From Novosphingobium ginsenosidimutans (lineage in GTDB: Bacteria > Pseudomonadota > Alphaproteobacteria > Sphingomonadales > Sphingomonadaceae): 64,000 bases of DNA. The notes below the pieces were generated by a model. The model saw only the letters and a program-made list of their open reading frames with translations, did not search any database and was not told the DNA's origin. The stretch lies in assembly GCF_007954425.1 (NCBI RefSeq), contig NZ_CP042345.1:2540001-2604000 (forward strand), given 5' to 3'. The position numbers and the translations under genes were made by a program. Every line of letters starts with the position of its first letter. The stretch's first letter is position 1. Below, one piece after another: positions 1-64,000 of the stretch.

Positions 1-142
1 CATCCTGGGCCACGGCCTGCACCACCCGTTCCACACCATGTTCGAGGACGTCTACAAGGAGCTGCCCTGGCACCTTGAGGAACAGGCCGAGCAGGCAATC
101 CGCGAACGCCAGACCAAGTGGCCCGAATGGAAGCCGGAATGA
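1..142 (+). CDS. bkdA1: Branched-chain 2-oxoacid dehydrogenase E1 component, alpha subunit (3' end only)
   Basis: Only the last 46 codons are inside the window, reading in frame from base 2 to TGA at 140-142. The tail (LHHPFHTMFEDVYKELPW followed by a charged helix and WPEWKPE) has the character of the C-terminus of thiamine-diphosphate E1 alpha subunits. The identification rests mainly on the next two genes, an E1 beta and a lipoyl E2. Its stop overlaps the E1 beta start as ATGA, so the two subunits of the alpha2beta2 E1 heterotetramer are probably translationally coupled. Whether the complex prefers branched-chain 2-oxoacids or pyruvate cannot be decided from this fragment alone. Confidence 0.8.
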   Translation, partial: ILGHGLHHPFHTMFEDVYKELPWHLEEQAEQAIRERQTKWPEWKPE

Positions 143-1173
143 CCGAGGCCGTCACAACCGTGCGCCGCCTCAACATGATCGAGGCGATCAACGAAGCGCT
201 CCACGTCATGATGGAGCGCGACTGCAATGTCGTCGTGTTTGGCGAGGATGTCGGATATTTCGGCGGTGTGTTCCGCGCGACCGCCGGCTTGCAGAAGGCG
301 TTCGGCAAGCACCGGGTGTTCGATACCCCGATCAACGAATGCGGGATCATCGGCGCTGCGGTGGGGATGGGGGCCTATGGCCTGCGGCCCGTTCCGGAAA
401 TCCAGTTCGCGGACTACATCTACCCGGGCCTTGATCAGCTGATCTCCGAAGCAGCGCGGCTGCGCTATCGCTCGGCGGGTGAATTCATTGCGCCGCTGAC
501 CGTCCGCTCGCCCTTTGGCGGGGGCATTTTCGGTGGGCAGACCCACAGTCAGTCGCCCGAGGCGCTGTTTACCCATGTGGCGGGTCTCAAGACGGTCATC
601 CCCTGCACACCATACGACGCCAAGGGTCTGCTCATCAGCGCGATCGAGGATGACGATCCGGTCATCTTCTTCGAGCCCAAGCGGATCTACAACGGCCCGT
701 TCTCCGGCTACTACGACAAGCCGGTCGAGCCCTGGGCCAAGCATGAAGGTAGCGAGGTTCCCGAGGGCTACTACACCGTCCCGCTCGGCAAGGCGCGGAT
801 CGTGCAGGAAGGCGAGGCGATGAGCGTGATCGCCTATGGCACCATGATCCACGTGGCCCAGGCCGTCTGCCGCGAGAAGGGGATCGACGCCGAGATCATC
901 GATCTGCGCACCCTGGTCCCGCTTGATATCGAGACTGTGGAAAAGTCTGTGAAGAAAACCGGCAAATGCCTCATCATTCACGAAGCGACCCGCACCGGCG
1001 GCTTCGGCGGTGAGCTTTCGGCGCTGGTCCAGGAACGCTGCTTCTACCACCTCGAAGCTCCGATCGAACGCGTGACCGGCTTCGACACTCCCTATCCGCA
1101 CAGCCTCGAGTGGGCCTATTTCCCCGGTCCCGTCCGCATCGGCGAGGCGGTTGACCGGCTGATGAAAGCGTAA
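139..1173 (+). CDS. bkdA2: Branched-chain 2-oxoacid dehydrogenase E1 component, beta subunit
   Basis: This 344-residue protein is a transketolase-like E1 beta subunit. It pairs with E1 alpha for thiamine-diphosphate-dependent decarboxylation of 2-oxoacids from valine, leucine and isoleucine and reductive acylation of the E2 lipoyl group. Visible family motifs are NMIEAINEALH near the N-terminus, FGEDVGYFGG, NECGIIGAAVGMGAYGLRPVPEIQFADYI, RSPFGGG, and the C-terminal EATRTGGFGGEL. The length is normal for the family. I chose ATG 139 because it overlaps the upstream stop as ATGA; an in-frame ATG at 118 would bury 21 more bases in E1 alpha. The E2 gene follows after five bases. YIYPGLDQL and the three-gene order favour the branched-chain rather than the pyruvate complex. 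Confidence 0.93.
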   Translation: MTEAVTTVRRLNMIEAINEALHVMMERDCNVVVFGEDVGYFGGVFRATAGLQKAFGKHRVFDTPINECGIIGAAVGMGAYGLRPVPEIQFADYIYPGLDQLISEAARLRYRSAGEFIAPLTVRSPFGGGIFGGQTHSQSPEALFTHVAGLKTVIPCTPYDAKGLLISAIEDDDPVIFFEPKRIYNGPFSGYYDKPVEPWAKHEGSEVPEGYYTVPLGKARIVQEGEAMSVIAYGTMIHVAQAVCREKGIDAEIIDLRTLVPLDIETVEKSVKKTGKCLIIHEATRTGGFGGELSALVQERCFYHLEAPIERVTGFDTPYPHSLEWAYFPGPVRIGEAVDRLMKA

Positions 1174-1178
1174 CGACC

Positions 1179-2450
1179 ATGGGCAAGTTCACGTTCCGCC
1201 TCCCCGACATTGGCGAAGGCATAGCCGAGGCCGAGATCGTCACCTGGCACGTCAAGGTGGGTGACCGGATCGAGGAAGACGGCAAGATCGCTGACGTCAT
1301 GACCGACAAGGCCACGGTCGAGATGGAAAGCCCGGTCTCAGGCGTGGTTCTGGAAGTGGCCGGGGCCGAGGGTGACATGATCGCGATCGGCTCGCCGCTG
1401 GTGGTGATCGAAACCGATGGTGAAGGGGAGGCCGATGAGCCTGCTCCTGCGGCCAAGGCAGAGGCCGCGCCCGTTGCAGCTGCCGTTCAAGCGCCAGTTG
1501 TCGAAGCCTCGCTGGTTCCGCCGCCGCCACCAGCGCCAGCACCAGCGCCTGTTGTGGAGCAGCCTGCGGCGCATGCCGCAAAGGTCCTCGCCAGCCCGGC
1601 CGTCCGCGCCCGTGCCGCCAATCTGGGGATCGATTTGGCCCAGGTGAAGCCAGCTGAGGACGGCCGCATTCGCCACTCCGATCTCGACGCATTCCTGGCC
1701 TACAATGCGGCCGGCGGTTTTCGTGCGGCCGGTGCCAAGCGCGCCGACCAGCAGGTCAAGGTGATCGGCCTGCGCCGCCGCATTTCCGAGAACATGGCAG
1801 CGTCAAAGCGCAACATTCCGCACTTCTCCTATGTTGAGGAATGCGATGCGACCGCACTGGAAGAAATGCGCGCCCAGCTGAACTTGGCACGTGGCAACCG
1901 GCCCAAGCTAACCCTGCTGCCGCTGCTGATCACTGCGCTCTGCCGCGCGCTGCCTGATTTCCCGATGCTCAATGCCCGCTTCGATGATGAGGCTGGTGTC
2001 GTCACCCGCTTCGGTTCGGTGCATCTTGGGATGGCGACCCAGACCGATGGCGGGCTGATGGTCCCGGTGATCCGCGATGCGCAGGACATGAACCTGTGGC
2101 AGCTTGCAGCCGAGATTGCGCGCCTGGCCGAAGCCGCACGCAATGGTACGGCCAAGAGCGAGGAACTGTCCGGTTCGACCATCACGCTCACTTCGCTTGG
2201 CCCACTCGGCGGTGTCGCGCATACGCCGGTGATCAATCGTCCCGAAGTGGCGATCATCGGCCCGAACCGGATCATCGAGCGGCCGATGTTCGTACCCGAC
2301 GGCATGGGCGGGGAACGCATCGAAAAGCGCAAGCTGATGAACCTGTCGATCAGCTGCGATCACCGCGTGGTCGATGGCTGGGATGCGGCCAGCTTTGTCC
2401 AGGCGATCAAGCGCCTGATCGAAAGCCCGGTACTGTTGCTGGCGGACTGA
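1179..2450 (+). CDS. bkdB: Dihydrolipoyllysine acyltransferase (E2) of the branched-chain 2-oxoacid dehydrogenase complex
   Basis: A 423-residue E2 with the expected order of parts. A lipoyl domain covers residues 1-80, with the lipoylated lysine K44 in TDKATVEM. An Ala/Pro-rich flexible linker follows at about 85-135. The peripheral subunit-binding domain is at about 137-173 (ASPAVRARAANLGIDL). The catalytic acyltransferase domain runs from about 190 to the end, with the active-site motif DHRVVDG (H395, D399). It moves the acyl group from lipoate to CoA in the core of the complex. There is a single lipoyl domain. It is the last gene of the operon seen here; no E3 gene follows, and it ends three bases from a convergent gene. 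Confidence 0.94.
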   Translation: MGKFTFRLPDIGEGIAEAEIVTWHVKVGDRIEEDGKIADVMTDKATVEMESPVSGVVLEVAGAEGDMIAIGSPLVVIETDGEGEADEPAPAAKAEAAPVAAAVQAPVVEASLVPPPPPAPAPAPVVEQPAAHAAKVLASPAVRARAANLGIDLAQVKPAEDGRIRHSDLDAFLAYNAAGGFRAAGAKRADQQVKVIGLRRRISENMAASKRNIPHFSYVEECDATALEEMRAQLNLARGNRPKLTLLPLLITALCRALPDFPMLNARFDDEAGVVTRFGSVHLGMATQTDGGLMVPVIRDAQDMNLWQLAAEIARLAEAARNGTAKSEELSGSTITLTSLGPLGGVAHTPVINRPEVAIIGPNRIIERPMFVPDGMGGERIEKRKLMNLSISCDHRVVDGWDAASFVQAIKRLIESPVLLLAD

Positions 2451-2453
2451 GGA

Positions 2454-2900
2454 TCAGCGCACGATTGCGCTATAGGCGATCCGGCCTTGGCCACGCGACG
2501 CTGTGCGGGGATCGACTCGCCAGCGAACGTGGGTGACGTCCTCGGGCGTTGCAACCCGGTCGCCGATCCGAATCAGGCCAAGCTTGCCCCAGGTGCGGCC
2601 ACCGTCGATCGAGACTTCCTCGTCGCCGTTGGCGCTGCCCTGGTAATAGACCGAACGGGGCAGGGGGTTGGTTACGACAAATCCGCCGTCGCCGCCCAGC
2701 TTGTACCAGCGGACTACATAGACCACGCGGTCGCCGCGGCTGAGATCGTTCGCTGGTTCAAGCATCCGGCCGGACTGCGGCGTGATGCGCTCAACGAAGA
2801 CGGCACTGTCCAAGGTTACGGCGGGACTGGCGAATGCCGCGCTCGAAAGAGTGGTCAGCACAAGGCCGGCAAGCCCGGCAAGAACGGTCCGATTGGTCAC
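2454..2900 (-). CDS. Exported protein of unknown function
   Basis: I do not recognise a named family. The 148-residue product starts with a clear signal peptide (TNRTVLAGLAGLVLTTLSSAAFA, cleavage probably after AFA at about residue 24). A mostly beta-type domain follows, with RGDRVVYVVRWYKLGGDGGFVVTNPLPRSVYY, SIDGGRTWGKLG and a C-terminal VRWRVDP. This resembles the DUF11-like or Ig-like repeat modules of surface proteins, so a periplasmic or outer-surface location is likely. I chose GTG 2900 because it has AGGGGG about six bases upstream and puts the signal peptide at the very start; the longer frame opens with a TTG at 2939 and no ribosome site. It converges on bkdB with a three-base gap. 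A hairpin sits just before the ribosome site. Confidence 0.7.
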   Translation of the reverse strand: MTNRTVLAGLAGLVLTTLSSAAFASPAVTLDSAVFVERITPQSGRMLEPANDLSRGDRVVYVVRWYKLGGDGGFVVTNPLPRSVYYQGSANGDEEVSIDGGRTWGKLGLIRIGDRVATPEDVTHVRWRVDPRTASRGQGRIAYSAIVR

Positions 2901-2909
2901 AAAAAGCCC

Positions 2910-2926
2910 CCTGGTTCGTGACCAGG
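2910..2926 (-). promoter_or_regulatory. Hairpin plus T-tract in the leader of the exported-protein gene
   Basis: A perfect inverted repeat, CCTGGT/ACCAGG with a five-base loop, is followed on the minus strand by GGGC and five Ts immediately before the GTG start. The right arm runs into the AGGGGG ribosome site. It could act as an attenuator-like terminator or as a translation switch. This is a structural inference. Confidence 0.4.
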
Positions 2927-3003
2927 TTTGTCGCAGCAAGGGGCAAAGGAATGGTTAACGCGGCCTTAGCCATAACTCGTGCGTGGTCCTGTCGCGAAGG
3001 CTG

Positions 3004-3032
3004 TTGACAGCCCCGGCATCAGACCGTAGTGG
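3004..3032 (+). promoter_or_regulatory. Probable promoter of tRNA-Asp
   Basis: A perfect TTGACA -35 box at 3004-3009 is separated by 17 bases from a poor -10 hexamer TAGTGG (3027-3032). Transcription would start near 3039-3040, exactly at the left arm of the inverted repeat that flanks the tRNA. The -35 box is convincing; the -10 box is weak. Confidence 0.5.
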
Positions 3033-3052
3033 CGCGGCTCCCAAGTGGCTGC

Positions 3053-3129
3053 GCGGGTGTAGCTCAGTTGGTTAGAGTGCCGGCCTGTCACGCCGGAGGT
3101 CGCGGGTTCGAGCCCCGTCACTCGCGCCA
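3053..3129 (+). tRNA. tRNA-Asp (anticodon GTC)
   Basis: The 77-nt gene folds as a full cloverleaf. The acceptor stem GCGGGTG pairs with CACTCGC (one G-T pair), followed by discriminator G and an encoded CCA. The D arm is GCTCAGTTGGTTAGAGT. The anticodon arm is CCGGCCTGTCACGCCGG with GTC in the loop. The T arm contains GGGTTCGAGCCCC. It stands alone between two leftward genes. Flanking bases extend the acceptor stem. Confidence 0.97.
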
Positions 3130-3143
3130 CTTGGGACGTTTTT
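3126..3143 (+). terminator. Right arm of a tRNA-flanking inverted repeat with T-tract; possible terminator
   Basis: CCCAAGTGGC at 3040-3049 is the exact reverse complement of GCCACTTGGG at 3126-3135, which starts inside the tRNA 3' end. Five Ts follow at 3139-3143. The whole precursor can therefore fold with its 5' and 3' flanks paired outside the tRNA. That would serve as a terminator stem or a processing structure. Confidence 0.5.
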
Positions 3144-4226
3144 CTAGAAAGCTTCGGAATAGTCCACGGACTGGCTGCCCGCTGGCAGGCTGACGATCAT
3201 GCCATCGTGAGCCAGGCGCAGGTCGCCCGAATAGATCTTTGGCGCATCGCCCACAAACAGCCGTTCGATCAGCTTGGCCGGCGGGGCCGGGACCATATGG
3301 TACAACACCAGCGCCTTTGCGCCGGCCTCCATGGCCGCACGCGCCGCGTCTTCCGGGCTGGCATGATAGCCCGGAATGTCGCCCATTATCTTGGCTGAAT
3401 CAGCCCGGCCGCGCTTGGCGAGCTGGGCTTGCATTGCGCCGATCATTTTGGGGTTGAGGGCTTCATGGAACATCACATCCGCGCCCCTCGCCGCGTTCAC
3501 GAAGTCCGGCGCGTAGATCGTATCGCCGCTGATCGCCACCGAGCGGCCCTTGTAGTCCAGCCGGTAACCGAAGGCGGGCTTCACCGGATCGTGGATCACC
3601 CGGATCACGGTAATCTTCACGCCGTTCTGGTCGTAGACCACCTTGCTTGGTTGACCCTCCGGCAGGTCAATGATCTGCGCCGTGCCGCCAAAGCCGCCCG
3701 GCCGCGCGACGGCGGGGCCGTGGTGAGCAATGCGGTAGCCACTGTCGAGCTTGTAGGCCTGGATCAGGCCGCCAATCACCTGATCGGTGCCGGCCGGCCC
3801 GCTGACCGGCAGCGGTGTGCCGCGCGATCCGGCGATCCAGGCCTGGAGCAGGAGCTCACCCAGGCCATCGATGTGATCGGAATGAAGGTGCGTCAGGTAG
3901 GCGCCCCGGAGGCGGTCCATCGGGAAGCCCATCCGGCCGAGCTTGCGGATCGATCCCGCGCCGGCATCAAAGATGAAGCCCTGGCGGCCAGCCAGCACGG
4001 CCAGGCACGGCCCGGCGCGATCCGCATCGGGCATGGGAGAGCCTGAGCCGCAGACATAGACATGTATTCCATCGGGGAGAGCGGCCGAGCGATCAACGCC
4101 GACATTCTGTTCAATCGCTGTATCGAAGGCCCGCTGCGCCAGGCGATCGCGCAATGCCAGCAGGATCAGCCCAACAATCACCAACAGCCCGGCAATGCCG
4201 AGGCCGATCTTGCGCTTGGTGCTCAC
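3144..4226 (-). CDS. Membrane-anchored metallo-beta-lactamase-fold hydrolase, RNase Z/arylsulfatase-like
   Basis: This 360-residue protein has an N-terminal membrane anchor or uncleaved signal (residues 7-27, IGLGIAGLLVIVGLILLALR) and then a metallo-beta-lactamase domain. The zinc motif THLHSDHIDG carries H113, H115, D117 and H118. Further ligand regions are VIRVIHDP, AISGDT and the late LYHMVP. The layout (VCGSGSPMPDADRAGPC, FDAGAGS, HLHSDHIDG) is that of the RNase Z/arylsulfatase branch. With the anchor, the catalytic domain should face the periplasm, so tRNA processing is unlikely and an ester, lactone or phosphodiester substrate is more plausible (inference). The start is divergent from the next gene. 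Confidence 0.8.
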   Translation of the reverse strand: MSTKRKIGLGIAGLLVIVGLILLALRDRLAQRAFDTAIEQNVGVDRSAALPDGIHVYVCGSGSPMPDADRAGPCLAVLAGRQGFIFDAGAGSIRKLGRMGFPMDRLRGAYLTHLHSDHIDGLGELLLQAWIAGSRGTPLPVSGPAGTDQVIGGLIQAYKLDSGYRIAHHGPAVARPGGFGGTAQIIDLPEGQPSKVVYDQNGVKITVIRVIHDPVKPAFGYRLDYKGRSVAISGDTIYAPDFVNAARGADVMFHEALNPKMIGAMQAQLAKRGRADSAKIMGDIPGYHASPEDAARAAMEAGAKALVLYHMVPAPPAKLIERLFVGDAPKIYSGDLRLAHDGMIVSLPAGSQSVDYSEAF

Positions 4227-4285
4227 CCTGTTCTCTCCCCGCTACGACCACGGCAAAGGTTGCCGAAAGGGTTGGGTTACGGCAA

Positions 4286-4783
4286 GTGGCAATTGTGACC
4301 ACCCGGCTTGCCCTGGAAGCGACACTGGCGGCGATCCAGCCGGCCCTGGCCGCTGCACAGCAGCGCTGGTGGATCCTGGGCAGCGTGGCAGTGGCGCTGC
4401 ACGGTGCCGAGTTGCACGAGATCAGGGATGTTGATGTCTTGCTCGATCCGCACGATTGCCCGGCGGTGTTTGCGCGCCTGGGCATTGCGGTCCAGTCCGG
4501 ACAGGGCGATGGCCAGTTCCGCTCAGAGGTCTTCCAGCGTTGGGATCAGGCCAGCCTGCCGGTCGAGATGTTTGCAGGCTTCAAGCTGTGCGAGCAAGGG
4601 GTGTGGCACGAACTGCTGCCGCAGAGCCGCATGCCCGTGCAGGCCGGCGCGGTTACCGTTTACATTCCGGAGCGCGATGAATTGATTGCCATGCTGCAGC
4701 GCTTTGGGCGGCCAAAGGATTTGCTGAGGATTGCGGCACTCAGCCCCAGCGGCCAGTTTCCATCCAGACCAGGAAGCGCCTGA
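4286..4783 (+). CDS. Nucleotidyltransferase-fold protein
   Basis: A protein of about 165 residues whose centre has the minimal nucleotidyltransferase pattern: WWILGSVAVALHG, then RDVDVLLDP with the paired aspartates expected to bind metal. Later PVEMFAGFKL and VYIPERDELIAMLQRFGRPKDL fit the AbiEii/MNT-like superfamily, where the final segment contacts the nucleotide. No antitoxin or HEPN partner is adjacent, so a toxin-antitoxin role is not supported. No good ATG exists. In-frame GTGs lie at 4286 and 4295; I took 4286 because AAAGGG lies upstream, but the start is uncertain. The 3' end overlaps the convergent DUF2842 gene by 44 bases. Confidence 0.6.
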   Translation: MAIVTTRLALEATLAAIQPALAAAQQRWWILGSVAVALHGAELHEIRDVDVLLDPHDCPAVFARLGIAVQSGQGDGQFRSEVFQRWDQASLPVEMFAGFKLCEQGVWHELLPQSRMPVQAGAVTVYIPERDELIAMLQRFGRPKDLLRIAALSPSGQFPSRPGSA

Positions 4784-4955
4784 GCGGCAACAGCCAGACA
4801 ACGCCGAGCAGGATGTAGATCGGCGTCTGCAGCAGCGCATGCCATTCGGTTATCAGCGGGGCGATATAGCGCGCGATCAGCAGGCCATAGACGATCAGCA
4901 CAGTCAGCAAGCCAAGTACGCCTACGGGAATTCGCCAGGTCGGTTCAGTGCGCAT
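4740..4955 (-). CDS. DUF2842 small membrane protein
   Basis: A 71-residue protein with two predicted transmembrane helices (residues 10-30, VGVLGLLTVLIVYGLLIARY, and 42-62, LLQTPIYILLGVVWLLPLRR) and a short C-terminal FLVWMETGRW. This matches the alphaproteobacterial DUF2842 family, which has no known function. Its ATG shares one base with the cyclo-ligase stop (TGATG), so it is very probably translated from the same leftward mRNA as zapA and fthC. Confidence 0.85.
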   Translation of the reverse strand: MRTEPTWRIPVGVLGLLTVLIVYGLLIARYIAPLITEWHALLQTPIYILLGVVWLLPLRRFLVWMETGRWG

Positions 4956-5527
4956 CAGAAGGGTCCGTAAAGGCGGGTCGGGGTGATGATCGCATCGAGC
5001 TGACGGTCGTGCGGTTCGGTCGGTAGTTCATCAACCAGCTGGCAGTCCCAGGCCAGACCAATCGCCAGCTGCGGAGGATGCTGAGCCAGCCAGCGATCAT
5101 AATGCCCGGCACCCAGCCCGAGCCGGCCGCCACGGTCTGAAAAACCGACGAGCGGGCAGAACAGAATGTCGGGAATCAGGGCAGGGCGATCGCCCGCTGG
5201 CTGGTGCGACTTGAAGGGATCAGGTTCCAGCAGGTCATCCACGAACGGGTTGGTCCACTCGCGAAATTCCATCGGGGCGTTCCGGTCCGCGAACCAGGGC
5301 AGGGCGATGCGGTGGCCGCGTTCGAAAAACCAGCGGGCGTAATGGCTGGCCGGGGCTTCGGCCGGCATCTCGTGATAGAGTCCGATTACTGCGCCTTCCG
5401 GGATCAGGCGGACGACCGCCTCGGGCGGGCGGCGGAACAGCAGGCCCAGTTGCATTTGCGGAATGGCGGCGACATGTTCGCGGCGGCGCCTCTTCAGTTC
5501 GGTGCGCAGCACCTGCTTGTCGATCAC
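4955..5527 (-). CDS. fthC: 5-formyltetrahydrofolate cyclo-ligase
   Basis: A protein of about 190 residues that converts 5-formyl-THF to 5,10-methenyl-THF using ATP. The N-terminal KQVLRTELKRRRREH carries the basic start of the family, PEGAVIGLYHEMPAE the nucleotide region, and FCPLVGFSDRGGRLGLGAGHYDRWL the conserved ATP/Mg loop. I chose GTG 5527 because GGAG lies six bases upstream. The open frame runs on to 5737, but that extension covers the 6S RNA locus and is not protein-like. In many proteobacteria the homologue lies directly downstream of 6S RNA and is co-transcribed with it, as seems to be the case here. Confidence 0.9.
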   Translation of the reverse strand: MIDKQVLRTELKRRRREHVAAIPQMQLGLLFRRPPEAVVRLIPEGAVIGLYHEMPAEAPASHYARWFFERGHRIALPWFADRNAPMEFREWTNPFVDDLLEPDPFKSHQPAGDRPALIPDILFCPLVGFSDRGGRLGLGAGHYDRWLAQHPPQLAIGLAWDCQLVDELPTEPHDRQLDAIITPTRLYGPF

Positions 5528-5551
5528 GCGTGGCTCCGCGAAGGGGTGGGT

Positions 5552-5708
5552 GACGGGACCACCATGGGCCGTTGCCGGGAAATCCTCTGACGCGTTCACG
5601 TCAGGTGGGGACCATATGTGCCAGACCAGGGTCCGACCAGGGACAGCCCCCATGGATTTGCTTATAGCCTCAGGGATTTTCGAAGGCTCGCACCGGGCAG
5701 TACCCGTC
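5552..5708 (-). ncRNA. ssrS: 6S RNA (SsrS), RNA polymerase-binding regulatory RNA
   Basis: The stretch between zapA and the cyclo-ligase gene is the classical position of 6S RNA. The 5' end GACGGG (5708-5703) pairs with CCCGTC (5557-5552). After one bulged U, ACTGCC pairs with GGTGGT, giving a closing stem of about 12 bp and a transcript of about 157 nt. Inside, the 5' side of the central bubble reads CCCTGAGGCTATAAGC, close to the CCCTGAGCC of the E. coli RNA. The 3' side contains the small hairpin CTGACG-tgaacg-CGTCAG, like the bubble hairpin of known 6S RNAs. A -10/-35 pair lies just upstream. 6S RNA binds sigma-70 holoenzyme in stationary phase. The end positions are estimates. Confidence 0.82.
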
Positions 5709-5715
5709 GCTGCCC

Positions 5716-5744
5716 TAGATAGGGAATGTGGGGTCAACCCTCAA
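5716..5744 (-). promoter_or_regulatory. Probable promoter of 6S RNA
   Basis: On the minus strand TTGAGG (5744-5739), 17 bases, then TATCTA (5721-5716). Initiation about seven bases on would fall at about 5709, where the 6S closing stem begins. The -35 box overlaps the last codons of zapA, so 6S can be made alone or as part of the zapA-fthC message. Confidence 0.5.
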
Positions 5745-6039
5745 GGGCTAGCGCGCAGGCTTCGAGCTTTGCAGCAATGGCCTCAAGACGTTCGGCCTGA
5801 CTGTCATCAAGCGCCGGAGCCGGGGCAGACGAACGTTTCGCTGATTTTGACTCGTGCACCTCATCCGCCAGCAACAGGGCGGCGAACAGCAATTGCCGGG
5901 TTTCGTTGGTACCCGCCGCGCCCATCGATTGAATCTTGGCGTCGATCGCCTGGCCCAATCCCATGACATGGCCTTCCTCACCCGCAGCGCAGGCTACAGT
6001 ATAGTTGCGGCCACCGATCGAGAGCGTGATGTTGCTCAT
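5734..6039 (-). CDS. zapA: Cell division protein ZapA
   Basis: A 101-residue FtsZ-ring-associated protein that crosslinks FtsZ filaments at midcell. The N-terminal domain has the family opening (SNITLSIGGRNYTVACAAGEEGHV) and the helix LGQAIDAKIQSMG. A coiled-coil helix follows (ETRQLLFAALLLADEVHESK), and the tail is a second helix after a Ser/Ala/Pro linker. The length is normal. The start ATG overlaps the upstream small gene's stop as ATGA. The gene is followed by 6S RNA and fthC, a synteny conserved widely in proteobacteria. Confidence 0.92.
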   Translation of the reverse strand: MSNITLSIGGRNYTVACAAGEEGHVMGLGQAIDAKIQSMGAAGTNETRQLLFAALLLADEVHESKSAKRSSAPAPALDDSQAERLEAIAAKLEACALALEG

Positions 6040-6239
6040 CCTTGGGCCCCCTCGATCAACTGGTCGAGCTCGGCCAGGGAATCCGTCACTGCGGCGCGCA
6101 ACTTTTCATGGCGTGTCCGCAGGTCGGCCAGTTCTTCTGAACTTGCCCCCGCCTGTGCCCCCCGGCGCGTGGCGGCCTCAATCCGCTCAAGCGCCGCTTC
6201 GATCCGCGCCAGCGCGCGGCTGCTGCGTTCCCCGCTCAT
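6036..6239 (-). CDS. Small coiled-coil protein upstream of zapA
   Basis: A 67-residue, highly charged all-helical protein. The heptad-like helix RALARIEAALERIEAATRR is followed by a short break and a second helix SSEELADLRTRHEKLRAAVTDSLAELDQLIEG. No signal peptide, membrane segment or catalytic motif is visible. It overlaps zapA by four bases, so the two are translationally coupled, which suggests a partner role in division. It could be a functional counterpart of the coiled-coil protein ZapB, but I see no proof of homology. Confidence 0.75.
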   Translation of the reverse strand: MSGERSSRALARIEAALERIEAATRRGAQAGASSEELADLRTRHEKLRAAVTDSLAELDQLIEGAQG

Positions 6240-6410
6240 GGTTAAGGGCTAGCGCAATTGCTGGACATCGCAAAGGGCACAGGGCTGGCTTTCCCACGAT
6301 TTGCAATGGGCAAGGGGTGGCCCGCGCTTGACGGGGCGGGGTGCCTCCGCAAAGGAAGCCGGACATCGAATCGGTGGCCCAATCCTGCCCTTTTCCGGGA
6401 GAGCCCTAGC

Positions 6411-8384
6411 ATGACACTCGACCCGTCCCGCCTCGCACCCATGGCAAATGCCATCCGTGCGCTTTCGATGGACGCGGTCCAGGCGGCCAACTCCGGCCAC
6501 CCTGGTATGCCGATGGGCATGGCCGATGTCGCGACAGTGCTCTTTTCGCAGTTCCTGAAGTTCGACCCCGCCGCGCCGAAATGGCCGGACCGCGACCGCT
6601 TTGTGCTCTCGGCCGGGCATGGTTCGATGCTGATCTATTCGCTGCTGCACCTGACCGGTTATGCCGCGCCGACGATGGATGACATCCGCAATTTCCGGCA
6701 GCTGGGCAGCCCCTGCGCCGGGCATCCTGAGAACTTCGAGTTGCCGGGGGTGGAGTGCACTACTGGGCCGTTGGGTCAGGGTCTCGCCATGGCCGTTGGG
6801 ATGGCGCTGGCCGAGCGTCACCTCAACGCCCAGTTCGGTGATAGCCTGGTCGATCACAAGACCTGGGTCGTCGCTGGCGATGGCTGCCTGATGGAAGGGA
6901 TCAATCACGAGGCGATTGGTCTTGCCGGCCATCTCAAGCTCGATCGGCTCAAGGTGCTGTGGGACGATAACCGGATCACAATTGATGGCGATACCGACCT
7001 TTCGACCAGCGAGGATATCGCCGCGCGGTTCAAGTCAGCAGGTTGGCACGTCACTTCGTGCGATGGCCATGACTTTGCCGACATTGCGCGCGCCCTGGCT
7101 GAGGCCGAAGCTGCCGACAAGCCGTCGCTGGTTGCCTGCCGGACCGTGATTGGGAAGGGCGCGCCCAACAAGCAGGGCGGCCACAATGTCCACGGCGCGC
7201 CGCTTGGCGCGGATGAAATCGCGGCTGCTCGGGAATACCTTGGCTGGACCGCTGCGCCATTCGAAGTTCCGGCGGAAATCCTGGCCGATTGGCGCTCGCT
7301 TGGCGCCAAGGGCGCTGCGACCCGGGCGGCATGGGAAGCGCGGCTGGTCGCCGATGCCCAGGGTGCCGAGTTCATGCGCCGGATGGCGGGTGAACTGCCG
7401 GCGGACAAGGGCGCGGCGCGTGATTATATGGCCTCGCTGGTCGCCGAGCCGCCCAAGGTTGCGACGCGCAAGTCCAGCGAAATGGCGCTTGAGGCCTTGA
7501 CTGCGGCGATCCCCGAATTGGTGGGCGGTTCAGCTGACCTGACCGGCTCGAACCTGACCAAGACCAAGTCGACCGATCCACTCACTCCGGCCAATTACGG
7601 CGGACGCTATGTCTATTTTGGCATCCGTGAATTCGGCATGGCGGCTGCAATGAACGGGATGGCGCTGCATGGCGGCGTCATCCCTTATGGCGGCACTTTC
7701 CTGGTCTTCTCCGACTATTGCCGCAATGCGATCCGTCTCTCGGCAATCCAGCATGCTCGCGTCGTCTATGTCATGACGCATGACAGTCTCGGGGTGGGTG
7801 AGGATGGGCCGACTCACCAGCCGATCGAGCATGTGATGAGCCTGCGCGCGATTCCAAATCTGCTGGTCTTCCGCCCGGCCGATGCGATCGAAACTGCCGA
7901 GGCTTGGGCGCTGGCGCTTAAGGAAAGTGCGCGCCCCTCGGTTCTGGCGCTGACTCGCCAGAATCTGCCACCGCTGCGCGCGGATGCCGAAATGAAGTCG
8001 GCGCGGGGAGCATACCGGCTCAAGCCGGCGGACGCCGCGCGCAAGGTTGTGCTGGTGGCGACCGGGTCTGAAGTTTCGTTGGCGATGGATGTTGCCGCAG
8101 CGCTCGAAGGCAAGGGGATCGGGGCCGATGTCGTCTCGATGCCCTGTGCGGAGCTGTTTGACGAGCAGGACACCGCCTATCGCGCTGACCTCCTGCCTGC
8201 GGGCACGCTCAAAGTCTCGATCGAGGCCGGGGTAACGCTCGGCTGGCAGAAGTATGTCGGCGATGGCCTGACCATTGGCATTGACACCTTCGGCGCCTCC
8301 GGGCCGGCCGATCAACTGTTCAAGCATTTTGGCTTCTCAGTGGAAGCCATTGTTCCGAAAATTGAAGCCAGACTGGCTGCTTAG
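6411..8384 (+). CDS. tkt: Transketolase
   Basis: A 657-residue thiamine-diphosphate enzyme that moves two-carbon ketol units between sugar phosphates in the pentose phosphate pathway. Visible motifs are [55 protein letters not shown], the ThDP/Mg motif [16 protein letters not shown] running to [10 protein letters not shown], the second-domain TFLVFSDY, and [17 protein letters not shown]. The frame is open from 6258, but the recognisable N-terminus starts at ATG 6411, which has GGGAGAG upstream. First gene of the central carbon operon; gap follows after 14 bases. A TTGACG box at 6328-6333 may be a -35 element, but I see no good -10. Confidence 0.96.
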
Positions 8385-8398
8385 AAGGAGTTCTTCAC

Positions 8399-9406
8399 AT
8401 GGCGATCAAGGTTGCGATCAACGGTTTCGGGCGCATCGGGCGCAATGTGGCCCGCGCAATCATCGAGCGGGCCGATCACGATCTCGAGCTGGTCTCGATC
8501 AACGATCTCGCCTCGCCAAAGGCCAATGCCATGCTGTTCCAGCGTGACTCGGTGCACGGTGCCTTCCCGGGCACGGTCGAGGTCGATGGCAATGATCTGG
8601 TGATCAATGGCAAGCGCATCCACGTGACCGCCGAGCGCGATCCGGCCAACTTGCCGCACGGCGCGCAGGGGATTGATATCGTGCTGGAGTGCACCGGCTT
8701 CTTCACCGACCGCGCCTCGTGCGAAAAGCACCTGGCTGCTGGCGCCAAGAAGGTCCTGATCTCGGCGCCCGGCAAGAATGTCGACCTGACCGTCGTCTTC
8801 GGCGTCAACCATGACAAGTTGGAAGCCGCCCACACCATCGTTTCCAACGCTTCGTGCACCACCAACTGCCTGGCGCCGTTCGCCAAGGTGCTGAACGATG
8901 CGATCGGGATCGAGCGCGGCCTGATGACCACGGTTCACGCCTATACCAACGACCAGAAGATCCTCGATCAGATCCACGAAGACCCGCGCCGCGCCCGCGC
9001 TGCCGCCATGTCGATGATCCCGACCACCACCGGTGCCGCCCGCGCCGTGGGTGAAGTGCTGCCCGAACTGAAGGGCAAGCTTGATGGTTCGGCGATCCGC
9101 GTGCCGACCCCGAACGTCTCGGTCGTCGACCTAACCTTCCAGCCCAAGCGCGACACCACCAAGGATGAAGTCAACGCCCTGCTCAAGGCTGCGGCGGAAG
9201 GTCCGCTGAAGGGCGTGCTGGGCTATTCGGACGAGCCGCTGGTCTCGATCGATTACAACCATTGCCCGAACAGCAGCACCATCGACAGCCTGGAAACGGC
9301 CGTGATCGATGGCAAGCTGGTCCGCGTGCTGAGCTGGTACGACAACGAATGGGGCTTCTCCAACCGCATGGTCGATACGGCCGGTGCGATGGGCAAGCTG
9401 CTCTAA
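8399..9406 (+). CDS. gap: Type I glyceraldehyde-3-phosphate dehydrogenase
   Basis: A 335-residue glycolytic enzyme oxidising glyceraldehyde-3-phosphate to 1,3-bisphosphoglycerate. It has the Rossmann start [16 protein letters not shown], an aspartate after beta-2 (SINDLAS, D36) that favours NAD over NADP, and the catalytic cysteine C153 in [12 protein letters not shown]. The substrate loops [10 protein letters not shown] and [20 protein letters not shown] segments follow, with the C-terminal [15 protein letters not shown]. An AGAAGGAG ribosome site lies nine bases before the ATG. Length and motifs are fully standard. Pgk follows at once. Confidence 0.97.
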
Positions 9407-9418
9407 GGGTTGATGAAA

Positions 9419-10621
9419 ATGGCCAGGTTCCGCACGCTCGACGATCTGGGAGACTTGACCGGCAAGGTCGCGCTGGTGCGCGTCGACCTCAACCTGCCAA
9501 TGCAGGACGGCTCGGTCACCGACGATACGCGCGTGCGGGCCGCGGCCCCAACGATCCTGGAGCTGGCGGCCAAGGGCGCCAAGGTCCTGCTCCTGGCGCA
9601 CTTTGGCCGCCCCAAGGGTGAGCGGGTTTCGACCATGTCGGTCTCGATGACGCTTGATGCGGTCCAGGCCGTGCTGGGCAAGGAAGTGATGTTCGTGCCC
9701 GAGATTGCCGGGCCGGTGGTCGCGCAGTCAGTCGGCATCCTACGTCCGGGCGATATTGCCCTGCTGGAAAACACCCGGTTCTGGAAGGGTGAGGAAAAGA
9801 ACGATCCCGAACTCGCCAAGGCGATGGCCGCCAATGGCGATATCTATGTCAACGATGCGTTTTCGGCCTCGCACCGCGCCCATGCCAGCACCGAAGGCCT
9901 GGCGCACTTGCTGCCAGCCTATGCCGGCCGGTCGATGGAAGCCGAACTCAAGGCGCTGGACGCGGCGCTCGGTACGCCAGAGCGTCCTGTCGCGGCTGTG
10001 GTCGGCGGGGCTAAGGTATCTTCGAAGCTGGATGTGCTGACTCACCTGGTGACCCAGGTCGATCACCTGATCATCGGCGGCGGCATGGCCAACACCTTCC
10101 TCGCGGCGCGCGGAGTCAATGTCGGCAAGTCGCTGTGCGAGCATGAGCTGGCCGCAACCTGCGAGCAAATCCTAGATGCGGCCGACAAGTCCGGCTGCAC
10201 GGTTCACCTGCCCTACGATGTGGTCGTGGCCAAGGAGTTTGCCGCTAACCCGGCATCCCTGCGCACCTGCAACGTCCACGAGGTTGCGGCCGACGAGATG
10301 ATCCTCGATGTCGGACCGCAGGCGGTCGAAGCCTTGGCCGACGTGCTCAAGACCTGCCGCACCTTGGTCTGGAACGGGCCGCTTGGTGCCTTTGAGATCG
10401 AGCCGTTCGATGCCGCTACCGTGGCCCTGGCCCGCAGCGCTGCTGCGTTGAGCAAGGAAGGTGTGCTCACGTCGGTCGCGGGCGGTGGGGATACCGTCGC
10501 CGCGCTCAATCACGCCGGCGTGGCTAATGATTTCACGTACATTTCGACTGCCGGCGGTGCCTTCCTGGAATGGATGGAAGGCAAGGAACTGCCCGGCGTT
10601 AAAGCGCTCGAAATAGCCTGA
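9419..10621 (+). CDS. pgk: Phosphoglycerate kinase
   Basis: A 400-residue enzyme that transfers the acyl phosphate of 1,3-bisphosphoglycerate to ADP. Motifs include [99 protein letters not shown] and the C-terminal nucleotide loop [13 protein letters not shown]. Three in-frame starts lie close together (9410 TTG, 9413 ATG, 9419 ATG). I chose 9419 because AAGGG at 9405-9409 is at normal spacing only from it. Third gene of tkt-gap-pgk-fba. Confidence 0.96.
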
Positions 10622-10678
10622 CAACAAGGGAGTTAGCGTGCTTGCGGGTCCGCCGCAGGCTCGCTATGGGCCGCCGCA

Positions 10679-10690
10679 GCATACGTATGC
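10679..10690. promoter_or_regulatory. Perfect 12-bp palindrome upstream of fba
   Basis: GCATACGTATGC is its own reverse complement. It lies 20 bases before the aldolase ATG in the only long gap (89 bases) of the glycolytic cluster. It could be a repressor site or part of a local promoter; there is no direct evidence for either. Confidence 0.35.
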
Positions 10691-10710
10691 ACAGCACAGG
10701 AACCGCACGC

Positions 10711-11598
10711 ATGAACTTCGCTGAAATGACCGCCAAGATGGCCGCCGGTGACGGCTTCATCGCCGCTCTCGACCAGTCGGGCGGTTCTACGCCGAAGGCG
10801 CTGGCCGGTTATGGCGTGGGCGAAGATGCCTGGTCGTCCGAAGCCGAGATGTTCGACCTGATCCACTCGATGCGCGAGCGGATCATCACCTCGCCGGTCT
10901 TCACTGGTGACAAGGTGATCGGTGCGATCCTGTTCGAGCGGACCATGGACGGCACAGCTGGAGGCAAGCCGGTTCCCGCCGCGCTGATCGAAAAGGGCGT
11001 GGTACCCTTCATCAAGATCGACAAGGGGCTGGAGGCTGAGGAAAACGGCGTCCAGCTGATGAAGCCGATGCCCGAGCTGGATGCGCTGCTGGCCCGTTCG
11101 AAAGCACTTGGCGTTTATGGCACCAAGGAGCGCTCGGTGATCAACTCGGCCAATGCCGCCGGGATCGCTGCCGCCGTGGCGCAGCAGTTCGAAGTGGGCC
11201 GCCAGGTCCTGGCGCACGGCATGATGCCGATCCTCGAGCCCGAGGTGAACATCAAGAGCGAAACCCGTGCCGAGTGCGATGCCATCCTGCTTGAGGAAAT
11301 GCTCAAGAACCTGGAAGGCATGGACCAGCAGGTCATGCTCAAGCTCTCGCTGCCGGTTCATCCGGGCAAGTTTGATGCGCTAGTCGATCATCCCAAGGTG
11401 CTGCGCGTCGTCGCGCTTTCAGGCGGCTACAAGCGTCCGGAAGCCTGCGTCGAGCTTTCAAAGAACCGCGGGATCATCGCCAGCTTCAGCCGTGCGCTGC
11501 TGGAAGACCTGCGCCACCAGATGAGCCAGGCCGAGTTCGATGCGGCGCTGGGCGAGGCGATCGACGCGATCCATCGCGGCTCTACGCAGAAGATCTGA
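10711..11598 (+). CDS. fba: Class I fructose-bisphosphate aldolase
   Basis: A 295-residue metal-independent aldolase that splits fructose-1,6-bisphosphate into DHAP and glyceraldehyde-3-phosphate. The sequence reads GFIAALDQSGGSTPKALAGYG and FERTMDG, then PFIKIDKGLE, and MLKLSLPVHPG, in which K211 is the probable Schiff-base lysine. The end is SFSRALLEDLRHQMSQAEFDAALGEAID. It belongs to the bacterial class I type (Staphylococcus Fda-like), not the zinc class II type more usual in bacteria. The frame is open from 10642, but ATG 10711 has AGGAA at good spacing and begins the conserved domain. Last gene of the central carbon group. Confidence 0.92.
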   Translation: MNFAEMTAKMAAGDGFIAALDQSGGSTPKALAGYGVGEDAWSSEAEMFDLIHSMRERIITSPVFTGDKVIGAILFERTMDGTAGGKPVPAALIEKGVVPFIKIDKGLEAEENGVQLMKPMPELDALLARSKALGVYGTKERSVINSANAAGIAAAVAQQFEVGRQVLAHGMMPILEPEVNIKSETRAECDAILLEEMLKNLEGMDQQVMLKLSLPVHPGKFDALVDHPKVLRVVALSGGYKRPEACVELSKNRGIIASFSRALLEDLRHQMSQAEFDAALGEAIDAIHRGSTQKI

Positions 11599-11627
11599 CG
11601 CTACCCGCTTGAATTGTCGGCGCCGCT

Positions 11628-11651
11628 CGGCTTACCCTCTGCGGTGAGCCG
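11628..11651 (+). other. Strong hairpin between fba and the HAD-PlsC gene
   Basis: CGGCTTACC (11628-11636) pairs with GGTGAGCCG (11643-11651) around a six-base loop, with one G-T pair. No T-tract follows, so it is either a 3' stabiliser or Rho-type terminator for the glycolytic mRNA, or a leader hairpin of the next gene. Confidence 0.4.
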
Positions 11652-11684
11652 GCGCGCTGTGACGTACCGGTCAGGGGAGGGCCC

Positions 11685-13172
11685 ATGGCCGGCACAGCGC
11701 GTTCGGGAAGCAGACATGGTCCGGTATCGGTGGCCGATTTGGTCAAGCGGATCGAGGCCGGGCCGCAGGGGCCCAAGAACATTGTCATCTTCGATTTCGA
11801 CGGCACGCTGATCGCGGGCTACTCCGCCAGTGCCTTCTTCCAGGCCCACCTGCGCAAAGGTGATTACAACGCCTTTGACCTGGCCGAGGCCGGGGTAGCG
11901 ATCTGGCAGTCGGTCGCCAAGGCGATCGAGATGCAGGACCTGCTCAACAAGGCGATCGCCAAGTGGAAGGGCAAGAAGGAAGCCGAACTGGTCGCGCTGG
12001 GTGAGAAGATCTTCGACAAGACCCTGTCGGACAAGGTCTACCCGGAAATGGTCACGCTGCTTCTGGCCCACCGCCGCGCCGGCCACACCATCGCCATCGC
12101 CAGCTCCGCCACACGTTTTCAGGTTGAGCCGACGGCGCGGTTCCTGGGGATCGAGCATGTCATGACCTCGACAGTTGAGGTCAAGCGCGGGGTGCTGACC
12201 GGCAAGATGCTGGAGCCGCAGATGTGGGGCAAGGGCAAGGCCGACGCGGTCAAGGCCTTCGTCAAGGCGCACAAGGCCAAGCTGGCGGACACGTGGTTCT
12301 ATGCCGATGGCGACGAAGAAATCGGGCTGATGAAAGCCGTCGGCCATCCCGTGCCGACCAACCCAGGCAAGGAACTGCAAGCGACGGCCCGCGCGGAAGG
12401 CTGGGACATTCTTCGTCATTCGAGCCGCGGTTCGACCACGCCCGAACTGCTGACCCGGACCGCGACGGGACTGATGAGCCTGTTCCCGCTGCTCTACACC
12501 GGAATCGGTGTGGGCCTGCTGACCCGCAACAAGCGCAATGCCGCCAACCTGACCCTGCCGCTGTGGGCAGACAGCGTGATGCTGGCATCCGGCGTCAAAC
12601 TGCGGGTGACAGGGCGCGAGCACCTGACCTCGCACCGGCCAGCGGTGTTCTTGTTCAACCACCGCAACAATTTCGACGCCTTCTTTGTCGGCGCGCTGGT
12701 GCGGACCGATCTTGCCTGGGTCGGCAAGGCGGAGCTCAAGAAGAACCCGATCAGCGCGATGCTCAGCCGGCTGGTGCCGGTGGCCTTTGTCGAGCGCAGC
12801 GGGGGTTCTCCGGAGGAAGCGGCCAAGGCGCTGGAGCCGGTCGCCAAGATGGTGCGCGAAGGCTGCTCGATCATGATCGCGCCGGAAGGGACGCGGGTGC
12901 GCGACATGACGGTGGATATCGGGTCCTTCAAGAAGGGTGCGTTCCATATGGCAAGAACGCTGGGGATTCCCGTGATCCCGATCGTGATCCGCAACGCGCT
13001 GGATGTCGCTGGGCGCGACGCGGTGATGCTACGCTCGGGCACGGTCGACATTGCAGTCCTGCCGCCGGTTGAGACCAAGGGCTGGACCGAGAAGAACACC
13101 GGGCAGAAGGCCGAGGAAGTGCGGCAGATGTTTATCGATACGCTGGAGAACTGGCCCGATGCAGACGACTGA
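11685..13172 (+). CDS. HAD-family phosphatase fused to 1-acylglycerol-3-phosphate acyltransferase (PlsC-like)
   Basis: A 495-residue two-domain protein. Residues 30-245 form a HAD-IB hydrolase: nucleophile motif FDFDGTL (D37, D39), motif II IASSATR, motif III ending in FYADGDEEIG. After a hydrophobic stretch (about 262-280), residues 295-495 form a PlsC/LPAAT acyltransferase with HRNNFD (H326, D331) and APEGTR (E401). The acyltransferase half should make phosphatidic acid from lysophosphatidate at the inner membrane; the phosphatase half suggests coupled dephosphorylation, as proposed for similar actinobacterial fusions. GGGGAGGG precedes ATG 11685. The following hydrolase overlaps its end by 14 bases. 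Confidence 0.88.
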   Translation: MAGTARSGSRHGPVSVADLVKRIEAGPQGPKNIVIFDFDGTLIAGYSASAFFQAHLRKGDYNAFDLAEAGVAIWQSVAKAIEMQDLLNKAIAKWKGKKEAELVALGEKIFDKTLSDKVYPEMVTLLLAHRRAGHTIAIASSATRFQVEPTARFLGIEHVMTSTVEVKRGVLTGKMLEPQMWGKGKADAVKAFVKAHKAKLADTWFYADGDEEIGLMKAVGHPVPTNPGKELQATARAEGWDILRHSSRGSTTPELLTRTATGLMSLFPLLYTGIGVGLLTRNKRNAANLTLPLWADSVMLASGVKLRVTGREHLTSHRPAVFLFNHRNNFDAFFVGALVRTDLAWVGKAELKKNPISAMLSRLVPVAFVERSGGSPEEAAKALEPVAKMVREGCSIMIAPEGTRVRDMTVDIGSFKKGAFHMARTLGIPVIPIVIRNALDVAGRDAVMLRSGTVDIAVLPPVETKGWTEKNTGQKAEEVRQMFIDTLENWPDADD

Positions 13173-13992
13173 GTTCACCTTCGTTGGCGCCGGCGGCGTG
13201 CAGATCTTCGCCACGTCATGGCTCCCAGGCGGCGCCCCGCGTGACCAACTGGTGCTGGCCCACGGCTATGCCGAACACCTTGGCCGCTACCGCGCCGTGG
13301 CCGAATTCTTCACCGCAGCGGGCTATGCGGTCCACGCGCTCGACCACCGCGGCCACGGCAAGTCGGGCGGGACGCGGGCGGTGATCGACAGTTTCGCCAA
13401 TGCCGATGCCGATATCGACCAGCTGGTGGACAAAGTTCGTGCCGATAGCGGCCTCCAGCGGATCAAGCTGGTGGGTCATTCGATGGGCGGATCGCTGGCG
13501 CTCAACTATGCGCTGAACCATCCCGAAAAGCTTTCGGGCCTGGTCTTGAGCGGCCCGGCGATTGGCGGCGGCCTGCCAAAGATCCAGAACCTGCTGCTGG
13601 CGCTGATTTCGCGCATCGCGCCCGCATTGGGGATGATCCAGCTTGATGCCGATGCCGTCAGCCGCGATCCGCAGGTGGTCGCTGCTTACAAGGCCGATCC
13701 GCTGGTCTTCCACGGCAAGGTCCCGGCCCGGACCGCGCGGGAGATGATGCATGCCGTCACTACCTATCCGCCGCGCGTGGGGGTGATGCAGCTCCCTTGC
13801 CTGCTGATGCACGGCAGCGCGGATACGCTGGTGCGCGCCGAAGATGCCCAGCCGGTTTTCGATGCGATTGCCAGCCCGGACAAGACCGTGCGGATCTTCG
13901 ATGGCCTCTATCACGAGATATTCAACGAGCCGGAGCGGCTTGAAGTGCTGGGGATTGTGAAGGATTGGCTTGGCGCGCGGGCGCCGGTTTAA
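13159..13992 (+). CDS. Alpha/beta hydrolase, monoacylglycerol lipase-like
   Basis: A 277-residue serine hydrolase. The nucleophile elbow VGHSMGGS gives S108, and the family hallmark LDHRGHGKSGG lies at about 62-71. The acid and base lie in LLMHGSADTLV (D in SAD) and GLYHEIFNEPE (H). This combination is that of the monoglyceride lipase/lysophospholipase group. ATG 13159 lies inside the end of the HAD-PlsC gene (14-base overlap), so the two are coupled, consistent with both acting on glycerolipids. The 3' end overlaps the convergent plsB by four bases. Confidence 0.85.
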   Translation: MQTTEFTFVGAGGVQIFATSWLPGGAPRDQLVLAHGYAEHLGRYRAVAEFFTAAGYAVHALDHRGHGKSGGTRAVIDSFANADADIDQLVDKVRADSGLQRIKLVGHSMGGSLALNYALNHPEKLSGLVLSGPAIGGGLPKIQNLLLALISRIAPALGMIQLDADAVSRDPQVVAAYKADPLVFHGKVPARTAREMMHAVTTYPPRVGVMQLPCLLMHGSADTLVRAEDAQPVFDAIASPDKTVRIFDGLYHEIFNEPERLEVLGIVKDWLGARAPV

Positions 13993-16292
13993 CCGCCCAG
14001 CGCCTCGCGGCACTGCACTTCGATCGCATCGAGCGCGGCCAGCGTGGCGCGCAGCACCCGGGAGCGGCCTTCGCGCCGCGCGGCAAGGTCCGGCCCCGGT
14101 TCGACCAGCCGGACATTGCTCGCCACTTGCCAGGCCGTGGCGAAGAGCTGTCGGGAGACCGCTTCTGGATTGCGGATGGTTTTTTCCAGCAGGTATTGCC
14201 GGCCAAGGCCGTCCGCAGCGGTAAGCACATCCTTCTCCTGCGCCGCAACATCGACCGGCAGGGTAAGCAGCACGTCAAGGACGATGCGATAGGCCTCCAG
14301 GAACGGCCGCAGCGCGGCATGGGCGAGGCCGACGCCGAAGATCGTATCCAGCACTTCGCGGCCGGAATTGGCCTCGGCCAGCTTGTGGCGCCAGTCGCGG
14401 TCGATCAGGTCCATTTCGGCTGCCAGGCCCTCTTCGAAAGCCGGACGCTCGCGGAAGAAGAACTCGAACTTCAGCGATTCGCGCAGGGCCACGGCGGTCT
14501 CGAAGAACTTGTCCTCCCGTTTGGCCGGGCTGGAGGCCATCGCGCCCAGCGCAGCGACTTCACAGATTGCCCGCTCAAGGACGAAGTGGAGCATCGAATT
14601 CCGATAGAAGGCGGCACCGATGTGTTGCCCCTCTGCGATGCCGTAGACCGGGGTCGGACCCCCTTCGAAGCGGGTGACGACGCCGGATGCCATCAGCGTA
14701 TCGAGCACAGCGCCAAGCCGCTCGGAATCGTGCAGCACCGCACTGTCGGCCAGGGGCTGAGCGCGTTTGCGGGCATGTTCGACCAGCATGGCGACAAACT
14801 TGGCCAGCCGCTCGCGCGGGATCGAACGGCCGCCGGTGGCCAGCAGAGCGAATGTTACCAGGGCGATCCCGGTAATCGGCGTCGCCTGGTTGATCCGCCA
14901 GGATACCGCCAGCGACAGCTTCTGCAGGGCTAGTTGGGCTTCAGGCGTCTTGTAGTTACCATCCGGATCGGGCGGACCCAGCGCCTCGCGCATGGAGAGC
15001 GGTTCGGCCACCCGGAGATAGGCCTTGCCATAAGACGTGCGCAGGCTGCGCAGGTAACGCAGCATCCAGCCCAGGTTTTCCGGCTTCTTCTTGCCGCCCT
15101 TGGCCTCGTTGGCAAAGTCCTTGGTCTCGTAGACCTGGTCATAGGCCAGGGCGACCGGAACCAGCATGATGTCCTCGATCCTGCCCTGGCGATAGGCATC
15201 GACCACATAGGTTAGGAGGCCCAGCTTGGGCGGCAGCAGCTTGCCGGTGCGGGAACGGGTGCCTTCCGGGAACCACGAAAGATTGAACCGCCGTTCGATC
15301 AAGTAAGCGAGGTATTCGCGCAGGACGAAGCGATAGGTCGCATTTTCGCGGATATCCCTACGCAGGAAGATATAGCCGGCGCGGCGCATGATCGGGCCCA
15401 TCGGCCAGAACGACATGTTGATTCCGGCAAACAGGCTGGGCAGCGGCAGGCCATGATCGGCCAGCACGGTGTTGACCACCGGGGCATCGACATTGGCCTT
15501 GTGCGCCGGAAGGATCAGCGCCGGGTAGCGGGCAAAGACATCGTGGAGCTTGGCCAACTCGTTTGGCACAACGTCGACAGTGCCATAAGCCTTCTCGTAA
15601 GCCGCCCGGAAAAAGCGCAGCATGCCTTCGATCGCGAAGGGATTGTGGCCGGTGCGCAGCTCTTCCAGATAGCCGCGCGCTTCGGCCAGCAGCTCGCTCT
15701 CGCGGCGGCCGGTTTCTTCGGCGAGGCGGGCAAGGCCAGCGGTGAACCCCGGCGCCGCGATCAGGTCGGCCGGCTCGACCCGGGGCATCTTGTAGCGCGC
15801 GCCGTAAAGCGGATACTCCGCCCGCTCGAGCGATAACTCAGCCTGCCGCGCGACGAAATCGGCAAAGTCGGTGCCACGCCCGCCGGTCCGCTGCTTCCAG
15901 CGCGCGCGGAGCAAGCCCAGTGCGGCCGGCTCAGCCACGACGATGCGCCAGCGCGGATCGGCGGCGTCTTTCTCGCGGCGCTTGATGCTCTCGGATGGTT
16001 CGCGCGGATCGCCAAGGCCCAGCAGGGCGCGCCAGCCGCTGCCTTCGCCCTTGCGCGGCAACCAGGCCACGCGGAGCGGGGCGAGTTCGACGGCATCGTC
16101 ATCCAGCGAAGCGACCAGCCGTGCTACCTCAGTGGAGAAAGGCGCTTCGCTGCGTTCAATCACGACAAGCCGTCCGGTCAGTCTCGCCGTGTGTCGTTCC
16201 AGCAATTCCCGCTCAGTCGCGCCGCGATAGAGCGCCAGGAAGATCCGTCCAATCTGCGGTTCGCTTTCGGGTGGGGAGACGGCGGTAGCCAT
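13989..16292 (-). CDS. plsB: Glycerol-3-phosphate 1-O-acyltransferase
   Basis: A 767-residue membrane-associated enzyme carrying out the first acylation of sn-glycerol-3-phosphate. The acyltransferase core shows LPAHKANVDAP (H264, D269 of the HX4D motif), GPIMRRAGYIFLRRD and SWFPEGTRSRTGKL (E343). A long C-terminal helical region follows, as in the PlsB rather than the PlsY family. It is one base from the upstream gpsA stop on the same strand, an arrangement that puts substrate formation (gpsA) and use (plsB) in one operon. The length is close to that of E. coli PlsB. Confidence 0.92.
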   Translation of the reverse strand: MATAVSPPESEPQIGRIFLALYRGATERELLERHTARLTGRLVVIERSEAPFSTEVARLVASLDDDAVELAPLRVAWLPRKGEGSGWRALLGLGDPREPSESIKRREKDAADPRWRIVVAEPAALGLLRARWKQRTGGRGTDFADFVARQAELSLERAEYPLYGARYKMPRVEPADLIAAPGFTAGLARLAEETGRRESELLAEARGYLEELRTGHNPFAIEGMLRFFRAAYEKAYGTVDVVPNELAKLHDVFARYPALILPAHKANVDAPVVNTVLADHGLPLPSLFAGINMSFWPMGPIMRRAGYIFLRRDIRENATYRFVLREYLAYLIERRFNLSWFPEGTRSRTGKLLPPKLGLLTYVVDAYRQGRIEDIMLVPVALAYDQVYETKDFANEAKGGKKKPENLGWMLRYLRSLRTSYGKAYLRVAEPLSMREALGPPDPDGNYKTPEAQLALQKLSLAVSWRINQATPITGIALVTFALLATGGRSIPRERLAKFVAMLVEHARKRAQPLADSAVLHDSERLGAVLDTLMASGVVTRFEGGPTPVYGIAEGQHIGAAFYRNSMLHFVLERAICEVAALGAMASSPAKREDKFFETAVALRESLKFEFFFRERPAFEEGLAAEMDLIDRDWRHKLAEANSGREVLDTIFGVGLAHAALRPFLEAYRIVLDVLLTLPVDVAAQEKDVLTAADGLGRQYLLEKTIRNPEAVSRQLFATAWQVASNVRLVEPGPDLAARREGRSRVLRATLAALDAIEVQCREALGG

Positions 16293-16293
16293 G

Positions 16294-17316
16294 TCAGCCC
16301 GGCTCCGCCTCGGAGCCGGCCGCCGTGCTCAGCAGGCCGCGGAAAGCGCTGGTGGCGGGGGCACCTTCGTGGACCACAGCATAGACCTCGCGCACGATCG
16401 GCAGCTCAATCCCGCGCGCACAGGCCATTTCCCAGACGGGACCCACGCTCTTCACGCCCTCGGCCACCTGGCTCATACTGGCGAGAACCTGCTCGATCGT
16501 TTTGCCCGAGCCGAGTTCAAGCCCCACGGTCCGATTGCGGCTCTGCGGGCTGGTGCAGGTGGCAAGGAGGTCACCCATACCGGCGAGGCCCATCAGTGTC
16601 TCGGCCCGTGCGCCTAGCGCGACACCGAGCCGCATCATCTCGGCCTGGCTACGGGTCAGCAGCGCAGAGCGGGTATTTACACCTGCGCCCAGCGCGTCGC
16701 CCATGCCTGTCGCGATAGCGAAGATGTTCTTGAGCGCGCCGCCCAGCTCAGCGCCGACCGGGTCGTCGTTGGTGTAAACGCGGAACAGGCCGGTGCGGAA
16801 CAGGTCCTGCAATTCGCGCACGATCACGTCGTCGTCCATGGCCAGAACGGCGGCGGCGGCCAGGCCTGACATGATTTCCTTGGCCAGGTTCGGACCGGTC
16901 AGCACTCCAAGCGGGTGGCCGGGCAGTTCCTCACCGATCACTTCAGTCATGCGTTTGCCGGTCGATAGCTCGAAGCCTTTAGCCAGGCTGATGATCGGCA
17001 CCCAGGGGCGGATGAAAGGGCGGATCGCCGCTGCCGTGGCGCGGGTAACCTGCGAGGGTACGCCAAACACGATGACGTCCGCTCCGCCAACCGCCTCGGC
17101 CAGTTCGGTCGTGGCGCGCAGGCTTGCGGTCAGCCGGGCATCGGGCAGGTAGCGGCGGTTGGTGTGATCGCAGTTGATTTCCGCCACCGTATCCTCGCTC
17201 CGGGCCCAGAGCGTGGTTGGGGCATTGCGCGCGACCAGCGAAGCAACGGTCGTACCCCACGAGCCGCCCCCCAGCAGCCCGACTTTAAGTTCCCGCGCCA
17301 GGACCCTTTTTGCCAC
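16294..17316 (-). CDS. gpsA: NAD(P)H-dependent glycerol-3-phosphate dehydrogenase
   Basis: A 340-residue enzyme reducing DHAP to sn-glycerol-3-phosphate for phospholipid synthesis. The N-terminal Rossmann motif is LLGGGSWGTTVASLVA. DVIVFGVPSQVTR, the catalytic region GPNLAKEIMSGL, GGALKNIFAIATGMGDALGAGVNTRSALLTR and the C-terminal GLAGMGDLLATCTSPQSRNR follow. All match the family and the length is normal. The start is GTG 17316, preceded by GAGAGGGG. It heads the gpsA-plsB operon and diverges from the phosphatase gene with 97 bases between them. Confidence 0.95.
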   Translation of the reverse strand: MAKRVLARELKVGLLGGGSWGTTVASLVARNAPTTLWARSEDTVAEINCDHTNRRYLPDARLTASLRATTELAEAVGGADVIVFGVPSQVTRATAAAIRPFIRPWVPIISLAKGFELSTGKRMTEVIGEELPGHPLGVLTGPNLAKEIMSGLAAAAVLAMDDDVIVRELQDLFRTGLFRVYTNDDPVGAELGGALKNIFAIATGMGDALGAGVNTRSALLTRSQAEMMRLGVALGARAETLMGLAGMGDLLATCTSPQSRNRTVGLELGSGKTIEQVLASMSQVAEGVKSVGPVWEMACARGIELPIVREVYAVVHEGAPATSAFRGLLSTAAGSEAEPG

Positions 17317-17413
17317 TTAGCCCCTCTCATCGTTCTTTTTTGCCAGCTTGATGCAGGATTGGCCTTTGCGCAAGCGGCTTGCCTCGGTTGACGCTTGCTG
17401 CCAAGCGCGAAGC

Positions 17414-18193
17414 ATGACCCAGGCTCGCATCCTCCCGCTCGAAGGCATCAACAACTTTCGCGATTATGGAGGTTATGAAGGCCTAGACGGACGCAAGGTG
17501 CGCACCGGGCTGCTATGGCGTTCTGCCCAGCATGGCGATGCAAGCGATGTCGACCTGGCAGCTGTCAGTAGTCTGGGGATCGCCCATGTGATTGACCTGC
17601 GCGGACCAAGCGAGCGCGAGATGAAGCCATGCCGTCGGCATGATGACTTTGCCGGCCAGGTCTGGACCTATCCAGAGGAGACGGCCGGCCTTGCGCTTCA
17701 CACCGAAGCTGCCGATGGCGTGCTGACGGCCGCCGAAGCCCGCGCCGCCATGGTCAGACTCTATGAGGGGATCGCCTTTCGCGAAAACCTGACGCCGATG
17801 CTGCGGCTCTATTTCGAACTGCTGCTGCGCGCCGAAGGGCCGAGTCTGGTCCACTGCGTCGCCGGCAAGGATCGCACCGGTTGGGCGGTTGCGATGGCCC
17901 AGCACGCGCTCGGCGTTCCGCGTGAGGCGATCATCGCCGATTACATGCTGACCAATGACGCCAGCCGGTTGGAAGAGCGGATTGCCGCTGAAGCGTTCAA
18001 GGATCTACCGCGTTACGCGTCGATGGATGCCGAAACGGTCCGCGCGCTGTGGGGTGTGGAGGAAGACTATATCGCGACTGCGCTCAAGGTAACCGAGCAT
18101 CGCCACGGCGATCTCGACACCTATCTCGAGCAGGTCCTGGGCATAGATGCCGCCAAGCGCGAGGCGCTGCGGGCGCATTACCTCGAAGGCTAA
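17414..18193 (+). CDS. Tyrosine-protein phosphatase, Tyr_phosphatase3 type
   Basis: A 259-residue protein with the dual-specificity-like P-loop HCVAGKDRTG (C148 nucleophile, R154). It begins EGINNFRDYGGYEGLDGRKVRTGLLWRSAQ, typical of the bacterial lipid/tyrosine phosphatase group that includes mycobacterial PtpB. No signal peptide is present, so it should be cytosolic. The K in CxxGKDR suggests phosphoinositide-like or dual substrates as well as phosphotyrosine (family knowledge). It might counteract the XrtA-locus tyrosine autokinase encoded at 28099, but it is not in that operon. ATG 17414 begins the conserved domain. It overlaps the next convergent gene by four bases. Confidence 0.85.
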   Translation: MTQARILPLEGINNFRDYGGYEGLDGRKVRTGLLWRSAQHGDASDVDLAAVSSLGIAHVIDLRGPSEREMKPCRRHDDFAGQVWTYPEETAGLALHTEAADGVLTAAEARAAMVRLYEGIAFRENLTPMLRLYFELLLRAEGPSLVHCVAGKDRTGWAVAMAQHALGVPREAIIADYMLTNDASRLEERIAAEAFKDLPRYASMDAETVRALWGVEEDYIATALKVTEHRHGDLDTYLEQVLGIDAAKREALRAHYLEG

Positions 18194-19062
18194 AGGAAAG
18201 CCCGGACTTCAGCCATGAACCGGTCGAACTGGTCATGGTGCAGCCAGTGGCCGGCGTTTTCGAACTCGATCACCTTGGGATCGTTGTTGAACGCCTCTAG
18301 CCGCCCGTCCTTCTCAGGGTTCGAAGCCCATGAATTGGCGCCGTAGAGCAGCAGCATCGGGCAGGTGATCGCCCCCCAAAGCTCTTCGGTACGGAATTCC
18401 GGCACATCCTCGAACGGCCAGACATTGAGATAGGGGTCGAATTTCCAGCTCCAGGTGCCGTCCTCGTTGCGACTAGCGCCGTGGATCGTCAGGTGGCGGG
18501 CCTGCTCGTCGGTCAGGAAGGAGTTTTCCTCCTTCATGCGGGCATAGGCCGCTTCGATGCTGGGATAGCGGCGCGGAATCCGCCCAGCTGCGGCGCGGCG
18601 CTTCTCGATCCATTCCCGGAAGCGGTTGGCGTAACCGGCCGCTTCGCGCTCGGCGCGGGTCTTGGGGGACAGGCCCAGCCCTTCGATATTGACGAAGCGG
18701 CGGACTTTCTCCGGATAAAGCCCGGTGAAGTGCGAGGCGATATTGCCGCCCAGCGAATGGGCCACGATCGTCACTTCATCATGGCCCAGGGTATGGACCA
18801 GCTGGGCAAAGTCATAGACGAAGGCGTTCATCTCGTAATTGCCGTCAGGCGCCCAGGCACTGTCGCCATGGCCGCGCAGGTCCGGGGCAATCACATGCCA
18901 GTCTTTGGCCAGCTCCTCCGCCACCCAGTCCCACGAACGGCAGTGGTCGCGCCCGCCGTGCTGCAGGATCAGTGGCGGAGCCTCCGGATTGCCCCAATCG
19001 ACATAGTGGAGCCGCAGGCGCTGCGAGATGAAGCTGTTGGAAGTGGGGCCGTGGATCGTCAT
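18190..19062 (-). CDS. Alpha/beta fold hydrolase
   Basis: A 290-residue serine hydrolase. The nucleophile elbow is AHSLGG. The oxyanion region is LQHGGRDHCRSWDWV, with the usual APDLRGHGDS strand, and the catalytic histidine is probably in FENAGHWLHHDQ. The layout resembles the epoxide hydrolase/haloalkane dehalogenase-like superfamily, but the nucleophile is serine, so an esterase or lactonase is more likely. The substrate is unknown. I placed the start at ATG 19062 rather than the upstream ATG at 19086, because recognisable sequence starts there. Confidence 0.75.
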   Translation of the reverse strand: MTIHGPTSNSFISQRLRLHYVDWGNPEAPPLILQHGGRDHCRSWDWVAEELAKDWHVIAPDLRGHGDSAWAPDGNYEMNAFVYDFAQLVHTLGHDEVTIVAHSLGGNIASHFTGLYPEKVRRFVNIEGLGLSPKTRAEREAAGYANRFREWIEKRRAAAGRIPRRYPSIEAAYARMKEENSFLTDEQARHLTIHGASRNEDGTWSWKFDPYLNVWPFEDVPEFRTEELWGAITCPMLLLYGANSWASNPEKDGRLEAFNNDPKVIEFENAGHWLHHDQFDRFMAEVRAFL

Positions 19063-19181
19063 GGACCAAGCCTTTGCTCGCTTCATCGCGGGCCGTCAAT
19101 CTGTGGGGAAAGCCCCGCCAGCGGGTTTGCGCAGCGGGCATGCGCTCCCTAGATGGGGCCAAAGATCAACAGGGAACTGTC

Positions 19182-20129
19182 ATGGCCACCCATACCACCA
19201 AGATGCTGATAATCGGTTCCGGCCCCGCCGGGCTTTCGGCGGCGATCTATGGCGCGCGCGCCGGGATGCAGCCGATTGTGGTCCAGGGGCTGCAACCGGG
19301 CGGCCAGCTGACCATTACCACCGACGTCGAGAATTACCCTGGATTCCGCGATGTGATCCAGGGCCCTTGGCTGATGCAGGAAATGCAGGCCCAGGCCGAA
19401 CACGTCGGCACGCGCATGCTGTGGGACACAATCGTTTCGGTCGACATGTCGGGCTCGCCGTTCCGGGCGATCGGCGACGGCGGGGACATCTACGAAGGCG
19501 ATACGCTGGTGATTGCGACGGGGGCCCAGGCCAAGTGGCTTGGCGCATCGGGCGAGCAGGAATTCTCGGGCAAGGGCGTTTCGGCCTGCGCCACCTGCGA
19601 CGGGTTCTTCTATCGCGGCAAGAAGGTCGTGGTGATCGGCGGCGGCAACACCGCTGTCGAGGAAGCACTCTACCTCACCAACCACTCGCAGGACGTAACC
19701 CTGATCCACCGCCGGGATTCGCTGCGAGCCGAAAAGATCCTGCAGGATCGGCTGTTCGCCCATCCCAACATCAAGGTGCTGTGGAACAAGGCGGTTGAGC
19801 GCTTCGTGGGTGAGGGCGGTCTGACCGGGGTCGAGCTCAAGGACACCGTAACCGGCGAAACCATGGTCGAACCGGCCGACGGTGCTTTCGTCGCGATCGG
19901 CCATGCGCCGGCGACTGAGCTCTTCAGGGGCAAGTTGGAGCTCGACAGCAGCGGCTACATCATCGTCGAACCGGGAACCCCCAAGACCGCCATTCCCGGC
20001 GTGTTCGCCTGCGGCGATGTGATGGACCATACCTATCGCCAAGCCGTGACTGCGGCTGGGACGGGCTGCATGGCCGCGCTTGATGCCGAACGGTACCTCG
20101 CGACGAAGGAATTCGCCGCGCGCGGCTAA
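19182..20129 (+). CDS. trxB: Thioredoxin-disulfide reductase
   Basis: A 315-residue low-molecular-weight flavoprotein that reduces thioredoxin with NADPH. The FAD motif is IIGSGPAGLSAAIYGARAG. The redox cysteines are C136 and C139 in CATCDG. The NADPH motif is VIGGGNTAVEEALYL with HRRDSLRA after it. The C-terminal FAD motif is GVFACGDVMDHTYRQAVTAAGTGCMAALDAERYL. All are standard. ATG 19182 has AGGGA upstream. A possible promoter TTGCGC-N17-TAGATG lies about 30-60 bases upstream, but both boxes are weak. It converges on the XrtA hydrolase gene with a four-base overlap. Confidence 0.95.
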   Translation: MATHTTKMLIIGSGPAGLSAAIYGARAGMQPIVVQGLQPGGQLTITTDVENYPGFRDVIQGPWLMQEMQAQAEHVGTRMLWDTIVSVDMSGSPFRAIGDGGDIYEGDTLVIATGAQAKWLGASGEQEFSGKGVSACATCDGFFYRGKKVVVIGGGNTAVEEALYLTNHSQDVTLIHRRDSLRAEKILQDRLFAHPNIKVLWNKAVERFVGEGGLTGVELKDTVTGETMVEPADGAFVAIGHAPATELFRGKLELDSSGYIIVEPGTPKTAIPGVFACGDVMDHTYRQAVTAAGTGCMAALDAERYLATKEFAARG

Positions 20130-20941
20130 TTGAAGCTGCGCAGCATGGCGAGGATCTGGCCAAGGAGCCAGAGCCGGGCCTGCGGTTCAATGAAGCTGTG
20201 GCTTGCGCCCGGACACATGTGCAGGTGCGGATCAGCCTTGTCCCAGTTCGCCAGGAAGGCCTGAGCGGTGCGGTCATTCTCAGCCAGCAGGATGGTGACC
20301 GGCCCAGTGAAGCGGGCAAGACCATCGGCCAACTGCTTGGCCAAGGGGGTGGGCGCGCCATCGCTTTTGGCCGCTTCGGTTAGGGATGACGCCATCTTGC
20401 TCAGTTCAACCTGGCCCGTTAGCAGCCGCCAGATGGCGCGGGGATCGGTTAGTCGCCTGAGGTAGTGACGGCGCAGAACTGATGGCGGCATAGTCTGCTG
20501 CGCAGGCGCTTTCGCGACTTCCGGCGCGGCTCCCGGCTCCGGCTCGAAAGTCCATGGATTGGCAAGAGCCAGGGCATCAAGCCCCGCACCGCCCGCCAGC
20601 ATTAGCGCGCTGGCAGCGTCACAATTTCCGAAAGCAACGATCCGCTCAAGCGTCGGCACCTGGGCGCGGAAAGCTGCAACTGCGGCCGCAATATCGGCAG
20701 CGGAGCGCGCAAATCCAGCATTGTCGCCTGCACTGTCACCGACGCCGCGGCGATCAAAGCGGAAAGTCGGGAATCCGGCGGTGGCCACCTTCTCGGCAAT
20801 TTGGGCCTGGCTGCCCCAAGGACCGGCGCGCAACTCGTTGCCGCCGGTCACAATCAGCAGGCCGGTGCGGCCCGCAGCAAGGTCTAGCGTGCCGACCATC
20901 TCGCTGCCATCGCAAGCAAATGCCACGGGGCGCCGCGTCAT
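20126..20941 (-). CDS. Exosortase A system-associated hydrolase 1 (alpha/beta hydrolase with cysteine at the nucleophile position)
   Basis: A 271-residue alpha/beta hydrolase that I match to the 'hydrolase 1, exosortase A system-associated' family. It opens with RRPVAFACDGSEMVGTLDLA. The strand motif RFDRRGVGDSAG is canonical. The nucleophile elbow, however, reads FGNCDAAS (G105-N-C107-D-A), so cysteine replaces serine. An acid (LLAENDRTAQAF) and a histidine (GASHSFIEPQ) are in place. A Cys-His-Asp triad suggests thioester or acyl-transfer chemistry, fitting the acyl carrier protein two genes upstream. It is the last gene of the leftward XrtA arm and overlaps hydrolase 2 by four bases. Confidence 0.88.
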   Translation of the reverse strand: MTRRPVAFACDGSEMVGTLDLAAGRTGLLIVTGGNELRAGPWGSQAQIAEKVATAGFPTFRFDRRGVGDSAGDNAGFARSAADIAAAVAAFRAQVPTLERIVAFGNCDAASALMLAGGAGLDALALANPWTFEPEPGAAPEVAKAPAQQTMPPSVLRRHYLRRLTDPRAIWRLLTGQVELSKMASSLTEAAKSDGAPTPLAKQLADGLARFTGPVTILLAENDRTAQAFLANWDKADPHLHMCPGASHSFIEPQARLWLLGQILAMLRSFN

Positions 20942-21612
20942 CCGCGCATCGCCATCGTCAGGTATGCCGCCAGGCCATCGGCCTGACCCATATCGGCATC
21001 AGGTTCGGCACGCAGCCACAGGGGGCTGCCGCCAAGCAGGTCTTGCTCAATCTCGGCGAGGTCCGGATTTGGCTGCGCTGCCTGCAATTGCTGGACCATT
21101 GCGGCCGCCAGGCGATAGCCTGCCAGTTCGATTCCATGCTCTTGCGCCTCGATCAGCAGACCTTCGCCGTTCTCTTCGCGGCCTGCCTCTCGGCTCGACA
21201 GGACCCGCGCGCGGATCAGGGTGCGCAGCTGGCTGGCACCCTTTACCGGGGCATAGCACCAACCGGGCAGGGCTTGCGGCGCCAACAGTCCACCGCCGCG
21301 GATGGCGAGTACATGGGTTGCGTCAAAGTTGCTGGCGGCGGCTCTGATGGCGGCCGTCCAGTCGGTCAGCGCCAAGGTCTGCAGGTCGACCAGGCTCTCA
21401 TTGGTTCCAGGAAGGTCCGGCAGAACGCTATCGATTCCGGTGCCGGTAAGCCGCCGCATCACATCAACGCACAGTCGCCGCAGCCGATGGCCCTCATCGA
21501 ACAAAGCGGGGATGATGAGCAGCCGCTGCGCCGCGCCGCTATCAAAAGCTAGCGCATACTCGGCGGCGCGCGATCCATCGGGTAGGGGGCAGGGATAGCT
21601 GGTGAGGTTCAC
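20938..21612 (-). CDS. Exosortase A system-associated hydrolase 2 (alpha/beta fold, nucleophile absent)
   Basis: A 224-residue protein I assign to the 'hydrolase 2, exosortase A system-associated' family. It has the alpha/beta hydrolase start (LLIIPALFDEGHRLRRLCVDVMRRL, then DSVLPDLPGTNES), but the elbow after the central strand reads VLAIRGGGLLAP (R105-G-G-G108) with no Ser, Cys or Asp. It may therefore be a non-catalytic partner of hydrolase 1 or use another residue. It overlaps hydrolase 1 and the upstream acyl carrier protein by four bases each, so these three are certainly one translational unit. Confidence 0.85.
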   Translation of the reverse strand: MNLTSYPCPLPDGSRAAEYALAFDSGAAQRLLIIPALFDEGHRLRRLCVDVMRRLTGTGIDSVLPDLPGTNESLVDLQTLALTDWTAAIRAAASNFDATHVLAIRGGGLLAPQALPGWCYAPVKGASQLRTLIRARVLSSREAGREENGEGLLIEAQEHGIELAGYRLAAAMVQQLQAAQPNPDLAEIEQDLLGGSPLWLRAEPDADMGQADGLAAYLTMAMRG

Positions 21613-21872
21613 GCCGCTTCGCGCTTGGCCTCGGCAAAGGCAAGCAGGTTCCCAAAGGTCTCGAGCAGTTCGCCGTCGACCTCGTCATCCTCGATGACGA
21701 TATCGAGACGGTCTTCCATTTCGGTAAGCAGTCCGGCAACCGCCATAGAATCGAGTTCGGGCAGATGGCCAAACAGTCCCGTGTCGGCATCGAAGGCGTC
21801 GGCCTGACCTGCCTTCAGCCCGAGCACGTCGGTCAAGATACGCCGCAGAAGCTGATCGGTATTGCTGCGCAT
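21609..21872 (-). CDS. Acyl carrier protein of the XrtA locus
   Basis: An 87-residue acyl/peptidyl carrier protein. The phosphopantetheine attachment serine is S42 in ELDSMAVAGLL. The rest is the usual acidic four-helix pattern (LLRRILTDVLGL, LLTEMEDRLDIVIEDDEV, LLETFGNLLAFAEAK). I chose ATG 21872, preceded by GGGGGAA, since the open frame upstream to 22082 is overlap with the neighbour. It is not the fatty-acid AcpP, whose motif would be DSLD with a different context. It sits between the GNAT-like gene and hydrolase 2, opposite the AMP-forming ligase that could load it. Confidence 0.9.
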   Translation of the reverse strand: MRSNTDQLLRRILTDVLGLKAGQADAFDADTGLFGHLPELDSMAVAGLLTEMEDRLDIVIEDDEVDGELLETFGNLLAFAEAKREAA

Positions 21873-21912
21873 CGTTCCCCCGTGCCGCGTGGTTTCCTCT
21901 ACGGCCGCGCCT

Positions 21913-22926
21913 CTAGCCATCGGACTGGCCTGCTGCAACCCTGCGCAGTAGCTTGCGGGCGATTGCCGGCCATGTTCCGGGCCATTTGGCGCGAAAGGCC
22001 TCGATCCGGTAGCGCGGGCGGACCAGCTCCATCCAGTCGCGCTTATAGGCATCGTTGCCGGTGCCAAAATCGACAAGATCAACTTTGTCGATATCGATTA
22101 CCCGTTCCAGCAGGGCCGCAGTCAGCGTGGTCCCGGGCGATAACGTCTTGGCGTCTTCCACATGGGCCAGCTTGTGAATGTAGGCGGTTCCGGCCTCGAC
22201 CGTCCAGAATTGTGCGGCGACCGGACGCCCGTCAGCCCGGGCGATGGCAAGACGAAGACGGCCTGCAGCCCCCTCCTGCTCGGCGAAGCGGCGCAGAAAG
22301 CCTGGGCAGCCTTCCTCACCTTTCCAGCTCTGCGCGTAGATCGCTTCGTATGCGTCCCAGCTGTCCGGGTTGAATGCCGTTTCGATGCTTACTTCGACCT
22401 TGTCAGCCTTGCGCTTTAGCGTGGTGCGCAAAGGGCCAGCTCGTTCGGCCAGGTACGCGGCATAGCTGCGACCATTGACCGTAAGCACGTGGTTGACGTC
22501 GCACCGCTCGACAAAAGTGACCCAGCCGGCCTGACGCAAGGCCTCGACCAACATACTTGTCTCGCCATGCTCGTCTGGAAGCGGGGAAAGCACCAGGTGT
22601 GGTGTCTGTCCGGCGAGGTCCTTGGCCAGTTCGGATAGCAGCCATGCCCGATCGGCACCGGGCGTGAATAGCGGCGCTACCCGGAAGGCGTACCAATTGG
22701 CCAGGCAATGGACCTGACGCCCGCGGCGGAGCAGGGGCATGACGGCACGGTGTCGACCATCGCGAACGACAACGATAAGAGGCAGCAAATTGCAGCAGTC
22801 GGAGAGACCCTGCCACCATTCGAGCCGATCAAATGGCGCGCGGGCGGCGGGCGCATGCAGCAGTGCAGCAAGGGCGGCATCACCTTGCACTTCCTTAAGA
22901 TCATCGTGATATTCGACCGAAATCAC
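21913..22926 (-). CDS. GNAT/FemAB-type acyltransferase of the XrtA locus
   Basis: A 337-residue protein of the GNAT superfamily in the CelD/BioF2-like branch. It contains two tandem half-domains. The C-terminal half is the better one: WDAYEAIYAQSWKGEEG, RLRLAIARADGRPVAAQFWTVEAGTAYIHKLAH and the long LSPGTTLTAALLERVIDIDKVDLVDFGTGNDAYKRDWM, which matches the acyl-donor site of this branch. It probably transfers an acyl or aminoacyl group to a sugar or amine. The start is GTG 22926, with GGGGGAT upstream. It heads the leftward arm, 35 bases from the divergent ligase start. A second, different FemAB-like gene lies at 33001. Confidence 0.82.
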   Translation of the reverse strand: MISVEYHDDLKEVQGDAALAALLHAPAARAPFDRLEWWQGLSDCCNLLPLIVVVRDGRHRAVMPLLRRGRQVHCLANWYAFRVAPLFTPGADRAWLLSELAKDLAGQTPHLVLSPLPDEHGETSMLVEALRQAGWVTFVERCDVNHVLTVNGRSYAAYLAERAGPLRTTLKRKADKVEVSIETAFNPDSWDAYEAIYAQSWKGEEGCPGFLRRFAEQEGAAGRLRLAIARADGRPVAAQFWTVEAGTAYIHKLAHVEDAKTLSPGTTLTAALLERVIDIDKVDLVDFGTGNDAYKRDWMELVRPRYRIEAFRAKWPGTWPAIARKLLRRVAAGQSDG

Positions 22927-22961
22927 ACGCCCAATCCCCCACCACCCGGAGCCCCATCCCC

Positions 22962-24485
22962 GTGTCTGCCAGCCTGCCGATCGATCCGAAACCGCTCGAT
23001 CACCTGGCCATGATGGGCGAGGGAGCGGCTCCGGCGCTCGTGCTGCGCGACCGTACCCTTAGTCACAATGACTTAAGGGAAAGTGTCGGACGACTGGCGG
23101 CCTGGTTGACCCAGCAGGTACCGGAACCAGGTGCGCGGATCGCCAGCTGGGCGGCCAAGGGCGAACTGACCTGCCTGTTGCCGCTCGCAGCGGCGCGCGC
23201 CGGGCTGGTGCATGTGCCGATCAATCCGCTGCTCAAGCGTGCGCAGGTCGCCTATATCCTGTCCGATAGCGGATCGCGGCTGCTGGTCGGCACCCCAGCT
23301 CGACTGGCGACACTCGAGGAGGGGGATATTCCCTTACAGTGTATTGTGAAGTCTGAATCAGAAACCATTGTAGAATATGGGAAGTGTTCTGGTTTACCGG
23401 AATCAGAAGCTGATCCTCAAGAGCTTGCGGCGATCCTCTATACCTCTGGCTCAACGGGCCGGCCGAAAGGGGTGATGCTGAGCCACGCGAACATGTGGCT
23501 GGGTGCTGAAAGCGTGGCGTCTTACCTCGCCCTGACGTCGCAGGACGTCACTCTGGCGGTCCTGCCGCTGTCGTTTGACTATGGGCAAAGCCAGCTGCTT
23601 TCGACCTGGTTTGCAGGCGGCTGTGTGGTGCCGCTCGATTACCTGACCCCGCGCGATGTCGTAAAGGCGGTCGAAAAGCATGACGTCACGACGCTGGCGG
23701 CAGTGCCGCCGTTGTGGGTGCAACTTGCGGAACTGGACTGGCCGAAGGAGACATCGGCCCGCCTGAAGCGCCTGACCAATAGCGGCGGCGCGCTGACGGT
23801 TGACCTCGTTCGCCGCCTGCGAGCGCTGTTCCCGCAAGCCCGACTGTTTCCCATGTACGGTTTGACCGAGGCGTTCCGTTCGACCTTCCTCGATCCTAGT
23901 TTGGTTGACAGCCACCCTACATCAATGGGCACGGCTATTCCCCATGCCGAGATACTGGTGATCGGGGATGATGGCGCGGTGACAGATGACGGTGAAGAGG
24001 GCGAGCTGGTCCATTGCGGCCCGTTGGTCGCCCAGGGGTACTGGCAGGACCCAGAGCGGACGGCAGAGCGCTACAAGCCGGCTCCGGCGGCGTCACGCTA
24101 TGGCGGCGTGGCGGTGTGGTCGGGCGACCGGGTTCGCCGTGAAGCGGATGGACTGCTCTACTTCGTCGGGCGGCGTGACGCCATGATCAAGAGCGCGGGC
24201 AACCGCATCAGCCCGCAGGAAATCGAGGACGCTGCGATCAGCACAGGTCTGGTGGCCGAAGCAGTGGCGCTGGGCATTCCTGATGATCGGCTGGGCCATG
24301 CCGTGCATCTGGTCGTCCGGGCTGCTCCCGGCGCTTCAGATGCTATCGAAGAATTGCCTCGCAAACTCATGCAAGAATTGCCCAATTTTATGCAGCCTAA
24401 GCAGATCCATTGGCGCCACGCCCTGCCTATCTCCCCCAACGGCAAGATCGACCGGACCGGGCTCTACGCGGAGCTGACGGCGTGA
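22962..24485 (+). CDS. Acyl-CoA ligase (AMP-forming), exosortase A system-associated
   Basis: A 507-residue adenylate-forming enzyme. The P-loop is YTSGSTGRPKG (160-170). Later motifs are PMYGLTEAFRST (A5), WSGDRVRREADGLLYFVGRRDAMIKSAGNRISPQEIE (A7-A8) and the C-terminal lysine motif SPNGKIDRTGL (A10). It activates a carboxylic acid as acyl-AMP and passes it to CoA or, given the neighbouring carrier protein, to ACP. I match it to the ligase family restricted to XrtA loci. GTG 22962 has CGGAG upstream. An AT-rich patch covers codons 124-152, just before the P-loop. The stop overlaps the decarboxylase start as GTGA. Confidence 0.9.
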   Translation: MSASLPIDPKPLDHLAMMGEGAAPALVLRDRTLSHNDLRESVGRLAAWLTQQVPEPGARIASWAAKGELTCLLPLAAARAGLVHVPINPLLKRAQVAYILSDSGSRLLVGTPARLATLEEGDIPLQCIVKSESETIVEYGKCSGLPESEADPQELAAILYTSGSTGRPKGVMLSHANMWLGAESVASYLALTSQDVTLAVLPLSFDYGQSQLLSTWFAGGCVVPLDYLTPRDVVKAVEKHDVTTLAAVPPLWVQLAELDWPKETSARLKRLTNSGGALTVDLVRRLRALFPQARLFPMYGLTEAFRSTFLDPSLVDSHPTSMGTAIPHAEILVIGDDGAVTDDGEEGELVHCGPLVAQGYWQDPERTAERYKPAPAASRYGGVAVWSGDRVRREADGLLYFVGRRDAMIKSAGNRISPQEIEDAAISTGLVAEAVALGIPDDRLGHAVHLVVRAAPGASDAIEELPRKLMQELPNFMQPKQIHWRHALPISPNGKIDRTGLYAELTA

Positions 24486-25708
24486 AGCCGCTTGGCCCAA
24501 TCCCGGCTGGCTTCGTCGCGATTGACGGCGAGCTTGCAATCGGCGGTCACAAGGTCAGCGACCTTGTTGTCCAGGCCGGGCGAACGCCGCTGTTTATCTA
24601 TTCGCGCGATCGGATCGCGGGCCGCGTGGCCGAACTTCGCGCTGCGTTACCGGCCCAGGTGGCGCTGAACTATGCGGTCAAGGCCAACCCCTTCGGTCCC
24701 CTGCTGCAGGCGATGGCGGGGCTTGTCGACGGCTTTGACATCGCCTCTGGCGGCGAACTGGCAATGGTCACGGCGGCTGGCATCGATCCGGCGCGGGTCA
24801 GCTTTGCCGGTCCTGGCAAGCGCGATTCTGAGCTGGAAGCGGCCATTTCGGCTGGCGTCACGCTCAATCTCGAATCCGAAGGTGAAGCTGACCGAGCGCT
24901 GACTATTGCCGGACGTTTGGACGTTTCGCCGCGCCTTGCAGTCCGGGTGAACCCAGATTTTGACCTCAAAGGGTCCGGGATGAAGATGGGCGGCGGGGCC
25001 AAGCCTTTTGGCATCGATGCCGAGCGGGTGCCCACTCTGGTAAAACGGTTGCTGGCTGCCGGAGCGGACTGGCGCGGTTTCCATATCTTTGCAGGCAGCC
25101 AGGCACTTGATGCGGCTGCGATTGCCGAGACCCAGGCCGAGACGATTGCCCTCGCGGCGCGTTTGGCGGATGAGGCCGGAGCTCAGCCGCCCAAAGTCAA
25201 CCTCGGTGGCGGGTTTGGTATTCCATACTTTCCTGGCGATCTACCTTTGGACCTCTCCGCTGTGGGAGAGGCGCTGGGTGCGCAGTTCCAAAGGCTTCCG
25301 ACCGAGCTTGCCGGAACCGGGTTCTGTATTGAACTTGGTCGATATTTGGTCGGTGAAGCAGGAGTTTACCTGACGCGGGTTGTCGACCGTAAGTTAAGCC
25401 ACGGAGAGGTCTACCTCGTCACAGACGGCGGCCTTCATCACCAGCTGGCCGCCTCGGGTAACTTTGGCACGGTGGTCCGTCGCAACTATCCAGTGGCTAT
25501 TGCCAACCGCTTTGACGCGCCGGTCGATGAGGAAGCGACTGTGGTGGGCTGCCTTTGCACGCCGCTTGATCGTCTGGCGGACAAGGGCGGCTTCCCGCGG
25601 GCCGAGGTAGGCGACCTCGTCGCCGTGTTCTGCGCCGGTGCCTATGGGGCAAGTGCCAGCCCGGCGATGTTCCTTGGCCAGGGGCCAGCGGCGGAACTTC
25701 TGGTTTAA
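24482..25708 (+). CDS. PLP-dependent decarboxylase, exosortase A system-associated
   Basis: A 408-residue fold-type III (alanine racemase-like barrel) decarboxylase related to diaminopimelate and ornithine decarboxylases. The PLP lysine is K67 in NYAVKANP. VDGFDIASGGELAMV and a VNPDFDLKGSGMKMGGGAKPFGID stretch match the family, as do NLGGGFGIPYF and the C-terminal ELGRYLVGEAG with VFCAGAYGASASPAMFLG. It would remove the carboxylate from an amino acid, giving an amine that could be acylated by the ACP/ligase module (inference). The start is GTG 24482, overlapping the ligase stop. The XrtA family version is distinct from LysA. Confidence 0.9.
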   Translation: MKPLGPIPAGFVAIDGELAIGGHKVSDLVVQAGRTPLFIYSRDRIAGRVAELRAALPAQVALNYAVKANPFGPLLQAMAGLVDGFDIASGGELAMVTAAGIDPARVSFAGPGKRDSELEAAISAGVTLNLESEGEADRALTIAGRLDVSPRLAVRVNPDFDLKGSGMKMGGGAKPFGIDAERVPTLVKRLLAAGADWRGFHIFAGSQALDAAAIAETQAETIALAARLADEAGAQPPKVNLGGGFGIPYFPGDLPLDLSAVGEALGAQFQRLPTELAGTGFCIELGRYLVGEAGVYLTRVVDRKLSHGEVYLVTDGGLHHQLAASGNFGTVVRRNYPVAIANRFDAPVDEEATVVGCLCTPLDRLADKGGFPRAEVGDLVAVFCAGAYGASASPAMFLGQGPAAELLV

Positions 25709-25897
25709 CCTTTTGCCGTCTCTGCATTGGCGAACGGTACGGGGCCTGAAAACAACGGCTTCGCGCGCGTCTCAACGAGTAAGACTAACGCAATATTCAC
25801 CCTTTTTGCCGATACCGCAGGCTGAACTGCCGGGTCTGCGAGCGGGAAGGGCATAGCCCGATCAACGGCACGGCGCTCCGATTTGAGGATATGCCCG

Positions 25898-26542
25898 ATG
25901 CCGATCGACTGTTTCACGCGCCTGCTGGCCGGTAGCGCCATGGCCAGTCTGGCGCTGTCAGGCTGCGCCAGTGGCGGGGGCGGCCAGCAATTGCCGCCGG
26001 CAGCCTTCGTCTCGATGCAGGAAGGTCCGGGTGAGGAATACGTGATCGGTGCGCTCGACGAGTTGACGATCTTCGTCTGGCGGAATCCGGAACTTGGCGC
26101 GCAGGTCCAGGTCCGCCCGGACGGTCGCATCACCACGCCGCTGATCACCGACATGCCGGCCGTGGGCAAGACGCCGAAAATGCTTGCGGACGACATCACC
26201 CTGCAGCTTTCGCAGTACATCCAGGAACCGCTGGTCTCGGTCATCGTCAACAAGTTTGCCGGCACCTTCAGCCAGCAGGTTCGCGTGGTGGGGGCCACCA
26301 CCAAGCCGGCCTCAATCCCCTATCGTGCCAACATGACGTTGCTGGACGCAATGATCGCAGTTGGGGGGCTCAGCGAATATGCCGCAGGCAACAAGGCCCG
26401 CCTGATCCGCTTTGACAAGGGAAGCGGCACGCAGAAGGAGTATGCGATCAAGCTGGGTGACTTGCTGCGCAAAGGCGACAGCAAGGCCAACGTCATGCTG
26501 ATGCCAGGCGACGTCATCATCATCCCTGAAAGCACGTTCTGA
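25898..26542 (+). CDS. XrtA-associated polysaccharide export lipoprotein (Wza-like)
   Basis: A 214-residue outer-membrane polysaccharide export protein. The lipoprotein signal MPIDCFTRLLAGSAMASLALSGC ends in a lipobox (LSGC). A Poly_export domain follows (EEYVIGALDELTIFVWRNPELGAQVQVRPDGRITTPLITDMPAVGKTP) and then a SLBB domain (VRVVGATTKPASIPYRANMTLLDAMIAVGGLSEYAAGNKARLIR). It should form the outer-membrane exit pore for the XrtA polysaccharide. ATG 25898 has GAGGA eight bases before it. The 189 bases upstream hold no gene and probably a promoter I cannot pin down. Confidence 0.92.
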   Translation: MPIDCFTRLLAGSAMASLALSGCASGGGGQQLPPAAFVSMQEGPGEEYVIGALDELTIFVWRNPELGAQVQVRPDGRITTPLITDMPAVGKTPKMLADDITLQLSQYIQEPLVSVIVNKFAGTFSQQVRVVGATTKPASIPYRANMTLLDAMIAVGGLSEYAAGNKARLIRFDKGSGTQKEYAIKLGDLLRKGDSKANVMLMPGDVIIIPESTF

Positions 26543-26567
26543 GGAAGGGGCGCGCGAAGGGCGGGCG

Positions 26568-28088
26568 ATGAACAACATTTACGACGAACTGCGCGCAGCG
26601 CTCCATTCGATCTGGCATCGCCGGTGGTTGGCGCTCGCCGTTGCCTGGGCGGTCTGCCTGCTCGGCTGGCTGGTAGTGGCCATGGTGCCCAACACCTATG
26701 AATCGAACGCGCGGCTCTATGTGCAGCTCGACGATGCTCTGTCGGAAGTGACCGGAGTTGGCGTCGGCAATCGCAAACGCGATATCGACCGGGTCCAGCA
26801 GACCCTGACCAGCGCGGTCAATCTCGAAAAGGTCATTCGCTCCACTGCAGTCGGCGAGGAGATCACTTCGCCCAAGCAGATGGAAGCGGCGGTCCTGGGC
26901 CTTGCGAAGAAGATCAAGGTCGAGAACGTCAAGGACAACCTGTTCGAGATTAAGGCCCAGTTCGGGGATGGCTCGCGCTCGGATGCCGAAAACGCGAAAA
27001 TTGCCCAGGACATCACCCAGAAGCTCATCGACATTTTCCGCGAAGAGAACCTGGCCGGCAACCGCGGCGAGATGACTCAGTCGCTTGACTTCATGAACCA
27101 GCAGTTGGCCGATCGCCAGAAAGAGCTTGAAGCAGCCGAGCAGAAGCGCCTGGCCTTTGAAGCTTCGCATCCGGAACTGATCCAGGGCGGGGCGAGCGCG
27201 CTCCAGCGGCTTGAAGCCAGCCGTTCGGAACTGCGCGGAATAGATGCAGACCTTGCCGCCGCGCAGTCGGCACTAGCGGCAATCAATGGCCAGCTTGCCG
27301 GCACGCCGCAGACCCTGCCGGGCATCGGTCCGCAAGGCGGCGCCCGTGGCGCTTTGGCCGAGGCACAAGCCATGCTTTCAGGTCTGCGCTCGCGAGGCCT
27401 CACCGAGAACCATCCTGACGTGATTGCCGCGCGCAACCAGGTCAACGCCCTGAAGGCGGCGGCAGGCTCAGAAGGCGGCGCGGACGGCATTCCAAACCCG
27501 GCCTACAGCTCGCTGCAGTCGATCAAGGCCGAGCGGCAGGCCAATGTCCAGTCGCTGATGGCGCGCCGTGCCGCGATCCAATCGGACATCAGCCGGGTCA
27601 CCGGTATGCAGGTCAACAACCCGGAGCTGGCAGGCGAACAGCAGCGGATCAACCGCGATTATGACGTGCTGAAGCAGCAGTATGACAAGCTGCTGCAAGA
27701 CCGTGAAGAGCTGCGCCTGCGCGGCCAGGTCGAGACCGAGCACAATGCGGTGAAGTTCGAAGTGATCGATCCGCCGACGACACCGCGCGCCCCGGTCGCG
27801 CCGAACCGGCCGCTGCTGCTGGTGGCCGTGCTGGTGTTGGGCGTTGGTGCCGGTGTTGCCGCTGCCTTCGCGATCGGCCAGCTGCGTTCGACTTTTGCCA
27901 CCACGGCAAAGCTCGAGCGGGTCACTGGTCTGCCGGTGCTTGGCGCCATCAGCCAAACGCTGACCGACAGCGCCCGCGCGCTGCGCAAGCGCCGGATGAA
28001 GCAATTCTACATGGCCAGCGCTGCGCTGGGCGGGATCTTTGTGCTGCTGCTGGTGGCCGAGATGATCCAGGTCAGCATGGTGGCGTGA
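26568..28088 (+). CDS. XrtA-associated polysaccharide chain-length determinant (Wzz-type co-polymerase)
   Basis: A 506-residue inner-membrane protein. The N-terminal transmembrane helix is at about 22-44 (LALAVAWAVCLLGWLVVAMV). A large periplasmic region follows with long coiled-coil helices (residues 170-400, including MNQQLADRQKELEAAEQKRLAFEA). The second helix is near 420-445 (PLLLVAVLVLGVGAGVAAAFAIG), preceded by the Wzz-type proline motif FEVIDPPTTPRAPVAPNRP. A further helix lies at the C-terminus (485-505). It sets polymer length together with the separately encoded kinase that follows ten bases later. I match it to the exosortase-associated chain-length family. Confidence 0.92.
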   Translation: MNNIYDELRAALHSIWHRRWLALAVAWAVCLLGWLVVAMVPNTYESNARLYVQLDDALSEVTGVGVGNRKRDIDRVQQTLTSAVNLEKVIRSTAVGEEITSPKQMEAAVLGLAKKIKVENVKDNLFEIKAQFGDGSRSDAENAKIAQDITQKLIDIFREENLAGNRGEMTQSLDFMNQQLADRQKELEAAEQKRLAFEASHPELIQGGASALQRLEASRSELRGIDADLAAAQSALAAINGQLAGTPQTLPGIGPQGGARGALAEAQAMLSGLRSRGLTENHPDVIAARNQVNALKAAAGSEGGADGIPNPAYSSLQSIKAERQANVQSLMARRAAIQSDISRVTGMQVNNPELAGEQQRINRDYDVLKQQYDKLLQDREELRLRGQVETEHNAVKFEVIDPPTTPRAPVAPNRPLLLVAVLVLGVGAGVAAAFAIGQLRSTFATTAKLERVTGLPVLGAISQTLTDSARALRKRRMKQFYMASAALGGIFVLLLVAEMIQVSMVA

Positions 28089-28098
28089 GAGGCTTGAA

Positions 28099-29172
28099 AT
28101 GACCGAACAGAGCAAGATCCCCGTTCCGCCGCAGGATGAGCCGGCCGAAGTGAAAGGCTCGCTGATCGAGCGTGTGGTGCGCAATTACGATCTGGTGAAG
28201 CTGGCCCCCGCGCCGATCCCGGAAGAGCTGATCCCGCCCGCGGCCAAGCGTCGACGCTATCGCCGCGTCGACGAAGTGGCCGAGGTTGAGGAAGTCGCTC
28301 CCGTGGCGGCGCCGGCGCCCGAGCCGGCAGCAGCCCCAAGGGCCCGTCCCGAAGTGGTGGAGCCCGAGGTCATCGTGCCCGCCGCGGCCGCACCGCCGAC
28401 TGAACTGGTCCAGTCTGTTGCGCCGGTGCAGTTCAAAGGTGCGGTCAATCCGGTCAACCGCCAGAACCTGCGCGACCAGGGTCTGATTGTTCCGGAAGGT
28501 TCGGTCACCGCGCTGCTTGAAGAGTTCCGGATCGTGAAGCGGCAGCTGCTGCTCAACGCCGGGCATCTGCAGCAGCAGGGTATGGGCTATGCCGCGCAGC
28601 GTGTGTTGATCTGCTCGCCCCATCCGGGTGAGGGCAAGACCTTTACTGCGGTCAATCTGGCGCTGGCGATCGCTGCCGAAAAGGAAACCGAAGTGCTGCT
28701 GGTCGATGCCGACTTCGCCAAGCCTTCGGTGCTGTCCTCGCTTGGCCTGCCAGGCGGCAAGGGGCTGATGGACGCACTCTCGGATCCGTCAATAGATGTC
28801 GCCGATTGCGTGCAGGGTACCGATGTCTCGGGCCTGTGGGTGCTCCCGGCGGGTAACGCCACGACCTCCGACACTGAATACCTTTCCAGTTCGCGTACCC
28901 GCCAGGTGCTCGATCGCTTGGTTGAGGGGGCACCCCACCGCTTCGTCATCTTCGATTCGCCGCCGGCGCTGGCTGCCTCACCCGCGGCTGAACTGGCCAA
29001 GTATGTCGGGCAGGCTGTTGTTGTCGCCCGCGCTGACCGGACCGGGCAAGGCTCGCTGGAGGACGCAATCCGCCTCCTGTCAGGATGTCCGAACATTCAA
29101 CTGCTTCTGAACGCCGTACATTTCAGCCCGAGTGGCCGTCGCTTCGGGTCCTACTATGGCTACGGGGGGTAA
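28099..29172 (+). CDS. XrtA-associated tyrosine autokinase (BY-kinase)
   Basis: A 357-residue cytoplasmic kinase. Residues 30-115 are a Pro/Ala/Glu-rich low-complexity segment. The BY-kinase domain has Walker A SPHPGEGKT (K180), Walker A' VLLVDADFAKPS and Walker B FVIFDSPPAL. It ends in a very short tyrosine cluster, GSYYGYGG. It partners with the preceding chain-length protein, whose cytoplasmic end normally activates the kinase; phosphorylation cycling of the tail controls polymer assembly (family knowledge). The ribosome site of the next gene lies in its last codons. Confidence 0.92.
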   Translation: MTEQSKIPVPPQDEPAEVKGSLIERVVRNYDLVKLAPAPIPEELIPPAAKRRRYRRVDEVAEVEEVAPVAAPAPEPAAAPRARPEVVEPEVIVPAAAAPPTELVQSVAPVQFKGAVNPVNRQNLRDQGLIVPEGSVTALLEEFRIVKRQLLLNAGHLQQQGMGYAAQRVLICSPHPGEGKTFTAVNLALAIAAEKETEVLLVDADFAKPSVLSSLGLPGGKGLMDALSDPSIDVADCVQGTDVSGLWVLPAGNATTSDTEYLSSSRTRQVLDRLVEGAPHRFVIFDSPPALAASPAAELAKYVGQAVVVARADRTGQGSLEDAIRLLSGCPNIQLLLNAVHFSPSGRRFGSYYGYGG

Positions 29173-29174
29173 TC

Positions 29175-30926
29175 GTGACCTCTGACTTCAAACGGCTGGT
29201 TGTCGTGCTCTGCGCCGGGACTGCGCTGAGCCTGCCGCTGGCCGCCCATGCCCAGACGATCGCTTATGGCGACGTGTCCGGTTCGGGCGCGCAGGCCTCG
29301 TCAGATCTTGGAAGCGATGCTGCCGAAGGCAATGACGATAGCAAGAACGATGTCCGTTCATCGCGCCGCAGTGGTGGCAAGAAGGTCAGGGTCACGCCTT
29401 ACATCGAGGCGCAGCAGGTGGTTTTCGCCGAGCTGAAGCCGGGTAATGATGTGCTGACCTATTCCGTGCTTGCCGCCGGGGTTGATGCCGCGATTGCCGG
29501 GCGCAACAATCAGGCCTCGGTCTCGGTCCGTTATGAGCGCCGCTTTGGCTGGGGTGACGCGACCGACAGCGATGCGATCAGCGGCGTGGCGCGGGCATCA
29601 CTTTCGGTCGTACCGCAGACGCTGAAGTTCGAAGCCGGCGCTCTCGCCGCCCGCACCAGCGTCGAAAACAATGGCGCTGCCGTGACCAGCGGGCTGGAGT
29701 TCGGCGATAGCGTCACCCAGATCTACGCGATCTATGCTGGCCCGCAGCTTGCTACCCATGTTGATGACGTTGCTCTGACTGGTTCTTACCGGTTGGGGTA
29801 CACCCGCGTCGAATCGCCGGACGCTGTCCAAATTGCGCCGGGCCAGGCACCGATCGATGTGTTCGACGATTCGATTACTCACAACGCAGCGGTCCGCGCC
29901 GGCGTGAAGCCGGGCGATGTCCTGCCAGTCGGACTGGGCGTCGGCGCGGGATACAACCGCGAAGACGTTTCCAATCTAGATCAACGCATCGAAGACCGCT
30001 GGGTACGTGGCGACGTTACTGTGCCAATTACGCCTGATCTCCAGGTAGTCGGCGGCCTTGGCTACGAGAAGGTGCGCGTTTCCAGTCGCGATGCCGTGCG
30101 CGATCCGATCACCGGTGCGCCGGTGCTGGGTTCAGATGGCCGCTTTGTTACCGACAAGAGTGTGCCGCGCGCGATTGCTTACAACGCTGATGGTCTGATC
30201 TGGGATGCCGGGGTTATGTGGCGACCCAGCCGCCGGACTGCGCTCGAGGCTCATATCGGTAAGCGCTATGGCTCAACCAGCTATTACGGCAGCTTCGCCT
30301 ATGCGCCTAATTCGCGCAGCAGCTTCAACGTTTCGGTCTATGATGCGATCAACGGGTTCGGTGGCCAGCTCAACAATGCGCTGTCGAGCCTGCCGACCGA
30401 GTTCGAAGCGGTGCGCAACCCCTTCAACGGTTCCCTGTCCGGCTGTGTCGCAACCAGTGGCTCAGTTGCTGCGGGTCAGAGCCCGTGCCTCGCGACCGCG
30501 CTTGGCTCAGTCCGCAGCTCGGTGTTCCGGTCGCGCGGCGTGATGGCGAGCTACACCGTCAACGGCAACCGCTTTCAGACGGGAATTGGCGCCGGTTATG
30601 ACCGCCGTAGGTTCATTGCCGCGCCGGGCACGGTCTTGGCAGCTGCGAATGGGGTGATTGACGAAAATCTCTGGGTTGCGGCCTATCTCAACGGCCGGAT
30701 TGATCGGAGTTCGAGCTTCTCAACCAGCGTCTACGGAAGCTTGTACGAAAGCGGAGACGCCTTGTCTGGCGACATCACGGCAATCGGCGCGACCGCCGCC
30801 TATTACCGTCAGCTGACCAGCAAGCTGACCGCCACTGCCGCCGTTGGCATCGACGGGGTCAAGCGTGAGAACCTGGTCGATATCTGGTCCGGCCAGGCCA
30901 TGGTCGGCCTACGCTATTCGTTCTGA
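29175..30926 (+). CDS. XrtA-associated outer-membrane beta-barrel protein
   Basis: A 583-residue protein with a signal peptide (SDFKRLVVVLCAGTALSLPLAAHAQ, cleavage after AHA). An Asp/Ser-rich start is followed by repeated amphipathic beta strands rich in aromatic girdle residues (for example SVRYERRFGWG, GSYRLGYTRVE, GLGYEKVRVSS, RYGSTSYYGSFAYAP). The last strand, AMVGLRYSF, ends in the phenylalanine typical of outer-membrane barrels. I match it to the uncharacterised TIGR03016-like family found in exosortase loci. It may be an outer-membrane channel or assembly factor for the polymer or sorted proteins. The start is GTG 29175 behind GGGGGG; the frame is open further upstream inside the kinase gene. 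Confidence 0.82.
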   Translation: MTSDFKRLVVVLCAGTALSLPLAAHAQTIAYGDVSGSGAQASSDLGSDAAEGNDDSKNDVRSSRRSGGKKVRVTPYIEAQQVVFAELKPGNDVLTYSVLAAGVDAAIAGRNNQASVSVRYERRFGWGDATDSDAISGVARASLSVVPQTLKFEAGALAARTSVENNGAAVTSGLEFGDSVTQIYAIYAGPQLATHVDDVALTGSYRLGYTRVESPDAVQIAPGQAPIDVFDDSITHNAAVRAGVKPGDVLPVGLGVGAGYNREDVSNLDQRIEDRWVRGDVTVPITPDLQVVGGLGYEKVRVSSRDAVRDPITGAPVLGSDGRFVTDKSVPRAIAYNADGLIWDAGVMWRPSRRTALEAHIGKRYGSTSYYGSFAYAPNSRSSFNVSVYDAINGFGGQLNNALSSLPTEFEAVRNPFNGSLSGCVATSGSVAAGQSPCLATALGSVRSSVFRSRGVMASYTVNGNRFQTGIGAGYDRRRFIAAPGTVLAAANGVIDENLWVAAYLNGRIDRSSSFSTSVYGSLYESGDALSGDITAIGATAAYYRQLTSKLTATAAVGIDGVKRENLVDIWSGQAMVGLRYSF

Positions 30927-30945
30927 GCCTGATGGAGTGATGCAG

Positions 30946-32112
30946 ATGTTCAACGATTTCTACGGGCTCAGCGGGCGGCCTTTCCAACTCACCCCGGATC
31001 CGACCTTCTATTTCGAGAGCCTGACGCACCGCAAGGCGCTGTCCTATCTCTCCTACGGCCTGGCCCAGGGCGAGGGCTTTGTGGTGATCACTGGCGAGGT
31101 CGGGGCCGGTAAGTCGACCTTGGTTGCCCATCTGATGGCAACGATTGATCCGGCGCGGCTGACTGCCGCCCAGATTGTCACCAGTAAGCTCGATGGCGAA
31201 GAGCTGGTCCATGTCGTGGCCCAGGCGCTCGGCCTGATTGTCGACGGTCATGACAAGGCTTCGGCGCTCGGCGCGATCGAAGCCTTCCTGCACGACGAGG
31301 CCCGCGCCGGCCGCCGCTGCCTGCTGGTGGTGGACGAGAGCCAGAACCTTGAACTTGAAGCGCTGGAAGAGCTGCGCATGCTCTCCAACTTCCAGCTTGG
31401 CGCGCATCCGCTGCTCCAGATGCTGTTGCTCGGCCAGCCGGAATTCCGCGACACGATTCAGGATCACCCACAGCTTGAACAGCTGCGCCAGCGCGTAATC
31501 GCCGCCCATCACCTTGAAGCAATGGAGCCGGGCGAAGTCCAGACCTACATCGAGCACCGCCTGAAGTGCGTCGGTTGGGTGGGTAATCCGCAGTTCGACC
31601 AAGGCGTATATACCGAGCTTTACGAAGCCTCGGGCGGTGTGCCGCGCCGGATCAACCAGATCTGCAACCGGTTGATGCTGCTGGGCGCAGTTGAGCAGCG
31701 CGGCCGGATTGACCGGGCGATGCTGGGCCAGGTGCTCGACGAGCTTGAGCTTGATGGCACAATGCAGCTCAAGAAGATCGCTCCGCAGCCGGTCATCGAA
31801 GCGGCGCCGCAGCCCGCGCCTGCTGCGCAGCCGGTCGCCATGGATGCTGCAGCCATCGCTCAACTCCAAAGCTTGCTGGCGGAACGCGATGCACAGATTG
31901 CCGAGCTGCAGCAGGCCGTGATGGAGCTGGCCAATGAACGCGATGCTGATTTGGTCCACCCTGCCTTGAATGAAGAGCGCTTGGCCGCGCTCGAAGCGAG
32001 GTATGCTGGTCTGGAGGTCAAAATGGTGGAGCAAGAGCAGACCATCCGCGACACCCTGACCATGCTGATCGAGTGGATCGAGGCCGACGACACCAGCCGC
32101 GCGGCTGCCTGA
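30946..32112 (+). CDS. XrtA system-associated AAA ATPase (ExeA/GspA-like)
   Basis: A 388-residue ATPase. It opens FNDFYGLSGRPFQLTPDPTFYFES, typical of the ExeA/MshM-like group. Walker A is TGEVGAGKST, Walker B LLVVDESQNL, then QMLLLGQPEFRD and GVPRRINQICNRLMLLG as sensor regions. The C-terminal third is an Ala/Pro linker and a coiled coil (LLAERDAQIAELQQAVMELANERD, then a second helix). In type II secretion this family helps a partner cross peptidoglycan; here the target is unknown. Two ATGs lie close (30940, 30946). GGAG at 30934-30937 is properly spaced only for 30946. Confidence 0.9.
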   Translation: MFNDFYGLSGRPFQLTPDPTFYFESLTHRKALSYLSYGLAQGEGFVVITGEVGAGKSTLVAHLMATIDPARLTAAQIVTSKLDGEELVHVVAQALGLIVDGHDKASALGAIEAFLHDEARAGRRCLLVVDESQNLELEALEELRMLSNFQLGAHPLLQMLLLGQPEFRDTIQDHPQLEQLRQRVIAAHHLEAMEPGEVQTYIEHRLKCVGWVGNPQFDQGVYTELYEASGGVPRRINQICNRLMLLGAVEQRGRIDRAMLGQVLDELELDGTMQLKKIAPQPVIEAAPQPAPAAQPVAMDAAAIAQLQSLLAERDAQIAELQQAVMELANERDADLVHPALNEERLAALEARYAGLEVKMVEQEQTIRDTLTMLIEWIEADDTSRAAA

Positions 32113-32125
32113 TTGGGGCAATTGC

Positions 32126-33004
32126 GTGAGCGCTTCCATCCCTCGCCTGGTCAATGGCTTGTCCGTCGATGTCGAAGACTGGTTCCAGGTCGGCGCGTTC
32201 GAGAACGTGATCGATCGGCGGAGCTGGGAATCGCTGTCCGACCGGGTGGAACGCAATGTCGAGCGGATCCTTGAGCTGTTTGCATCCTGCGAGGTCCACG
32301 GCACCTTCTTCACGCTAGGCTGGGTGGCAGCGCGCCATGGTCCGCTGATGCGGCGGATCGTCGAAGCCGGGCACGAATTGGCCAGCCATGGCTGGGACCA
32401 TGCGCGCGTCTTCACGCTGGGACGTGACGCCTTTGCCCGCGATGTCGAGCGCGCCCGCAAGGTGCTGGAAGATGCCGCCGGCGTTGCGATCACCGGCTAC
32501 CGCGCTCCCAGTTTCTCGATTGATCAGCGCACGCCCTGGGCCTACGAAGTGCTCGCCGAACAGGGCTATGCCTATAGCTCGAGCGTCGCGCCGATCACCC
32601 ATGATCACTATGGCTGGCGCGATGCGCCGCGCTTTGCCTTCCGGCCATTGCCTTCGTCCTCGCTGGTCGAAATTCCGGTTACGACGGCGCAGTTTGCCGG
32701 CAAGCGGCTGGCGGCCGGCGGCGGGGGGTTCTTCCGCGTCCTACCTTATGCCTTTTCGCGCTGGGCGATCCGCCAGGTGAACACGCAGGACCGGCGCCCG
32801 GCAGTGTTCTATTTCCATCCGTGGGAGATTGACCCGGCCCAGCCACGCGTGGCCGGAGCGCCGCTGCGTTCGAAACTGCGGCACTATACCAACCTCGACG
32901 TTATGGCGGAAAAGCTGGAGCAGCTGATCCGCGAATTCGCTTGGGGCCGCATGGACCGGCTTGCCCATCATGAGGCGCAAACAGCCGTGGATCTGGCCGC
33001 GTGA
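32126..33004 (+). CDS. XrtA-associated polysaccharide deacetylase (NodB homology domain)
   Basis: A 292-residue carbohydrate esterase family 4 protein. The catalytic aspartates are in LSVDVEDWFQ. The metal histidines lie in ELASHGWDHARV. RAPSFSIDQRTPWAYEVLAEQGYAYSSS and FYFHPWEIDPAQPR complete the set. No signal peptide is seen, so it acts in the cytoplasm or on a membrane-bound intermediate. It removes acetyl groups from N-acetylated sugars of the growing polymer (family inference). The start is GTG 32126. Its stop overlaps the next start as GTGA. Confidence 0.92.
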   Translation: MSASIPRLVNGLSVDVEDWFQVGAFENVIDRRSWESLSDRVERNVERILELFASCEVHGTFFTLGWVAARHGPLMRRIVEAGHELASHGWDHARVFTLGRDAFARDVERARKVLEDAAGVAITGYRAPSFSIDQRTPWAYEVLAEQGYAYSSSVAPITHDHYGWRDAPRFAFRPLPSSSLVEIPVTTAQFAGKRLAAGGGGFFRVLPYAFSRWAIRQVNTQDRRPAVFYFHPWEIDPAQPRVAGAPLRSKLRHYTNLDVMAEKLEQLIREFAWGRMDRLAHHEAQTAVDLAA

Positions 33005-34074
33005 ACGCGCCGTTCCGCCATGCCGCGACACCGGTCGTGCTCGACCCGGCCGAGCGCGACACTTTCGCGCGGATTGACGCCTTTGTCGCGGGTCATCCGG
33101 ATGCAACGCCCTTCCATCGCCCGGCCTGGCTGACCGCCGTGGCGCGCGGCTCAGGCAACAAGGCGCTGGTGCTGGGGCTGGAGCACGGGCCGGACCTGAC
33201 GGCGGTATTGCCTTTGTTGGAGGTGCATTCGCCGCTGTTTGGCCGGGTGCTTGTCTCCAGCGGTTTCGGTGTTGGTGGCGGTATCCTGGCGACGGGGCGG
33301 GGGCAGGCTGACGCCTTGCTCGCGTTCGCCGAAGACCAGGCGCTGCGGCGCTCCTGTCCAACGATCGAATTGCGCGGCGGCCCTTTGCCGCGGGATCGCG
33401 CGGGCTGGCACGTTCGCCACGATTCTCATTGCGGCTATGTCGCTGACCTTGCGACCGACGATGAGGCGCAATTGCTGTGGGTTCCTCGCAAGCAGCGCGC
33501 GGAAGTACGCAAAGGTCTGGCCGCCGACCTGATAGTGTCGGTCGGCAGCGCCCAGGCCGATCGCGACGCGCACTACGCGGTCTATGCCGAAAGCGTCCGC
33601 AATCTTGGCACCCCGGTTTTTCCGAAGCGCCTCTTTGCCGAAGTGCTCGATGCCTTTGGCGAGGACGCCGATATCCTGACCGTCTCACACCAGGGCCAGC
33701 CGGTGGCCAGCGTCCTCTCGCTGTATCATCGCGGCGCTGTCATGCCTTACTGGGGTGGCGGCACCCATGCGGCGCGCAAGCTGCGCGCCAATGACCGAAT
33801 GTATTTTGAATTGATGCTCAACGCCCGCAGGCGCGGCTGCGCGCGGTTCGATTTCGGCCGCTCCAAGGTCAATTCGGGGGCGGGCGAGTTCAAGAAGAAC
33901 TGGGGGTTCGAAGCTGAACCGCTCGGCTATGCCAGCTGGACCGCGCCAGGAGCCGAAGCGCGCGATGCCGATCCGACCAGCGATCGCCATGCCAATCGCA
34001 TCGCACTATGGAAGAAGCTGCCCTTGCCGGTGGCCAATCTGGTCGGCCCATGGATCGCCCGGGGGCTGGCATGA
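33001..34074 (+). CDS. XrtA/PEP-CTERM system-associated FemAB-like protein
   Basis: A 357-residue member of the FemAB/GNAT superfamily. It has the two-lobe arrangement HPDATPFHRPAWLTAVARGSGNKALVLGLE and the second lobe LWVPRKQRAEVRKGL, with SVRNLGTPVFPKRLFAEVLDAFGEDADILTV and YYWGGG-type core segments (VMPYWGGGTHAARKLRANDRMYFELM). FDFGRSKVNSGAGEFKKNWGFE near the end is a hallmark of this XrtA-specific family. Other FemAB proteins transfer aminoacyl groups from tRNA to cell-wall amines, so this one may aminoacylate the polymer. GTG 33001 and the stop at 34072 both overlap neighbours by four bases. Confidence 0.9.
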   Translation: MNAPFRHAATPVVLDPAERDTFARIDAFVAGHPDATPFHRPAWLTAVARGSGNKALVLGLEHGPDLTAVLPLLEVHSPLFGRVLVSSGFGVGGGILATGRGQADALLAFAEDQALRRSCPTIELRGGPLPRDRAGWHVRHDSHCGYVADLATDDEAQLLWVPRKQRAEVRKGLAADLIVSVGSAQADRDAHYAVYAESVRNLGTPVFPKRLFAEVLDAFGEDADILTVSHQGQPVASVLSLYHRGAVMPYWGGGTHAARKLRANDRMYFELMLNARRRGCARFDFGRSKVNSGAGEFKKNWGFEAEPLGYASWTAPGAEARDADPTSDRHANRIALWKKLPLPVANLVGPWIARGLA

Positions 34075-35309
34075 ACAACGAGATCCTGTTCATCTCGCAC
34101 CGGATGCCATTTCCCCCCGATCGCGGGGACAAAATTCGTTCGCACCATATTCTGAAGCGCTTGGCGGCGCTGGCTCCGGTCCATGTCGCGACCTTTGCCG
34201 ATGACGAGCGCGATCTGGCCGAAGAGGTGGAGCTGGCGGCAATTGCCCGCAGCTATCGGCTGGTTCGCAGGGTAAAGCCGCTGATCGTTGCGGGCATGCA
34301 ATCACTGGTACAGCGGGTCCCGGTCAGCTTGCCGGCCTTCGCCAATGCCGAATTGGCGAGTTATATCGAACAGGTTCTGCGCGAGCGTCAAATCGGCACG
34401 ATCTTCGTCTTTTCGGGGCAGATGGGGCAATACATTCCGGCATGGTTCAATGGACGGGTGGTTTTCGATTTCGTCGATGTCGATTCCGCCAAGTTCGAGG
34501 CCTATGCCGATCGCGACACGGGGCTGCGGCGCTGGATCAACGCGCGCGAGGCGCGCCTGTTACGGGCGGAAGAAGAGCGCCAGGCCCGGCGCGCCGCCAT
34601 AAGCCTATTGGTTTCTGCCGAGGAAGCTGCGTTGTTTCGCTTGCGGCTTTCACCCGAAGCTGCGGCGACGTGCGATGTCCGTGCCCTGCGCAACGGAATT
34701 GACAGCAAGTTCTTCGATCCGGCGACGGTGCGTCCGGCGGCCAGGATGATGGAGCACGCTGGACCGAAGCTGATCTTCACAGGTCAGATGGACTACGCGC
34801 CCAACATCGAGGCCGCGCTGCGGATGATCGAGCGACTGATGCCGTGGATCCGCGCACATCGGCCCGACGCCACCTTTCATGTTGTCGGACGCAACCCGCC
34901 TGACGAACTGACCCGCTTCGACGGTCAGGACGGCATTCATGTCTGGGGCGGGGTCGACGATATTCGCACTTGGCTGGCCGCCGCGGATATGGCGGTGGTA
35001 CCGCTGGAGATTGCTCGCGGGGTCCAGAACAAGGTGCTCGAGGCCATGGCCATGGCCTTGCCGGTCGTCTTGACCAGCGCCGCAGCCGCTGGGATCGGCG
35101 GCGCCGATGGCAAGCATTTTGCCGTGGCGGACAGCGACGACGCGCTGGTTGATCGGATCTCCGCCTTCCTGTCCCATTCCCGTCTTGGCGCGACGATCGG
35201 GAAAGCTGCGCGCCGCCACGTGGTCGACAACCTCAGCTGGCAAGCCAGCCTCGCGCTGCTGCCCGAAATGCTCGGCATTGGCGAGGCGCGCAAGCGCAAT
35301 GCCGCCTGA
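34071..35309 (+). CDS. XrtA-associated glycosyltransferase (TIGR03087-type, GT-B fold)
   Basis: A 412-residue retaining GT-B glycosyltransferase. The N-terminal nucleotide-fold start is EILFISHRMPFPPDRGDKIRSHHIL. The acceptor-side HGLALRNGID-like element is VRALRNGIDSKFF. The donor-site stretch runs from LIFTGQMDYAPNIEAALRMIERLMPWI through FHVVGRNPPDEL to the acidic region VVPLEIARGVQNKVLEAMAMALPVV. It should add a sugar to a lipid-linked polymer precursor. ATG 34071 overlaps the FemAB stop as ATGA. The 3' end overlaps xrtA by 11 bases. Confidence 0.92.
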   Translation: MNNEILFISHRMPFPPDRGDKIRSHHILKRLAALAPVHVATFADDERDLAEEVELAAIARSYRLVRRVKPLIVAGMQSLVQRVPVSLPAFANAELASYIEQVLRERQIGTIFVFSGQMGQYIPAWFNGRVVFDFVDVDSAKFEAYADRDTGLRRWINAREARLLRAEEERQARRAAISLLVSAEEAALFRLRLSPEAAATCDVRALRNGIDSKFFDPATVRPAARMMEHAGPKLIFTGQMDYAPNIEAALRMIERLMPWIRAHRPDATFHVVGRNPPDELTRFDGQDGIHVWGGVDDIRTWLAAADMAVVPLEIARGVQNKVLEAMAMALPVVLTSAAAAGIGGADGKHFAVADSDDALVDRISAFLSHSRLGATIGKAARRHVVDNLSWQASLALLPEMLGIGEARKRNAA

Positions 35310-36846
35310 GAGCCTACAGCTAACCTCGGCCCATGCCGGTACGAGCCCATGGCGCAATGCGTTGGTGTGGCTTGGCTTGGTATGGGCGGGGCTAATCCTT
35401 GCGTTCGCTGGCGACTGGCTGATGATGGCACAGCACTGGTGGGACAGTTCGACCTATAACCATATCCTGCTGATCCCCCCGATCCTGGTCTGGCTTGTAT
35501 CGCTCCGGGTCGATGAACTGCGCAAGCTCGTGCCGGTGACCTGGGCTCCCGGATTGTTGTTCGTGGCCAGCGGCGTGCTGCTCTGGGTGTTGGGAAGATT
35601 CGCCGGGTTCAGCCTGGTTCAGCAGGCTGGCGCGGTACTGGTCCTGCCCGGCAGCCTGCTGACCCTCTTGGGCCCGCGTGTGGGGTTGGGACTGATGTTT
35701 CCGCTGGGCTACATGGCCTTCCTGGTGCCTTTTGGCGATGAAGTGGTGCCGCAGCTCCAGATGATAACGGCTGCGCTGACGATCGGCCTGGTGAAGCTGA
35801 GCGGCATTCCGGCGGTTATCGATGGCGTGTTCATCGATACGCCGGCAGGCCTGTTCGAAGTGGCGGAGGCTTGCTCGGGCGTGAAGTTCCTGATTGCGAT
35901 GATCGCGCTTGGGGCGCTGGTCGCGAACGTCTGCTTCCGTAGCTGGAAGCGCCGCCTGTTGTTCATGGCGCTGTGCATCGTCGCCCCGATCCTGGCCAAT
36001 GGCGTGCGCGCCTGGGGAACGATCCTTGCGGCCCAGTATGTCGGTGCCGAGAAGGCCGGCGGGTTCGATCATATAGTCTATGGCTGGTTCTTCTTTGCAC
36101 TGGTGATTGCGGCGGTGCTCGGCCTGTCGTGGCGCCATTTCGACCGGGCGGTGGATGATCCGATCATCGATGGGGAAGCACTTGCAGCGATGAAGCTGCC
36201 GGCACTGTTTGATCGCAGCGCGATTGCCGCTCCGCTTGCGATCCTGCTCTGCGGTGGCCTGGTGCTCAGTGGCCAGGCCTGGGCCCGCAAGGCCGAAGCG
36301 TTGCTCGCACCGATGCCGCAGCAGATATTCCTCCCCGCAGTGCCGGGTTGGCAGCGGGTTGACTACGCGCCTGTCGTACCGTGGGAGCCGCGCGCGGCCG
36401 GGGCCGAGCATCGCCTGCTTGGGCGCTATGCCGATGCCAGCGGACGCAAGGTCGATGTGTTCCTTGCGCTCTATCCGGCACAAACCGAGGGCCGCGAGGC
36501 AACCGGCTTCGGCGAGGGTGCTCTGCGAGAGGACAGCGAGTGGTCATGGAACAGCGCCGGACCACACACCCGTGACGCCAAATCAGATCTGCTGCGGGCC
36601 CGGGGCAGCGTGGAACGCCTAGCCCAGACCTATTACCGCAACGGCGATCTGCTGACTGGAAGCGCACTCAAGCTCAAGCTGGCGACGATTGAGGATCGCC
36701 TGCTGCTGCGGCGAAATCCGACCGTGATGCTGATCCTTTCGGTCGAGGCAAGCGGTGCGGAAGACCCAGGCACCACGCTGGACCGGTTTCGGCAGGCGAC
36801 GGGCCCAGTCGGGCCATGGATGGACCGCATCGTAGCGCTCCGCTAG
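35299..36846 (+). CDS. xrtA: Exosortase A fused to an EpsI domain
   Basis: A 515-residue inner-membrane protein. The first 300 residues have about eight transmembrane helices and the exosortase catalytic triad: C192 in AEACSGVKF, R237 in NGVRAWGT and H258 in FDHIVYGWFFF. Residues 330-515 form the periplasmic EpsI-type domain (QQIFLPAVPGWQRV, FLALYPAQTEGREATG, RNPTVMLILSVEASG). By family knowledge, exosortase A cleaves and sorts PEP-CTERM proteins, in strains that make an exopolysaccharide from the same locus. ATG 35299 lies inside the glycosyltransferase gene. Asparagine synthase follows after 12 bases. Confidence 0.96.
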   Translation: MPPESLQLTSAHAGTSPWRNALVWLGLVWAGLILAFAGDWLMMAQHWWDSSTYNHILLIPPILVWLVSLRVDELRKLVPVTWAPGLLFVASGVLLWVLGRFAGFSLVQQAGAVLVLPGSLLTLLGPRVGLGLMFPLGYMAFLVPFGDEVVPQLQMITAALTIGLVKLSGIPAVIDGVFIDTPAGLFEVAEACSGVKFLIAMIALGALVANVCFRSWKRRLLFMALCIVAPILANGVRAWGTILAAQYVGAEKAGGFDHIVYGWFFFALVIAAVLGLSWRHFDRAVDDPIIDGEALAAMKLPALFDRSAIAAPLAILLCGGLVLSGQAWARKAEALLAPMPQQIFLPAVPGWQRVDYAPVVPWEPRAAGAEHRLLGRYADASGRKVDVFLALYPAQTEGREATGFGEGALREDSEWSWNSAGPHTRDAKSDLLRARGSVERLAQTYYRNGDLLTGSALKLKLATIEDRLLLRRNPTVMLILSVEASGAEDPGTTLDRFRQATGPVGPWMDRIVALR

Positions 36847-36858
36847 GCGACAACACCT

Positions 36859-38757
36859 ATGTGCGGAATTGCCGGGATCTTCCACCTGACCACGCCGAAG
36901 CCGGTCGACCCCGCCAGGGTCGAGCGGATGTGCACAGCGATGGCGCATCGCGGGCCCGATGGGCAGGGCGTCTGGACCGCTCCCGGAGTGGGCCTGGGCC
37001 ACTTGCGGCTGTCAATCATCGACCTCGCCGGATCGCCGCAGCCGATGGCCTCCAGCGACGGTCGTGCCATGTTGGTGTTCAACGGAGAGATCTACAACTA
37101 TCGCGAGCTGCGCGAGGAACTGCGCGCCAGCGGGGCGATCTTCCGCACCGATGGCGATAGCGAGGTGATCCTTGCTGCCTGGCAGAAGTGGGGGCCGGCC
37201 TGCTTGCCGCGTCTGCACGGGATGTTCGCCTTTGCGATCTACGACCTTGAGGGCCGCACTTTATTCCTTGCTCGTGACCGGCTTGGCGTGAAGCCGCTGT
37301 TCTATGCTCCGCTCAGCGATGGCAGCCTGGCCTTCGCCTCCGAGCTCAAGGGTCTGGCTGCCCACCCCCTGCTTCGCCGCGAAGTCGATCCGCTCGCGAT
37401 CGAGGATTATCTGGCTTGGGGTTACGTCCCCGATCACCGTTCGATCCTGGCTGGCGTGCATAAGCTTCCCGCAGGGCACTCGCTGCTGCTGAAACACGGC
37501 ACTGCGCTGCCGCAGCCAGCGCAGTGGTGGGATGTCAGCTTTGCCCAGCGCCGCCAAGGGCGGGCAGCGGACCTTGAGGCCGAACTGCTGCACCTGCTGC
37601 GCCAGGCCGTGACTTCGCGGATGGTATCGGACGTCCCGCTTGGTGCCTTCCTGTCAGGCGGGGTAGACAGCTCCAGCGTTGTCGCGTTGATGGCAGAGGC
37701 TAGCCGCAGCCCGGTCAATACGTGCAGCATCGGCTTCGATGAGGCCTCGCTCGACGAGACCGCCTATGCCCGGCTTGTCGCCGAACGCTTCGGCAGCAAC
37801 CACCGCGCCCGCGTGGTTGGCAGTGACGACTTCGAACAGGTCGGCACACTGGTCGCGATGTTCGACGAACCCTTCGCTGATGCCTCGGCGCTGCCGACCT
37901 GGCGTGTCAGCCAATTAGCGCGCGAAACGGTGACGGTCGCCCTGTCTGGAGATGGGGCGGACGAAGCGCTTGCCGGCTATCGTCGCCATCGGTTTCATCA
38001 TGCTGAAGAGCGCGTCAGAGGCGTGCTTCCTGGCGCCTTGCGTAAACCTCTGTTCGGCGCACTGGGGGCGCTCTATCCAAAGGCAGATTGGGCCCCGCGC
38101 TCGCTGCGCGCAAAGGCGACATTCCAGTCGCTCGCTCTGGACGGCGCAGAAGGTTACGCCCGGGCGGTAGGGTTTGCACCGCCAGAACTGCGCGAGCGGC
38201 TTTATTCGTCTGATTTCCTGCGCGAGCGTGGGGATTATCGGGCTGAGCAGGTCTTTGTGGACCTAATGCGGCGGGCTCCGGCGCGCTCCGGACTGGACCG
38301 GGCGCAATACGCCGATCTGAAGTTCTGGCTGCCGGGTGACATCCTGACCAAGGTCGATCGCACCTCGATGGCCGTCAGCCTTGAGGCGCGCGAGCCGCTG
38401 CTTGATCATCGCCTGATAGAATTCGCTGCGGCGCTCCCGGAAGGGCTCCGGCTGCGGGGCGGACAGGGCAAATGGTTGATGAAGCAGGCCATGCGCCGCT
38501 ATCTCCCCGATGAAGTGCTGTTCCGGCCCAAGCAAGGCTTCGTTACGCCGATCAGTCAGTGGCTGCGCGGGCCGCTGGCAGGCGCAGCCCGAGCAATCGG
38601 CAGTAGCGCCCCGCTTGCCCGAACCGGGTGGTTCGATGGCGCCGCGCTCGGCCGGATTGCCGAAGAGCACATCTCTGGCGGCAGCGATCATGGCCGTCTG
38701 CTGTGGCAGTTGCTCATGCTCGATAGATCGCTCGCGCGATTGGGGATCATCGCCTGA
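36859..38757 (+). CDS. XrtA/PEP-CTERM system-associated asparagine synthase-type amidotransferase
   Basis: A 632-residue two-domain enzyme. The N-terminal glutaminase (Ntn hydrolase) starts MCGIAGIF with the nucleophile Cys2, then HRGPDGQGVW, LAVID-like LSIIDLAG and FNGEIYNYRELREEL. The synthetase domain has the PP-loop FLSGGVDSSSVVALMAE, ALSGDGADEALAGYRRH and LEAREPLLDHRLIEFAAALPEGLR. It uses glutamine ammonia to amidate a carboxylate. In exopolysaccharide loci the likely target is an acidic sugar or precursor rather than free aspartate (inference). It is the last gene of the rightward XrtA operon. Confidence 0.93.
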   Translation: MCGIAGIFHLTTPKPVDPARVERMCTAMAHRGPDGQGVWTAPGVGLGHLRLSIIDLAGSPQPMASSDGRAMLVFNGEIYNYRELREELRASGAIFRTDGDSEVILAAWQKWGPACLPRLHGMFAFAIYDLEGRTLFLARDRLGVKPLFYAPLSDGSLAFASELKGLAAHPLLRREVDPLAIEDYLAWGYVPDHRSILAGVHKLPAGHSLLLKHGTALPQPAQWWDVSFAQRRQGRAADLEAELLHLLRQAVTSRMVSDVPLGAFLSGGVDSSSVVALMAEASRSPVNTCSIGFDEASLDETAYARLVAERFGSNHRARVVGSDDFEQVGTLVAMFDEPFADASALPTWRVSQLARETVTVALSGDGADEALAGYRRHRFHHAEERVRGVLPGALRKPLFGALGALYPKADWAPRSLRAKATFQSLALDGAEGYARAVGFAPPELRERLYSSDFLRERGDYRAEQVFVDLMRRAPARSGLDRAQYADLKFWLPGDILTKVDRTSMAVSLEAREPLLDHRLIEFAAALPEGLRLRGGQGKWLMKQAMRRYLPDEVLFRPKQGFVTPISQWLRGPLAGAARAIGSSAPLARTGWFDGAALGRIAEEHISGGSDHGRLLWQLLMLDRSLARLGIIA

Positions 38758-38798
38758 CGGCCTTGACCGCGTTCTAGCTTCGGGTAGCTTCCGCTTGT

Positions 38799-38813
38799 GA
38801 ATCTTCGAGATTC
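38799..38813. promoter_or_regulatory. Inverted repeat before the HlyD/ABC exporter operon
   Basis: GAATCT-tcg-AGATTC is a perfect 6-bp inverted repeat 16 bases before ATG 38829, partly covering the ribosome site region. A possible weak promoter TTGACC-N16-TAGCTT starts at 38763. It could be an operator for the exporter genes. Confidence 0.35.
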
Positions 38814-38828
38814 CAGGGGAGGCTAATA

Positions 38829-39854
38829 ATGGGCGAAACGCCCGCGGGGAGCGCGAAATCAGGCCGGCTGAAGCAGGCGATCCTGCTGATTATCCTTGCC
38901 GGTTTGATCTTTCTGGGCGGTCGCTGGGCCGGCCTATGGGGCGGCGCCGACGATGGCCAGCTCAAGCTTTACGGCAACGTCGAGATTCGCGAAGTCCAGC
39001 TTGGCTTCCGTGTTGGCGGGCGGATCAGCAAGCTTTATGTCGACGAAGGTGACCGGGTTGTCCCTGGCCAGGTCCTGGCTGAACTCGATACCCGCCCGCT
39101 TGATGACCGTCTGGCAGGAGCGGCAGCGCGGCTTGATGCCGCCAGCGCAGCGGCGCAACGCGATGCCAATGGTTCTCGCCCGCAAGAAGTGGGTGAGGCG
39201 CGCGCCGCCGTTGCTGCTGCCGAAGCGCGGCTGATCGAGGCGCGCCGCCAGTTCGAACGCCGCCAGGCGCTGGTCGACAAGGGCTTTATCAGCAAGGCCG
39301 ATGTCCAGACCGCCGAAGCTGGCGTTGCCGCCGCCGAAGCCAGCCTGTCTGCAGCCCGCAATTCGCTGTCGCTGGCTGAGGAAGGTGTCCGTGCCGAGGA
39401 TCGCGCGGCGAGCGAGGCTTCACGCAATGCCGCCTTTGCCGAGCGCCGATCCGTGCAGACAGACCTTTCGGACGCCCGGATCATCGCTGCGGAACAAGGC
39501 CAGGTCCTGACCCGGGCGAGGGAATTGGGTGCAATCGTCCAGCCCGGCCAGACTGTTCTGACCGTAGCCCTGACCCAGCCGGTCCGCGTCCGTGCCTATG
39601 TTGCCGAGCCCGACCTTCCCAAGATCCGTCCCGGTATGGCGGTGACGGTCAGCGTTGACGGCAGTGACAAGCGCTGGCCGGCCAGAATCGGCTACATCGC
39701 GCCAGTTGCAGAGTTCACTCCCAAGACCGTGCAGACCGAACAGTTGCGGGCCGACCTGGTCTATCGCCTGCGGCTCACGGTTGATGATCCCCGGGGTGAA
39801 TTGCGCCAGGGGCAACCGGTCACTGTTTCCATTCCCGCCGACGGAAAGCGTTGA
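38829..39854 (+). CDS. HlyD-family membrane fusion protein of an ABC exporter (YbhG-like)
   Basis: A 341-residue periplasmic adaptor. One N-terminal transmembrane helix lies at about 17-36. A split biotinyl-lipoyl domain flanks a long alpha-helical hairpin: VQLGFRVGGRISKLYVDEGDRVVPGQVLAELD before and DARIIAAEQGQVLTRARELGAIVQPGQTVLTV after. The hairpin spans about 95-205 and is rich in Ala, Glu and Arg. The end is beta-barrel. It bridges the inner-membrane ABC transporter to an outer-membrane channel, which is not encoded here. AGGGGAGG precedes the ATG. The order adaptor, double ATPase, two permeases matches E. coli ybhGFSR. Confidence 0.9.
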   Translation: MGETPAGSAKSGRLKQAILLIILAGLIFLGGRWAGLWGGADDGQLKLYGNVEIREVQLGFRVGGRISKLYVDEGDRVVPGQVLAELDTRPLDDRLAGAAARLDAASAAAQRDANGSRPQEVGEARAAVAAAEARLIEARRQFERRQALVDKGFISKADVQTAEAGVAAAEASLSAARNSLSLAEEGVRAEDRAASEASRNAAFAERRSVQTDLSDARIIAAEQGQVLTRARELGAIVQPGQTVLTVALTQPVRVRAYVAEPDLPKIRPGMAVTVSVDGSDKRWPARIGYIAPVAEFTPKTVQTEQLRADLVYRLRLTVDDPRGELRQGQPVTVSIPADGKR

Positions 39855-39863
39855 CGGCGCGTC

Positions 39864-41588
39864 ATGGCGGAGGCGCCGCTCCTCCGGCTTGAAGGCGTAA
39901 CCAAGCGCTTCAAGGGTGCGCGCCGCGGTGCGCCGCCGGTCGAAGCTCTGCGCGGCGTATCGCTGTGCTTGGCACCCGGACGGCGGCTCGGTTTGGTCGG
40001 GCCGGATGCCGGCGGCAAGACCACGCTGATGCGTATCTTCGCCGGATTGGTGACTGCCGATGGCGGCACGGTCGAACTGCTTGGTGGCCCGCCCGACCAG
40101 CTTGATCGGAGCCAGGTGGGCTATATGCCGCAAGGCGGGGCGCTTTATGCCGAATTGACCGTGCGTCAAAATCTTGAACTCTATGCCCGGCTGCGCGGTG
40201 TGGAGCCACAAGACAGCCCCGAGCGGATGGAGCACCTCTATCGGCTGACCGGTCTGGCGCAGTTCCAGGATCGCCCTGCTGGCAAGCTCTCTGGTGGCAT
40301 GCGGCAGAAACTGGCGATGGCCTGCGCAGTGGTCGCCGCACCACGGCTGATGTTGCTGGATGAGCCATCGGTCGGGGTCGATCCCGTTTCGCGGCAAGAG
40401 ATCTGGCAACTGGCGATGGACCTGTCTGGTCCTGGCACCAGCCTGGTCTGGACCACCAACATCCTTGAAGACGCAGCCCGGTGCGATGAAATCGTCCTGC
40501 TGCACGAAGGCGAGATCCGCTATCACGGGCCGCCCGATGGTCTGGCTGAAGGCGCCAGGGGGCGCTGCTATTCGCGGCATCTGCCGGACGGTGTACGCCG
40601 CCAGGCGTTGCAGGATCTGCTGCTTGATCCTGCGGTCGTTTCGGGTCGGATCGAAGGCGGCGAGCTGCATGCGCTGACCCGGCATGCCGCGGCACCAGCA
40701 GGTGGCGGTTGGAAAGCGGTGGCTGCTCGCCCCGATGAAGGCTTTGCCGCCATGCTTGACGATGGTGTGCCGCTGCAGCCAAGCGCCCTGGCCGAGGCCT
40801 TTCCGCTGCGGCTTGATCAGCCCGATCAGCCCGCTATCGCGGCGATCGGGCTTACCCGGCGGTACGGAGATTTTGTCGCGGCGCAGGACATTTCCTTCTC
40901 GGTCAGGCCAGGCGAGATTTTCGGCCTGCTTGGACCAAACGGTGCCGGGAAATCGACCACTTTCCGGATGCTCTGCGGTCTCGCGACACCGAGTGCAGGG
41001 CGAGGCACCGTGGCCGGCCGCGACTTGTCCGTGGCGAGTGCCGAAGCGCGGCAGGCGCTGGGCTATATGCCGCAGAAGTTTTCACTCTACGGCGATCTGA
41101 CTGTTGCTGCCAATCTCAAGTTCGTGGCCGGAGCTTATGGCCTGACCGGCAGTGCGCAGGCCTCTGCAATCGAGCGGGTTGTCTCTGCGCTCGGATTGGA
41201 ACCCTATCTCGACTCTGCCTCTGGCCTGCTTCCGTTGGGCGTAAAGCAACGGCTGGCGCTGGGTGCGGCGGTGCTGCACACGCCGCCTGTGCTCTTCCTT
41301 GATGAGCCGACCTCTGGCGTCGATCCTTTGGTTCGGCGCGAATTCTGGCACCACATCAACGCTATTGCCGCGCGCGGCACAGCGGTGCTGGTGACCACGC
41401 ACTTCATGGACGAGGCCGAAAATTGCGATCGGGTGCTGGTGATCAATCGTTCGCAGACGATTGCACAGGGTACGCCCGACGAACTGCGGCGATCCATCCT
41501 GGGCGGCGAGGCTGCATCCTCGCTTGAAGCGGCATTCTTCAGTCTGATCGATACGCAGCGCCGGGCCCTGGCGGAGGTTGCGGCATGA
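39864..41588 (+). CDS. ABC exporter ATPase with two fused nucleotide-binding domains (YbhF-like)
   Basis: A 574-residue protein with two ATPase domains. In the first, Walker A is VGPDAGGKTT, with Asp where Asn/Ser is usual, the signature is KLSGGMRQKLAMA and Walker B LMLLDEPSVGVDP. In the second, Walker A is LGPNGAGKSTT, the signature is the degenerate LPLGVKQRLALG and Walker B VLFLDEPTSGVDP, with the switch TTHFMDEAENCDR. It powers the two permeases that follow; the stop overlaps the first permease start as ATGA. The substrate is unknown. E. coli YbhFSR relatives export cations and drugs (family knowledge). Confidence 0.92.
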   Translation: MAEAPLLRLEGVTKRFKGARRGAPPVEALRGVSLCLAPGRRLGLVGPDAGGKTTLMRIFAGLVTADGGTVELLGGPPDQLDRSQVGYMPQGGALYAELTVRQNLELYARLRGVEPQDSPERMEHLYRLTGLAQFQDRPAGKLSGGMRQKLAMACAVVAAPRLMLLDEPSVGVDPVSRQEIWQLAMDLSGPGTSLVWTTNILEDAARCDEIVLLHEGEIRYHGPPDGLAEGARGRCYSRHLPDGVRRQALQDLLLDPAVVSGRIEGGELHALTRHAAAPAGGGWKAVAARPDEGFAAMLDDGVPLQPSALAEAFPLRLDQPDQPAIAAIGLTRRYGDFVAAQDISFSVRPGEIFGLLGPNGAGKSTTFRMLCGLATPSAGRGTVAGRDLSVASAEARQALGYMPQKFSLYGDLTVAANLKFVAGAYGLTGSAQASAIERVVSALGLEPYLDSASGLLPLGVKQRLALGAAVLHTPPVLFLDEPTSGVDPLVRREFWHHINAIAARGTAVLVTTHFMDEAENCDRVLVINRSQTIAQGTPDELRRSILGGEAASSLEAAFFSLIDTQRRALAEVAA

Positions 41589-42718
41589 GCGGTCGCGATC
41601 CGCTGTTCTGGCGCCGGGCCGCCGCGATCCGGGCCAAGGAATGGGCGCAAATCTGGCTCGATCCCTCCACCTTCGGGCTGGTCGTGCTGATGCCGCTGAT
41701 CCTGATGTTCCTGTTTGGCAGCGCGGTTACTCTTGACGTCCACGGCACAAGGACCGGGCTGATCGACCTGGATCGGACCAGCGCCTCACGCGATCTTGCG
41801 GCCACGTTATCGAACAATTCCTATTTCCGGATTGCCGAAAAGGACAGCGTAGCTGCGGCCGAACCGGCGCTGCGCAGTGGCGCTTTACGGGGCTTCGTGG
41901 TGATTCCGGACGGGTTTGAACGCGATCTGTCCAGCGGGCAGGCGCCGATCGTCCAACTGGTTACCGATGGCTCGCAGGTCAATACGGCAACCCTGCTGGC
42001 CAGTAACCTGCGCGGTACCCTGCGCGCCTGGAGCCAGGCCAAGGCGCGTGAGCAGGATCAGTCGTTCCGGCCCCCGCTAAGCCTCATTGCACGTTATACC
42101 TACAATCCTGAGCTTGAGAGCCGGTACATGCTGGTGCCCGGCGCGATCGGTATCGTCATGGCAATGATCGGCAGCCTGCTCACTGCCCTGATTATGGCTC
42201 GGGAGTATGAGCGCGGGACCATGGAGGGCCTGCTTTCGACCCCGATCTCAATCCCCGGTCTCGTGCTCAGCAAGCTCCTCCCCTATTACGTGCTGGGCCT
42301 CGCTTCGACAGCGATTTGCGTTGCCGTTGCTGTGGTCGGCTATGGCTTGCCGTTCCGCGGTTCGTTCCTGGCATTGTTCCTGGTCTCCTCCGCCTTCCTG
42401 GCGGCCGTGCTGGGGCAGGGGCTGCTGATCTCTGCCGGGACCAAGAACCAGTTCGTTTCGACGCAGTTCGCGCTGCTTTCGGGCTTCCTGCCCTCACTGC
42501 TGCTATCGGGCTTTCTGTTCGAGATCGATTCCATGCCAATCGCCATCCAGTGGCTGACCTATATCGTGCCGGCCCGCTATCTGATTCCGCCACTGCAAAG
42601 CGTGTTCCTAGTAGGCGATATCTGGTCGATGTTTCTGCCCAATATCCTGGCTCTGTTGGGGTTCGGGGCGTTCTTCTTCCTGCGCGTGACGCGCGCAATC
42701 AAGCGGCAGATCGCATGA
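41585..42718 (+). CDS. ABC-2 type exporter permease 1
   Basis: A 377-residue ABC-2 permease. The first transmembrane helix is at about 28-50 (TFGLVVLMPLILMFLFGSAV). A large extracytoplasmic domain (50-170) and a block of five helices in the second half follow (GAIGIVMAMIGSLLTALIMARE, KLLPYYVLGLASTAICVAVAVVG, LALFLVSSAFLAAVLGQGLLIS, LLSGFLPSLLLSGFLFEIDSMPIAIQWLTYIVPARY). The coupling-helix sequence AREYERGTMEGLLSTPIS is typical. It forms a heterodimeric pore with the next gene, overlapped by ATGA. Confidence 0.9.
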   Translation: MSGRDPLFWRRAAAIRAKEWAQIWLDPSTFGLVVLMPLILMFLFGSAVTLDVHGTRTGLIDLDRTSASRDLAATLSNNSYFRIAEKDSVAAAEPALRSGALRGFVVIPDGFERDLSSGQAPIVQLVTDGSQVNTATLLASNLRGTLRAWSQAKAREQDQSFRPPLSLIARYTYNPELESRYMLVPGAIGIVMAMIGSLLTALIMAREYERGTMEGLLSTPISIPGLVLSKLLPYYVLGLASTAICVAVAVVGYGLPFRGSFLALFLVSSAFLAAVLGQGLLISAGTKNQFVSTQFALLSGFLPSLLLSGFLFEIDSMPIAIQWLTYIVPARYLIPPLQSVFLVGDIWSMFLPNILALLGFGAFFFLRVTRAIKRQIA

Positions 42719-43821
42719 GCGGGGCCCTGGTCCGGATTATGGCCATGGCGCTCAAGGAGCTTGCCGTGGTGCTGCGCGATCGGCGCGTCCTCACCACGCT
42801 GGTCGCCAGCCCGGTGATCCAGTTGGTGCTGTTTGGCCTGGCCACAACACTTGAGGTGAAGAACGTCTCGCTTGGCCTGGTCAATCGCGACACCGGCATC
42901 GCTTCCGAGCAGTTCCTGGCAGCAGTCGGCGCGACCCGCAATGTCGGGGAAGTTATCGTTTATCCCAATGAAAAGGCGCTCGGCGAAGCGATCGAGCAGC
43001 GAGAAGTGCTGGGCGGGCTGATCCTGCCGCCGGACCTTTCGGCCCGGGTTGCGCGCGGTGAGGGCGGAGAGATCGGCCTGCTGCTTGATGGCCGCAGAGT
43101 GAATGCAGCTCAGATAGTTACAGCTTATCTTTCAGAGATCGCTGCAACAACCGGCTTGGCCCTTCAGCCCGGCGCGAGTGGTCCTGACCTGGCAGTGCGC
43201 AATTGGTACAACCCGAACCTTGACTACAGCTGGTTCACCCTTCCGGGGATGATAGCTGTGATCACAACGGTTCTGGTCCTGTCGGTCTCAGTCCAGGCCG
43301 TCGCTCGGGAGCGTGAGTTTGGAACATACGACCAGTTGATGGCCCTGCCGATGCGGCACTGGGAGATCCTGCTGGGCAAGGCGGTTCCCGCCTTTCTGGT
43401 CGGGCTGTTCAATGGTTCGTTTTACGTGACGATGGTTGCCTGGCTGTCGGATGTCCCGTTTCTGGGTTCTTATGCCTTGATTGTATTGGCTATCGCTGCA
43501 TTCAGCCTGGCCGTTAGCTCGATCGGATTGGCAATATCCAGCGTTGCAGCCAACCAGCAGCAAGCATTTTTGGGCGGCTTCCTGGTGATCGTCCCGATGA
43601 TCCTCCTTTCGGGCTATGCAAGTCCGATTGATGGAATGCCGGCTTGGCTTCAGCCAATCGCAGCCGTCGATCCGCTCAGTCACTTGCTGGCAGTATGCCA
43701 CGGCGTCTTCCTCAAGAATATGCCTTCGGCGATGATCATGGACCATATCTGGCCGATGATTCTGGTCTCAATCATCGCCTTCGGTGTGGGTCACACCCTG
43801 TTGCGTGGACGCAGCAACTGA
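42715..43821 (+). CDS. ABC-2 type exporter permease 2
   Basis: A 368-residue ABC-2 permease, paralogous in layout to its neighbour. The first helix is at about 26-45 (VLTTLVASPVIQLVLFGLATTL), then an extracytoplasmic domain. Five helices follow from ITTVLVLSVSVQAVAREREFGTYDQLMALPMRHWE to the C-terminal IWPMILVSIIAFGVGHTLLRGR. The motif PMILLSGYASPIDGMPAWLQPIAAVDPLSHLL is standard for this family. I chose ATG 42715 (ATGA overlap). The gene ends the exporter operon; 136 bases with an inverted repeat separate it from the crotonase gene. Confidence 0.9.
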   Translation: MSGALVRIMAMALKELAVVLRDRRVLTTLVASPVIQLVLFGLATTLEVKNVSLGLVNRDTGIASEQFLAAVGATRNVGEVIVYPNEKALGEAIEQREVLGGLILPPDLSARVARGEGGEIGLLLDGRRVNAAQIVTAYLSEIAATTGLALQPGASGPDLAVRNWYNPNLDYSWFTLPGMIAVITTVLVLSVSVQAVAREREFGTYDQLMALPMRHWEILLGKAVPAFLVGLFNGSFYVTMVAWLSDVPFLGSYALIVLAIAAFSLAVSSIGLAISSVAANQQQAFLGGFLVIVPMILLSGYASPIDGMPAWLQPIAAVDPLSHLLAVCHGVFLKNMPSAMIMDHIWPMILVSIIAFGVGHTLLRGRSN

Positions 43822-43909
43822 TCAGAAATTGGACTCGGCTCACCGCATGCCGGAAAGAAATCCTTTGCCAAGCGACTCCGCCCTCGGTTAAATTCGTCGA
43901 AATGGGGGG

Positions 43910-43929
43910 TAAGTGGTTTTACTCACTTA
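43910..43929. promoter_or_regulatory. Inverted repeat upstream of the RpfF-like gene
   Basis: TAAGTG (43910-43915) and CACTTA (43924-43929) form a perfect inverted repeat with an AT-rich eight-base spacer, 28 bases before the ATG. Its position fits an operator or a factor-binding site near the promoter. The surrounding 43880-43940 is clearly more AT-rich than the genes on either side. Confidence 0.4.
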
Positions 43930-43957
43930 GCTAAAACGGGTTACGCGCGAGGCAGTT

Positions 43958-44920
43958 ATGGATCGACTTTCAGGCGATCTTTCAGGTTCTGAAACGCCTC
44001 TCGAAGAAGCGGAGGGGGCCATGTCAGACGGCAATAGCCATGCTGCGGCCCTGCTCCAGCAGGCGCGGATGCGTTTATCGATTCCCGATGAGCTATTCGC
44101 ACTGAATGAACTCGATGTGCTTTACAGCGAGCGTGAAGAAACCCTGTGGACCTATATGCGGCCCGCCGGACGACCCAGCTTTACGCCGCCGATGCTGGCT
44201 GATTTCAGCAGCTGGCAGCGCCTGATCGCAGCGCATTTCGGCCCGGACCGGGTGCCGCTGAAGTACCTCGTGCTCGGCAGCCGCGCTCCTGGCGTGTTCT
44301 GCTTCGGCGGCGATCTGGAACTTTTTGCTGGGCTGATCCGTGAGGGCAATCGCGACGCCCTCGCGGCCTATGGCTATCGCTGCGTGGAAATTCTGCATCG
44401 GAACATTCATGCGCTCGATCTGCCGATCCTGACCATTGGCATGGTCCAGGGTCAGGCCCTGGGGGGCGGTTTTGAGGCGCTGCTGTCGTTCGACTACATC
44501 ATTGCCGAGCGTGGCTCATCGTTTGCCCTGCCCGAAGTAATGTTTGGCCTGTTCCCTGGCATGGGTGCCCACGCGATCCTCTCGCGCCGCCTTGGCCAGG
44601 CCATGGCTGATCGGATCATTATGGGCAATGAAACCTATTCGGCCGAAGCGATGTACGAGCTTGGCATTGTCCACCACCTCGCCGAACCTGGTGAGGGCGA
44701 AGCGGCAGTACGCGACTTCATCGCCAAATCGAGCCGCCGTCATGCCGGCCTGGTTGGCGCACGTCGCGCGAGCCGGCGGGCCAACGATGTATCGCTCTCC
44801 GAACTGCGTGATATCGTCGACTATTGGGCCGCTGCGGCGCTGCAGCTGCGTGAGCAGGATCTCAAGCTGATGCAGCGCCTCGCCGGAGCTCAGGCCCGAT
44901 TGCCGCGAGCTGCGGCCTAG
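43958..44920 (+). CDS. Crotonase-fold enzyme of the RpfF type (diffusible signal factor synthase-like)
   Basis: A 320-residue enoyl-CoA hydratase superfamily protein. Its active-site block reads GMVQGQALGGGFEALLSFDYIIAE, then FALPEVMFGLFPGMGA. This puts glutamates at E173 and E193, the pair that defines DSF synthases of the RpfF family; ordinary crotonases often lack one. RpfF makes cis-2-unsaturated fatty acid signals from 3-hydroxyacyl-ACP. The N-terminus is about 25-30 residues longer than in Xanthomonas RpfF; internal ATG 44021 could be the true start, but GAGG at 43949 supports 43958. No rpfC or rpfG sensor genes are adjacent. It overlaps the convergent pirin gene by four bases. Confidence 0.85.
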   Translation: MDRLSGDLSGSETPLEEAEGAMSDGNSHAAALLQQARMRLSIPDELFALNELDVLYSEREETLWTYMRPAGRPSFTPPMLADFSSWQRLIAAHFGPDRVPLKYLVLGSRAPGVFCFGGDLELFAGLIREGNRDALAAYGYRCVEILHRNIHALDLPILTIGMVQGQALGGGFEALLSFDYIIAERGSSFALPEVMFGLFPGMGAHAILSRRLGQAMADRIIMGNETYSAEAMYELGIVHHLAEPGEGEAAVRDFIAKSSRRHAGLVGARRASRRANDVSLSELRDIVDYWAAAALQLREQDLKLMQRLAGAQARLPRAAA

Positions 44921-45615
44921 CGCGAGTCCACCAGGACCACTTCGCAATCACTCACCGCTTCGACGGTTATGCTAGTCTCACCTGTCACCGCCACGCCATC
45001 ACGCTGCTGCGCTTGGATGCCGTTCACACGGATCGTGCCAGTGGGGGCCACCAGGTACACGTGCCGCTGCGCGTCAGTTGACCAGGTTGCGATCTCGCCA
45101 GGGGCGAGCGTGGCGGCTGCTATCTTGGCATCGGCCCGGATCGACAGCGCCTGATCGGCCTCGGGAGTGCCGCTGGCCACAACCTCCCAGCGTCCCGCGC
45201 GCTCGCCACGTGGAAACTCGCGTTGGCCCCAACTGGGTGCTTCGCCATTTCGATCGGGTAGGATCCAGATCTGGAACAGGGTCGTCGTCTCGTCTTCAAG
45301 GTTGTATTCGGCGTGGACGATCCCGGTACCTGCGCTCATCACCTGCACATCGCCGGCACCAGTCCGGCCCTTGTTGCCAAGGCTGTCCTGATGCGTGATC
45401 GCGCCGGAGCGAACGAAGGTGACGATCTCCATGTCGTTGTGTGGGTGCGGCGGAAAACCGCTCCGCGCGGCGATCGTATCGTCGTTCCACACGCGGATCG
45501 CGCCCCAACCCATCCGGGCGGGATCGTAATAGGAAGCGAAGCTGAAGTGATGGCGGGCGTCCAGCCAGCCGTGGTTCGCATGGCCCAGGCCAGCAAAGGG
45601 TCTTACTTCGATCAT
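44917..45615 (-). CDS. Pirin-family bicupin
   Basis: A 232-residue pirin of the YhhW type. The N-terminal cupin has the metal ligands in FPPHPHNDMEIVTFVRSGAITHQD and later the HAEYN motif. The start RPFAGLGHANHGWLDARHHFSF is diagnostic. The C-terminal cupin is degenerate. Some pirins are quercetin dioxygenases, others bind regulators; the role here is unknown. The gene stands alone, leftward, 68 bases downstream of zapE's stop, in a gap that shows nothing recognisable. Confidence 0.9.
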   Translation of the reverse strand: MIEVRPFAGLGHANHGWLDARHHFSFASYYDPARMGWGAIRVWNDDTIAARSGFPPHPHNDMEIVTFVRSGAITHQDSLGNKGRTGAGDVQVMSAGTGIVHAEYNLEDETTTLFQIWILPDRNGEAPSWGQREFPRGERAGRWEVVASGTPEADQALSIRADAKIAAATLAPGEIATWSTDAQRHVYLVAPTGTIRVNGIQAQQRDGVAVTGETSITVEAVSDCEVVLVDSR

Positions 45616-45683
45616 GTCTGCTATCCACCTCGGCGGGGTGTTGCCGCCGGAATGCTCGGTAGATGGGGGTAGGGCGGACTATT

Positions 45684-46799
45684 TCAACCCTGCTCGCCGT
45701 GGCCGAGGGCCAGGTAGTCGGCGCTCTGCATTTCCATCAGTCGGCTGACCGTCCGTTCGAATTCGAACCGGCCGTCGCCTGTGGCATAGAGCTCTTCCGG
45801 CGCGGCATCGGCAGTGGCGAGCAGCTTGACCTTCTGCTCGTATAGCGCGTCGATCAAGGTAACGAAGCGGGCCGCCTCGTTGCGGTTCTCCGGCCCCATC
45901 TTGGGAATGCCGACCAGAATCACAGTGTGATAGGTCTGCGCAATCGCAAGGTAATCGGGCGCGCCGCGGGCTTCTGCGCAGAGCCGCTTGAAGCTGAACA
46001 CGGCCACGCCCTTAAGGCTCTTGGGGACATGCAGGATCCGTCCGCCGCCGACGTCAAGATCGGCCGAGGGCACATGATCGGCATCCTCGGGCGGGTAATC
46101 GGTCAGGCGAAAGAAGGCTTCGCGCACCTGGGCCGTGGCGGCATCGCCCAGCGGGGTATGCCAGGTCGCCATGCCGCCAAGGCGCTCCAGCCTGTAATCA
46201 ACCGGTCCGTTCAGCGCCATCACGTCAAGCTCGCGCTCGATCAGGGCGATGAATGGCAGAAAGTGCTCACGGTTGAGGCCGTCCTTGTAGAGTTCGTTTG
46301 GTGCCCGGTTGCTGGTGGTGACAATGACCAGCCCGTGCTGCGTGATCAGCGCGGTGAACAGCCGGCTCATGATCATCGCATCGGCTGAATTGTTCACCAC
46401 CATCTCGTCGAAGGCGAGCACGCGCAGGCCCTCGGCGATGGCAGCGGCGACCGGCGGGATCGGATCGCCGCTCTCGCTCTTTCGAGCATCGCGCAGGCGA
46501 GCATGGACTTCCTGCATGAAGGCATGGAAGTGGACGCGTCGCTTGTCGGGAATGGCCAGGCTGTCGTGGAACAGGTCCATCAGCATCGATTTGCCGCGGC
46601 CTACGCCGCCCCACAGATAGAGGCCGCGTGGCGCCGGTGCTTTCCTGCTGAACAGCTTGCCGAGCAGGCCGCTTGCTTGCGGTGCTTCAAGTTCCTGCTG
46701 CAATTGCGCCAGTCGCACGGCGGCAGCGCGCTGTTCGGGGTCGGGCCGCAGCTCCCCTGCTGAAACGAGCGCTTCGTAACGCGCGAGCAGCGCGCTCAT
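45684..46799 (-). CDS. zapE: Cell division ATPase ZapE (AFG1 family)
   Basis: A 371-residue P-loop ATPase. Walker A is LWGGVGRGKSMLMDLF, Walker B VLAFDEMVVNNSADAMI with the arginine-finger region LFTALITQHGLVIVTTSNRAPNELYKDGLNRE, which is a signature of the AFG1/ZapE group. The end NEAARFVTLIDALYEQKVKLLATADAAPEELY is also family-typical. ZapE acts at the late Z-ring and destabilises FtsZ bundles in E. coli. Its ATG overlaps the thioesterase stop by four bases. Confidence 0.93.
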   Translation of the reverse strand: MSALLARYEALVSAGELRPDPEQRAAAVRLAQLQQELEAPQASGLLGKLFSRKAPAPRGLYLWGGVGRGKSMLMDLFHDSLAIPDKRRVHFHAFMQEVHARLRDARKSESGDPIPPVAAAIAEGLRVLAFDEMVVNNSADAMIMSRLFTALITQHGLVIVTTSNRAPNELYKDGLNREHFLPFIALIERELDVMALNGPVDYRLERLGGMATWHTPLGDAATAQVREAFFRLTDYPPEDADHVPSADLDVGGGRILHVPKSLKGVAVFSFKRLCAEARGAPDYLAIAQTYHTVILVGIPKMGPENRNEAARFVTLIDALYEQKVKLLATADAAPEELYATGDGRFEFERTVSRLMEMQSADYLALGHGEQG

Positions 46800-47260
46800 T
46801 TGGCCGAAGGTTTCCGAACGATGCCTGAAAAGCTTGCGACCAGGTGTTCGTCGCCTTCGCCCTGGACCACCGTGCCGCGCATGAATACGAGGCGCTTGGT
46901 CTCACGCATGACTTCAACCACCGCGTCGAGCGGTTTGCTTAGTGCGCCGGCGCCAATGAACTGGCTCGACAGCTCCAGCGTAACCGACCCGCCCGCATTG
47001 CCGTTGAGGAGGGTGCGCATTGCCGCGAACAGGGCGATGTCGATCAGCGCCAGGGTAACCGCACCATGCACCATGTCGAGCAGGTTCGAATGCTTACGTT
47101 CGGGGAACATCCGTACCCGGCAGGTCCGATCACTTTCGGCCCGGACCAGCATCCGCCCCATGGTCTGGGCGTTGAACCGGGTATCGTCCGCCAATTCCCA
47201 GCGATGCCAGCCTGGATTCTCTGGGTCGGGCTCGTAAATGAAGCCGCGCTGATCGACCAC
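46796..47260 (-). CDS. PaaI-type hotdog thioesterase
   Basis: A 154-residue acyl-CoA thioesterase-like protein with the hotdog pattern. SNLLDMVHGAVTLALIDIALFAAMRT contains the HGG-like site (here VHGA) and the central helix; LELSSQFIGAGALSKPLDAVVEVMRETKRLVFMRGTVVQ forms the beta sheet. The catalytic residues are not certain. The start is GTG 47260. It lies between sdhB (16 bases upstream) and zapE (four-base overlap), so the three are probably co-transcribed. Confidence 0.82.
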   Translation of the reverse strand: MVDQRGFIYEPDPENPGWHRWELADDTRFNAQTMGRMLVRAESDRTCRVRMFPERKHSNLLDMVHGAVTLALIDIALFAAMRTLLNGNAGGSVTLELSSQFIGAGALSKPLDAVVEVMRETKRLVFMRGTVVQGEGDEHLVASFSGIVRKPSAK

Positions 47261-47276
47261 TTAGACGTGCAGCCTG

Positions 47277-48059
47277 TCAAGCATGCCTGGTAGCCTGCAT
47301 CTTCTTGATTTCGGCAATCGCCCGCGCCGGGGACAGGCCCTTGGGGCACACATTGGCGCAGTTCATGATCGTATGGCAGCGATAGAGCCGGAAGGGATCC
47401 TCCAACTCGTCCAGTCGCTCACCGGTCATCTCATCGCGGCTGTCGGCCAGCCAGCGATAGGCCTGGAGCAGGATAGCCGGACCCAGGAACTTGTCGCTGT
47501 TCCACCAGTAGCTGGGGCAGGACGTCGAGCAGCAGGCGCACAGGATGCACTCATAAAGTCCATCCAGCTTTTCACGCTGTTCCGGCGATTGCAGGCGCTC
47601 CTTGCCTGAGGGCGTGGTGCTGACCGTTTGCAGCCAAGGCCGGATCGATGCGTACTGGGCGTAGAAATGGGTAAAGTCCGGCACCAGGTCCTTGATCACT
47701 TCCATGTGCGGAAGCGGGGTGATGCGGATATCGCCGTTCAGATCCTCAATCGCGGTGGTGCAGGCAAGACCATTGCGGCCGTTGATATTCATCGCACAGG
47801 AACCGCAGATGCCTTCACGGCAGGAACGGCGGAAGGTCAGGCTGGGGTCCTGTTCGGACTTCATCTTGATCAGCGCGTCGAGCACCATCGGCCCACAACT
47901 GTCGAGATCGATCTCGAACGTGTCATACCGCGGATTTTCGCCGCTGTCGGGATCGTAGCGATAGACAGTAAACTTTTTCACGCGGGCAGCGCCATCAGCC
48001 TGGTGGTGCCGGGCCTTGCCCGTGATCTTGCTGTTAGCAGGAAGCGTGAAAGTAGCCAT
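47277..48059 (-). CDS. sdhB: Succinate dehydrogenase iron-sulfur subunit
   Basis: A 260-residue iron-sulfur protein of respiratory complex II. The [2Fe-2S] site is in [24 protein letters not shown]. The [4Fe-4S] and [3Fe-4S] sites are in [16 protein letters not shown] and [17 protein letters not shown]. All ligands are present. I chose ATG 48059 because the family N-terminus starts there; the open frame runs on to 48131 without family similarity. The genes for SdhC, SdhD and SdhA are not adjacent: upstream is the membrane-anchored regulator on the same strand. Confidence 0.95.
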
Positions 48060-48150
48060 GTCGATCCCTGTCGCTGCGCGGCGGTATGGCCGCATTGCGT
48101 CCCCATCTAGCGATTCAGCGCGGCGGAGCAAGCATCTCTATGCAGGATTT

Positions 48151-48699
48151 TCAGCCGCCGGACATAAAGCCAAGCAGCCCGGTCACTGTCGCTGCAGCGG
48201 CCATTCCGGCAACCACCAGGATTGCCATCAATAAGGAGCGGAGAATGGCAGCCGAAGGCTCCTCCCGGTCGAGCCAGGCTAACCCGTCCGGGAGGAGCGA
48301 ATGGGAAGGCTGCGACCCTGATCCAGGGAGCCGCGGCTGCTTTTGCGCAGCCGGACTGCTGGATGGACCCTCCACGCCGTTGCTCTGACCGGTCGATGTG
48401 CCGGATTGAACCTGAATTTTATTCCATGTTGGCGGAAAGGTGGCAGCAATCGTTTGCTCGCGGGCGAACTCCTGGCGGTAGAGCCGCGCCATTTCCCCGC
48501 GTGGAATTCCACCGAGGCGTCCGCGGATCAACTCGATCCGCTGGTTCACCGCGGACTCGGAAATGCCTAGCAGGCCGGCGATCTCCTTGCTGGTGCGATT
48601 GTCTGCGACCAGTGCCATCACCTCCCGCTGCTTGGAGGTCAGCTGGGGCAGCACCACGGGTTCAGGCATTGGCCGAATTTGCGGTTCCATATGCTGCAA
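48151..48699 (-). CDS. LuxR-type helix-turn-helix protein with C-terminal membrane anchor
   Basis: A 182-residue protein. Residues 18-65 are a LuxR/FixJ-type DNA-binding domain (LTSKQREVMALVADNRTSKEIAGLLGISESAVNQRIELIRGRLG). The middle (90-150) is Ser/Pro/Gly-rich and disordered. Residues about 153-178 are a strongly hydrophobic helix (ILRSLLMAILVVAGMAAAATVTGLLGF) followed by three residues. The topology implies a DNA-binding domain in the cytoplasm tethered by its tail. No receiver or ligand-binding domain is present. Its targets are unknown. It is 91 bases upstream of sdhB on the same strand. The start may be ATG 48690 (second Met). Confidence 0.82.
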   Translation of the reverse strand: MQHMEPQIRPMPEPVVLPQLTSKQREVMALVADNRTSKEIAGLLGISESAVNQRIELIRGRLGGIPRGEMARLYRQEFAREQTIAATFPPTWNKIQVQSGTSTGQSNGVEGPSSSPAAQKQPRLPGSGSQPSHSLLPDGLAWLDREEPSAAILRSLLMAILVVAGMAAAATVTGLLGFMSGG

Positions 48700-48777
48700 A
48701 GCTTAGCACCTTGGTTTCCAGCGGCAATCGCTACAATGGATTGCAGCGCCGCAAATCCCCAGCAGGCTGCAGCCGTA

Positions 48778-49671
48778 TCACCGGCCAGCGCGGGCTGCAG
48801 CCGCGACTGCGGCCGCAAATCCCTGGGGATCGTCTTCCTGGATGAAGTGCCCGCCGTGCAAGGTACTGTGCGGCATCCCCTTGGTTCCGGGGACGCGTTC
48901 CAGCCAGACTGCATCGCCGCCGCGGGTGATCGGATCACCATCGGAAAAGCAGCACAGGAATGGCTTGTGCCATTGGCGAAACACTTCCCAGGCCCGCAGT
49001 TGGTCAGGTACCGCCGGATTGCCCTTGAAGGGAACCAGCGGTGGATAGGCCCGGGCCGCCGCCTTGCTGGCTTTGGTTGGGAAGGGCGCGTCATAGGCGG
49101 CCACTTCAGCTTCGGTCAGCGGACGCCTGGTGCCGCGCTTGACGATTCCGCCGATCGGAAAAATCGGGCTGTACTTGGCAAAGGCGCGCCAGATCGCGAA
49201 GGCCCGGGGTGCGTCCTGCCCGTCCGGAAGCCCGCCATTTGACAAAGCGACGGCGGCAAACCGGTCCGGCATTTCCGCCACCACGCGCAGGCCGATCAAC
49301 GAACCCCAGTCCTGGCAGCCTAGCGTGACATCCTCCAGATCGAGCGCTTCGACCCACTCCCGAATCCAGGCAACTTGACCGGCATAGGAATAACTGGATT
49401 GCCCCAGAACCTTGTCCGACCGCCCGAAGCCGATCAGGTCCGGAGCCAGGACCCGGAAGCCCTCAGCTGTCAGCAACGGGATCATGTGCCGCCACAGATA
49501 GCACCAGGTCGGCTCGCCATGCAGCAACAGAACCGGTCGCCCATCACGCGGGCCTTCATCGACATAGTGGAGGCGCAGGCCGGACCCGAGCGTATGGTAG
49601 CGCGGCACGAAGGGAAATTCCGGTAGATACCCAAACCGCTCGTCAGGCGTGCGATAGACCTGCATTGGCAC
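48778..49671 (-). CDS. Haloalkane dehalogenase, subfamily HLD-I
   Basis: A 297-residue alpha/beta hydrolase. The nucleophile is aspartate, LGCQDWGS (D121), directly followed by the halide-binding tryptophan W122. The oxyanion/halide region reads HGEPTWCYLWR (E53, W56). The acid lies in SDGDPIT and the base is H275 in LHGGHFIQEDDP. The Glu after HG and the acid after strand beta-7 are HLD-I traits, as in DhlA-like enzymes. It would hydrolyse carbon-halogen bonds of short haloalkanes; natural substrates are unknown. Length is normal and no signal peptide is present. Confidence 0.9.
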   Translation of the reverse strand: MPMQVYRTPDERFGYLPEFPFVPRYHTLGSGLRLHYVDEGPRDGRPVLLLHGEPTWCYLWRHMIPLLTAEGFRVLAPDLIGFGRSDKVLGQSSYSYAGQVAWIREWVEALDLEDVTLGCQDWGSLIGLRVVAEMPDRFAAVALSNGGLPDGQDAPRAFAIWRAFAKYSPIFPIGGIVKRGTRRPLTEAEVAAYDAPFPTKASKAAARAYPPLVPFKGNPAVPDQLRAWEVFRQWHKPFLCCFSDGDPITRGGDAVWLERVPGTKGMPHSTLHGGHFIQEDDPQGFAAAVAAAARAGR

Positions 49672-49734
49672 TTTCCCCCCAGTTCAATTCTGGCATCATG
49701 GCGTGACGACATGGGCATGGGAAGAGGGGCGGCG

Positions 49735-50367
49735 ATGGGTTTCGCGAATTGGTACGATGAGCATGTTGTTCCGCGGTTGATCCGCTGCGCCTGCTCTGGT
49801 CCGGCGATCATGAAACTGCGTGAGAAAGTGGTGCCGCTCGCTTCCGGCGCGGTGTTCGAGCTGGGCTGCGGTGGCGGCTTGAATCAGCGCTTCTATGACC
49901 CCGCGCGGATCAGTTCGTATGCCGGGGTCGATCCTTCTGCCAAGGGTCTGGAATTCACGCGCGCCGAAGCGCAGCGAAAAGGTTGGGCCCATGACATCCG
50001 GGCCGGAACAGGTGAGGCAATTCCCTTCGCCGACGAAAGCTTCGATTCTGTGGTTTGCACCTTCACGCTTTGCTCGGTGCAGGACCCGGCACAGACCCTG
50101 AAGGAGATGCGGCGCGTGCTGAAGCCCGGCGGTCAGTTGCTGTTCGCGGAGCACGGCGCGGCACCCGATGCCGGGGTTGCCAAGTGGCAGGCGCGGATCG
50201 AACCGGTCTGGAGGCGGATCGCCGGCGGCTGTCATCTGACGCGTCCGGTCGGCTCGTCGATCGATCAATGCGGCTTCGCGCTGGAGCCGCTGGGCGCGCA
50301 ATATGCGCCCAAAGTGCCGCGCTTCGCCGGCTGGATGGAATGGGGCGTGGGAGTGAAGGCCGGGTAG
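49735..50367 (+). CDS. Class I SAM-dependent methyltransferase (UbiE/methyltransferase 11-like)
   Basis: A 210-residue methyltransferase. Motif I is VFELGCGGGLNQRFYD, the post-I acidic residue lies in YAGVDPSAKGLE, and motifs II-III are FDSVVCTFTLCSVQDPAQTLKEMRRVLKPGGQLLFAEHG. This block resembles human METTL7-like thiol methyltransferases and phosphatidylethanolamine-type methyltransferases. The substrate is unknown. I took ATG 49735, behind GAGGGG, although in-frame ATGs lie 18-24 bases upstream. It converges on rne with a 25-base gap. Confidence 0.82.
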   Translation: MGFANWYDEHVVPRLIRCACSGPAIMKLREKVVPLASGAVFELGCGGGLNQRFYDPARISSYAGVDPSAKGLEFTRAEAQRKGWAHDIRAGTGEAIPFADESFDSVVCTFTLCSVQDPAQTLKEMRRVLKPGGQLLFAEHGAAPDAGVAKWQARIEPVWRRIAGGCHLTRPVGSSIDQCGFALEPLGAQYAPKVPRFAGWMEWGVGVKAG

Positions 50368-50392
50368 CGCAACGCCACCCGGCCACAATCAC

Positions 50393-53038
50393 TTAGTTTC
50401 CGAACGTCCGCTGCCACCAGCCGCGACGCGGCGTGCCGTCACCTTCTGCCTCGGCCGAGACCGAGTCATCGGTCTGGGTTTCGGCTTCGGAGGCAACCGC
50501 CTTCTTGCGGGTACGCTTGGGCTTGGCCGGTGCTTCCTCGGCAGCAGCTTCAGGCTCTGCGGACTGAGCTTCGGCTTCTGCCGGAGCTTCGTCAGCCTTC
50601 TTCTTGCGGGTGCGCTTTGGCTTGGTCGCCGGCTCTTCAACGGCGGCTTCGGCTTCGACCGGAGCTGCTACGACAGCTTCGGGCTCCGGCTCGGCGGGCG
50701 CAGCCTTCTTGCGGTTGCGCTTGGGCTTCGCAGGTGCCTCTTCTGCCACTTCGGGTTCGGCAGCGGCAGGTTCGGCCTCGGCCTGAGAGGCAACTTCACC
50801 ACCCTCGCTGGCTGCCACATCGCCGTCTTCGCGGTTGCCGTTGCGGCCGCGACCACCCCGCCGACGACGACGGCGACGCTTGCGTTGCTCGTCAGTTTCG
50901 CCGGCCGGACTTTCCTCATGCTCCTGGTCGTCGCTGGCGCTGGCGTCTTCGCCTTCACCAGCTTCGCCGGCCTCACCGGCTTCGCCTTCTTCGCGGTCAC
51001 GGCCACCCCGGCGGCGGCGGCGGCGGCGACGCTTGCCGCGGCCTTCCCCATCACCTTCGTCACGGCGACCGTCACGGGTACGGACGTCATCCTCGTCGCC
51101 TTCGTCCTCATCATCTTCGTCGATGATGTCGGCGATGTCGTCATCGTCTTCCAGCGCGATGGGCTCGAACTTCGGGACGAACTCCGGCCGTGGGCCGGAG
51201 GAGGCAACGCGCATCTTTGCGCCTTCGTTCTCGCCTTCCGGCAGAACTTCGACGCGAACGCCGTAACGGGCCTCGATCTCAGCCAGATCGGCGCGCTTGG
51301 CGTTGAGCAGGTACACAGCCGCCTCGGTGCTGGCGAACAGCGAGATGATCGAACCGCGGCCCTTGGCGGCTTCGTCTTCGATCAGGCGCAGTGCCGAGAG
51401 GCCAGCGCTTGAAGCGGTGCGGACCAGCCCAGTACCGTCGCAGTGCGGACACTGGCGCGTGGTCGCTTCAAGCACACCGGTGCGCAAGCGCTGGCGGCTC
51501 ATTTCCATCAGGCCGAAGCTTGAAATCCGACCAACCTGGATGCGGGCGCGGTCGTTCTTGAGCGCGTCCTTCATGGCCTTCTCGACCTTGCGGACGTTCG
51601 AGCCATATTCCATGTCGATGAAGTCGATCACGACCAGGCCGGCCATGTCGCGCAGGCGCAACTGGCGGGCAATTTCGCGAGCGGCTTCAAGGTTGGTGTT
51701 GAGCGCCGTCGCCTCGATCCCGTGCTCCTTGGTCGAGCGGCCCGAGTTGATGTCGATCGACACCAGCGCCTCGGTCGGGTTGATGACGATGTAGCCGCCG
51801 CTCTTCAGCTGGACGACCGGATCGTACATCGCGGTGAGCTGGTCTTCGGCGCCATAGCGCTGGAACAAGGGCACCGGATCGGCATACTGCTTCACCCGCT
51901 TGGCGTGGCTGGGCATCAGCATCTTCATGAAATCACGGGCCAGGCGGTAACCCTGTTCGCCCTCGACGATCACGTCCTCGATCTCGCGATTGTAGATGTC
52001 GCGGATCGCGCGCTTGATCAGGTCGCTGTCCGAATGGATCAGCGCGGGCGCCGTGCTTTTCAGCGTGGTCTCGCGGATATCGTCCCACAGGCGGGCGAGA
52101 TAGTCGAAATCGCGCTTGATCTCGGTCTTTGTGCGCTGCAGCCCAGCGGTGCGGACGATGCAGCCCATCGCCTTGGGCAGCTCAAGCTCGGCGATGATTG
52201 ACTTCAGGCGCTTGCGGTCAGCGGCCGAGCTGATCTTGCGGCTGATGCCGCCACCGTGGCTCGAATTGGGCATCAGCACGCAATAGCGGCCAGCCAGGCT
52301 GAGATAGGTGGTGAGGGCAGCGCCCTTGTTGCCACGTTCTTCCTTGACGACCTGCACCAGCAGGACCTGCCGGCGCTGGATCACGTCCTGGATCTTGTAG
52401 CGACGGCGCAGCGCCATCCGTTTGGCCCGCAGCTCGTCAGCTTCCTTGGCCTTGCCACGACCCTGGCCCTGACGACGGCGGCCGCGACCACGCCGACGGC
52501 CATCACCTTCTTCAGCCTCGGCGGCTTCCTCACCCTCGTGATCAAAGGCATTGTCGATCTGGCCATCTTCGATGGTCGCGACTTCGTCCTTCTCGGCGGT
52601 GTCGACCTCGGTCAGGCCGTGATCGTCTTCGTGGAAGCTTTCGTGCGAGGTTCCGGCCAGATCGTCGGCCAGGGTTTCGCCCAGTTCGTCATCACCGACA
52701 AAGTCTTCCTCACCTTCGGCAATGGCGCGCAGTGCGGCCTCTTCCTCGGCGTGGGCGGCTTCTTCAGCCAGCAGGGCCTCGCGGTCCTCTTTGGGGATCT
52801 GATAGTAGTCAGGATGGATTTCGCTGAAGGCCAGGAAGCCGTGGCGATTGCCGCCGAAGTCTACGAACGCCGCCTGCAGCGACGGTTCGACCCGGGTTAC
52901 CTTGGCTAGATAGATGTTACCCTTGATCTGCTTGTGTTCGGCAGATTCAAAGTCGAATTCCTCAATCCGGTTGCCCTTGAGCACCGCCACCCGGGTTTCT
53001 TCCTGGTGGCGCGCATCGATCAGCATGCGCATTGTCAT
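50393..53038 (-). CDS. rne: Ribonuclease E
   Basis: An 881-residue endoribonuclease that starts mRNA decay and processes rRNA and tRNA. The S1 RNA-binding domain begins at about 36 and is interrupted by an acidic then basic insertion (about 85-205), typical of alphaproteobacteria. The DNase I-like catalytic part holds D429 (VSIDINSG) and D472 (VVIDFIDM). The zinc link is CPHC (530-533). The C-terminal half (625-881) is low complexity: acidic runs, two Arg-rich blocks (RRRRRRRGGR) and three copies of KPKR(N/T)RKK. It ends in the WWQRTFG tail seen in relatives. This half should bind RNA and degradosome partners. GGAGAG precedes ATG 53038. Confidence 0.95.
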   Translation of the reverse strand: MTMRMLIDARHQEETRVAVLKGNRIEEFDFESAEHKQIKGNIYLAKVTRVEPSLQAAFVDFGGNRHGFLAFSEIHPDYYQIPKEDREALLAEEAAHAEEEAALRAIAEGEEDFVGDDELGETLADDLAGTSHESFHEDDHGLTEVDTAEKDEVATIEDGQIDNAFDHEGEEAAEAEEGDGRRRGRGRRRQGQGRGKAKEADELRAKRMALRRRYKIQDVIQRRQVLLVQVVKEERGNKGAALTTYLSLAGRYCVLMPNSSHGGGISRKISSAADRKRLKSIIAELELPKAMGCIVRTAGLQRTKTEIKRDFDYLARLWDDIRETTLKSTAPALIHSDSDLIKRAIRDIYNREIEDVIVEGEQGYRLARDFMKMLMPSHAKRVKQYADPVPLFQRYGAEDQLTAMYDPVVQLKSGGYIVINPTEALVSIDINSGRSTKEHGIEATALNTNLEAAREIARQLRLRDMAGLVVIDFIDMEYGSNVRKVEKAMKDALKNDRARIQVGRISSFGLMEMSRQRLRTGVLEATTRQCPHCDGTGLVRTASSAGLSALRLIEDEAAKGRGSIISLFASTEAAVYLLNAKRADLAEIEARYGVRVEVLPEGENEGAKMRVASSGPRPEFVPKFEPIALEDDDDIADIIDEDDEDEGDEDDVRTRDGRRDEGDGEGRGKRRRRRRRRGGRDREEGEAGEAGEAGEGEDASASDDQEHEESPAGETDEQRKRRRRRRRGGRGRNGNREDGDVAASEGGEVASQAEAEPAAAEPEVAEEAPAKPKRNRKKAAPAEPEPEAVVAAPVEAEAAVEEPATKPKRTRKKKADEAPAEAEAQSAEPEAAAEEAPAKPKRTRKKAVASEAETQTDDSVSAEAEGDGTPRRGWWQRTFGN

Positions 53039-53350
53039 TTATAACTCTCCGTGCGCGCCAGGCCTGGCCGGACCTGCGAAGGTCCTGGCCGGTTTGAGTG
53101 GCGCGTTCTTGTGCGAAACGGCCGCGCGCCCGGGATCTAATCCCGCCTAGGCGAACGACTGCATGAGGATAGCCGGGGGCTGTTGCGCGCCCGGCGGCGT
53201 GTTGTGTGTCTGCGGTAAGGATCAGGCGCAGTGACATTTCATGCGCCGGTTGCTGCACTGCCACAGCCACAGCCCGGAAGGGCAGGGTCTTGGCAGGCAA
53301 CGAACCACTCATCATTACGGCATCAACCTGTGCATCCGGGCGCGGCCCGG
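53039..53350 (-). promoter_or_regulatory. Structured 5' leader of rne
   Basis: On the rne mRNA side four perfect hairpins can form: GGCC plus AGGTCC/GGACCT arms at 53066-53090, CGGGAT/ATCCCG at 53131-53145, GGCGCA/TGCGCC at 53225-53247 and CCGGGC/GCCCGG at 53336-53350. E. coli rne uses hairpins in a long leader for autoregulation by RNase E, so this may do the same (inference). The rest of the 501-base gap (53351-53539) holds no convincing gene. It has an AT-rich stretch at 53376-53410 and must contain promoters for both rne and the amidase. Confidence 0.5.
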
Positions 53351-53539
53351 GATTCCTGGCGAGAACTGCCCCAACTTGGATTAATAAGTAATGCCTTAGG
53401 CCTTACGAATGTACCCTGCGGGTCTCGCGCAAGTCATGCGTAGCATCATGGTTGGCGGGCGGCAAGGGCGCGGGCGAAGACACATAGCGCCATTGGCCCC
53501 ATTGCCCTCGCAATTTACCTTGTCTAGCACACCTCGGTA

Positions 53540-54424
53540 ATGCGTCGTCCGGCCGTGATCCTTGGTCTCTTTGCTGCGCCTCTGGCGGTTTTTGCGGCAA
53601 TGGTGGCAGCAGACCGAACCTTTGGCGGGCCGGGTCGCGGCTTTGGTTATGTCGTGCAGGTCAGTCTGCCTGATGAGGACGCCCGGCAGGGCCTGCCACC
53701 GGTGATGGGGCCGCAGGACGCCAGCCGGCCGCTGGTGGTGATTGATGCCGGACACGGCGGCAAGGATCCTGGGGCAGGGCTGGGGCCGCTCAAGGAAAAG
53801 GATCTGGTGCTGCGACTGGCCCTGGCTCTGCGTGACGAGCTGTTGCGCCAGGGCGCGGTCAGGGTCGCCCTGACCCGCGAAAACGATCGTTACCTGCTGC
53901 TGCCGGTTCGGCCGGATATCGCGCGGCGGCTGCAGGCAGACCTGTTCATTTCGATCCATGCCGATAGCACTGAAACAGGCACTGGAGCACGCGGGGCGAC
54001 GGTATATGTCCTGTCGGACAAGGGCAGCAACGAAGCCGCCGAACGGATTGCCGCTCGCGAAAATGCGGTGGACGAGGTCAACGGGATCCGCATCACCGAC
54101 CAGGATGACAATGTCGGCGCAATCCTGGTCGACCTTTCGCAACGCGAGATGCAGGCCAAGGCGGAAAGTTTTGGCAACCTTATCCTGCGCGAAGGGCGCG
54201 GGCGGCTGCCGTTCCGTGACGATAAGGTCCAGTCTGCTGCCTTTGCCGTGCTCAAGGCACCCGATGTGCCCTCGGTGCTGTTCGAGAGCGGCTATATCAA
54301 CAATGAGGATGATCTTGCCCGCCTAGCCTCGGCCGAAGGGCAACAGGCCTTTGCCCAGACGCTGGCCAGCGCGATCCGCGTGCACTTTGCCCGCGAGGCG
54401 GCGCTGCCGGCGCTGCAGCCATAG
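53540..54424 (+). CDS. N-acetylmuramoyl-L-alanine amidase (Amidase_3)
   Basis: A 294-residue zinc amidase that cuts the bond between MurNAc and the stem peptide during daughter-cell separation. An N-terminal hydrophobic segment (residues 5-24) serves as signal or anchor. The zinc site is H72 in VVIDAGHGGKDPG, E86 in LKEKDL and H140 in FISIHAD; the catalytic glutamate is E249 in VLFESGYINN. A 30-residue helix-like insertion (about 170-215) near the active site suggests autoinhibition relieved by an EnvC-type activator, as in AmiC (family knowledge). No AMIN domain is present. PBP1A follows 48 bases later. Confidence 0.92.
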   Translation: MRRPAVILGLFAAPLAVFAAMVAADRTFGGPGRGFGYVVQVSLPDEDARQGLPPVMGPQDASRPLVVIDAGHGGKDPGAGLGPLKEKDLVLRLALALRDELLRQGAVRVALTRENDRYLLLPVRPDIARRLQADLFISIHADSTETGTGARGATVYVLSDKGSNEAAERIAARENAVDEVNGIRITDQDDNVGAILVDLSQREMQAKAESFGNLILREGRGRLPFRDDKVQSAAFAVLKAPDVPSVLFESGYINNEDDLARLASAEGQQAFAQTLASAIRVHFAREAALPALQP

Positions 54425-54472
54425 CTTGCCGCTGGCCTATCGCCGTTTCCCCATGCTAGAGCCGCGCGCAAG

Positions 54473-57007
54473 ATGAGCGAGCAATCCGAATCCATTCGCC
54501 TGCGCATCCGGCGCGAAGCCGGGGGGCTGCTCACCAGGCTGCAAGAACACCCCGCCGGGCATTGGTTTACCGCCAACTGGCAGACCAGCAAGCGCTTCCG
54601 GATTGCCGGTTATGCGCTGGGCGGTCTGATCCTGTTCTACTTGCTGCTGTGGGTCACTGTGCTGCGCACGCTCCCCTCAGCTGATCGTCTGCTCAGCTAT
54701 CAGCCGCCACTGCCGACGATGGTGCGCGGCGTGAATGGCGAGATCGTCTACAGTTATGCGCGCGAGCGGCGGGTGCAGTTGCGCTTTGTCGATTTGCCCA
54801 AGCCACTGATCGACGCTTACCTTTCGGCCGAAGACAAGACCTTCTGGAGCCACGGCGGGGTCGACATCACCGGCACGCTGGGTGCGGTGCTCGACTATGC
54901 CAATCCGCTGCGCACCAAACGCGCAGTCGGCGGCTCGACGATCACCCAGCAGGTGGCCAAGAACATCTTGATCGGGGATGAGTACTCCGTCACTCGCAAG
55001 ATCAAGGAAATGATCCTGGCGCGCCGCATCGAAGGGGCGCTCGAGAAAGAGCAGATCCTTGAGCTCTATCTCAACGAAATCCCGCTGGGCCGGCAGGCCT
55101 TTGGCGTCCAGGCGGCGGCCCGGGCCTATTTCGGCAAGGATGTGGGCGACCTCAAACTGCACGAGGCAGCCTTCCTGGCGATCCTGCCCAAGGCGCCCGA
55201 ACGCTATGGCCGCGAGAAGAACCAGCAGCTGGCGATCAACCGCCGGAACTATGTGCTTGACCAGATGGTCGACAATGGCTGGGCCACGCCCGCTCAGGCG
55301 GCCGAGGCTAAGGCCCAGCCGCTCGGCCTGATACCGCGCCGGTCGGAAAGCTATGACCCCTCAGTCGGCTATTTCGTCGAGGACGTGCGGCGCGAGCTGA
55401 TCGATAAATATGGCGAGCAGGCCGAAGACGGACCGAACAGCATTTACGGTGGTGGCCTATGGGTCCGCACCTCGCTTGATCCGCAACTCCAGAAGGCGGC
55501 GCAGGATGCGCTGCGTACCGGCCTGCTACGCTATCAGGCCGGCCGGGGCTGGGGCGGTCCGATTGCCAAGATCAAGGTCGATCCGGATGGCTGGCAGACC
55601 GAGCTGATCGCGGCCGGCAAGTCCATTACCTACCAGAACTGGCGCGTCGGGGTGGTGCTCTCACGCTCAGGCAATCAGGCGACGATCGGCTTTACCGACG
55701 GCCGTAAAGCGCCCTTGATTGCTTTGCCGGATTCGTTGCGGGCGGGTGATGTCATTGCTGCGGCTCCGAGCGGCAATGCCTGGGCGGTAAAGAATGTTCC
55801 TGCCGTTTCGGGCGGGTTCGTGGCGATCGATCCCAATTCCGGGCGTGTTCTGGCAGTGCAGGGCGGTTTTGATGCTGGCCTGGGCAGCTTCAACCGCGCC
55901 ACCCAGGCCCAGCGCCAACCGGGTTCGACAATCAAACCCTTTGTCTATGCGACCGGCCTCGACAACGGCATGACCCCCGCCAGCGAGGTGCTTGACGGTC
56001 AGTTCTGCGTCTATCAGGGCGCGCAGCTGGGGCAGAAGTGCTTCCGTAATTTTGATATGCGCGGCGCCGGCGGCACCCACACCATGCGCTGGGGGCTTGA
56101 ACAGTCGCGCAACCTGATGACGGTTCGGATCGCCAACGATGCCGGGATGGACAACGTCTCACGCCAGATCGACCGGGTTGGGATCGGCAAGTATCCACCC
56201 TATCTCTCTTTCGCCCTGGGTGCGGGCGAAACGACGGTCCTCAGGATGGCCAATGCCTATGCCGCTCTGGCGAACAACGGTGTGCAGTATTCCCCGACGC
56301 TGATCGACTTCGTCCAGGATCGCAACGGGAAGGTGATCTGGCGGGCGGACAATCGCCGCTGCGAAAAGTGCAACATGGCCAATTGGGACGGCAAGCCGAT
56401 GCCCCGGCTGGCCAAGCGCGGCAAGCAGGTCATGGACCCGCGCACGGCCTTCCAGGTGATCCACATGCTGGAAGGCGTGGTGACGCGTGGTACGGCGACC
56501 GTGCTGCGCGATCTCAATCTCTCGCTGTTCGGCAAAACCGGGACAACCACCGGCCCGACCAACGTGTGGTTCGCCGGCGGATCGCAGGACATCGTCGGAG
56601 CGGTCTATCTTGGCTATGACCAGCCGCGTTCGCTGGGTGGCTATGCTCAGGGCGGCTCGATTGCCGCGCCGATGTTCAAGCAGTTCATCCAGGAAAGTCG
56701 CAACCGCTGGTATGACCGGCCCTTTGTGGCACCGGCCAACATCCATTGGGTCAAGATCGACCGGGTTTCGGGCAGCAAGGTCTTCGCCGGTAACCCGACC
56801 GACGATCCCAAGTCCCCGATCATTTGGGAAGCCTTCAAGGCTGACAGCGAAGTCGCGCGGACCACACGCCAGGATGATCTAGCCAAGCAGCGTGACGCGC
56901 TGATCGCGGCGATCCGGCGCAGTTCGCAAGCCCAGTCCAGCGAAGCCACAGCCGAAGACACGGCAGACCCCCAGGTCGCGGCCGATAATGCCGTTGCCAT
57001 CCAGTAA
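54473..57007 (+). CDS. mrcA: Penicillin-binding protein 1A (bifunctional transglycosylase/transpeptidase)
   Basis: An 844-residue class A PBP. One transmembrane helix lies at about 44-66. The GT51 domain has the catalytic glutamate E120 in LSAEDKTFWSHGGVD and GGSTITQQVAKN. An OB-like insert lies at about 320-430. The transpeptidase has SxxK at S485-K488 (GSTIKPF), SxN at 545-547 (SRN) and KTG at 688-690. Two cysteine pairs (C512/C523 and C630/C633) sit in the periplasmic part and may form disulfides. It builds and crosslinks glycan strands in the periplasm. It is probably co-transcribed with the amidase. Confidence 0.95.
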   Translation: MSEQSESIRLRIRREAGGLLTRLQEHPAGHWFTANWQTSKRFRIAGYALGGLILFYLLLWVTVLRTLPSADRLLSYQPPLPTMVRGVNGEIVYSYARERRVQLRFVDLPKPLIDAYLSAEDKTFWSHGGVDITGTLGAVLDYANPLRTKRAVGGSTITQQVAKNILIGDEYSVTRKIKEMILARRIEGALEKEQILELYLNEIPLGRQAFGVQAAARAYFGKDVGDLKLHEAAFLAILPKAPERYGREKNQQLAINRRNYVLDQMVDNGWATPAQAAEAKAQPLGLIPRRSESYDPSVGYFVEDVRRELIDKYGEQAEDGPNSIYGGGLWVRTSLDPQLQKAAQDALRTGLLRYQAGRGWGGPIAKIKVDPDGWQTELIAAGKSITYQNWRVGVVLSRSGNQATIGFTDGRKAPLIALPDSLRAGDVIAAAPSGNAWAVKNVPAVSGGFVAIDPNSGRVLAVQGGFDAGLGSFNRATQAQRQPGSTIKPFVYATGLDNGMTPASEVLDGQFCVYQGAQLGQKCFRNFDMRGAGGTHTMRWGLEQSRNLMTVRIANDAGMDNVSRQIDRVGIGKYPPYLSFALGAGETTVLRMANAYAALANNGVQYSPTLIDFVQDRNGKVIWRADNRRCEKCNMANWDGKPMPRLAKRGKQVMDPRTAFQVIHMLEGVVTRGTATVLRDLNLSLFGKTGTTTGPTNVWFAGGSQDIVGAVYLGYDQPRSLGGYAQGGSIAAPMFKQFIQESRNRWYDRPFVAPANIHWVKIDRVSGSKVFAGNPTDDPKSPIIWEAFKADSEVARTTRQDDLAKQRDALIAAIRRSSQAQSSEATAEDTADPQVAADNAVAIQ

Positions 57008-57021
57008 CCCCGGAGCATCCC

Positions 57022-57567
57022 ATGAACCTTCGTCCCTTGTTCGTTGCCGTCGCCGCCCTTGCTGTGACTGCCCCCGCCCAGGCCAACCTGCCGGTTGGTG
57101 CCACGGCGCCCATTTTCGCCACCCAGGGTGCCAAGGCGGGCAAGCCCTTTGCGATCAACCTGCGCACCGCGCTGCGCAAAGGGCCGCTGGTGCTCTATTT
57201 CTATCCCAAGGCCTTCACCCAGGGCTGCACCCTGGAGGCCAAGGCCTTTGCCGATGCCAGCCCGCAGTTCGCGGCCGCTGGCGCCACGGTCGTCGGTATG
57301 TCGGCCGACGACCTGCCGACCCTGCAGAAGTTCTCGACCGAAGCCTGCCGCGACAAATTTGCCGTCGCCATCGCCACCCCGGCGATCATCAAGGCTTATA
57401 ATGTCGACCTGCAGCGTGAGGGCGTCTCGACCGGCCTGACCACCCGCACCAGCTATGTCATCGGCCAGGATGGCAAGGTCCGGTTCGTCCATTCGAACAT
57501 GGACTACAAGGACCATGTCCGCCTGACGCTCGAAGCGGTGCAGGCCCTGCGCAAGGCCAAGCGCTGA
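57022..57567 (+). CDS. Exported peroxiredoxin (AhpC/TSA, BCP-like)
   Basis: A 181-residue peroxiredoxin with a signal peptide (MNLRPLFVAVAALAVTAPAQA, cleavage at about 21). The peroxidatic site PKAFTQGC fits PxxxTxxC with C69; a second cysteine, C109 in STEACRDKF, is the likely resolving residue. The SADDLPTLQKFSTEACRD segment is BCP/PrxQ-like. It should reduce peroxides in the periplasm, but its reductant there is not apparent. It starts 14 bases after PBP1A, so it may be co-transcribed. Confidence 0.88.
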   Translation: MNLRPLFVAVAALAVTAPAQANLPVGATAPIFATQGAKAGKPFAINLRTALRKGPLVLYFYPKAFTQGCTLEAKAFADASPQFAAAGATVVGMSADDLPTLQKFSTEACRDKFAVAIATPAIIKAYNVDLQREGVSTGLTTRTSYVIGQDGKVRFVHSNMDYKDHVRLTLEAVQALRKAKR

Positions 57568-57603
57568 GCGCCACCGCTTTACAATCGGGGGCCTTGCGCT
57601 AAT

Positions 57604-57622
57604 CGGGCCGCAACCGGGCCCG
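57604..57622 (+). other. Hairpin before prfB
   Basis: CGGGCC (57604-57609) and GGCCCG (57617-57622) pair around a seven-base loop. It lies between the peroxiredoxin stop and ATG 57652. No T-tract follows. It may be a Rho-type 3' end or leader structure. Confidence 0.3.
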
Positions 57623-57651
57623 CGTGCCCGATAACACGGAGTTGAAGTATC

Positions 57652-58779
57652 ATGCGTGCCGAAGGGCAGGCCCATATCGACCGGATCGACGCCGCCCTGG
57701 CGCTCGTCCGCAAGTTCCTTGACTGGGACCGTGCGCTGCGCCGGCTCGATGAGCTTAACGCGCGCGTCGAGGACCCGAAGCTGTGGGACAATCCCAAGGA
57801 AGCCGAAGCGGTAATGAAGGAGCGCCGCCGGCTTGAGGCGGCGATCGGCACGGTCAAGGATATCTCGGCGCAGAAGGCCGACGCGATCGAGTTCATCGAA
57901 CTGGGCGAGATGGAGAACGACGAGGCGACGGTCGAGGAAGGTCTCGAAGCGCTGGCCAAGCTGGCCGACCGCGCCGACCAGGACAAGGTCCAGGCCTTGT
58001 TGGCGGGCGAGGCTGACGGCAACGACACCTATATCGAAATCCACGCTGGGGCGGGCGGTACCGAAAGCCAGGATTGGGCCGAAATGCTCTTCCGGATGTA
58101 CACGCGGTGGGCGGAAAAGCGCGGCTTCAAGGTTGAGACGATCGAATATCAGGCCGGCGAACAGGCCGGAATCAAGAGCGCGACGATCCTGGTCAAGGGC
58201 GAGAATGCCTATGGCTATGCCAAGACCGAAAGCGGCGTGCACCGCCTGGTCCGGATTTCGCCTTACGACAGTTCGGCTCGGCGCCACACCAGCTTCAGCT
58301 CGGTCTGGGTCTTCCCGGTGATCGATGACAACTTCAGCATCGATATCAATCCGGCCGACCTCAAGATCGATACCTACCGTGCTTCGGGTGCGGGCGGGCA
58401 GCACGTCAACACGACGGACTCAGCCGTGCGCATCACCCACGTGCCGAGCGGGATCATCGTTGCCAGTCAGCAGGACCGCAGCCAGCACAAGAACCGCGAA
58501 ATCTGCATGGGCATGCTGAAATCGCGGCTCTACGAAGAGGAAATGCGCCGGCGCGAAGATGCCGCCTCGGCAGAGCACTCAGCCAAGAGCGATATTGGCT
58601 GGGGCCACCAGATCCGCTCCTACGTCCTCCAGCCGTACCAGATGGTTAAGGACCTGCGCACCGGCGTGACCAGCCCGACCCCGTCTGACGTGCTCGACGG
58701 TGATCTGGACCCGTTCATGGCTGCCGCACTCGCGCAGCGTGTGACGGGCGAGAAGGTGGTCGTGGAGGACGAGGATTGA
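57652..58779 (+). CDS. prfB: Peptide chain release factor 2
   Basis: A 375-residue RF2 that reads UGA and UAA. The GGQ motif is at 248-250 (SGAGGQHVN). The stop-codon recognition tripeptide reads SPY (203-205, RISPYDSSARRHTSF) instead of the textbook SPF. The ribosome-binding coiled coil is at the N-terminus. Most notable, codons 22-26 read TTC CTT GAC TGG GAC in one frame, so the programmed +1 frameshift (CTT TGA C) of many bacteria is absent, as is usual in alphaproteobacteria. ATG 57652 is followed by the family N-terminus. The stop overlaps the next gene as TTGA. Confidence 0.95.
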   Translation: MRAEGQAHIDRIDAALALVRKFLDWDRALRRLDELNARVEDPKLWDNPKEAEAVMKERRRLEAAIGTVKDISAQKADAIEFIELGEMENDEATVEEGLEALAKLADRADQDKVQALLAGEADGNDTYIEIHAGAGGTESQDWAEMLFRMYTRWAEKRGFKVETIEYQAGEQAGIKSATILVKGENAYGYAKTESGVHRLVRISPYDSSARRHTSFSSVWVFPVIDDNFSIDINPADLKIDTYRASGAGGQHVNTTDSAVRITHVPSGIIVASQQDRSQHKNREICMGMLKSRLYEEEMRRREDAASAEHSAKSDIGWGHQIRSYVLQPYQMVKDLRTGVTSPTPSDVLDGDLDPFMAAALAQRVTGEKVVVEDED

Positions 58780-59501
58780 GGCTGGCGGCAAGCCTTGCGG
58801 CGTTGGTCCTGCTGACGGCCTGCAGTGCTGAGAAGGACGCGGACCGGCCCGAAACCTCGCGGGATTTTCCCCGCGCCTGGCGTCCTGTATCCGACCTTTC
58901 CGGCACCGAATTCGGCAATGAGGACCAGCGCGATAACCTGGGCGAGGCTGAGGTTGTCATGGACCTGGCCGCGATCAAAGCCGGCACCACCGTCGCCGAT
59001 ATCGGTGCGGGCGAGGGGTACTACACTGTGCGCCTGGCCGAGCGGGTCGGGGCCAAGGGCCGCGTGCTGGCGCAGGACATCGATCCCGGCGCGATCCAGC
59101 GGCTTGGCCAGCGGGTCGAGCGCGAGCGGCTCGACAATGTTTCGATCAAGACCGGCGCGGCCGACGATCCGCGCCTGCCGGCGGGCAGCTTTGACCGGGT
59201 TTTTCTGGTCCACATGTACCACGAAGTGACCGAGCCCTATGCCTTCCTGTGGCAGCTGCGGCCGGCGCTACGCCAGGGCGGTCAGGTGATTGTTGTCGAT
59301 GTTGATCGGCCGACCGATCGCCACGGTATTCCGCCCAGCCTGCTGTTCTGCGAATTTCAGGCCGTGGGCTTTCGTCTGGTTGAATTTGTGCGTAGACCGG
59401 AACTCAACGGTTACTACGCGCAGTTTGAAGCGGTTGGGCCGCGTCCCGAACCCGGGGCAATCAAGCCGTGCAACACGGCACAGGGAAAGACTGGGAGCTA
59501 A
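58776..59501 (+). CDS. Predicted lipoprotein with SAM-dependent methyltransferase domain
   Basis: A 241-residue protein. It opens with a lipoprotein signal (RLAASLAALVLLTACS; lipobox LTAC, Cys16). A class I methyltransferase fold follows, with motif I VADIGAGEGYYTVRLAERVG, the acidic VLAQDIDPGAIQRL and FDRVFLVHMYHEVTEPYAFLWQLRPALRQGGQVIVVDVDR. An extracytoplasmic methyltransferase is odd because SAM is cytosolic. The start is TTG 58776, overlapping prfB's stop; a later start would remove the signal, but no other good start is obvious. It overlaps the next gene as TAATG. Confidence 0.75.
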   Translation: MRLAASLAALVLLTACSAEKDADRPETSRDFPRAWRPVSDLSGTEFGNEDQRDNLGEAEVVMDLAAIKAGTTVADIGAGEGYYTVRLAERVGAKGRVLAQDIDPGAIQRLGQRVERERLDNVSIKTGAADDPRLPAGSFDRVFLVHMYHEVTEPYAFLWQLRPALRQGGQVIVVDVDRPTDRHGIPPSLLFCEFQAVGFRLVEFVRRPELNGYYAQFEAVGPRPEPGAIKPCNTAQGKTGS

Positions 59502-60907
59502 TGTCGTTCAAGGGTTTGAAGCCGATTCTTTATGGTGGTCGCGAAGTCTGGCCGCTGGTTGAAGGCGGCAAGGGTGTGGCGGCAACGAACCATGCGAGTT
59601 CGGGTGCCTGGGCCGCAGCCGGTGGAATCGGAACTGTCAGCGCGGTCAATGCTGATAGCTATGACGCCGAAGGCAAGATCATCCCGCAGATCTATAACGC
59701 GCTGACACGCAAGGAACGTCACGAGGAACTGATCCAGTACGGCATCGCCGGCGCTGTCGAGCAGGTCCGCCGGGCTTACGAAATCTCGAACGGCAAGGGC
59801 GCGATCAATATCAACGTCCTGTGGGAAATGGGCGGCGCCCAGCAGATCCTGGAAGGCGTGCTGGAAAAGACCCGCGGCATGGTGACGGGTGTCACCTGCG
59901 GCGCGGGGATGCCCTACAAGCTTTCTGAAATCGCCGCGCGGTTCAACGTCAACTATCTGCCGATCATCAGCTCTGCCCGCGCCTTCCGGGCGCTGTGGAA
60001 GCGGGCCTATCACAAGGTCGCCGATCTGATGGCGGCGGTGGTCTATGAAGACCCGTGGCTGGCCGGCGGGCACAATGGCCTCTCCAATGCCGAAGATCCG
60101 CTGAAGCCCGAGGATCCCTATCCCCGCGTCAAGGCGCTGCGCGAGACCATGCGCGCCGAAGGCGTGCCGGATTCGGTGCCGATCGTCATGGCCGGCGGGG
60201 TCTGGTTCCTGCGGGAGTGGGACAACTGGATCGACAATCCCGAACTGGGCAGCATTGCCTTCCAGTTTGGCACGCGGCCGCTGCTGACCGAGGAAAGCCC
60301 GATCCCGCAGGCATGGAAGGATCACCTCCGCACGCTTGAACCGGGTGACGTGCTGCTGCACCGCTTCTCTCCGACGGGCTTCTATTCCTCGGCGGTCAAG
60401 AATCCGTTCCTGCGCAAGCTCGAAGCGCGCAGCGAACGCCAGATCCCCTATTCCAAGGTCCAGGCGGGCGAGCATACCGTTCAGCTTGATGTAGGTGTCC
60501 GCGGCAAGAATTTCTGGGTCGCCCCGCGCGATCTGGAGCGGGCGCGCGCCTGGGTTGCCGCCGGTTATACCGATGGCCTGCGCACGCCAGACGACACGAT
60601 CGTGTTCGTCGCCCCCGGCGAGCGGGCCGAAATCCAGCAGGACCAGAAGGACTGCATGGGCTGCCTCAGCCATTGCGGCTTCTCGTCGTGGAAGGACCAT
60701 GACGATTACACCACGGGCCGCCTCGCCGATCCGCGCAGCTTCTGCATCCAGAAGACCCTGCAGGACATCGCCCATGGCGGTCCGATTGATGAGAACCTCA
60801 TGTTCGCAGGCCACGCGGCCTACCGGTTCAAGCAGGACCCGTTCTATTCCAACAACTTCACCCCCACGGTGAAGCAACTGGTTGACCGCATCCTGACGGG
60901 CGATTGA
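59501..60907 (+). CDS. Nitronate monooxygenase-like flavoprotein with C-terminal cysteine cluster
   Basis: A 468-residue TIM-barrel FMN enzyme of the NMO/FabK superfamily. The FMN and active-site elements are TVSAVNADSY, VTCGAGMP, YEDPWLAGGHNG (H191 at the catalytic position), VPIVMAGGVW and SIAFQFGTRPLLTEESP. The C-terminal 130 residues are longer than in typical NMO and contain C385, C388, C392 and C415 (DCMGCLSHCGFSSW, then SFC), which could bind iron-sulfur or zinc. Known NMOs oxidise alkyl nitronates; this extended version may have another substrate. ATG 59501 overlaps the preceding stop as TAATG. Confidence 0.85.
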   Translation: MSFKGLKPILYGGREVWPLVEGGKGVAATNHASSGAWAAAGGIGTVSAVNADSYDAEGKIIPQIYNALTRKERHEELIQYGIAGAVEQVRRAYEISNGKGAININVLWEMGGAQQILEGVLEKTRGMVTGVTCGAGMPYKLSEIAARFNVNYLPIISSARAFRALWKRAYHKVADLMAAVVYEDPWLAGGHNGLSNAEDPLKPEDPYPRVKALRETMRAEGVPDSVPIVMAGGVWFLREWDNWIDNPELGSIAFQFGTRPLLTEESPIPQAWKDHLRTLEPGDVLLHRFSPTGFYSSAVKNPFLRKLEARSERQIPYSKVQAGEHTVQLDVGVRGKNFWVAPRDLERARAWVAAGYTDGLRTPDDTIVFVAPGERAEIQQDQKDCMGCLSHCGFSSWKDHDDYTTGRLADPRSFCIQKTLQDIAHGGPIDENLMFAGHAAYRFKQDPFYSNNFTPTVKQLVDRILTGD

Positions 60908-60916
60908 TCGCGGGCG

Positions 60917-61618
60917 ATGGCGACATTGCCTGCCAAGGCGCCATCGCCGCGTTTGTTTGCTGCGGAGTTGCTGGAACTGCCACGGTTGATGGCCGCGCCC
61001 TTGTTGGGCCCGGTTGAAATCATGCCGGGTCAAGGGCAGCCGATTATGGTCTTGCCCGGCTTTCTGGCCCACGATGTCACGACGATCCGCCTGCGCCGCT
61101 CGTTGTGGGCTGCGGGCTATAGTGTCCAGGGCTGGGGGCTTGGCTTGAATCTGGGCGCACGGGCCGATCTGTTGGATCGACTGGCGATGCGGATAACAGC
61201 CTTCGCAGTAAGCAGCGGGCAGCCGGTGACCTTGGTAGGCTGGAGCCTGGGCGGCGTGTTCGCCCGCGAGGTTGCCAAGCTAATTCCGCACGATGTCCGG
61301 CTCGTCATCACACTGGGAAGTCCGTTTTCCGGCGATCCGCGCGCCAACAATGCCTGGCGCTTGTACGAGTTGGTCAATGACCACCCGGTTCATGCGCCGC
61401 CAGTCGACGTCGAACTGGCGGTCAAACCACCGGTGCCAACTTTGGCGTTGTGGTCCAGACGGGACGGGATCATCCCGCCAGCCTGCGCATCGGGGCTGCT
61501 CGGGGAACGGGACGAAGCAATCGAAGTTGAATGTCGCCACCTGGGTTTCGCCGCAGCGCGATCAGGCATTCAGGCGATCGGCGCAGCGCTGGCCCGTTGG
61601 CTCCAGTGCTCAGCCTGA
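60917..61618 (+). CDS. Alpha/beta hydrolase, lipase-like
   Basis: A 233-residue serine hydrolase without signal peptide. The nucleophile elbow is VGWSLGGVFAREVAK. The oxyanion strand is IMVLPGFLAHDVTTIRLRRSLWAAGYSVQGWGLG. The acid is likely in LWSRRDGIIPP and the base in VECRHLGFAA. It resembles the PGAP1/lipase-class folds, but the substrate is unknown. It follows the NMO-like gene after nine bases and overlaps the convergent DUF805 gene by nine bases. Confidence 0.78.
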   Translation: MATLPAKAPSPRLFAAELLELPRLMAAPLLGPVEIMPGQGQPIMVLPGFLAHDVTTIRLRRSLWAAGYSVQGWGLGLNLGARADLLDRLAMRITAFAVSSGQPVTLVGWSLGGVFAREVAKLIPHDVRLVITLGSPFSGDPRANNAWRLYELVNDHPVHAPPVDVELAVKPPVPTLALWSRRDGIIPPACASGLLGERDEAIEVECRHLGFAAARSGIQAIGAALARWLQCSA

Positions 61619-62101
61619 GCGCTGGCGCGGGTCTGGACCATACTGGTTGGCGCCGGGAGTCCCGGGCAGGATCGCGAGGATCACGGCGGCCAGATTGGCG
61701 AGGATAACCAGCCAGTCGACTGGCCAGATCATCCGATCCAGCCCGATCCGAAAGTCCATCGCGGTGGCGTAGGAAACGATTGCGCGGACCAGCCAGACCG
61801 CGAAAGAAAAGACCGCCAGCCAGACCAGTTTCCCGCTTCGCCCCTGGTCATGCAGCCGCCTGACCAGCAGTGCCGGAACTGGAATGGCAAGCAGCACGGT
61901 CAGACCGTCGCTGACCATTGCCCGCACCGCATAGGGGGCAAACAGCGCAGTCGCGAAGGACAGCGCGAGCGTGATCAGCACTGCGCTGAGGATATAGCTC
62001 GCCAGCTCGGTGCGAGTAGCCCGCCCCTGCAACGTGAAGGTTAGCGCAATGGTGCGCCGCGCCGAAGTTGGTGGGGGCAGGGCGGAGGGCGTGCTGCTCA
62101 C
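61610..62101 (-). CDS. DUF805 inner-membrane protein
   Basis: A 163-residue protein with a cytoplasmic N-terminus and four hydrophobic segments (about 36-55, 66-82, 92-113 and 130-150). DUF805 hallmarks are GRATRTELASYILSAVL (usually GRxxRxEFW), VRRLHDQGRSGKLVWLA and the C-terminal ANQYGPDPR. The function is unknown. It starts 10 bases after the amtB stop on the same strand, so it may be read through from the amtB promoter. Confidence 0.88.
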   Translation of the reverse strand: MSSTPSALPPPTSARRTIALTFTLQGRATRTELASYILSAVLITLALSFATALFAPYAVRAMVSDGLTVLLAIPVPALLVRRLHDQGRSGKLVWLAVFSFAVWLVRAIVSYATAMDFRIGLDRMIWPVDWLVILANLAAVILAILPGTPGANQYGPDPRQRSG

Positions 62102-62111
62102 AGCCTAGGCC

Positions 62112-63419
62112 TTAGTCAAGTTCCCAGGCACGCTCGCCATGGCTGGTAATGTCCAGCCCCTCGCGCTCGGTATCCTCGCTCACCCGCATCGGGAAGGCCA
62201 GGCTGACCAGCACCGCGATAACCGCGCTGGCAATGGCTGAATAGAGCGCCACCACGCCGACGCCCACCGCCTGAGCGGCGAGCTGGTTGACCATGCTCAC
62301 TCCCTCGGCATAGCCCGAACCGCCCAGCGACGGAGACATGAACACCGCCAGCAACAGCGACCCGGCCATGCCCCCAACGCCGTGGACGGCGAAGACATCG
62401 AGCGAATCGTCGATCTTCAGCTTCTGCTTCACAAGCTGGATCATTGGATAGCAGACTCCAGCCGCGATGGCCCCGAACACCATTGCCGAGCCCGGCGAGA
62501 TAAAGCCCGCAGCCGGCGTCACGGTGGCCAGGCCGGCCACGGCACCGGTAGCAAAGCCGACCGAGGTTGGCTTGCCGACCGTGTACCGTTCGATCAGCAG
62601 CCAGACCAGCGAAGCGACGCTTGCGGCAATATGGGTGTTGAGGATCGCACTGGCGGCATCGTCGCTGGCGGCGAGAGCAGAGCCGCCGTTGAAGCCGAAC
62701 CAGCCAACCCACAGCAGCGCTGCGCCCGCCATCGTCAACGAAGGGCTGTGCGGCAGCATCAGCGTTTTGGGGAAGCCCTGGCGGCGCCCCAGCAGCAGCG
62801 CCGCGACCAGCGCCGAAACCCCGGCCGTTGTGTGGACCACAATCCCGCCAGCAAAATCCAGCGTGCCAATTGAGCTGGCCAGCCAGCCGTTGCCCCAGAC
62901 CCAGTGCGCAACGGGCGCATAGACCACCAGGCTCCACAGCGCGCAGAAGCCGATCACCCAACCGAACCGGGCGCGATCAACCCAGGCACCGGCCATCAGC
63001 GCCGGCGTGATCGCGGCAAAGGTCAACTGGAACAGCGCGAAAGTGCGTTCGGAAATCGTCAGATCGCCGCGCATCAGCCCTTCGGTGCCGATCAGCATCC
63101 AGGCATTGCCTGCACCCAGCCAGCCATTGGTGACCTCGCCAAAGGCCAGGGTGTAGCCGGCCATGATCCACAAGGTCGAAGCGATCGCCGCAATTGCGCC
63201 CACCTGCACCAGAACCGAAAGAAAGTTCTTGGCGCGGACCAGGCCGCCATAAAACAGCGCCAGGCCCGGCATCGTCATCAGCAGGACCAGGGCGGAAGAG
63301 GTTAGGATCCAGGCGGTATCGCCGGTATCGACGGTCGCTTCGGTGACGGTCTGCGCAAGGGCGGGTGCGCTGCCTGCGAGAAATGCCCCGGCAGCTGCCA
63401 GGCTCAGTTGTTTGCGCAT
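62112..63419 (-). CDS. amtB: Ammonium transporter
   Basis: A 435-residue Amt/MEP channel. The signal peptide (LSLAAAGAFLAGSAPALAQ) is cleaved near residue 22, then eleven helices follow. The pore twin-histidine regions are LDFAGGIVVHTTAGVSALVAALLLG and, later, VFAVHGVGGMAGSLLLAVF. Phe-gate and signature segments include FQLTFAAITPALMAGAWVDR and GWFGFNGGSALAA. It conducts NH3/NH4+ across the inner membrane when nitrogen is scarce. No glnK gene precedes it, unlike the usual glnK-amtB order. A sigma-54 promoter lies about 60-85 bases upstream. GGAG precedes the start. Confidence 0.95.
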   Translation of the reverse strand: MRKQLSLAAAGAFLAGSAPALAQTVTEATVDTGDTAWILTSSALVLLMTMPGLALFYGGLVRAKNFLSVLVQVGAIAAIASTLWIMAGYTLAFGEVTNGWLGAGNAWMLIGTEGLMRGDLTISERTFALFQLTFAAITPALMAGAWVDRARFGWVIGFCALWSLVVYAPVAHWVWGNGWLASSIGTLDFAGGIVVHTTAGVSALVAALLLGRRQGFPKTLMLPHSPSLTMAGAALLWVGWFGFNGGSALAASDDAASAILNTHIAASVASLVWLLIERYTVGKPTSVGFATGAVAGLATVTPAAGFISPGSAMVFGAIAAGVCYPMIQLVKQKLKIDDSLDVFAVHGVGGMAGSLLLAVFMSPSLGGSGYAEGVSMVNQLAAQAVGVGVVALYSAIASAVIAVLVSLAFPMRVSEDTEREGLDITSHGERAWELD

Positions 63420-63488
63420 CCCCGTTCTCCCCTGCCGCCTTTAGCGTGATTCAGCGGGACGGTTAGAGCAACAAACAGGGCCTCCGCA

Positions 63489-63505
63489 AGCAATTGCGCT
63501 ACCAA
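63489..63505 (-). promoter_or_regulatory. Sigma-54 promoter of amtB
   Basis: On the minus strand TTGGTAGCGCAATTGCT matches the -24/-12 consensus TTGGCACG-N4-TTGCW in both cores: GG and GC are exactly ten bases apart. Transcription would start near 63478, giving a leader of about 60 bases before ATG 63419. This fits NtrC-dependent induction under nitrogen limitation. Confidence 0.7.
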
Positions 63506-63526
63506 TTTGTTGCGCAGTGGCTGTGG

Positions 63527-64000
63527 TTATGCCCAGCCTTGCAGCACCTGGTCAGGCGGACGGTGCCCGTCGGCCCAGAAGCGGATGTTGGCGATCACCT
63601 TCTCGCCAGCGAGCGACCGCCCCTCGACCGTGGCGCTACCCAGGTGCGGCAAGGTGATGACATTGGGCAGGGCGATCAGCCGCGGGTCAACCGCCGGTTC
63701 ACGCGCATAGACATCCAGACCCGCGCCACCCAGCTTGCCAGCCTGCAACGCCGCGATCAGGGCATCCTCGTCGATCAAGTCGCCGCGCGCCGTGTTGATC
63801 ACAAACGCATCCGGCTTGAGCAGTCCGATCCGCCGGGCATCGAGCAGGTGATGCGTCTCGGCGCTTGCCGGGCAATGCAAGGTGATGATGTCCGCCTCGG
63901 CCAGCAGCTTGTCGAGATCGGCTTCATAGCGCGCGCCCAGCATGTTCTCGATCGCGCCGGGCAGTGGGCGGCGGTTGTGGTAGGTCACCTCCATGCCAAA
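63527..64000 (-). CDS. D-isomer-specific 2-hydroxyacid dehydrogenase (C-terminal part; 5' end outside window)
   Basis: The 157 codons present cover part of the NAD-binding domain and the C-terminus. Visible are LLAEADIITLHCPASAETHHLLDARRI, the catalytic arginine in VINTARGDLIDEDALIAAL, GLDVYAREPAVDPRL with the glutamate and the catalytic histidine in LPHLGSAT. The spacing fits glyoxylate/hydroxypyruvate reductase or D-glycerate dehydrogenase better than SerA, since no ACT domain follows. The substrate cannot be settled without the N-terminal half. The gene is transcribed towards amtB; the sigma-54 site lies between them. Confidence 0.88.
   Translation of the reverse strand, partial: FGMEVTYHNRRPLPGAIENMLGARYEADLDKLLAEADIITLHCPASAETHHLLDARRIGLLKPDAFVINTARGDLIDEDALIAALQAGKLGGAGLDVYAREPAVDPRLIALPNVITLPHLGSATVEGRSLAGEKVIANIRFWADGHRPPDQVLQGWA

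Follow-up and report, generated by a model that had tools for sequence, protein, structure and literature searches.

The window analysed here is a 64,000-nucleotide stretch of the Novosphingobium ginsenosidimutans genome. Within it, six open reading frames, with start codons assigned from the sequence, form two divergent, tightly overlapping units, an arrangement proposed in an earlier sequence-only reading and confirmed by the coordinates and junctions. The minus-strand unit encodes an alpha/beta hydrolase (hydrolase 1, 20126..20941), a second alpha/beta-hydrolase relative (hydrolase 2, 20938..21612), a stand-alone acyl or aminoacyl carrier protein (ACP, 21609..21872) and a GNAT transferase of family PF13480 (21913..22926). 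The plus-strand unit encodes an AMP-forming ligase (22962..24485) and a fold-III PLP decarboxylase (24482..25708). Overlaps of 4 bp are present at three junctions (hydrolase 1/hydrolase 2, hydrolase 2/ACP and ligase/decarboxylase), the GTG start of the decarboxylase sitting inside the ligase stop, while gaps of 40 bp and 35 bp separate the GNAT from the ACP gene and the two divergent units, respectively. To the left, on the plus strand, is a gene (19074..20129) that we take to be thioredoxin reductase-like from its CATC motif. To the right is a plus-strand XrtA/EPS cluster (25883..38757) with functions in export, chain length, tyrosine kinase, ATPase, deacetylase, FemAB (TIGR03019, 33001-34074, plus strand), glycosyltransferase, XrtA (35107-36846, plus strand) and amidotransferase, beyond which lies ZapE on the minus strand (45684..46799).

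In an NCBIfam scan the ligase (TIGR03098, 638.7 bits), decarboxylase (TIGR03099, 597 bits) and hydrolase 1 (TIGR03100, 226.4 bits) all exceeded the curated cut-offs, the ligase and decarboxylase families being hypothetical equivalogs named after exosortase A and nothing more. All matches of the ACP fell below cut-off, the GNAT had no match, and hydrolase 2 matched TIGR03101 weakly (38.7 against a cut-off of 202.75); its counterparts in two other loci (L037 and L038) exceed that cut-off. The same gene order, comprising hydrolase 1, hydrolase 2, ACP and GNAT, the divergent ligase and decarboxylase, and eight EPS genes, was found again in 41 of 80 named loci. These were retrieved with the ligase as bait, so its presence is given by construction, and contig ends truncate several of the loci without the full order. 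The recurrence of the gene order exceeds chance. An apparent fusion of ligase and decarboxylase in genome G155 (the same genome as L076) was discounted, since the open frame at L022 9230-11824 is an out-of-frame extension and the genes are merely adjacent.

Ligase, carrier protein and decarboxylase

The ligase, ACP and decarboxylase are referred to together as the trio. Ligase residues D206 and Y207 align with Asp230 and Phe231 of VinN, and S274 and R306 with Ser299 and Arg331, the roles of the VinN pocket residues being described in PMC7756342, PMC11253843 and PMC12186527. Among 93 aligned ligases, D206 and R306 are conserved in all, Y207 in 91 and Ser or Thr at position 274 in 92, and an arginine equivalent to R306 is present in 0/7 other ANL domains. 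Since Y207 is replaced by Ala in L021 and L037, and S274 by Ala in L025, the substrate specificity of the ligase may vary across loci. The LDS serine of the carrier protein is found in 82/82 aligned ACPs. It had been proposed that the ligase and ACP act together, and this is very probably so.

In the DltABCD D-alanylation of teichoic acids, a ligase and carrier protein load amino-acid residues onto a polymer of the cell envelope. A system of this type is ruled out here by the score of the ligase against the DltA model TIGR01734 (166 against a cut-off of 560) and by the lack of a DltB-like match among the ORFs scanned, and the decarboxylase is an additional component.

BtrK is the closest solved relative of the decarboxylase, the LCTPLD loop of which matches the BtrK-type LCTPxD, whereas the organism's own LysA, encoded elsewhere in the genome, has CETGD; LysA diaminopimelate decarboxylases have a CESGD-type loop. 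The LysA model TIGR01048 gave 222 bits against a cut-off of 297.9, and this score, the relatedness to BtrK and the CTPLD loop together rule out a LysA or polyamine decarboxylase. Placement near BtrK in the decarboxylase tree has moderate support (81-85% bootstrap), with several long branches. According to PMC7857480, BtrK decarboxylates glutamate bound to its carrier protein, and SbnH, which shares the LCTP loop, acts on a citrylated amino acid that is not carrier-bound, such that the loop alone does not establish that the substrate sits on a carrier.

Because of the homology to BtrK and VinN, the data are best accommodated by one linear route, with loading of a side-chain carboxyl followed by decarboxylation on the carrier. 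The ligase would activate L-aspartate, or a similar amino-dicarboxylic acid, through its beta-carboxyl and load it onto holo-ACP, and the PLP decarboxylase would then strip the free alpha-carboxyl from the thioester-bound residue to give beta-alanyl-ACP. Judged from these sequence relationships, carrier-bound decarboxylation is the likely chemistry and, a little less firmly, aspartate the probable substrate. A different amino-dicarboxylic acid (L-glutamate, 3-methylaspartate or a D-form) might be loaded instead, in which case the same steps would end in GABA-ACP or 3-aminoisobutyryl-ACP, but this seems rather unlikely. Residue 207 of the ligase is variable, BtrK uses carrier-bound glutamate (PMC7857480) and VinN takes 3-methylaspartate (PMC11284099); on the other hand, no glutamate mutase was found among 20 neighbouring ORFs scanned, and L-glutamate would bring one extra carbon into a pocket of VinN size.

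Comparison with known pathways places the trio close to antibiotic biosynthesis. As described in PMC11284099, the VinN-VinL-VinO (vicenistatin) and FlvN (fluvirucin) systems combine a VinN-type ligase pocket, a stand-alone ACP and on-carrier PLP decarboxylation, as seen or predicted here. The present locus differs in having a FemX-fold transferase and EPS genes, and none of the ORFs scanned corresponds to VinM, VinK or a PKS; likewise, no second adenylation enzyme, dipeptidyl transferase or PKS was annotated among 26 ORFs scanned. VinJ is an alpha/beta hydrolase, to which the two hydrolases of the module are possible counterparts. The BtrJ-BtrI-BtrK system (butirosin) differs in its acceptor and in its ligase, BtrJ being an ATP-grasp enzyme and the ligase here of the ANL type. 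The resemblance lies in the decarboxylase, which is closest to BtrK, an enzyme that works on an aminoacyl carrier protein (PMC7857480). The AfcQ-AfcK-AfcP (AFC-BC11) and BolO-BolC-BolN (bolagladin) trios follow the logic proposed here, and conversion of L-aspartate to beta-alanine on the carrier has been demonstrated in vitro for Afc (PMC12186527 and PMC7756342); these trios supply lipopeptides, whereas the trio here adjoins exopolysaccharide and exosortase genes. Chemistry previously known from antibiotic biosynthesis is probably placed here beside a slime-export and protein-sorting cluster. Among the papers listed in literature searches none links exosortase with this carrier-bound chemistry, and the main text of the 2006 PEP-CTERM paper (PMC1569441) mentions no decarboxylase, ligase, acyl carrier, hydrolase or FemAB.

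Association with XrtA

Across 249 genomes the decarboxylase and XrtA were found together in 12, the decarboxylase only in 2 and XrtA only in 2, and the linkage of the module to XrtA is thus strong. The XrtA genomes G007 and G015 have no decarboxylase over cut-off. Conversely, in G107, where XrtA gave no match, the trio lies within a polysaccharide cluster, and XrtA over cut-off was found in 0/10 genomes with trio-only loci, compared with 8/8 full-cluster controls. Three of these ten have exosortase matches below cut-off (124-145 bits), and other exosortases may be present in them. The co-occurrence profile predicted by the sequence-only reading therefore holds as a strong association but not as strict dependence, and G107 and the ten trio-only genomes speak against a module dedicated to XrtA. 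Occurrence of the genes outside xrtA genomes, which that reading had named as counting against it, is thus seen in part. The distribution shows that the hydrolases and GNAT travel with the EPS genes, while the trio is separable. The trio-only locus L096 also has a Pyr_redox gene to the left of the trio, and a PF03969 gene lies to its right in L068, L071 and L096. No ligase was found within approximately 10 kb of the decarboxylase of G102 (L038). Six PEP-CTERM matches over cut-off are present in the genome studied here, and 2/14 control genomes also have one each.

That reading had further envisaged an XrtA-dedicated module in which a free amine, made from a free amino acid, is joined by the transferase to a separate acyl thioester. 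Its decarboxylation step stands, TIGR03099 being a decarboxylase family, and the model accords with the strong XrtA co-occurrence. A separately made amine is nevertheless at odds with the homology to BtrK and VinN: the ligase has a VinN pocket, and the decarboxylase is nearest a carrier-bound decarboxylase and carries CTPLD where LysA has CETGD. With the trio also present without XrtA over cut-off, this model appears very improbable.

Transferase and hydrolases

The GNAT has a double-GNAT FemX fold, with tRNA-dependent transferases as its closest folds (VIA-align), in agreement with its initial description as GNAT/FemAB-like. FemABX and MprF have this fold in common with it, but no PDB sequence match was obtained at E 1 or better, and no similarity to the FemAB of the neighbouring cluster was detectable by BLASTP (E 0.022). 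When the GNAT alignment was searched against proteins, 3338 matches were obtained; all of the 120 listed contain PF13480, some being named CelD/BcsL family, and none of these 120 carries a functional annotation. Exosortase-linked N-acyl amino acid synthases offer another comparison, in that L037 has a TIGR03694 acyltransferase in the same run of genes as the module; the GNAT of the window, however, belongs to PF13480 as opposed to PF13444, and the trio implies no N-acyl product. Such synthases were reportedly linked with PEP-CTERM/exosortase by Craig in 2011.

In XrtA-type clusters, the FemX-fold GNAT would then pass the beta-alanyl moiety on to the cluster polysaccharide or its lipid-linked precursor, at an amino or hydroxyl position, and the deacetylase of the XrtA cluster could unmask an acceptor amine. 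A polysaccharide acceptor is given about an even chance, and none of the papers listed in literature searches describes a beta-alanyl exopolysaccharide. Known FemX-type enzymes use aminoacyl-tRNA, so that an ACP as donor is hypothetical, and the GNAT might likewise use aminoacyl-tRNA, as FemX and MprF do, independently of the trio. Its closest folds and its loss along with the EPS export genes, with the trio retained, speak for this; yet in the window its gene lies just upstream of that of the ACP and is read in the same direction, and the two genes are found again across loci, making an independent GNAT a minority possibility. The ACP is present in 65/65 loci and the GNAT in 55/65, the ten trio-only loci having no GNAT near the trio, which implies that these loci put the product to another use or rely on a gene located elsewhere.

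Both hydrolases are atypical, as had been noted. Hydrolase 1 has a cysteine elbow (GNCDA, Cys107) with conserved Asp223 and His248, and its profile matched general alpha/beta hydrolases in the PDB, including a weak DltD-domain row; it is possibly a thioesterase or acyltransferase. At the elbow of hydrolase 2, which was placed by eye, a conserved Arg105 stands where Ser or Cys would be expected. The cysteine hydrolase and its nucleophile-free partner could act as a second acyl carrier or transferase, or as an editing thioesterase. The reading as a whole, from aspartate through beta-alanyl-ACP to transfer by the GNAT to a surface polymer, is favoured, albeit modestly.

Possible beta-alanine supply

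Alternatively, the trio could be a carrier-bound aspartate alpha-decarboxylase yielding free beta-alanine for pantothenate and CoA in bacteria that lack PanD. A thioesterase, for instance hydrolase 1, or a housekeeping enzyme would free the product from the ACP, and the EPS link would be secondary. PanD was found in 0/25 tested genomes with the trio or XrtA. It was present in 0/14 decarboxylase-positive genomes against 145/235 others among the 249 genomes of the phylum, and in 0/124 ligase-positive genomes (E 1e-150 or better) against 23/72 others among 196 genomes of the order. PanC accompanied 121/124 ligase-positive genomes, 23/23 with PanD and 35/49 with neither. Ten loci, moreover, keep the trio without its partners, the matched stretches being free of stops, and absence of panD in alphaproteobacteria has been published (PMC7142369). 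Kinship confounds these comparisons, including the three-way one of PanD, ligase and PanC: 20 of the 23 PanD-positive genomes belong to a single family, and a single genus accounts for 12 of the 14 genomes that have neither PanD nor ligase and are PanC-negative. Within genus g139, PanD occurred in 0/5 against 3/9 genomes (Fisher p 0.26). The 35 genomes with PanC but neither PanD nor ligase indicate that other beta-alanine sources must exist, and uracil breakdown is reported as one in PMC7142369. Furthermore, G007 and G015 have neither PanD nor a decarboxylase over cut-off, more distant decarboxylase relatives occur alongside PanD in G149, G010, G022 and G185, and beta-alanine supply explains neither the recurrent EPS neighbourhood nor the GNAT. 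Taken together, beta-alanine supply as the main role of the trio appears unlikely.

Speculatively, a single carrier-bound beta-alanine hub could serve two ends. It would be the missing source of beta-alanine for CoA in PanD-less sphingomonads and would for that reason be kept after loss of the XrtA cluster, and in XrtA genomes the FemX-fold enzyme would also put beta-alanyl groups on an envelope polymer, giving free amines that could serve as nucleophiles when exosortase attaches PEP-CTERM proteins. This scheme, for which FemABX bridges and sortase provide the analogy, is a long shot.

Implications

The proposed route gives the ligase and decarboxylase families a definite and cheaply testable reaction, L-aspartate to beta-alanyl-ACP and, if true, means that natural-product chemistry has been carried into envelope biology. 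Should the group end on the polymer, amines would be added to the exported polysaccharide, a modification that, to our knowledge, is undescribed in XrtA systems; should it end as free beta-alanine, a documented gap in alphaproteobacterial CoA synthesis would be filled. In either case, the module is best viewed as a trio plus clients rather than as an XrtA accessory.

Organisation and genomic setting

The six genes that the sequence-only reading had placed at 20126..25708 of the window are present as described. They make up two divergent units and overlap by 4 bp at three junctions, with two hydrolases, an acyl carrier protein (ACP) and a PF13480 (GNAT) transferase on the minus strand, and a ligase and decarboxylase on the plus strand. 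The exosortase A (XrtA)/exopolysaccharide cluster lies directly downstream; XrtA, encoded at 35107-36846, scores 317.5 bits where the cut-off is 208. The 3.1 Mb genome holds six PEP-CTERM matches over cut-off. A 613-aa ORF within the XrtA cluster (29085-30926), with relatives in 52 of 65 related loci, gave no match in an NCBIfam search at 1e-10. Past the cluster, at 43958-44920, is a crotonase-family gene resembling that for the diffusible signal factor synthase RpfF (183 bits; cut-off 550).

Hydrolase 1, in which Cys107, Asp223 and His248 are conserved, is an alpha/beta hydrolase of the Cys type. The elbow of hydrolase 2, placed by eye, carries a conserved Arg105 and neither Ser nor Cys. Any joint role of the two in editing or acyl relay is guesswork.

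Ligase and decarboxylase

The ligase matches TIGR03098 with 638.7 bits. When the whole protein was compared with the PDB, NRPS proteins with two matched stretches ranked first, followed by VinN; with residues 249-346, which include the substrate-binding loop, the two VinN sequences were the sole matches at E 1e-4 or better, and with residues 196-346 VinN again came first, ahead of 13 other sequences. Ligase D206, Y207, S274 and R306 align with VinN chain Asp246, Phe247, Ser315 and Arg347, which, given an offset of 16, are Asp230, Phe231, Ser299 and Arg331. PMC11253843 further names residue 231, which is bulky, and a loop shortened by one residue. For AfcQ, a relative, PMC12186527 shows activation of L-Asp, assigns it to the side chain and accounts for it by the same Arg. 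R306 and D206 occur in 93/93 aligned ligases (92 distinct, L022 and L076 being a single locus), Y207 in 91 and S or T at position 274 in 92. Seven weaker-scoring adenylation domains from the same loci served as a control, and none has Arg at the R306 place.

The decarboxylase scores 597 bits against TIGR03099 and 222 against the LysA model (cut-off 297.9). Among solved structures BtrK matches best (216 bits), followed by a LysA (143), and a profile of 15 relatives gave 411-412 bits for BtrK, 358-362 for SbnH and 282 for the best LysA. The catalytic-Cys loop reads LCTPLD here, LCTPED in BtrK and CETGD in the organism's own LysA, encoded elsewhere in the genome (426 bits). Since SbnH also carries LCTP and, according to PMC7857480, decarboxylates a citrylated amino acid, the loop suggests as substrate an amino acid blocked at its far end, and does not point to an ACP in itself. 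In a tree drawn with LysA chosen as root, the window protein clusters with those of genomes G155, G107, G102, G019 and G126 (98/99), and BtrK falls in a neighbouring group, moderately supported.

Two loci from other alphaproteobacteria (L030:8056-10497 and L031:9104-11590) encode what by eye is a fusion of a BtrK-like decarboxylase with an acyl-CoA-dehydrogenase-like domain. Nearby lie a VinN-type ligase with a TECHR motif and additional adenylation domains, and the arrangement resembles the dehydro-beta-alanine chemistry of bolagladin. Separately, most genomes of one MAG-rich family (f24) hold a TIGR03099 relative of roughly 270-300 bits; the decarboxylases of its loci L033 and L034 form a clade of their own with those of L035 and L040.

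Retention of the bare trio

Among the 80 top-ranked loci out of 588 confirmed stretches, the ligase's closest named relatives are from Novosphingobium and other Sphingomonadales, six of the 80 titles giving no more than Alphaproteobacteria or Proteobacteria. The 65 of these loci with at least 3.5 kb on either side all retain the ACP and decarboxylase, with the GNAT in 55 and hydrolases 1 and 2 in 48 each by tblastn at E 1e-3, a threshold at which diverged hydrolases were possibly overlooked. Of the six genes, ten of the 65 keep just those for the ligase, ACP and decarboxylase. None of the 30 trio genes in these loci has an internal stop in the matched stretches; their median pN/pS is 0.35-0.36 (45 pairs), that of ten full-cluster loci 0.26-0.30, and dN/dS for the L071-L072 pair is 0.07-0.12. 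Because many pairs are close to saturation at synonymous sites, the ratios show that the genes are under constraint but do not measure precisely how strong it is. The XrtA-cluster ATPase gene is still found in L071, L072 and L076, the last also with the deacetylase gene, remnants consistent with loss of the remaining cluster. In the three of the ten loci that were examined more closely, L068, L071 and L096, a ZapE-type gene is the right neighbour, and in the window one lies past the XrtA cluster; L096 also has a reductase gene left of the trio, where L068 and L071 differ.

A sugar-transfer-associated ATP-grasp gene (PF14397) adjoins the module at L036:3792-4955, and another, at L068:16135-17430, is located within several kb of the trio-only genes. 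A TIGR03694 exosortase-associated acyltransferase (PF13444) occurs in the module's gene run at L037:14262-15254, where the PF13480 GNAT had no match; transferases may be swapped between clusters.

Association with XrtA and a possible role in beta-alanine supply

Co-occurrence with xrtA, the check that the sequence-only reading had named, is strong but not strict: among 249 phylum genomes, decarboxylase and XrtA were each over cut-off in 14 and together in 12 (Fisher p 9e-17, a test that ignores kinship, as does the next), and outside the window's family three genomes had both, one the decarboxylase only and two XrtA only (p 1.8e-5). One of the exceptions is G107, where no XrtA was found at E 0.001 and the trio is flanked by glycosyltransferase, polysaccharide deacetylase and other polysaccharide genes. 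XrtA and its export protein were over cut-off in 8/8 full-cluster control genomes and 0/10 trio-only genomes. Four of the ten are MAGs or uncultured isolates, with no completeness figures given; exosortase matches below cut-off (124-145 bits) occur in three of the ten, and sub-cut-off relatives of the export protein in all ten.

The main rival explanation is that the trio supplies beta-alanine where PanD is missing. PanD was found in 0/25 tested genomes with the trio or XrtA, in 0/14 decarboxylase-positive phylum genomes against 145/235 others, and in 0/124 ligase-positive genomes of the order (E 1e-150 or better, 117 over the ligase cut-off) against 23/72 others. At face value this pattern is complementary (p 7e-12), but one family accounts for 20 of the 23 genomes with PanD, and a test inside one genus gives no significance (p 0.26). 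PanC is present in 121/124 ligase-positive, 23/23 PanD-positive and 35/49 genomes with neither, but 12 of the 14 in this last group that lack it belong to one genus. PMC7142369 reports both that panD is missing in alphaproteobacteria and that there is another source of beta-alanine.

The proposed conversion of L-Asp to beta-alanyl-ACP by the trio is of a known kind, represented by VinN/VinL/VinO, BolO/BolC/BolN and AfcQ/AfcK/AfcP. Within the reach of searches of the open-access PMC literature, mostly at listing level, the new elements appear to be the location of this chemistry beside a transferase of FemX fold among exopolysaccharide and exosortase genes, and the keeping of the trio on its own, without its partners.
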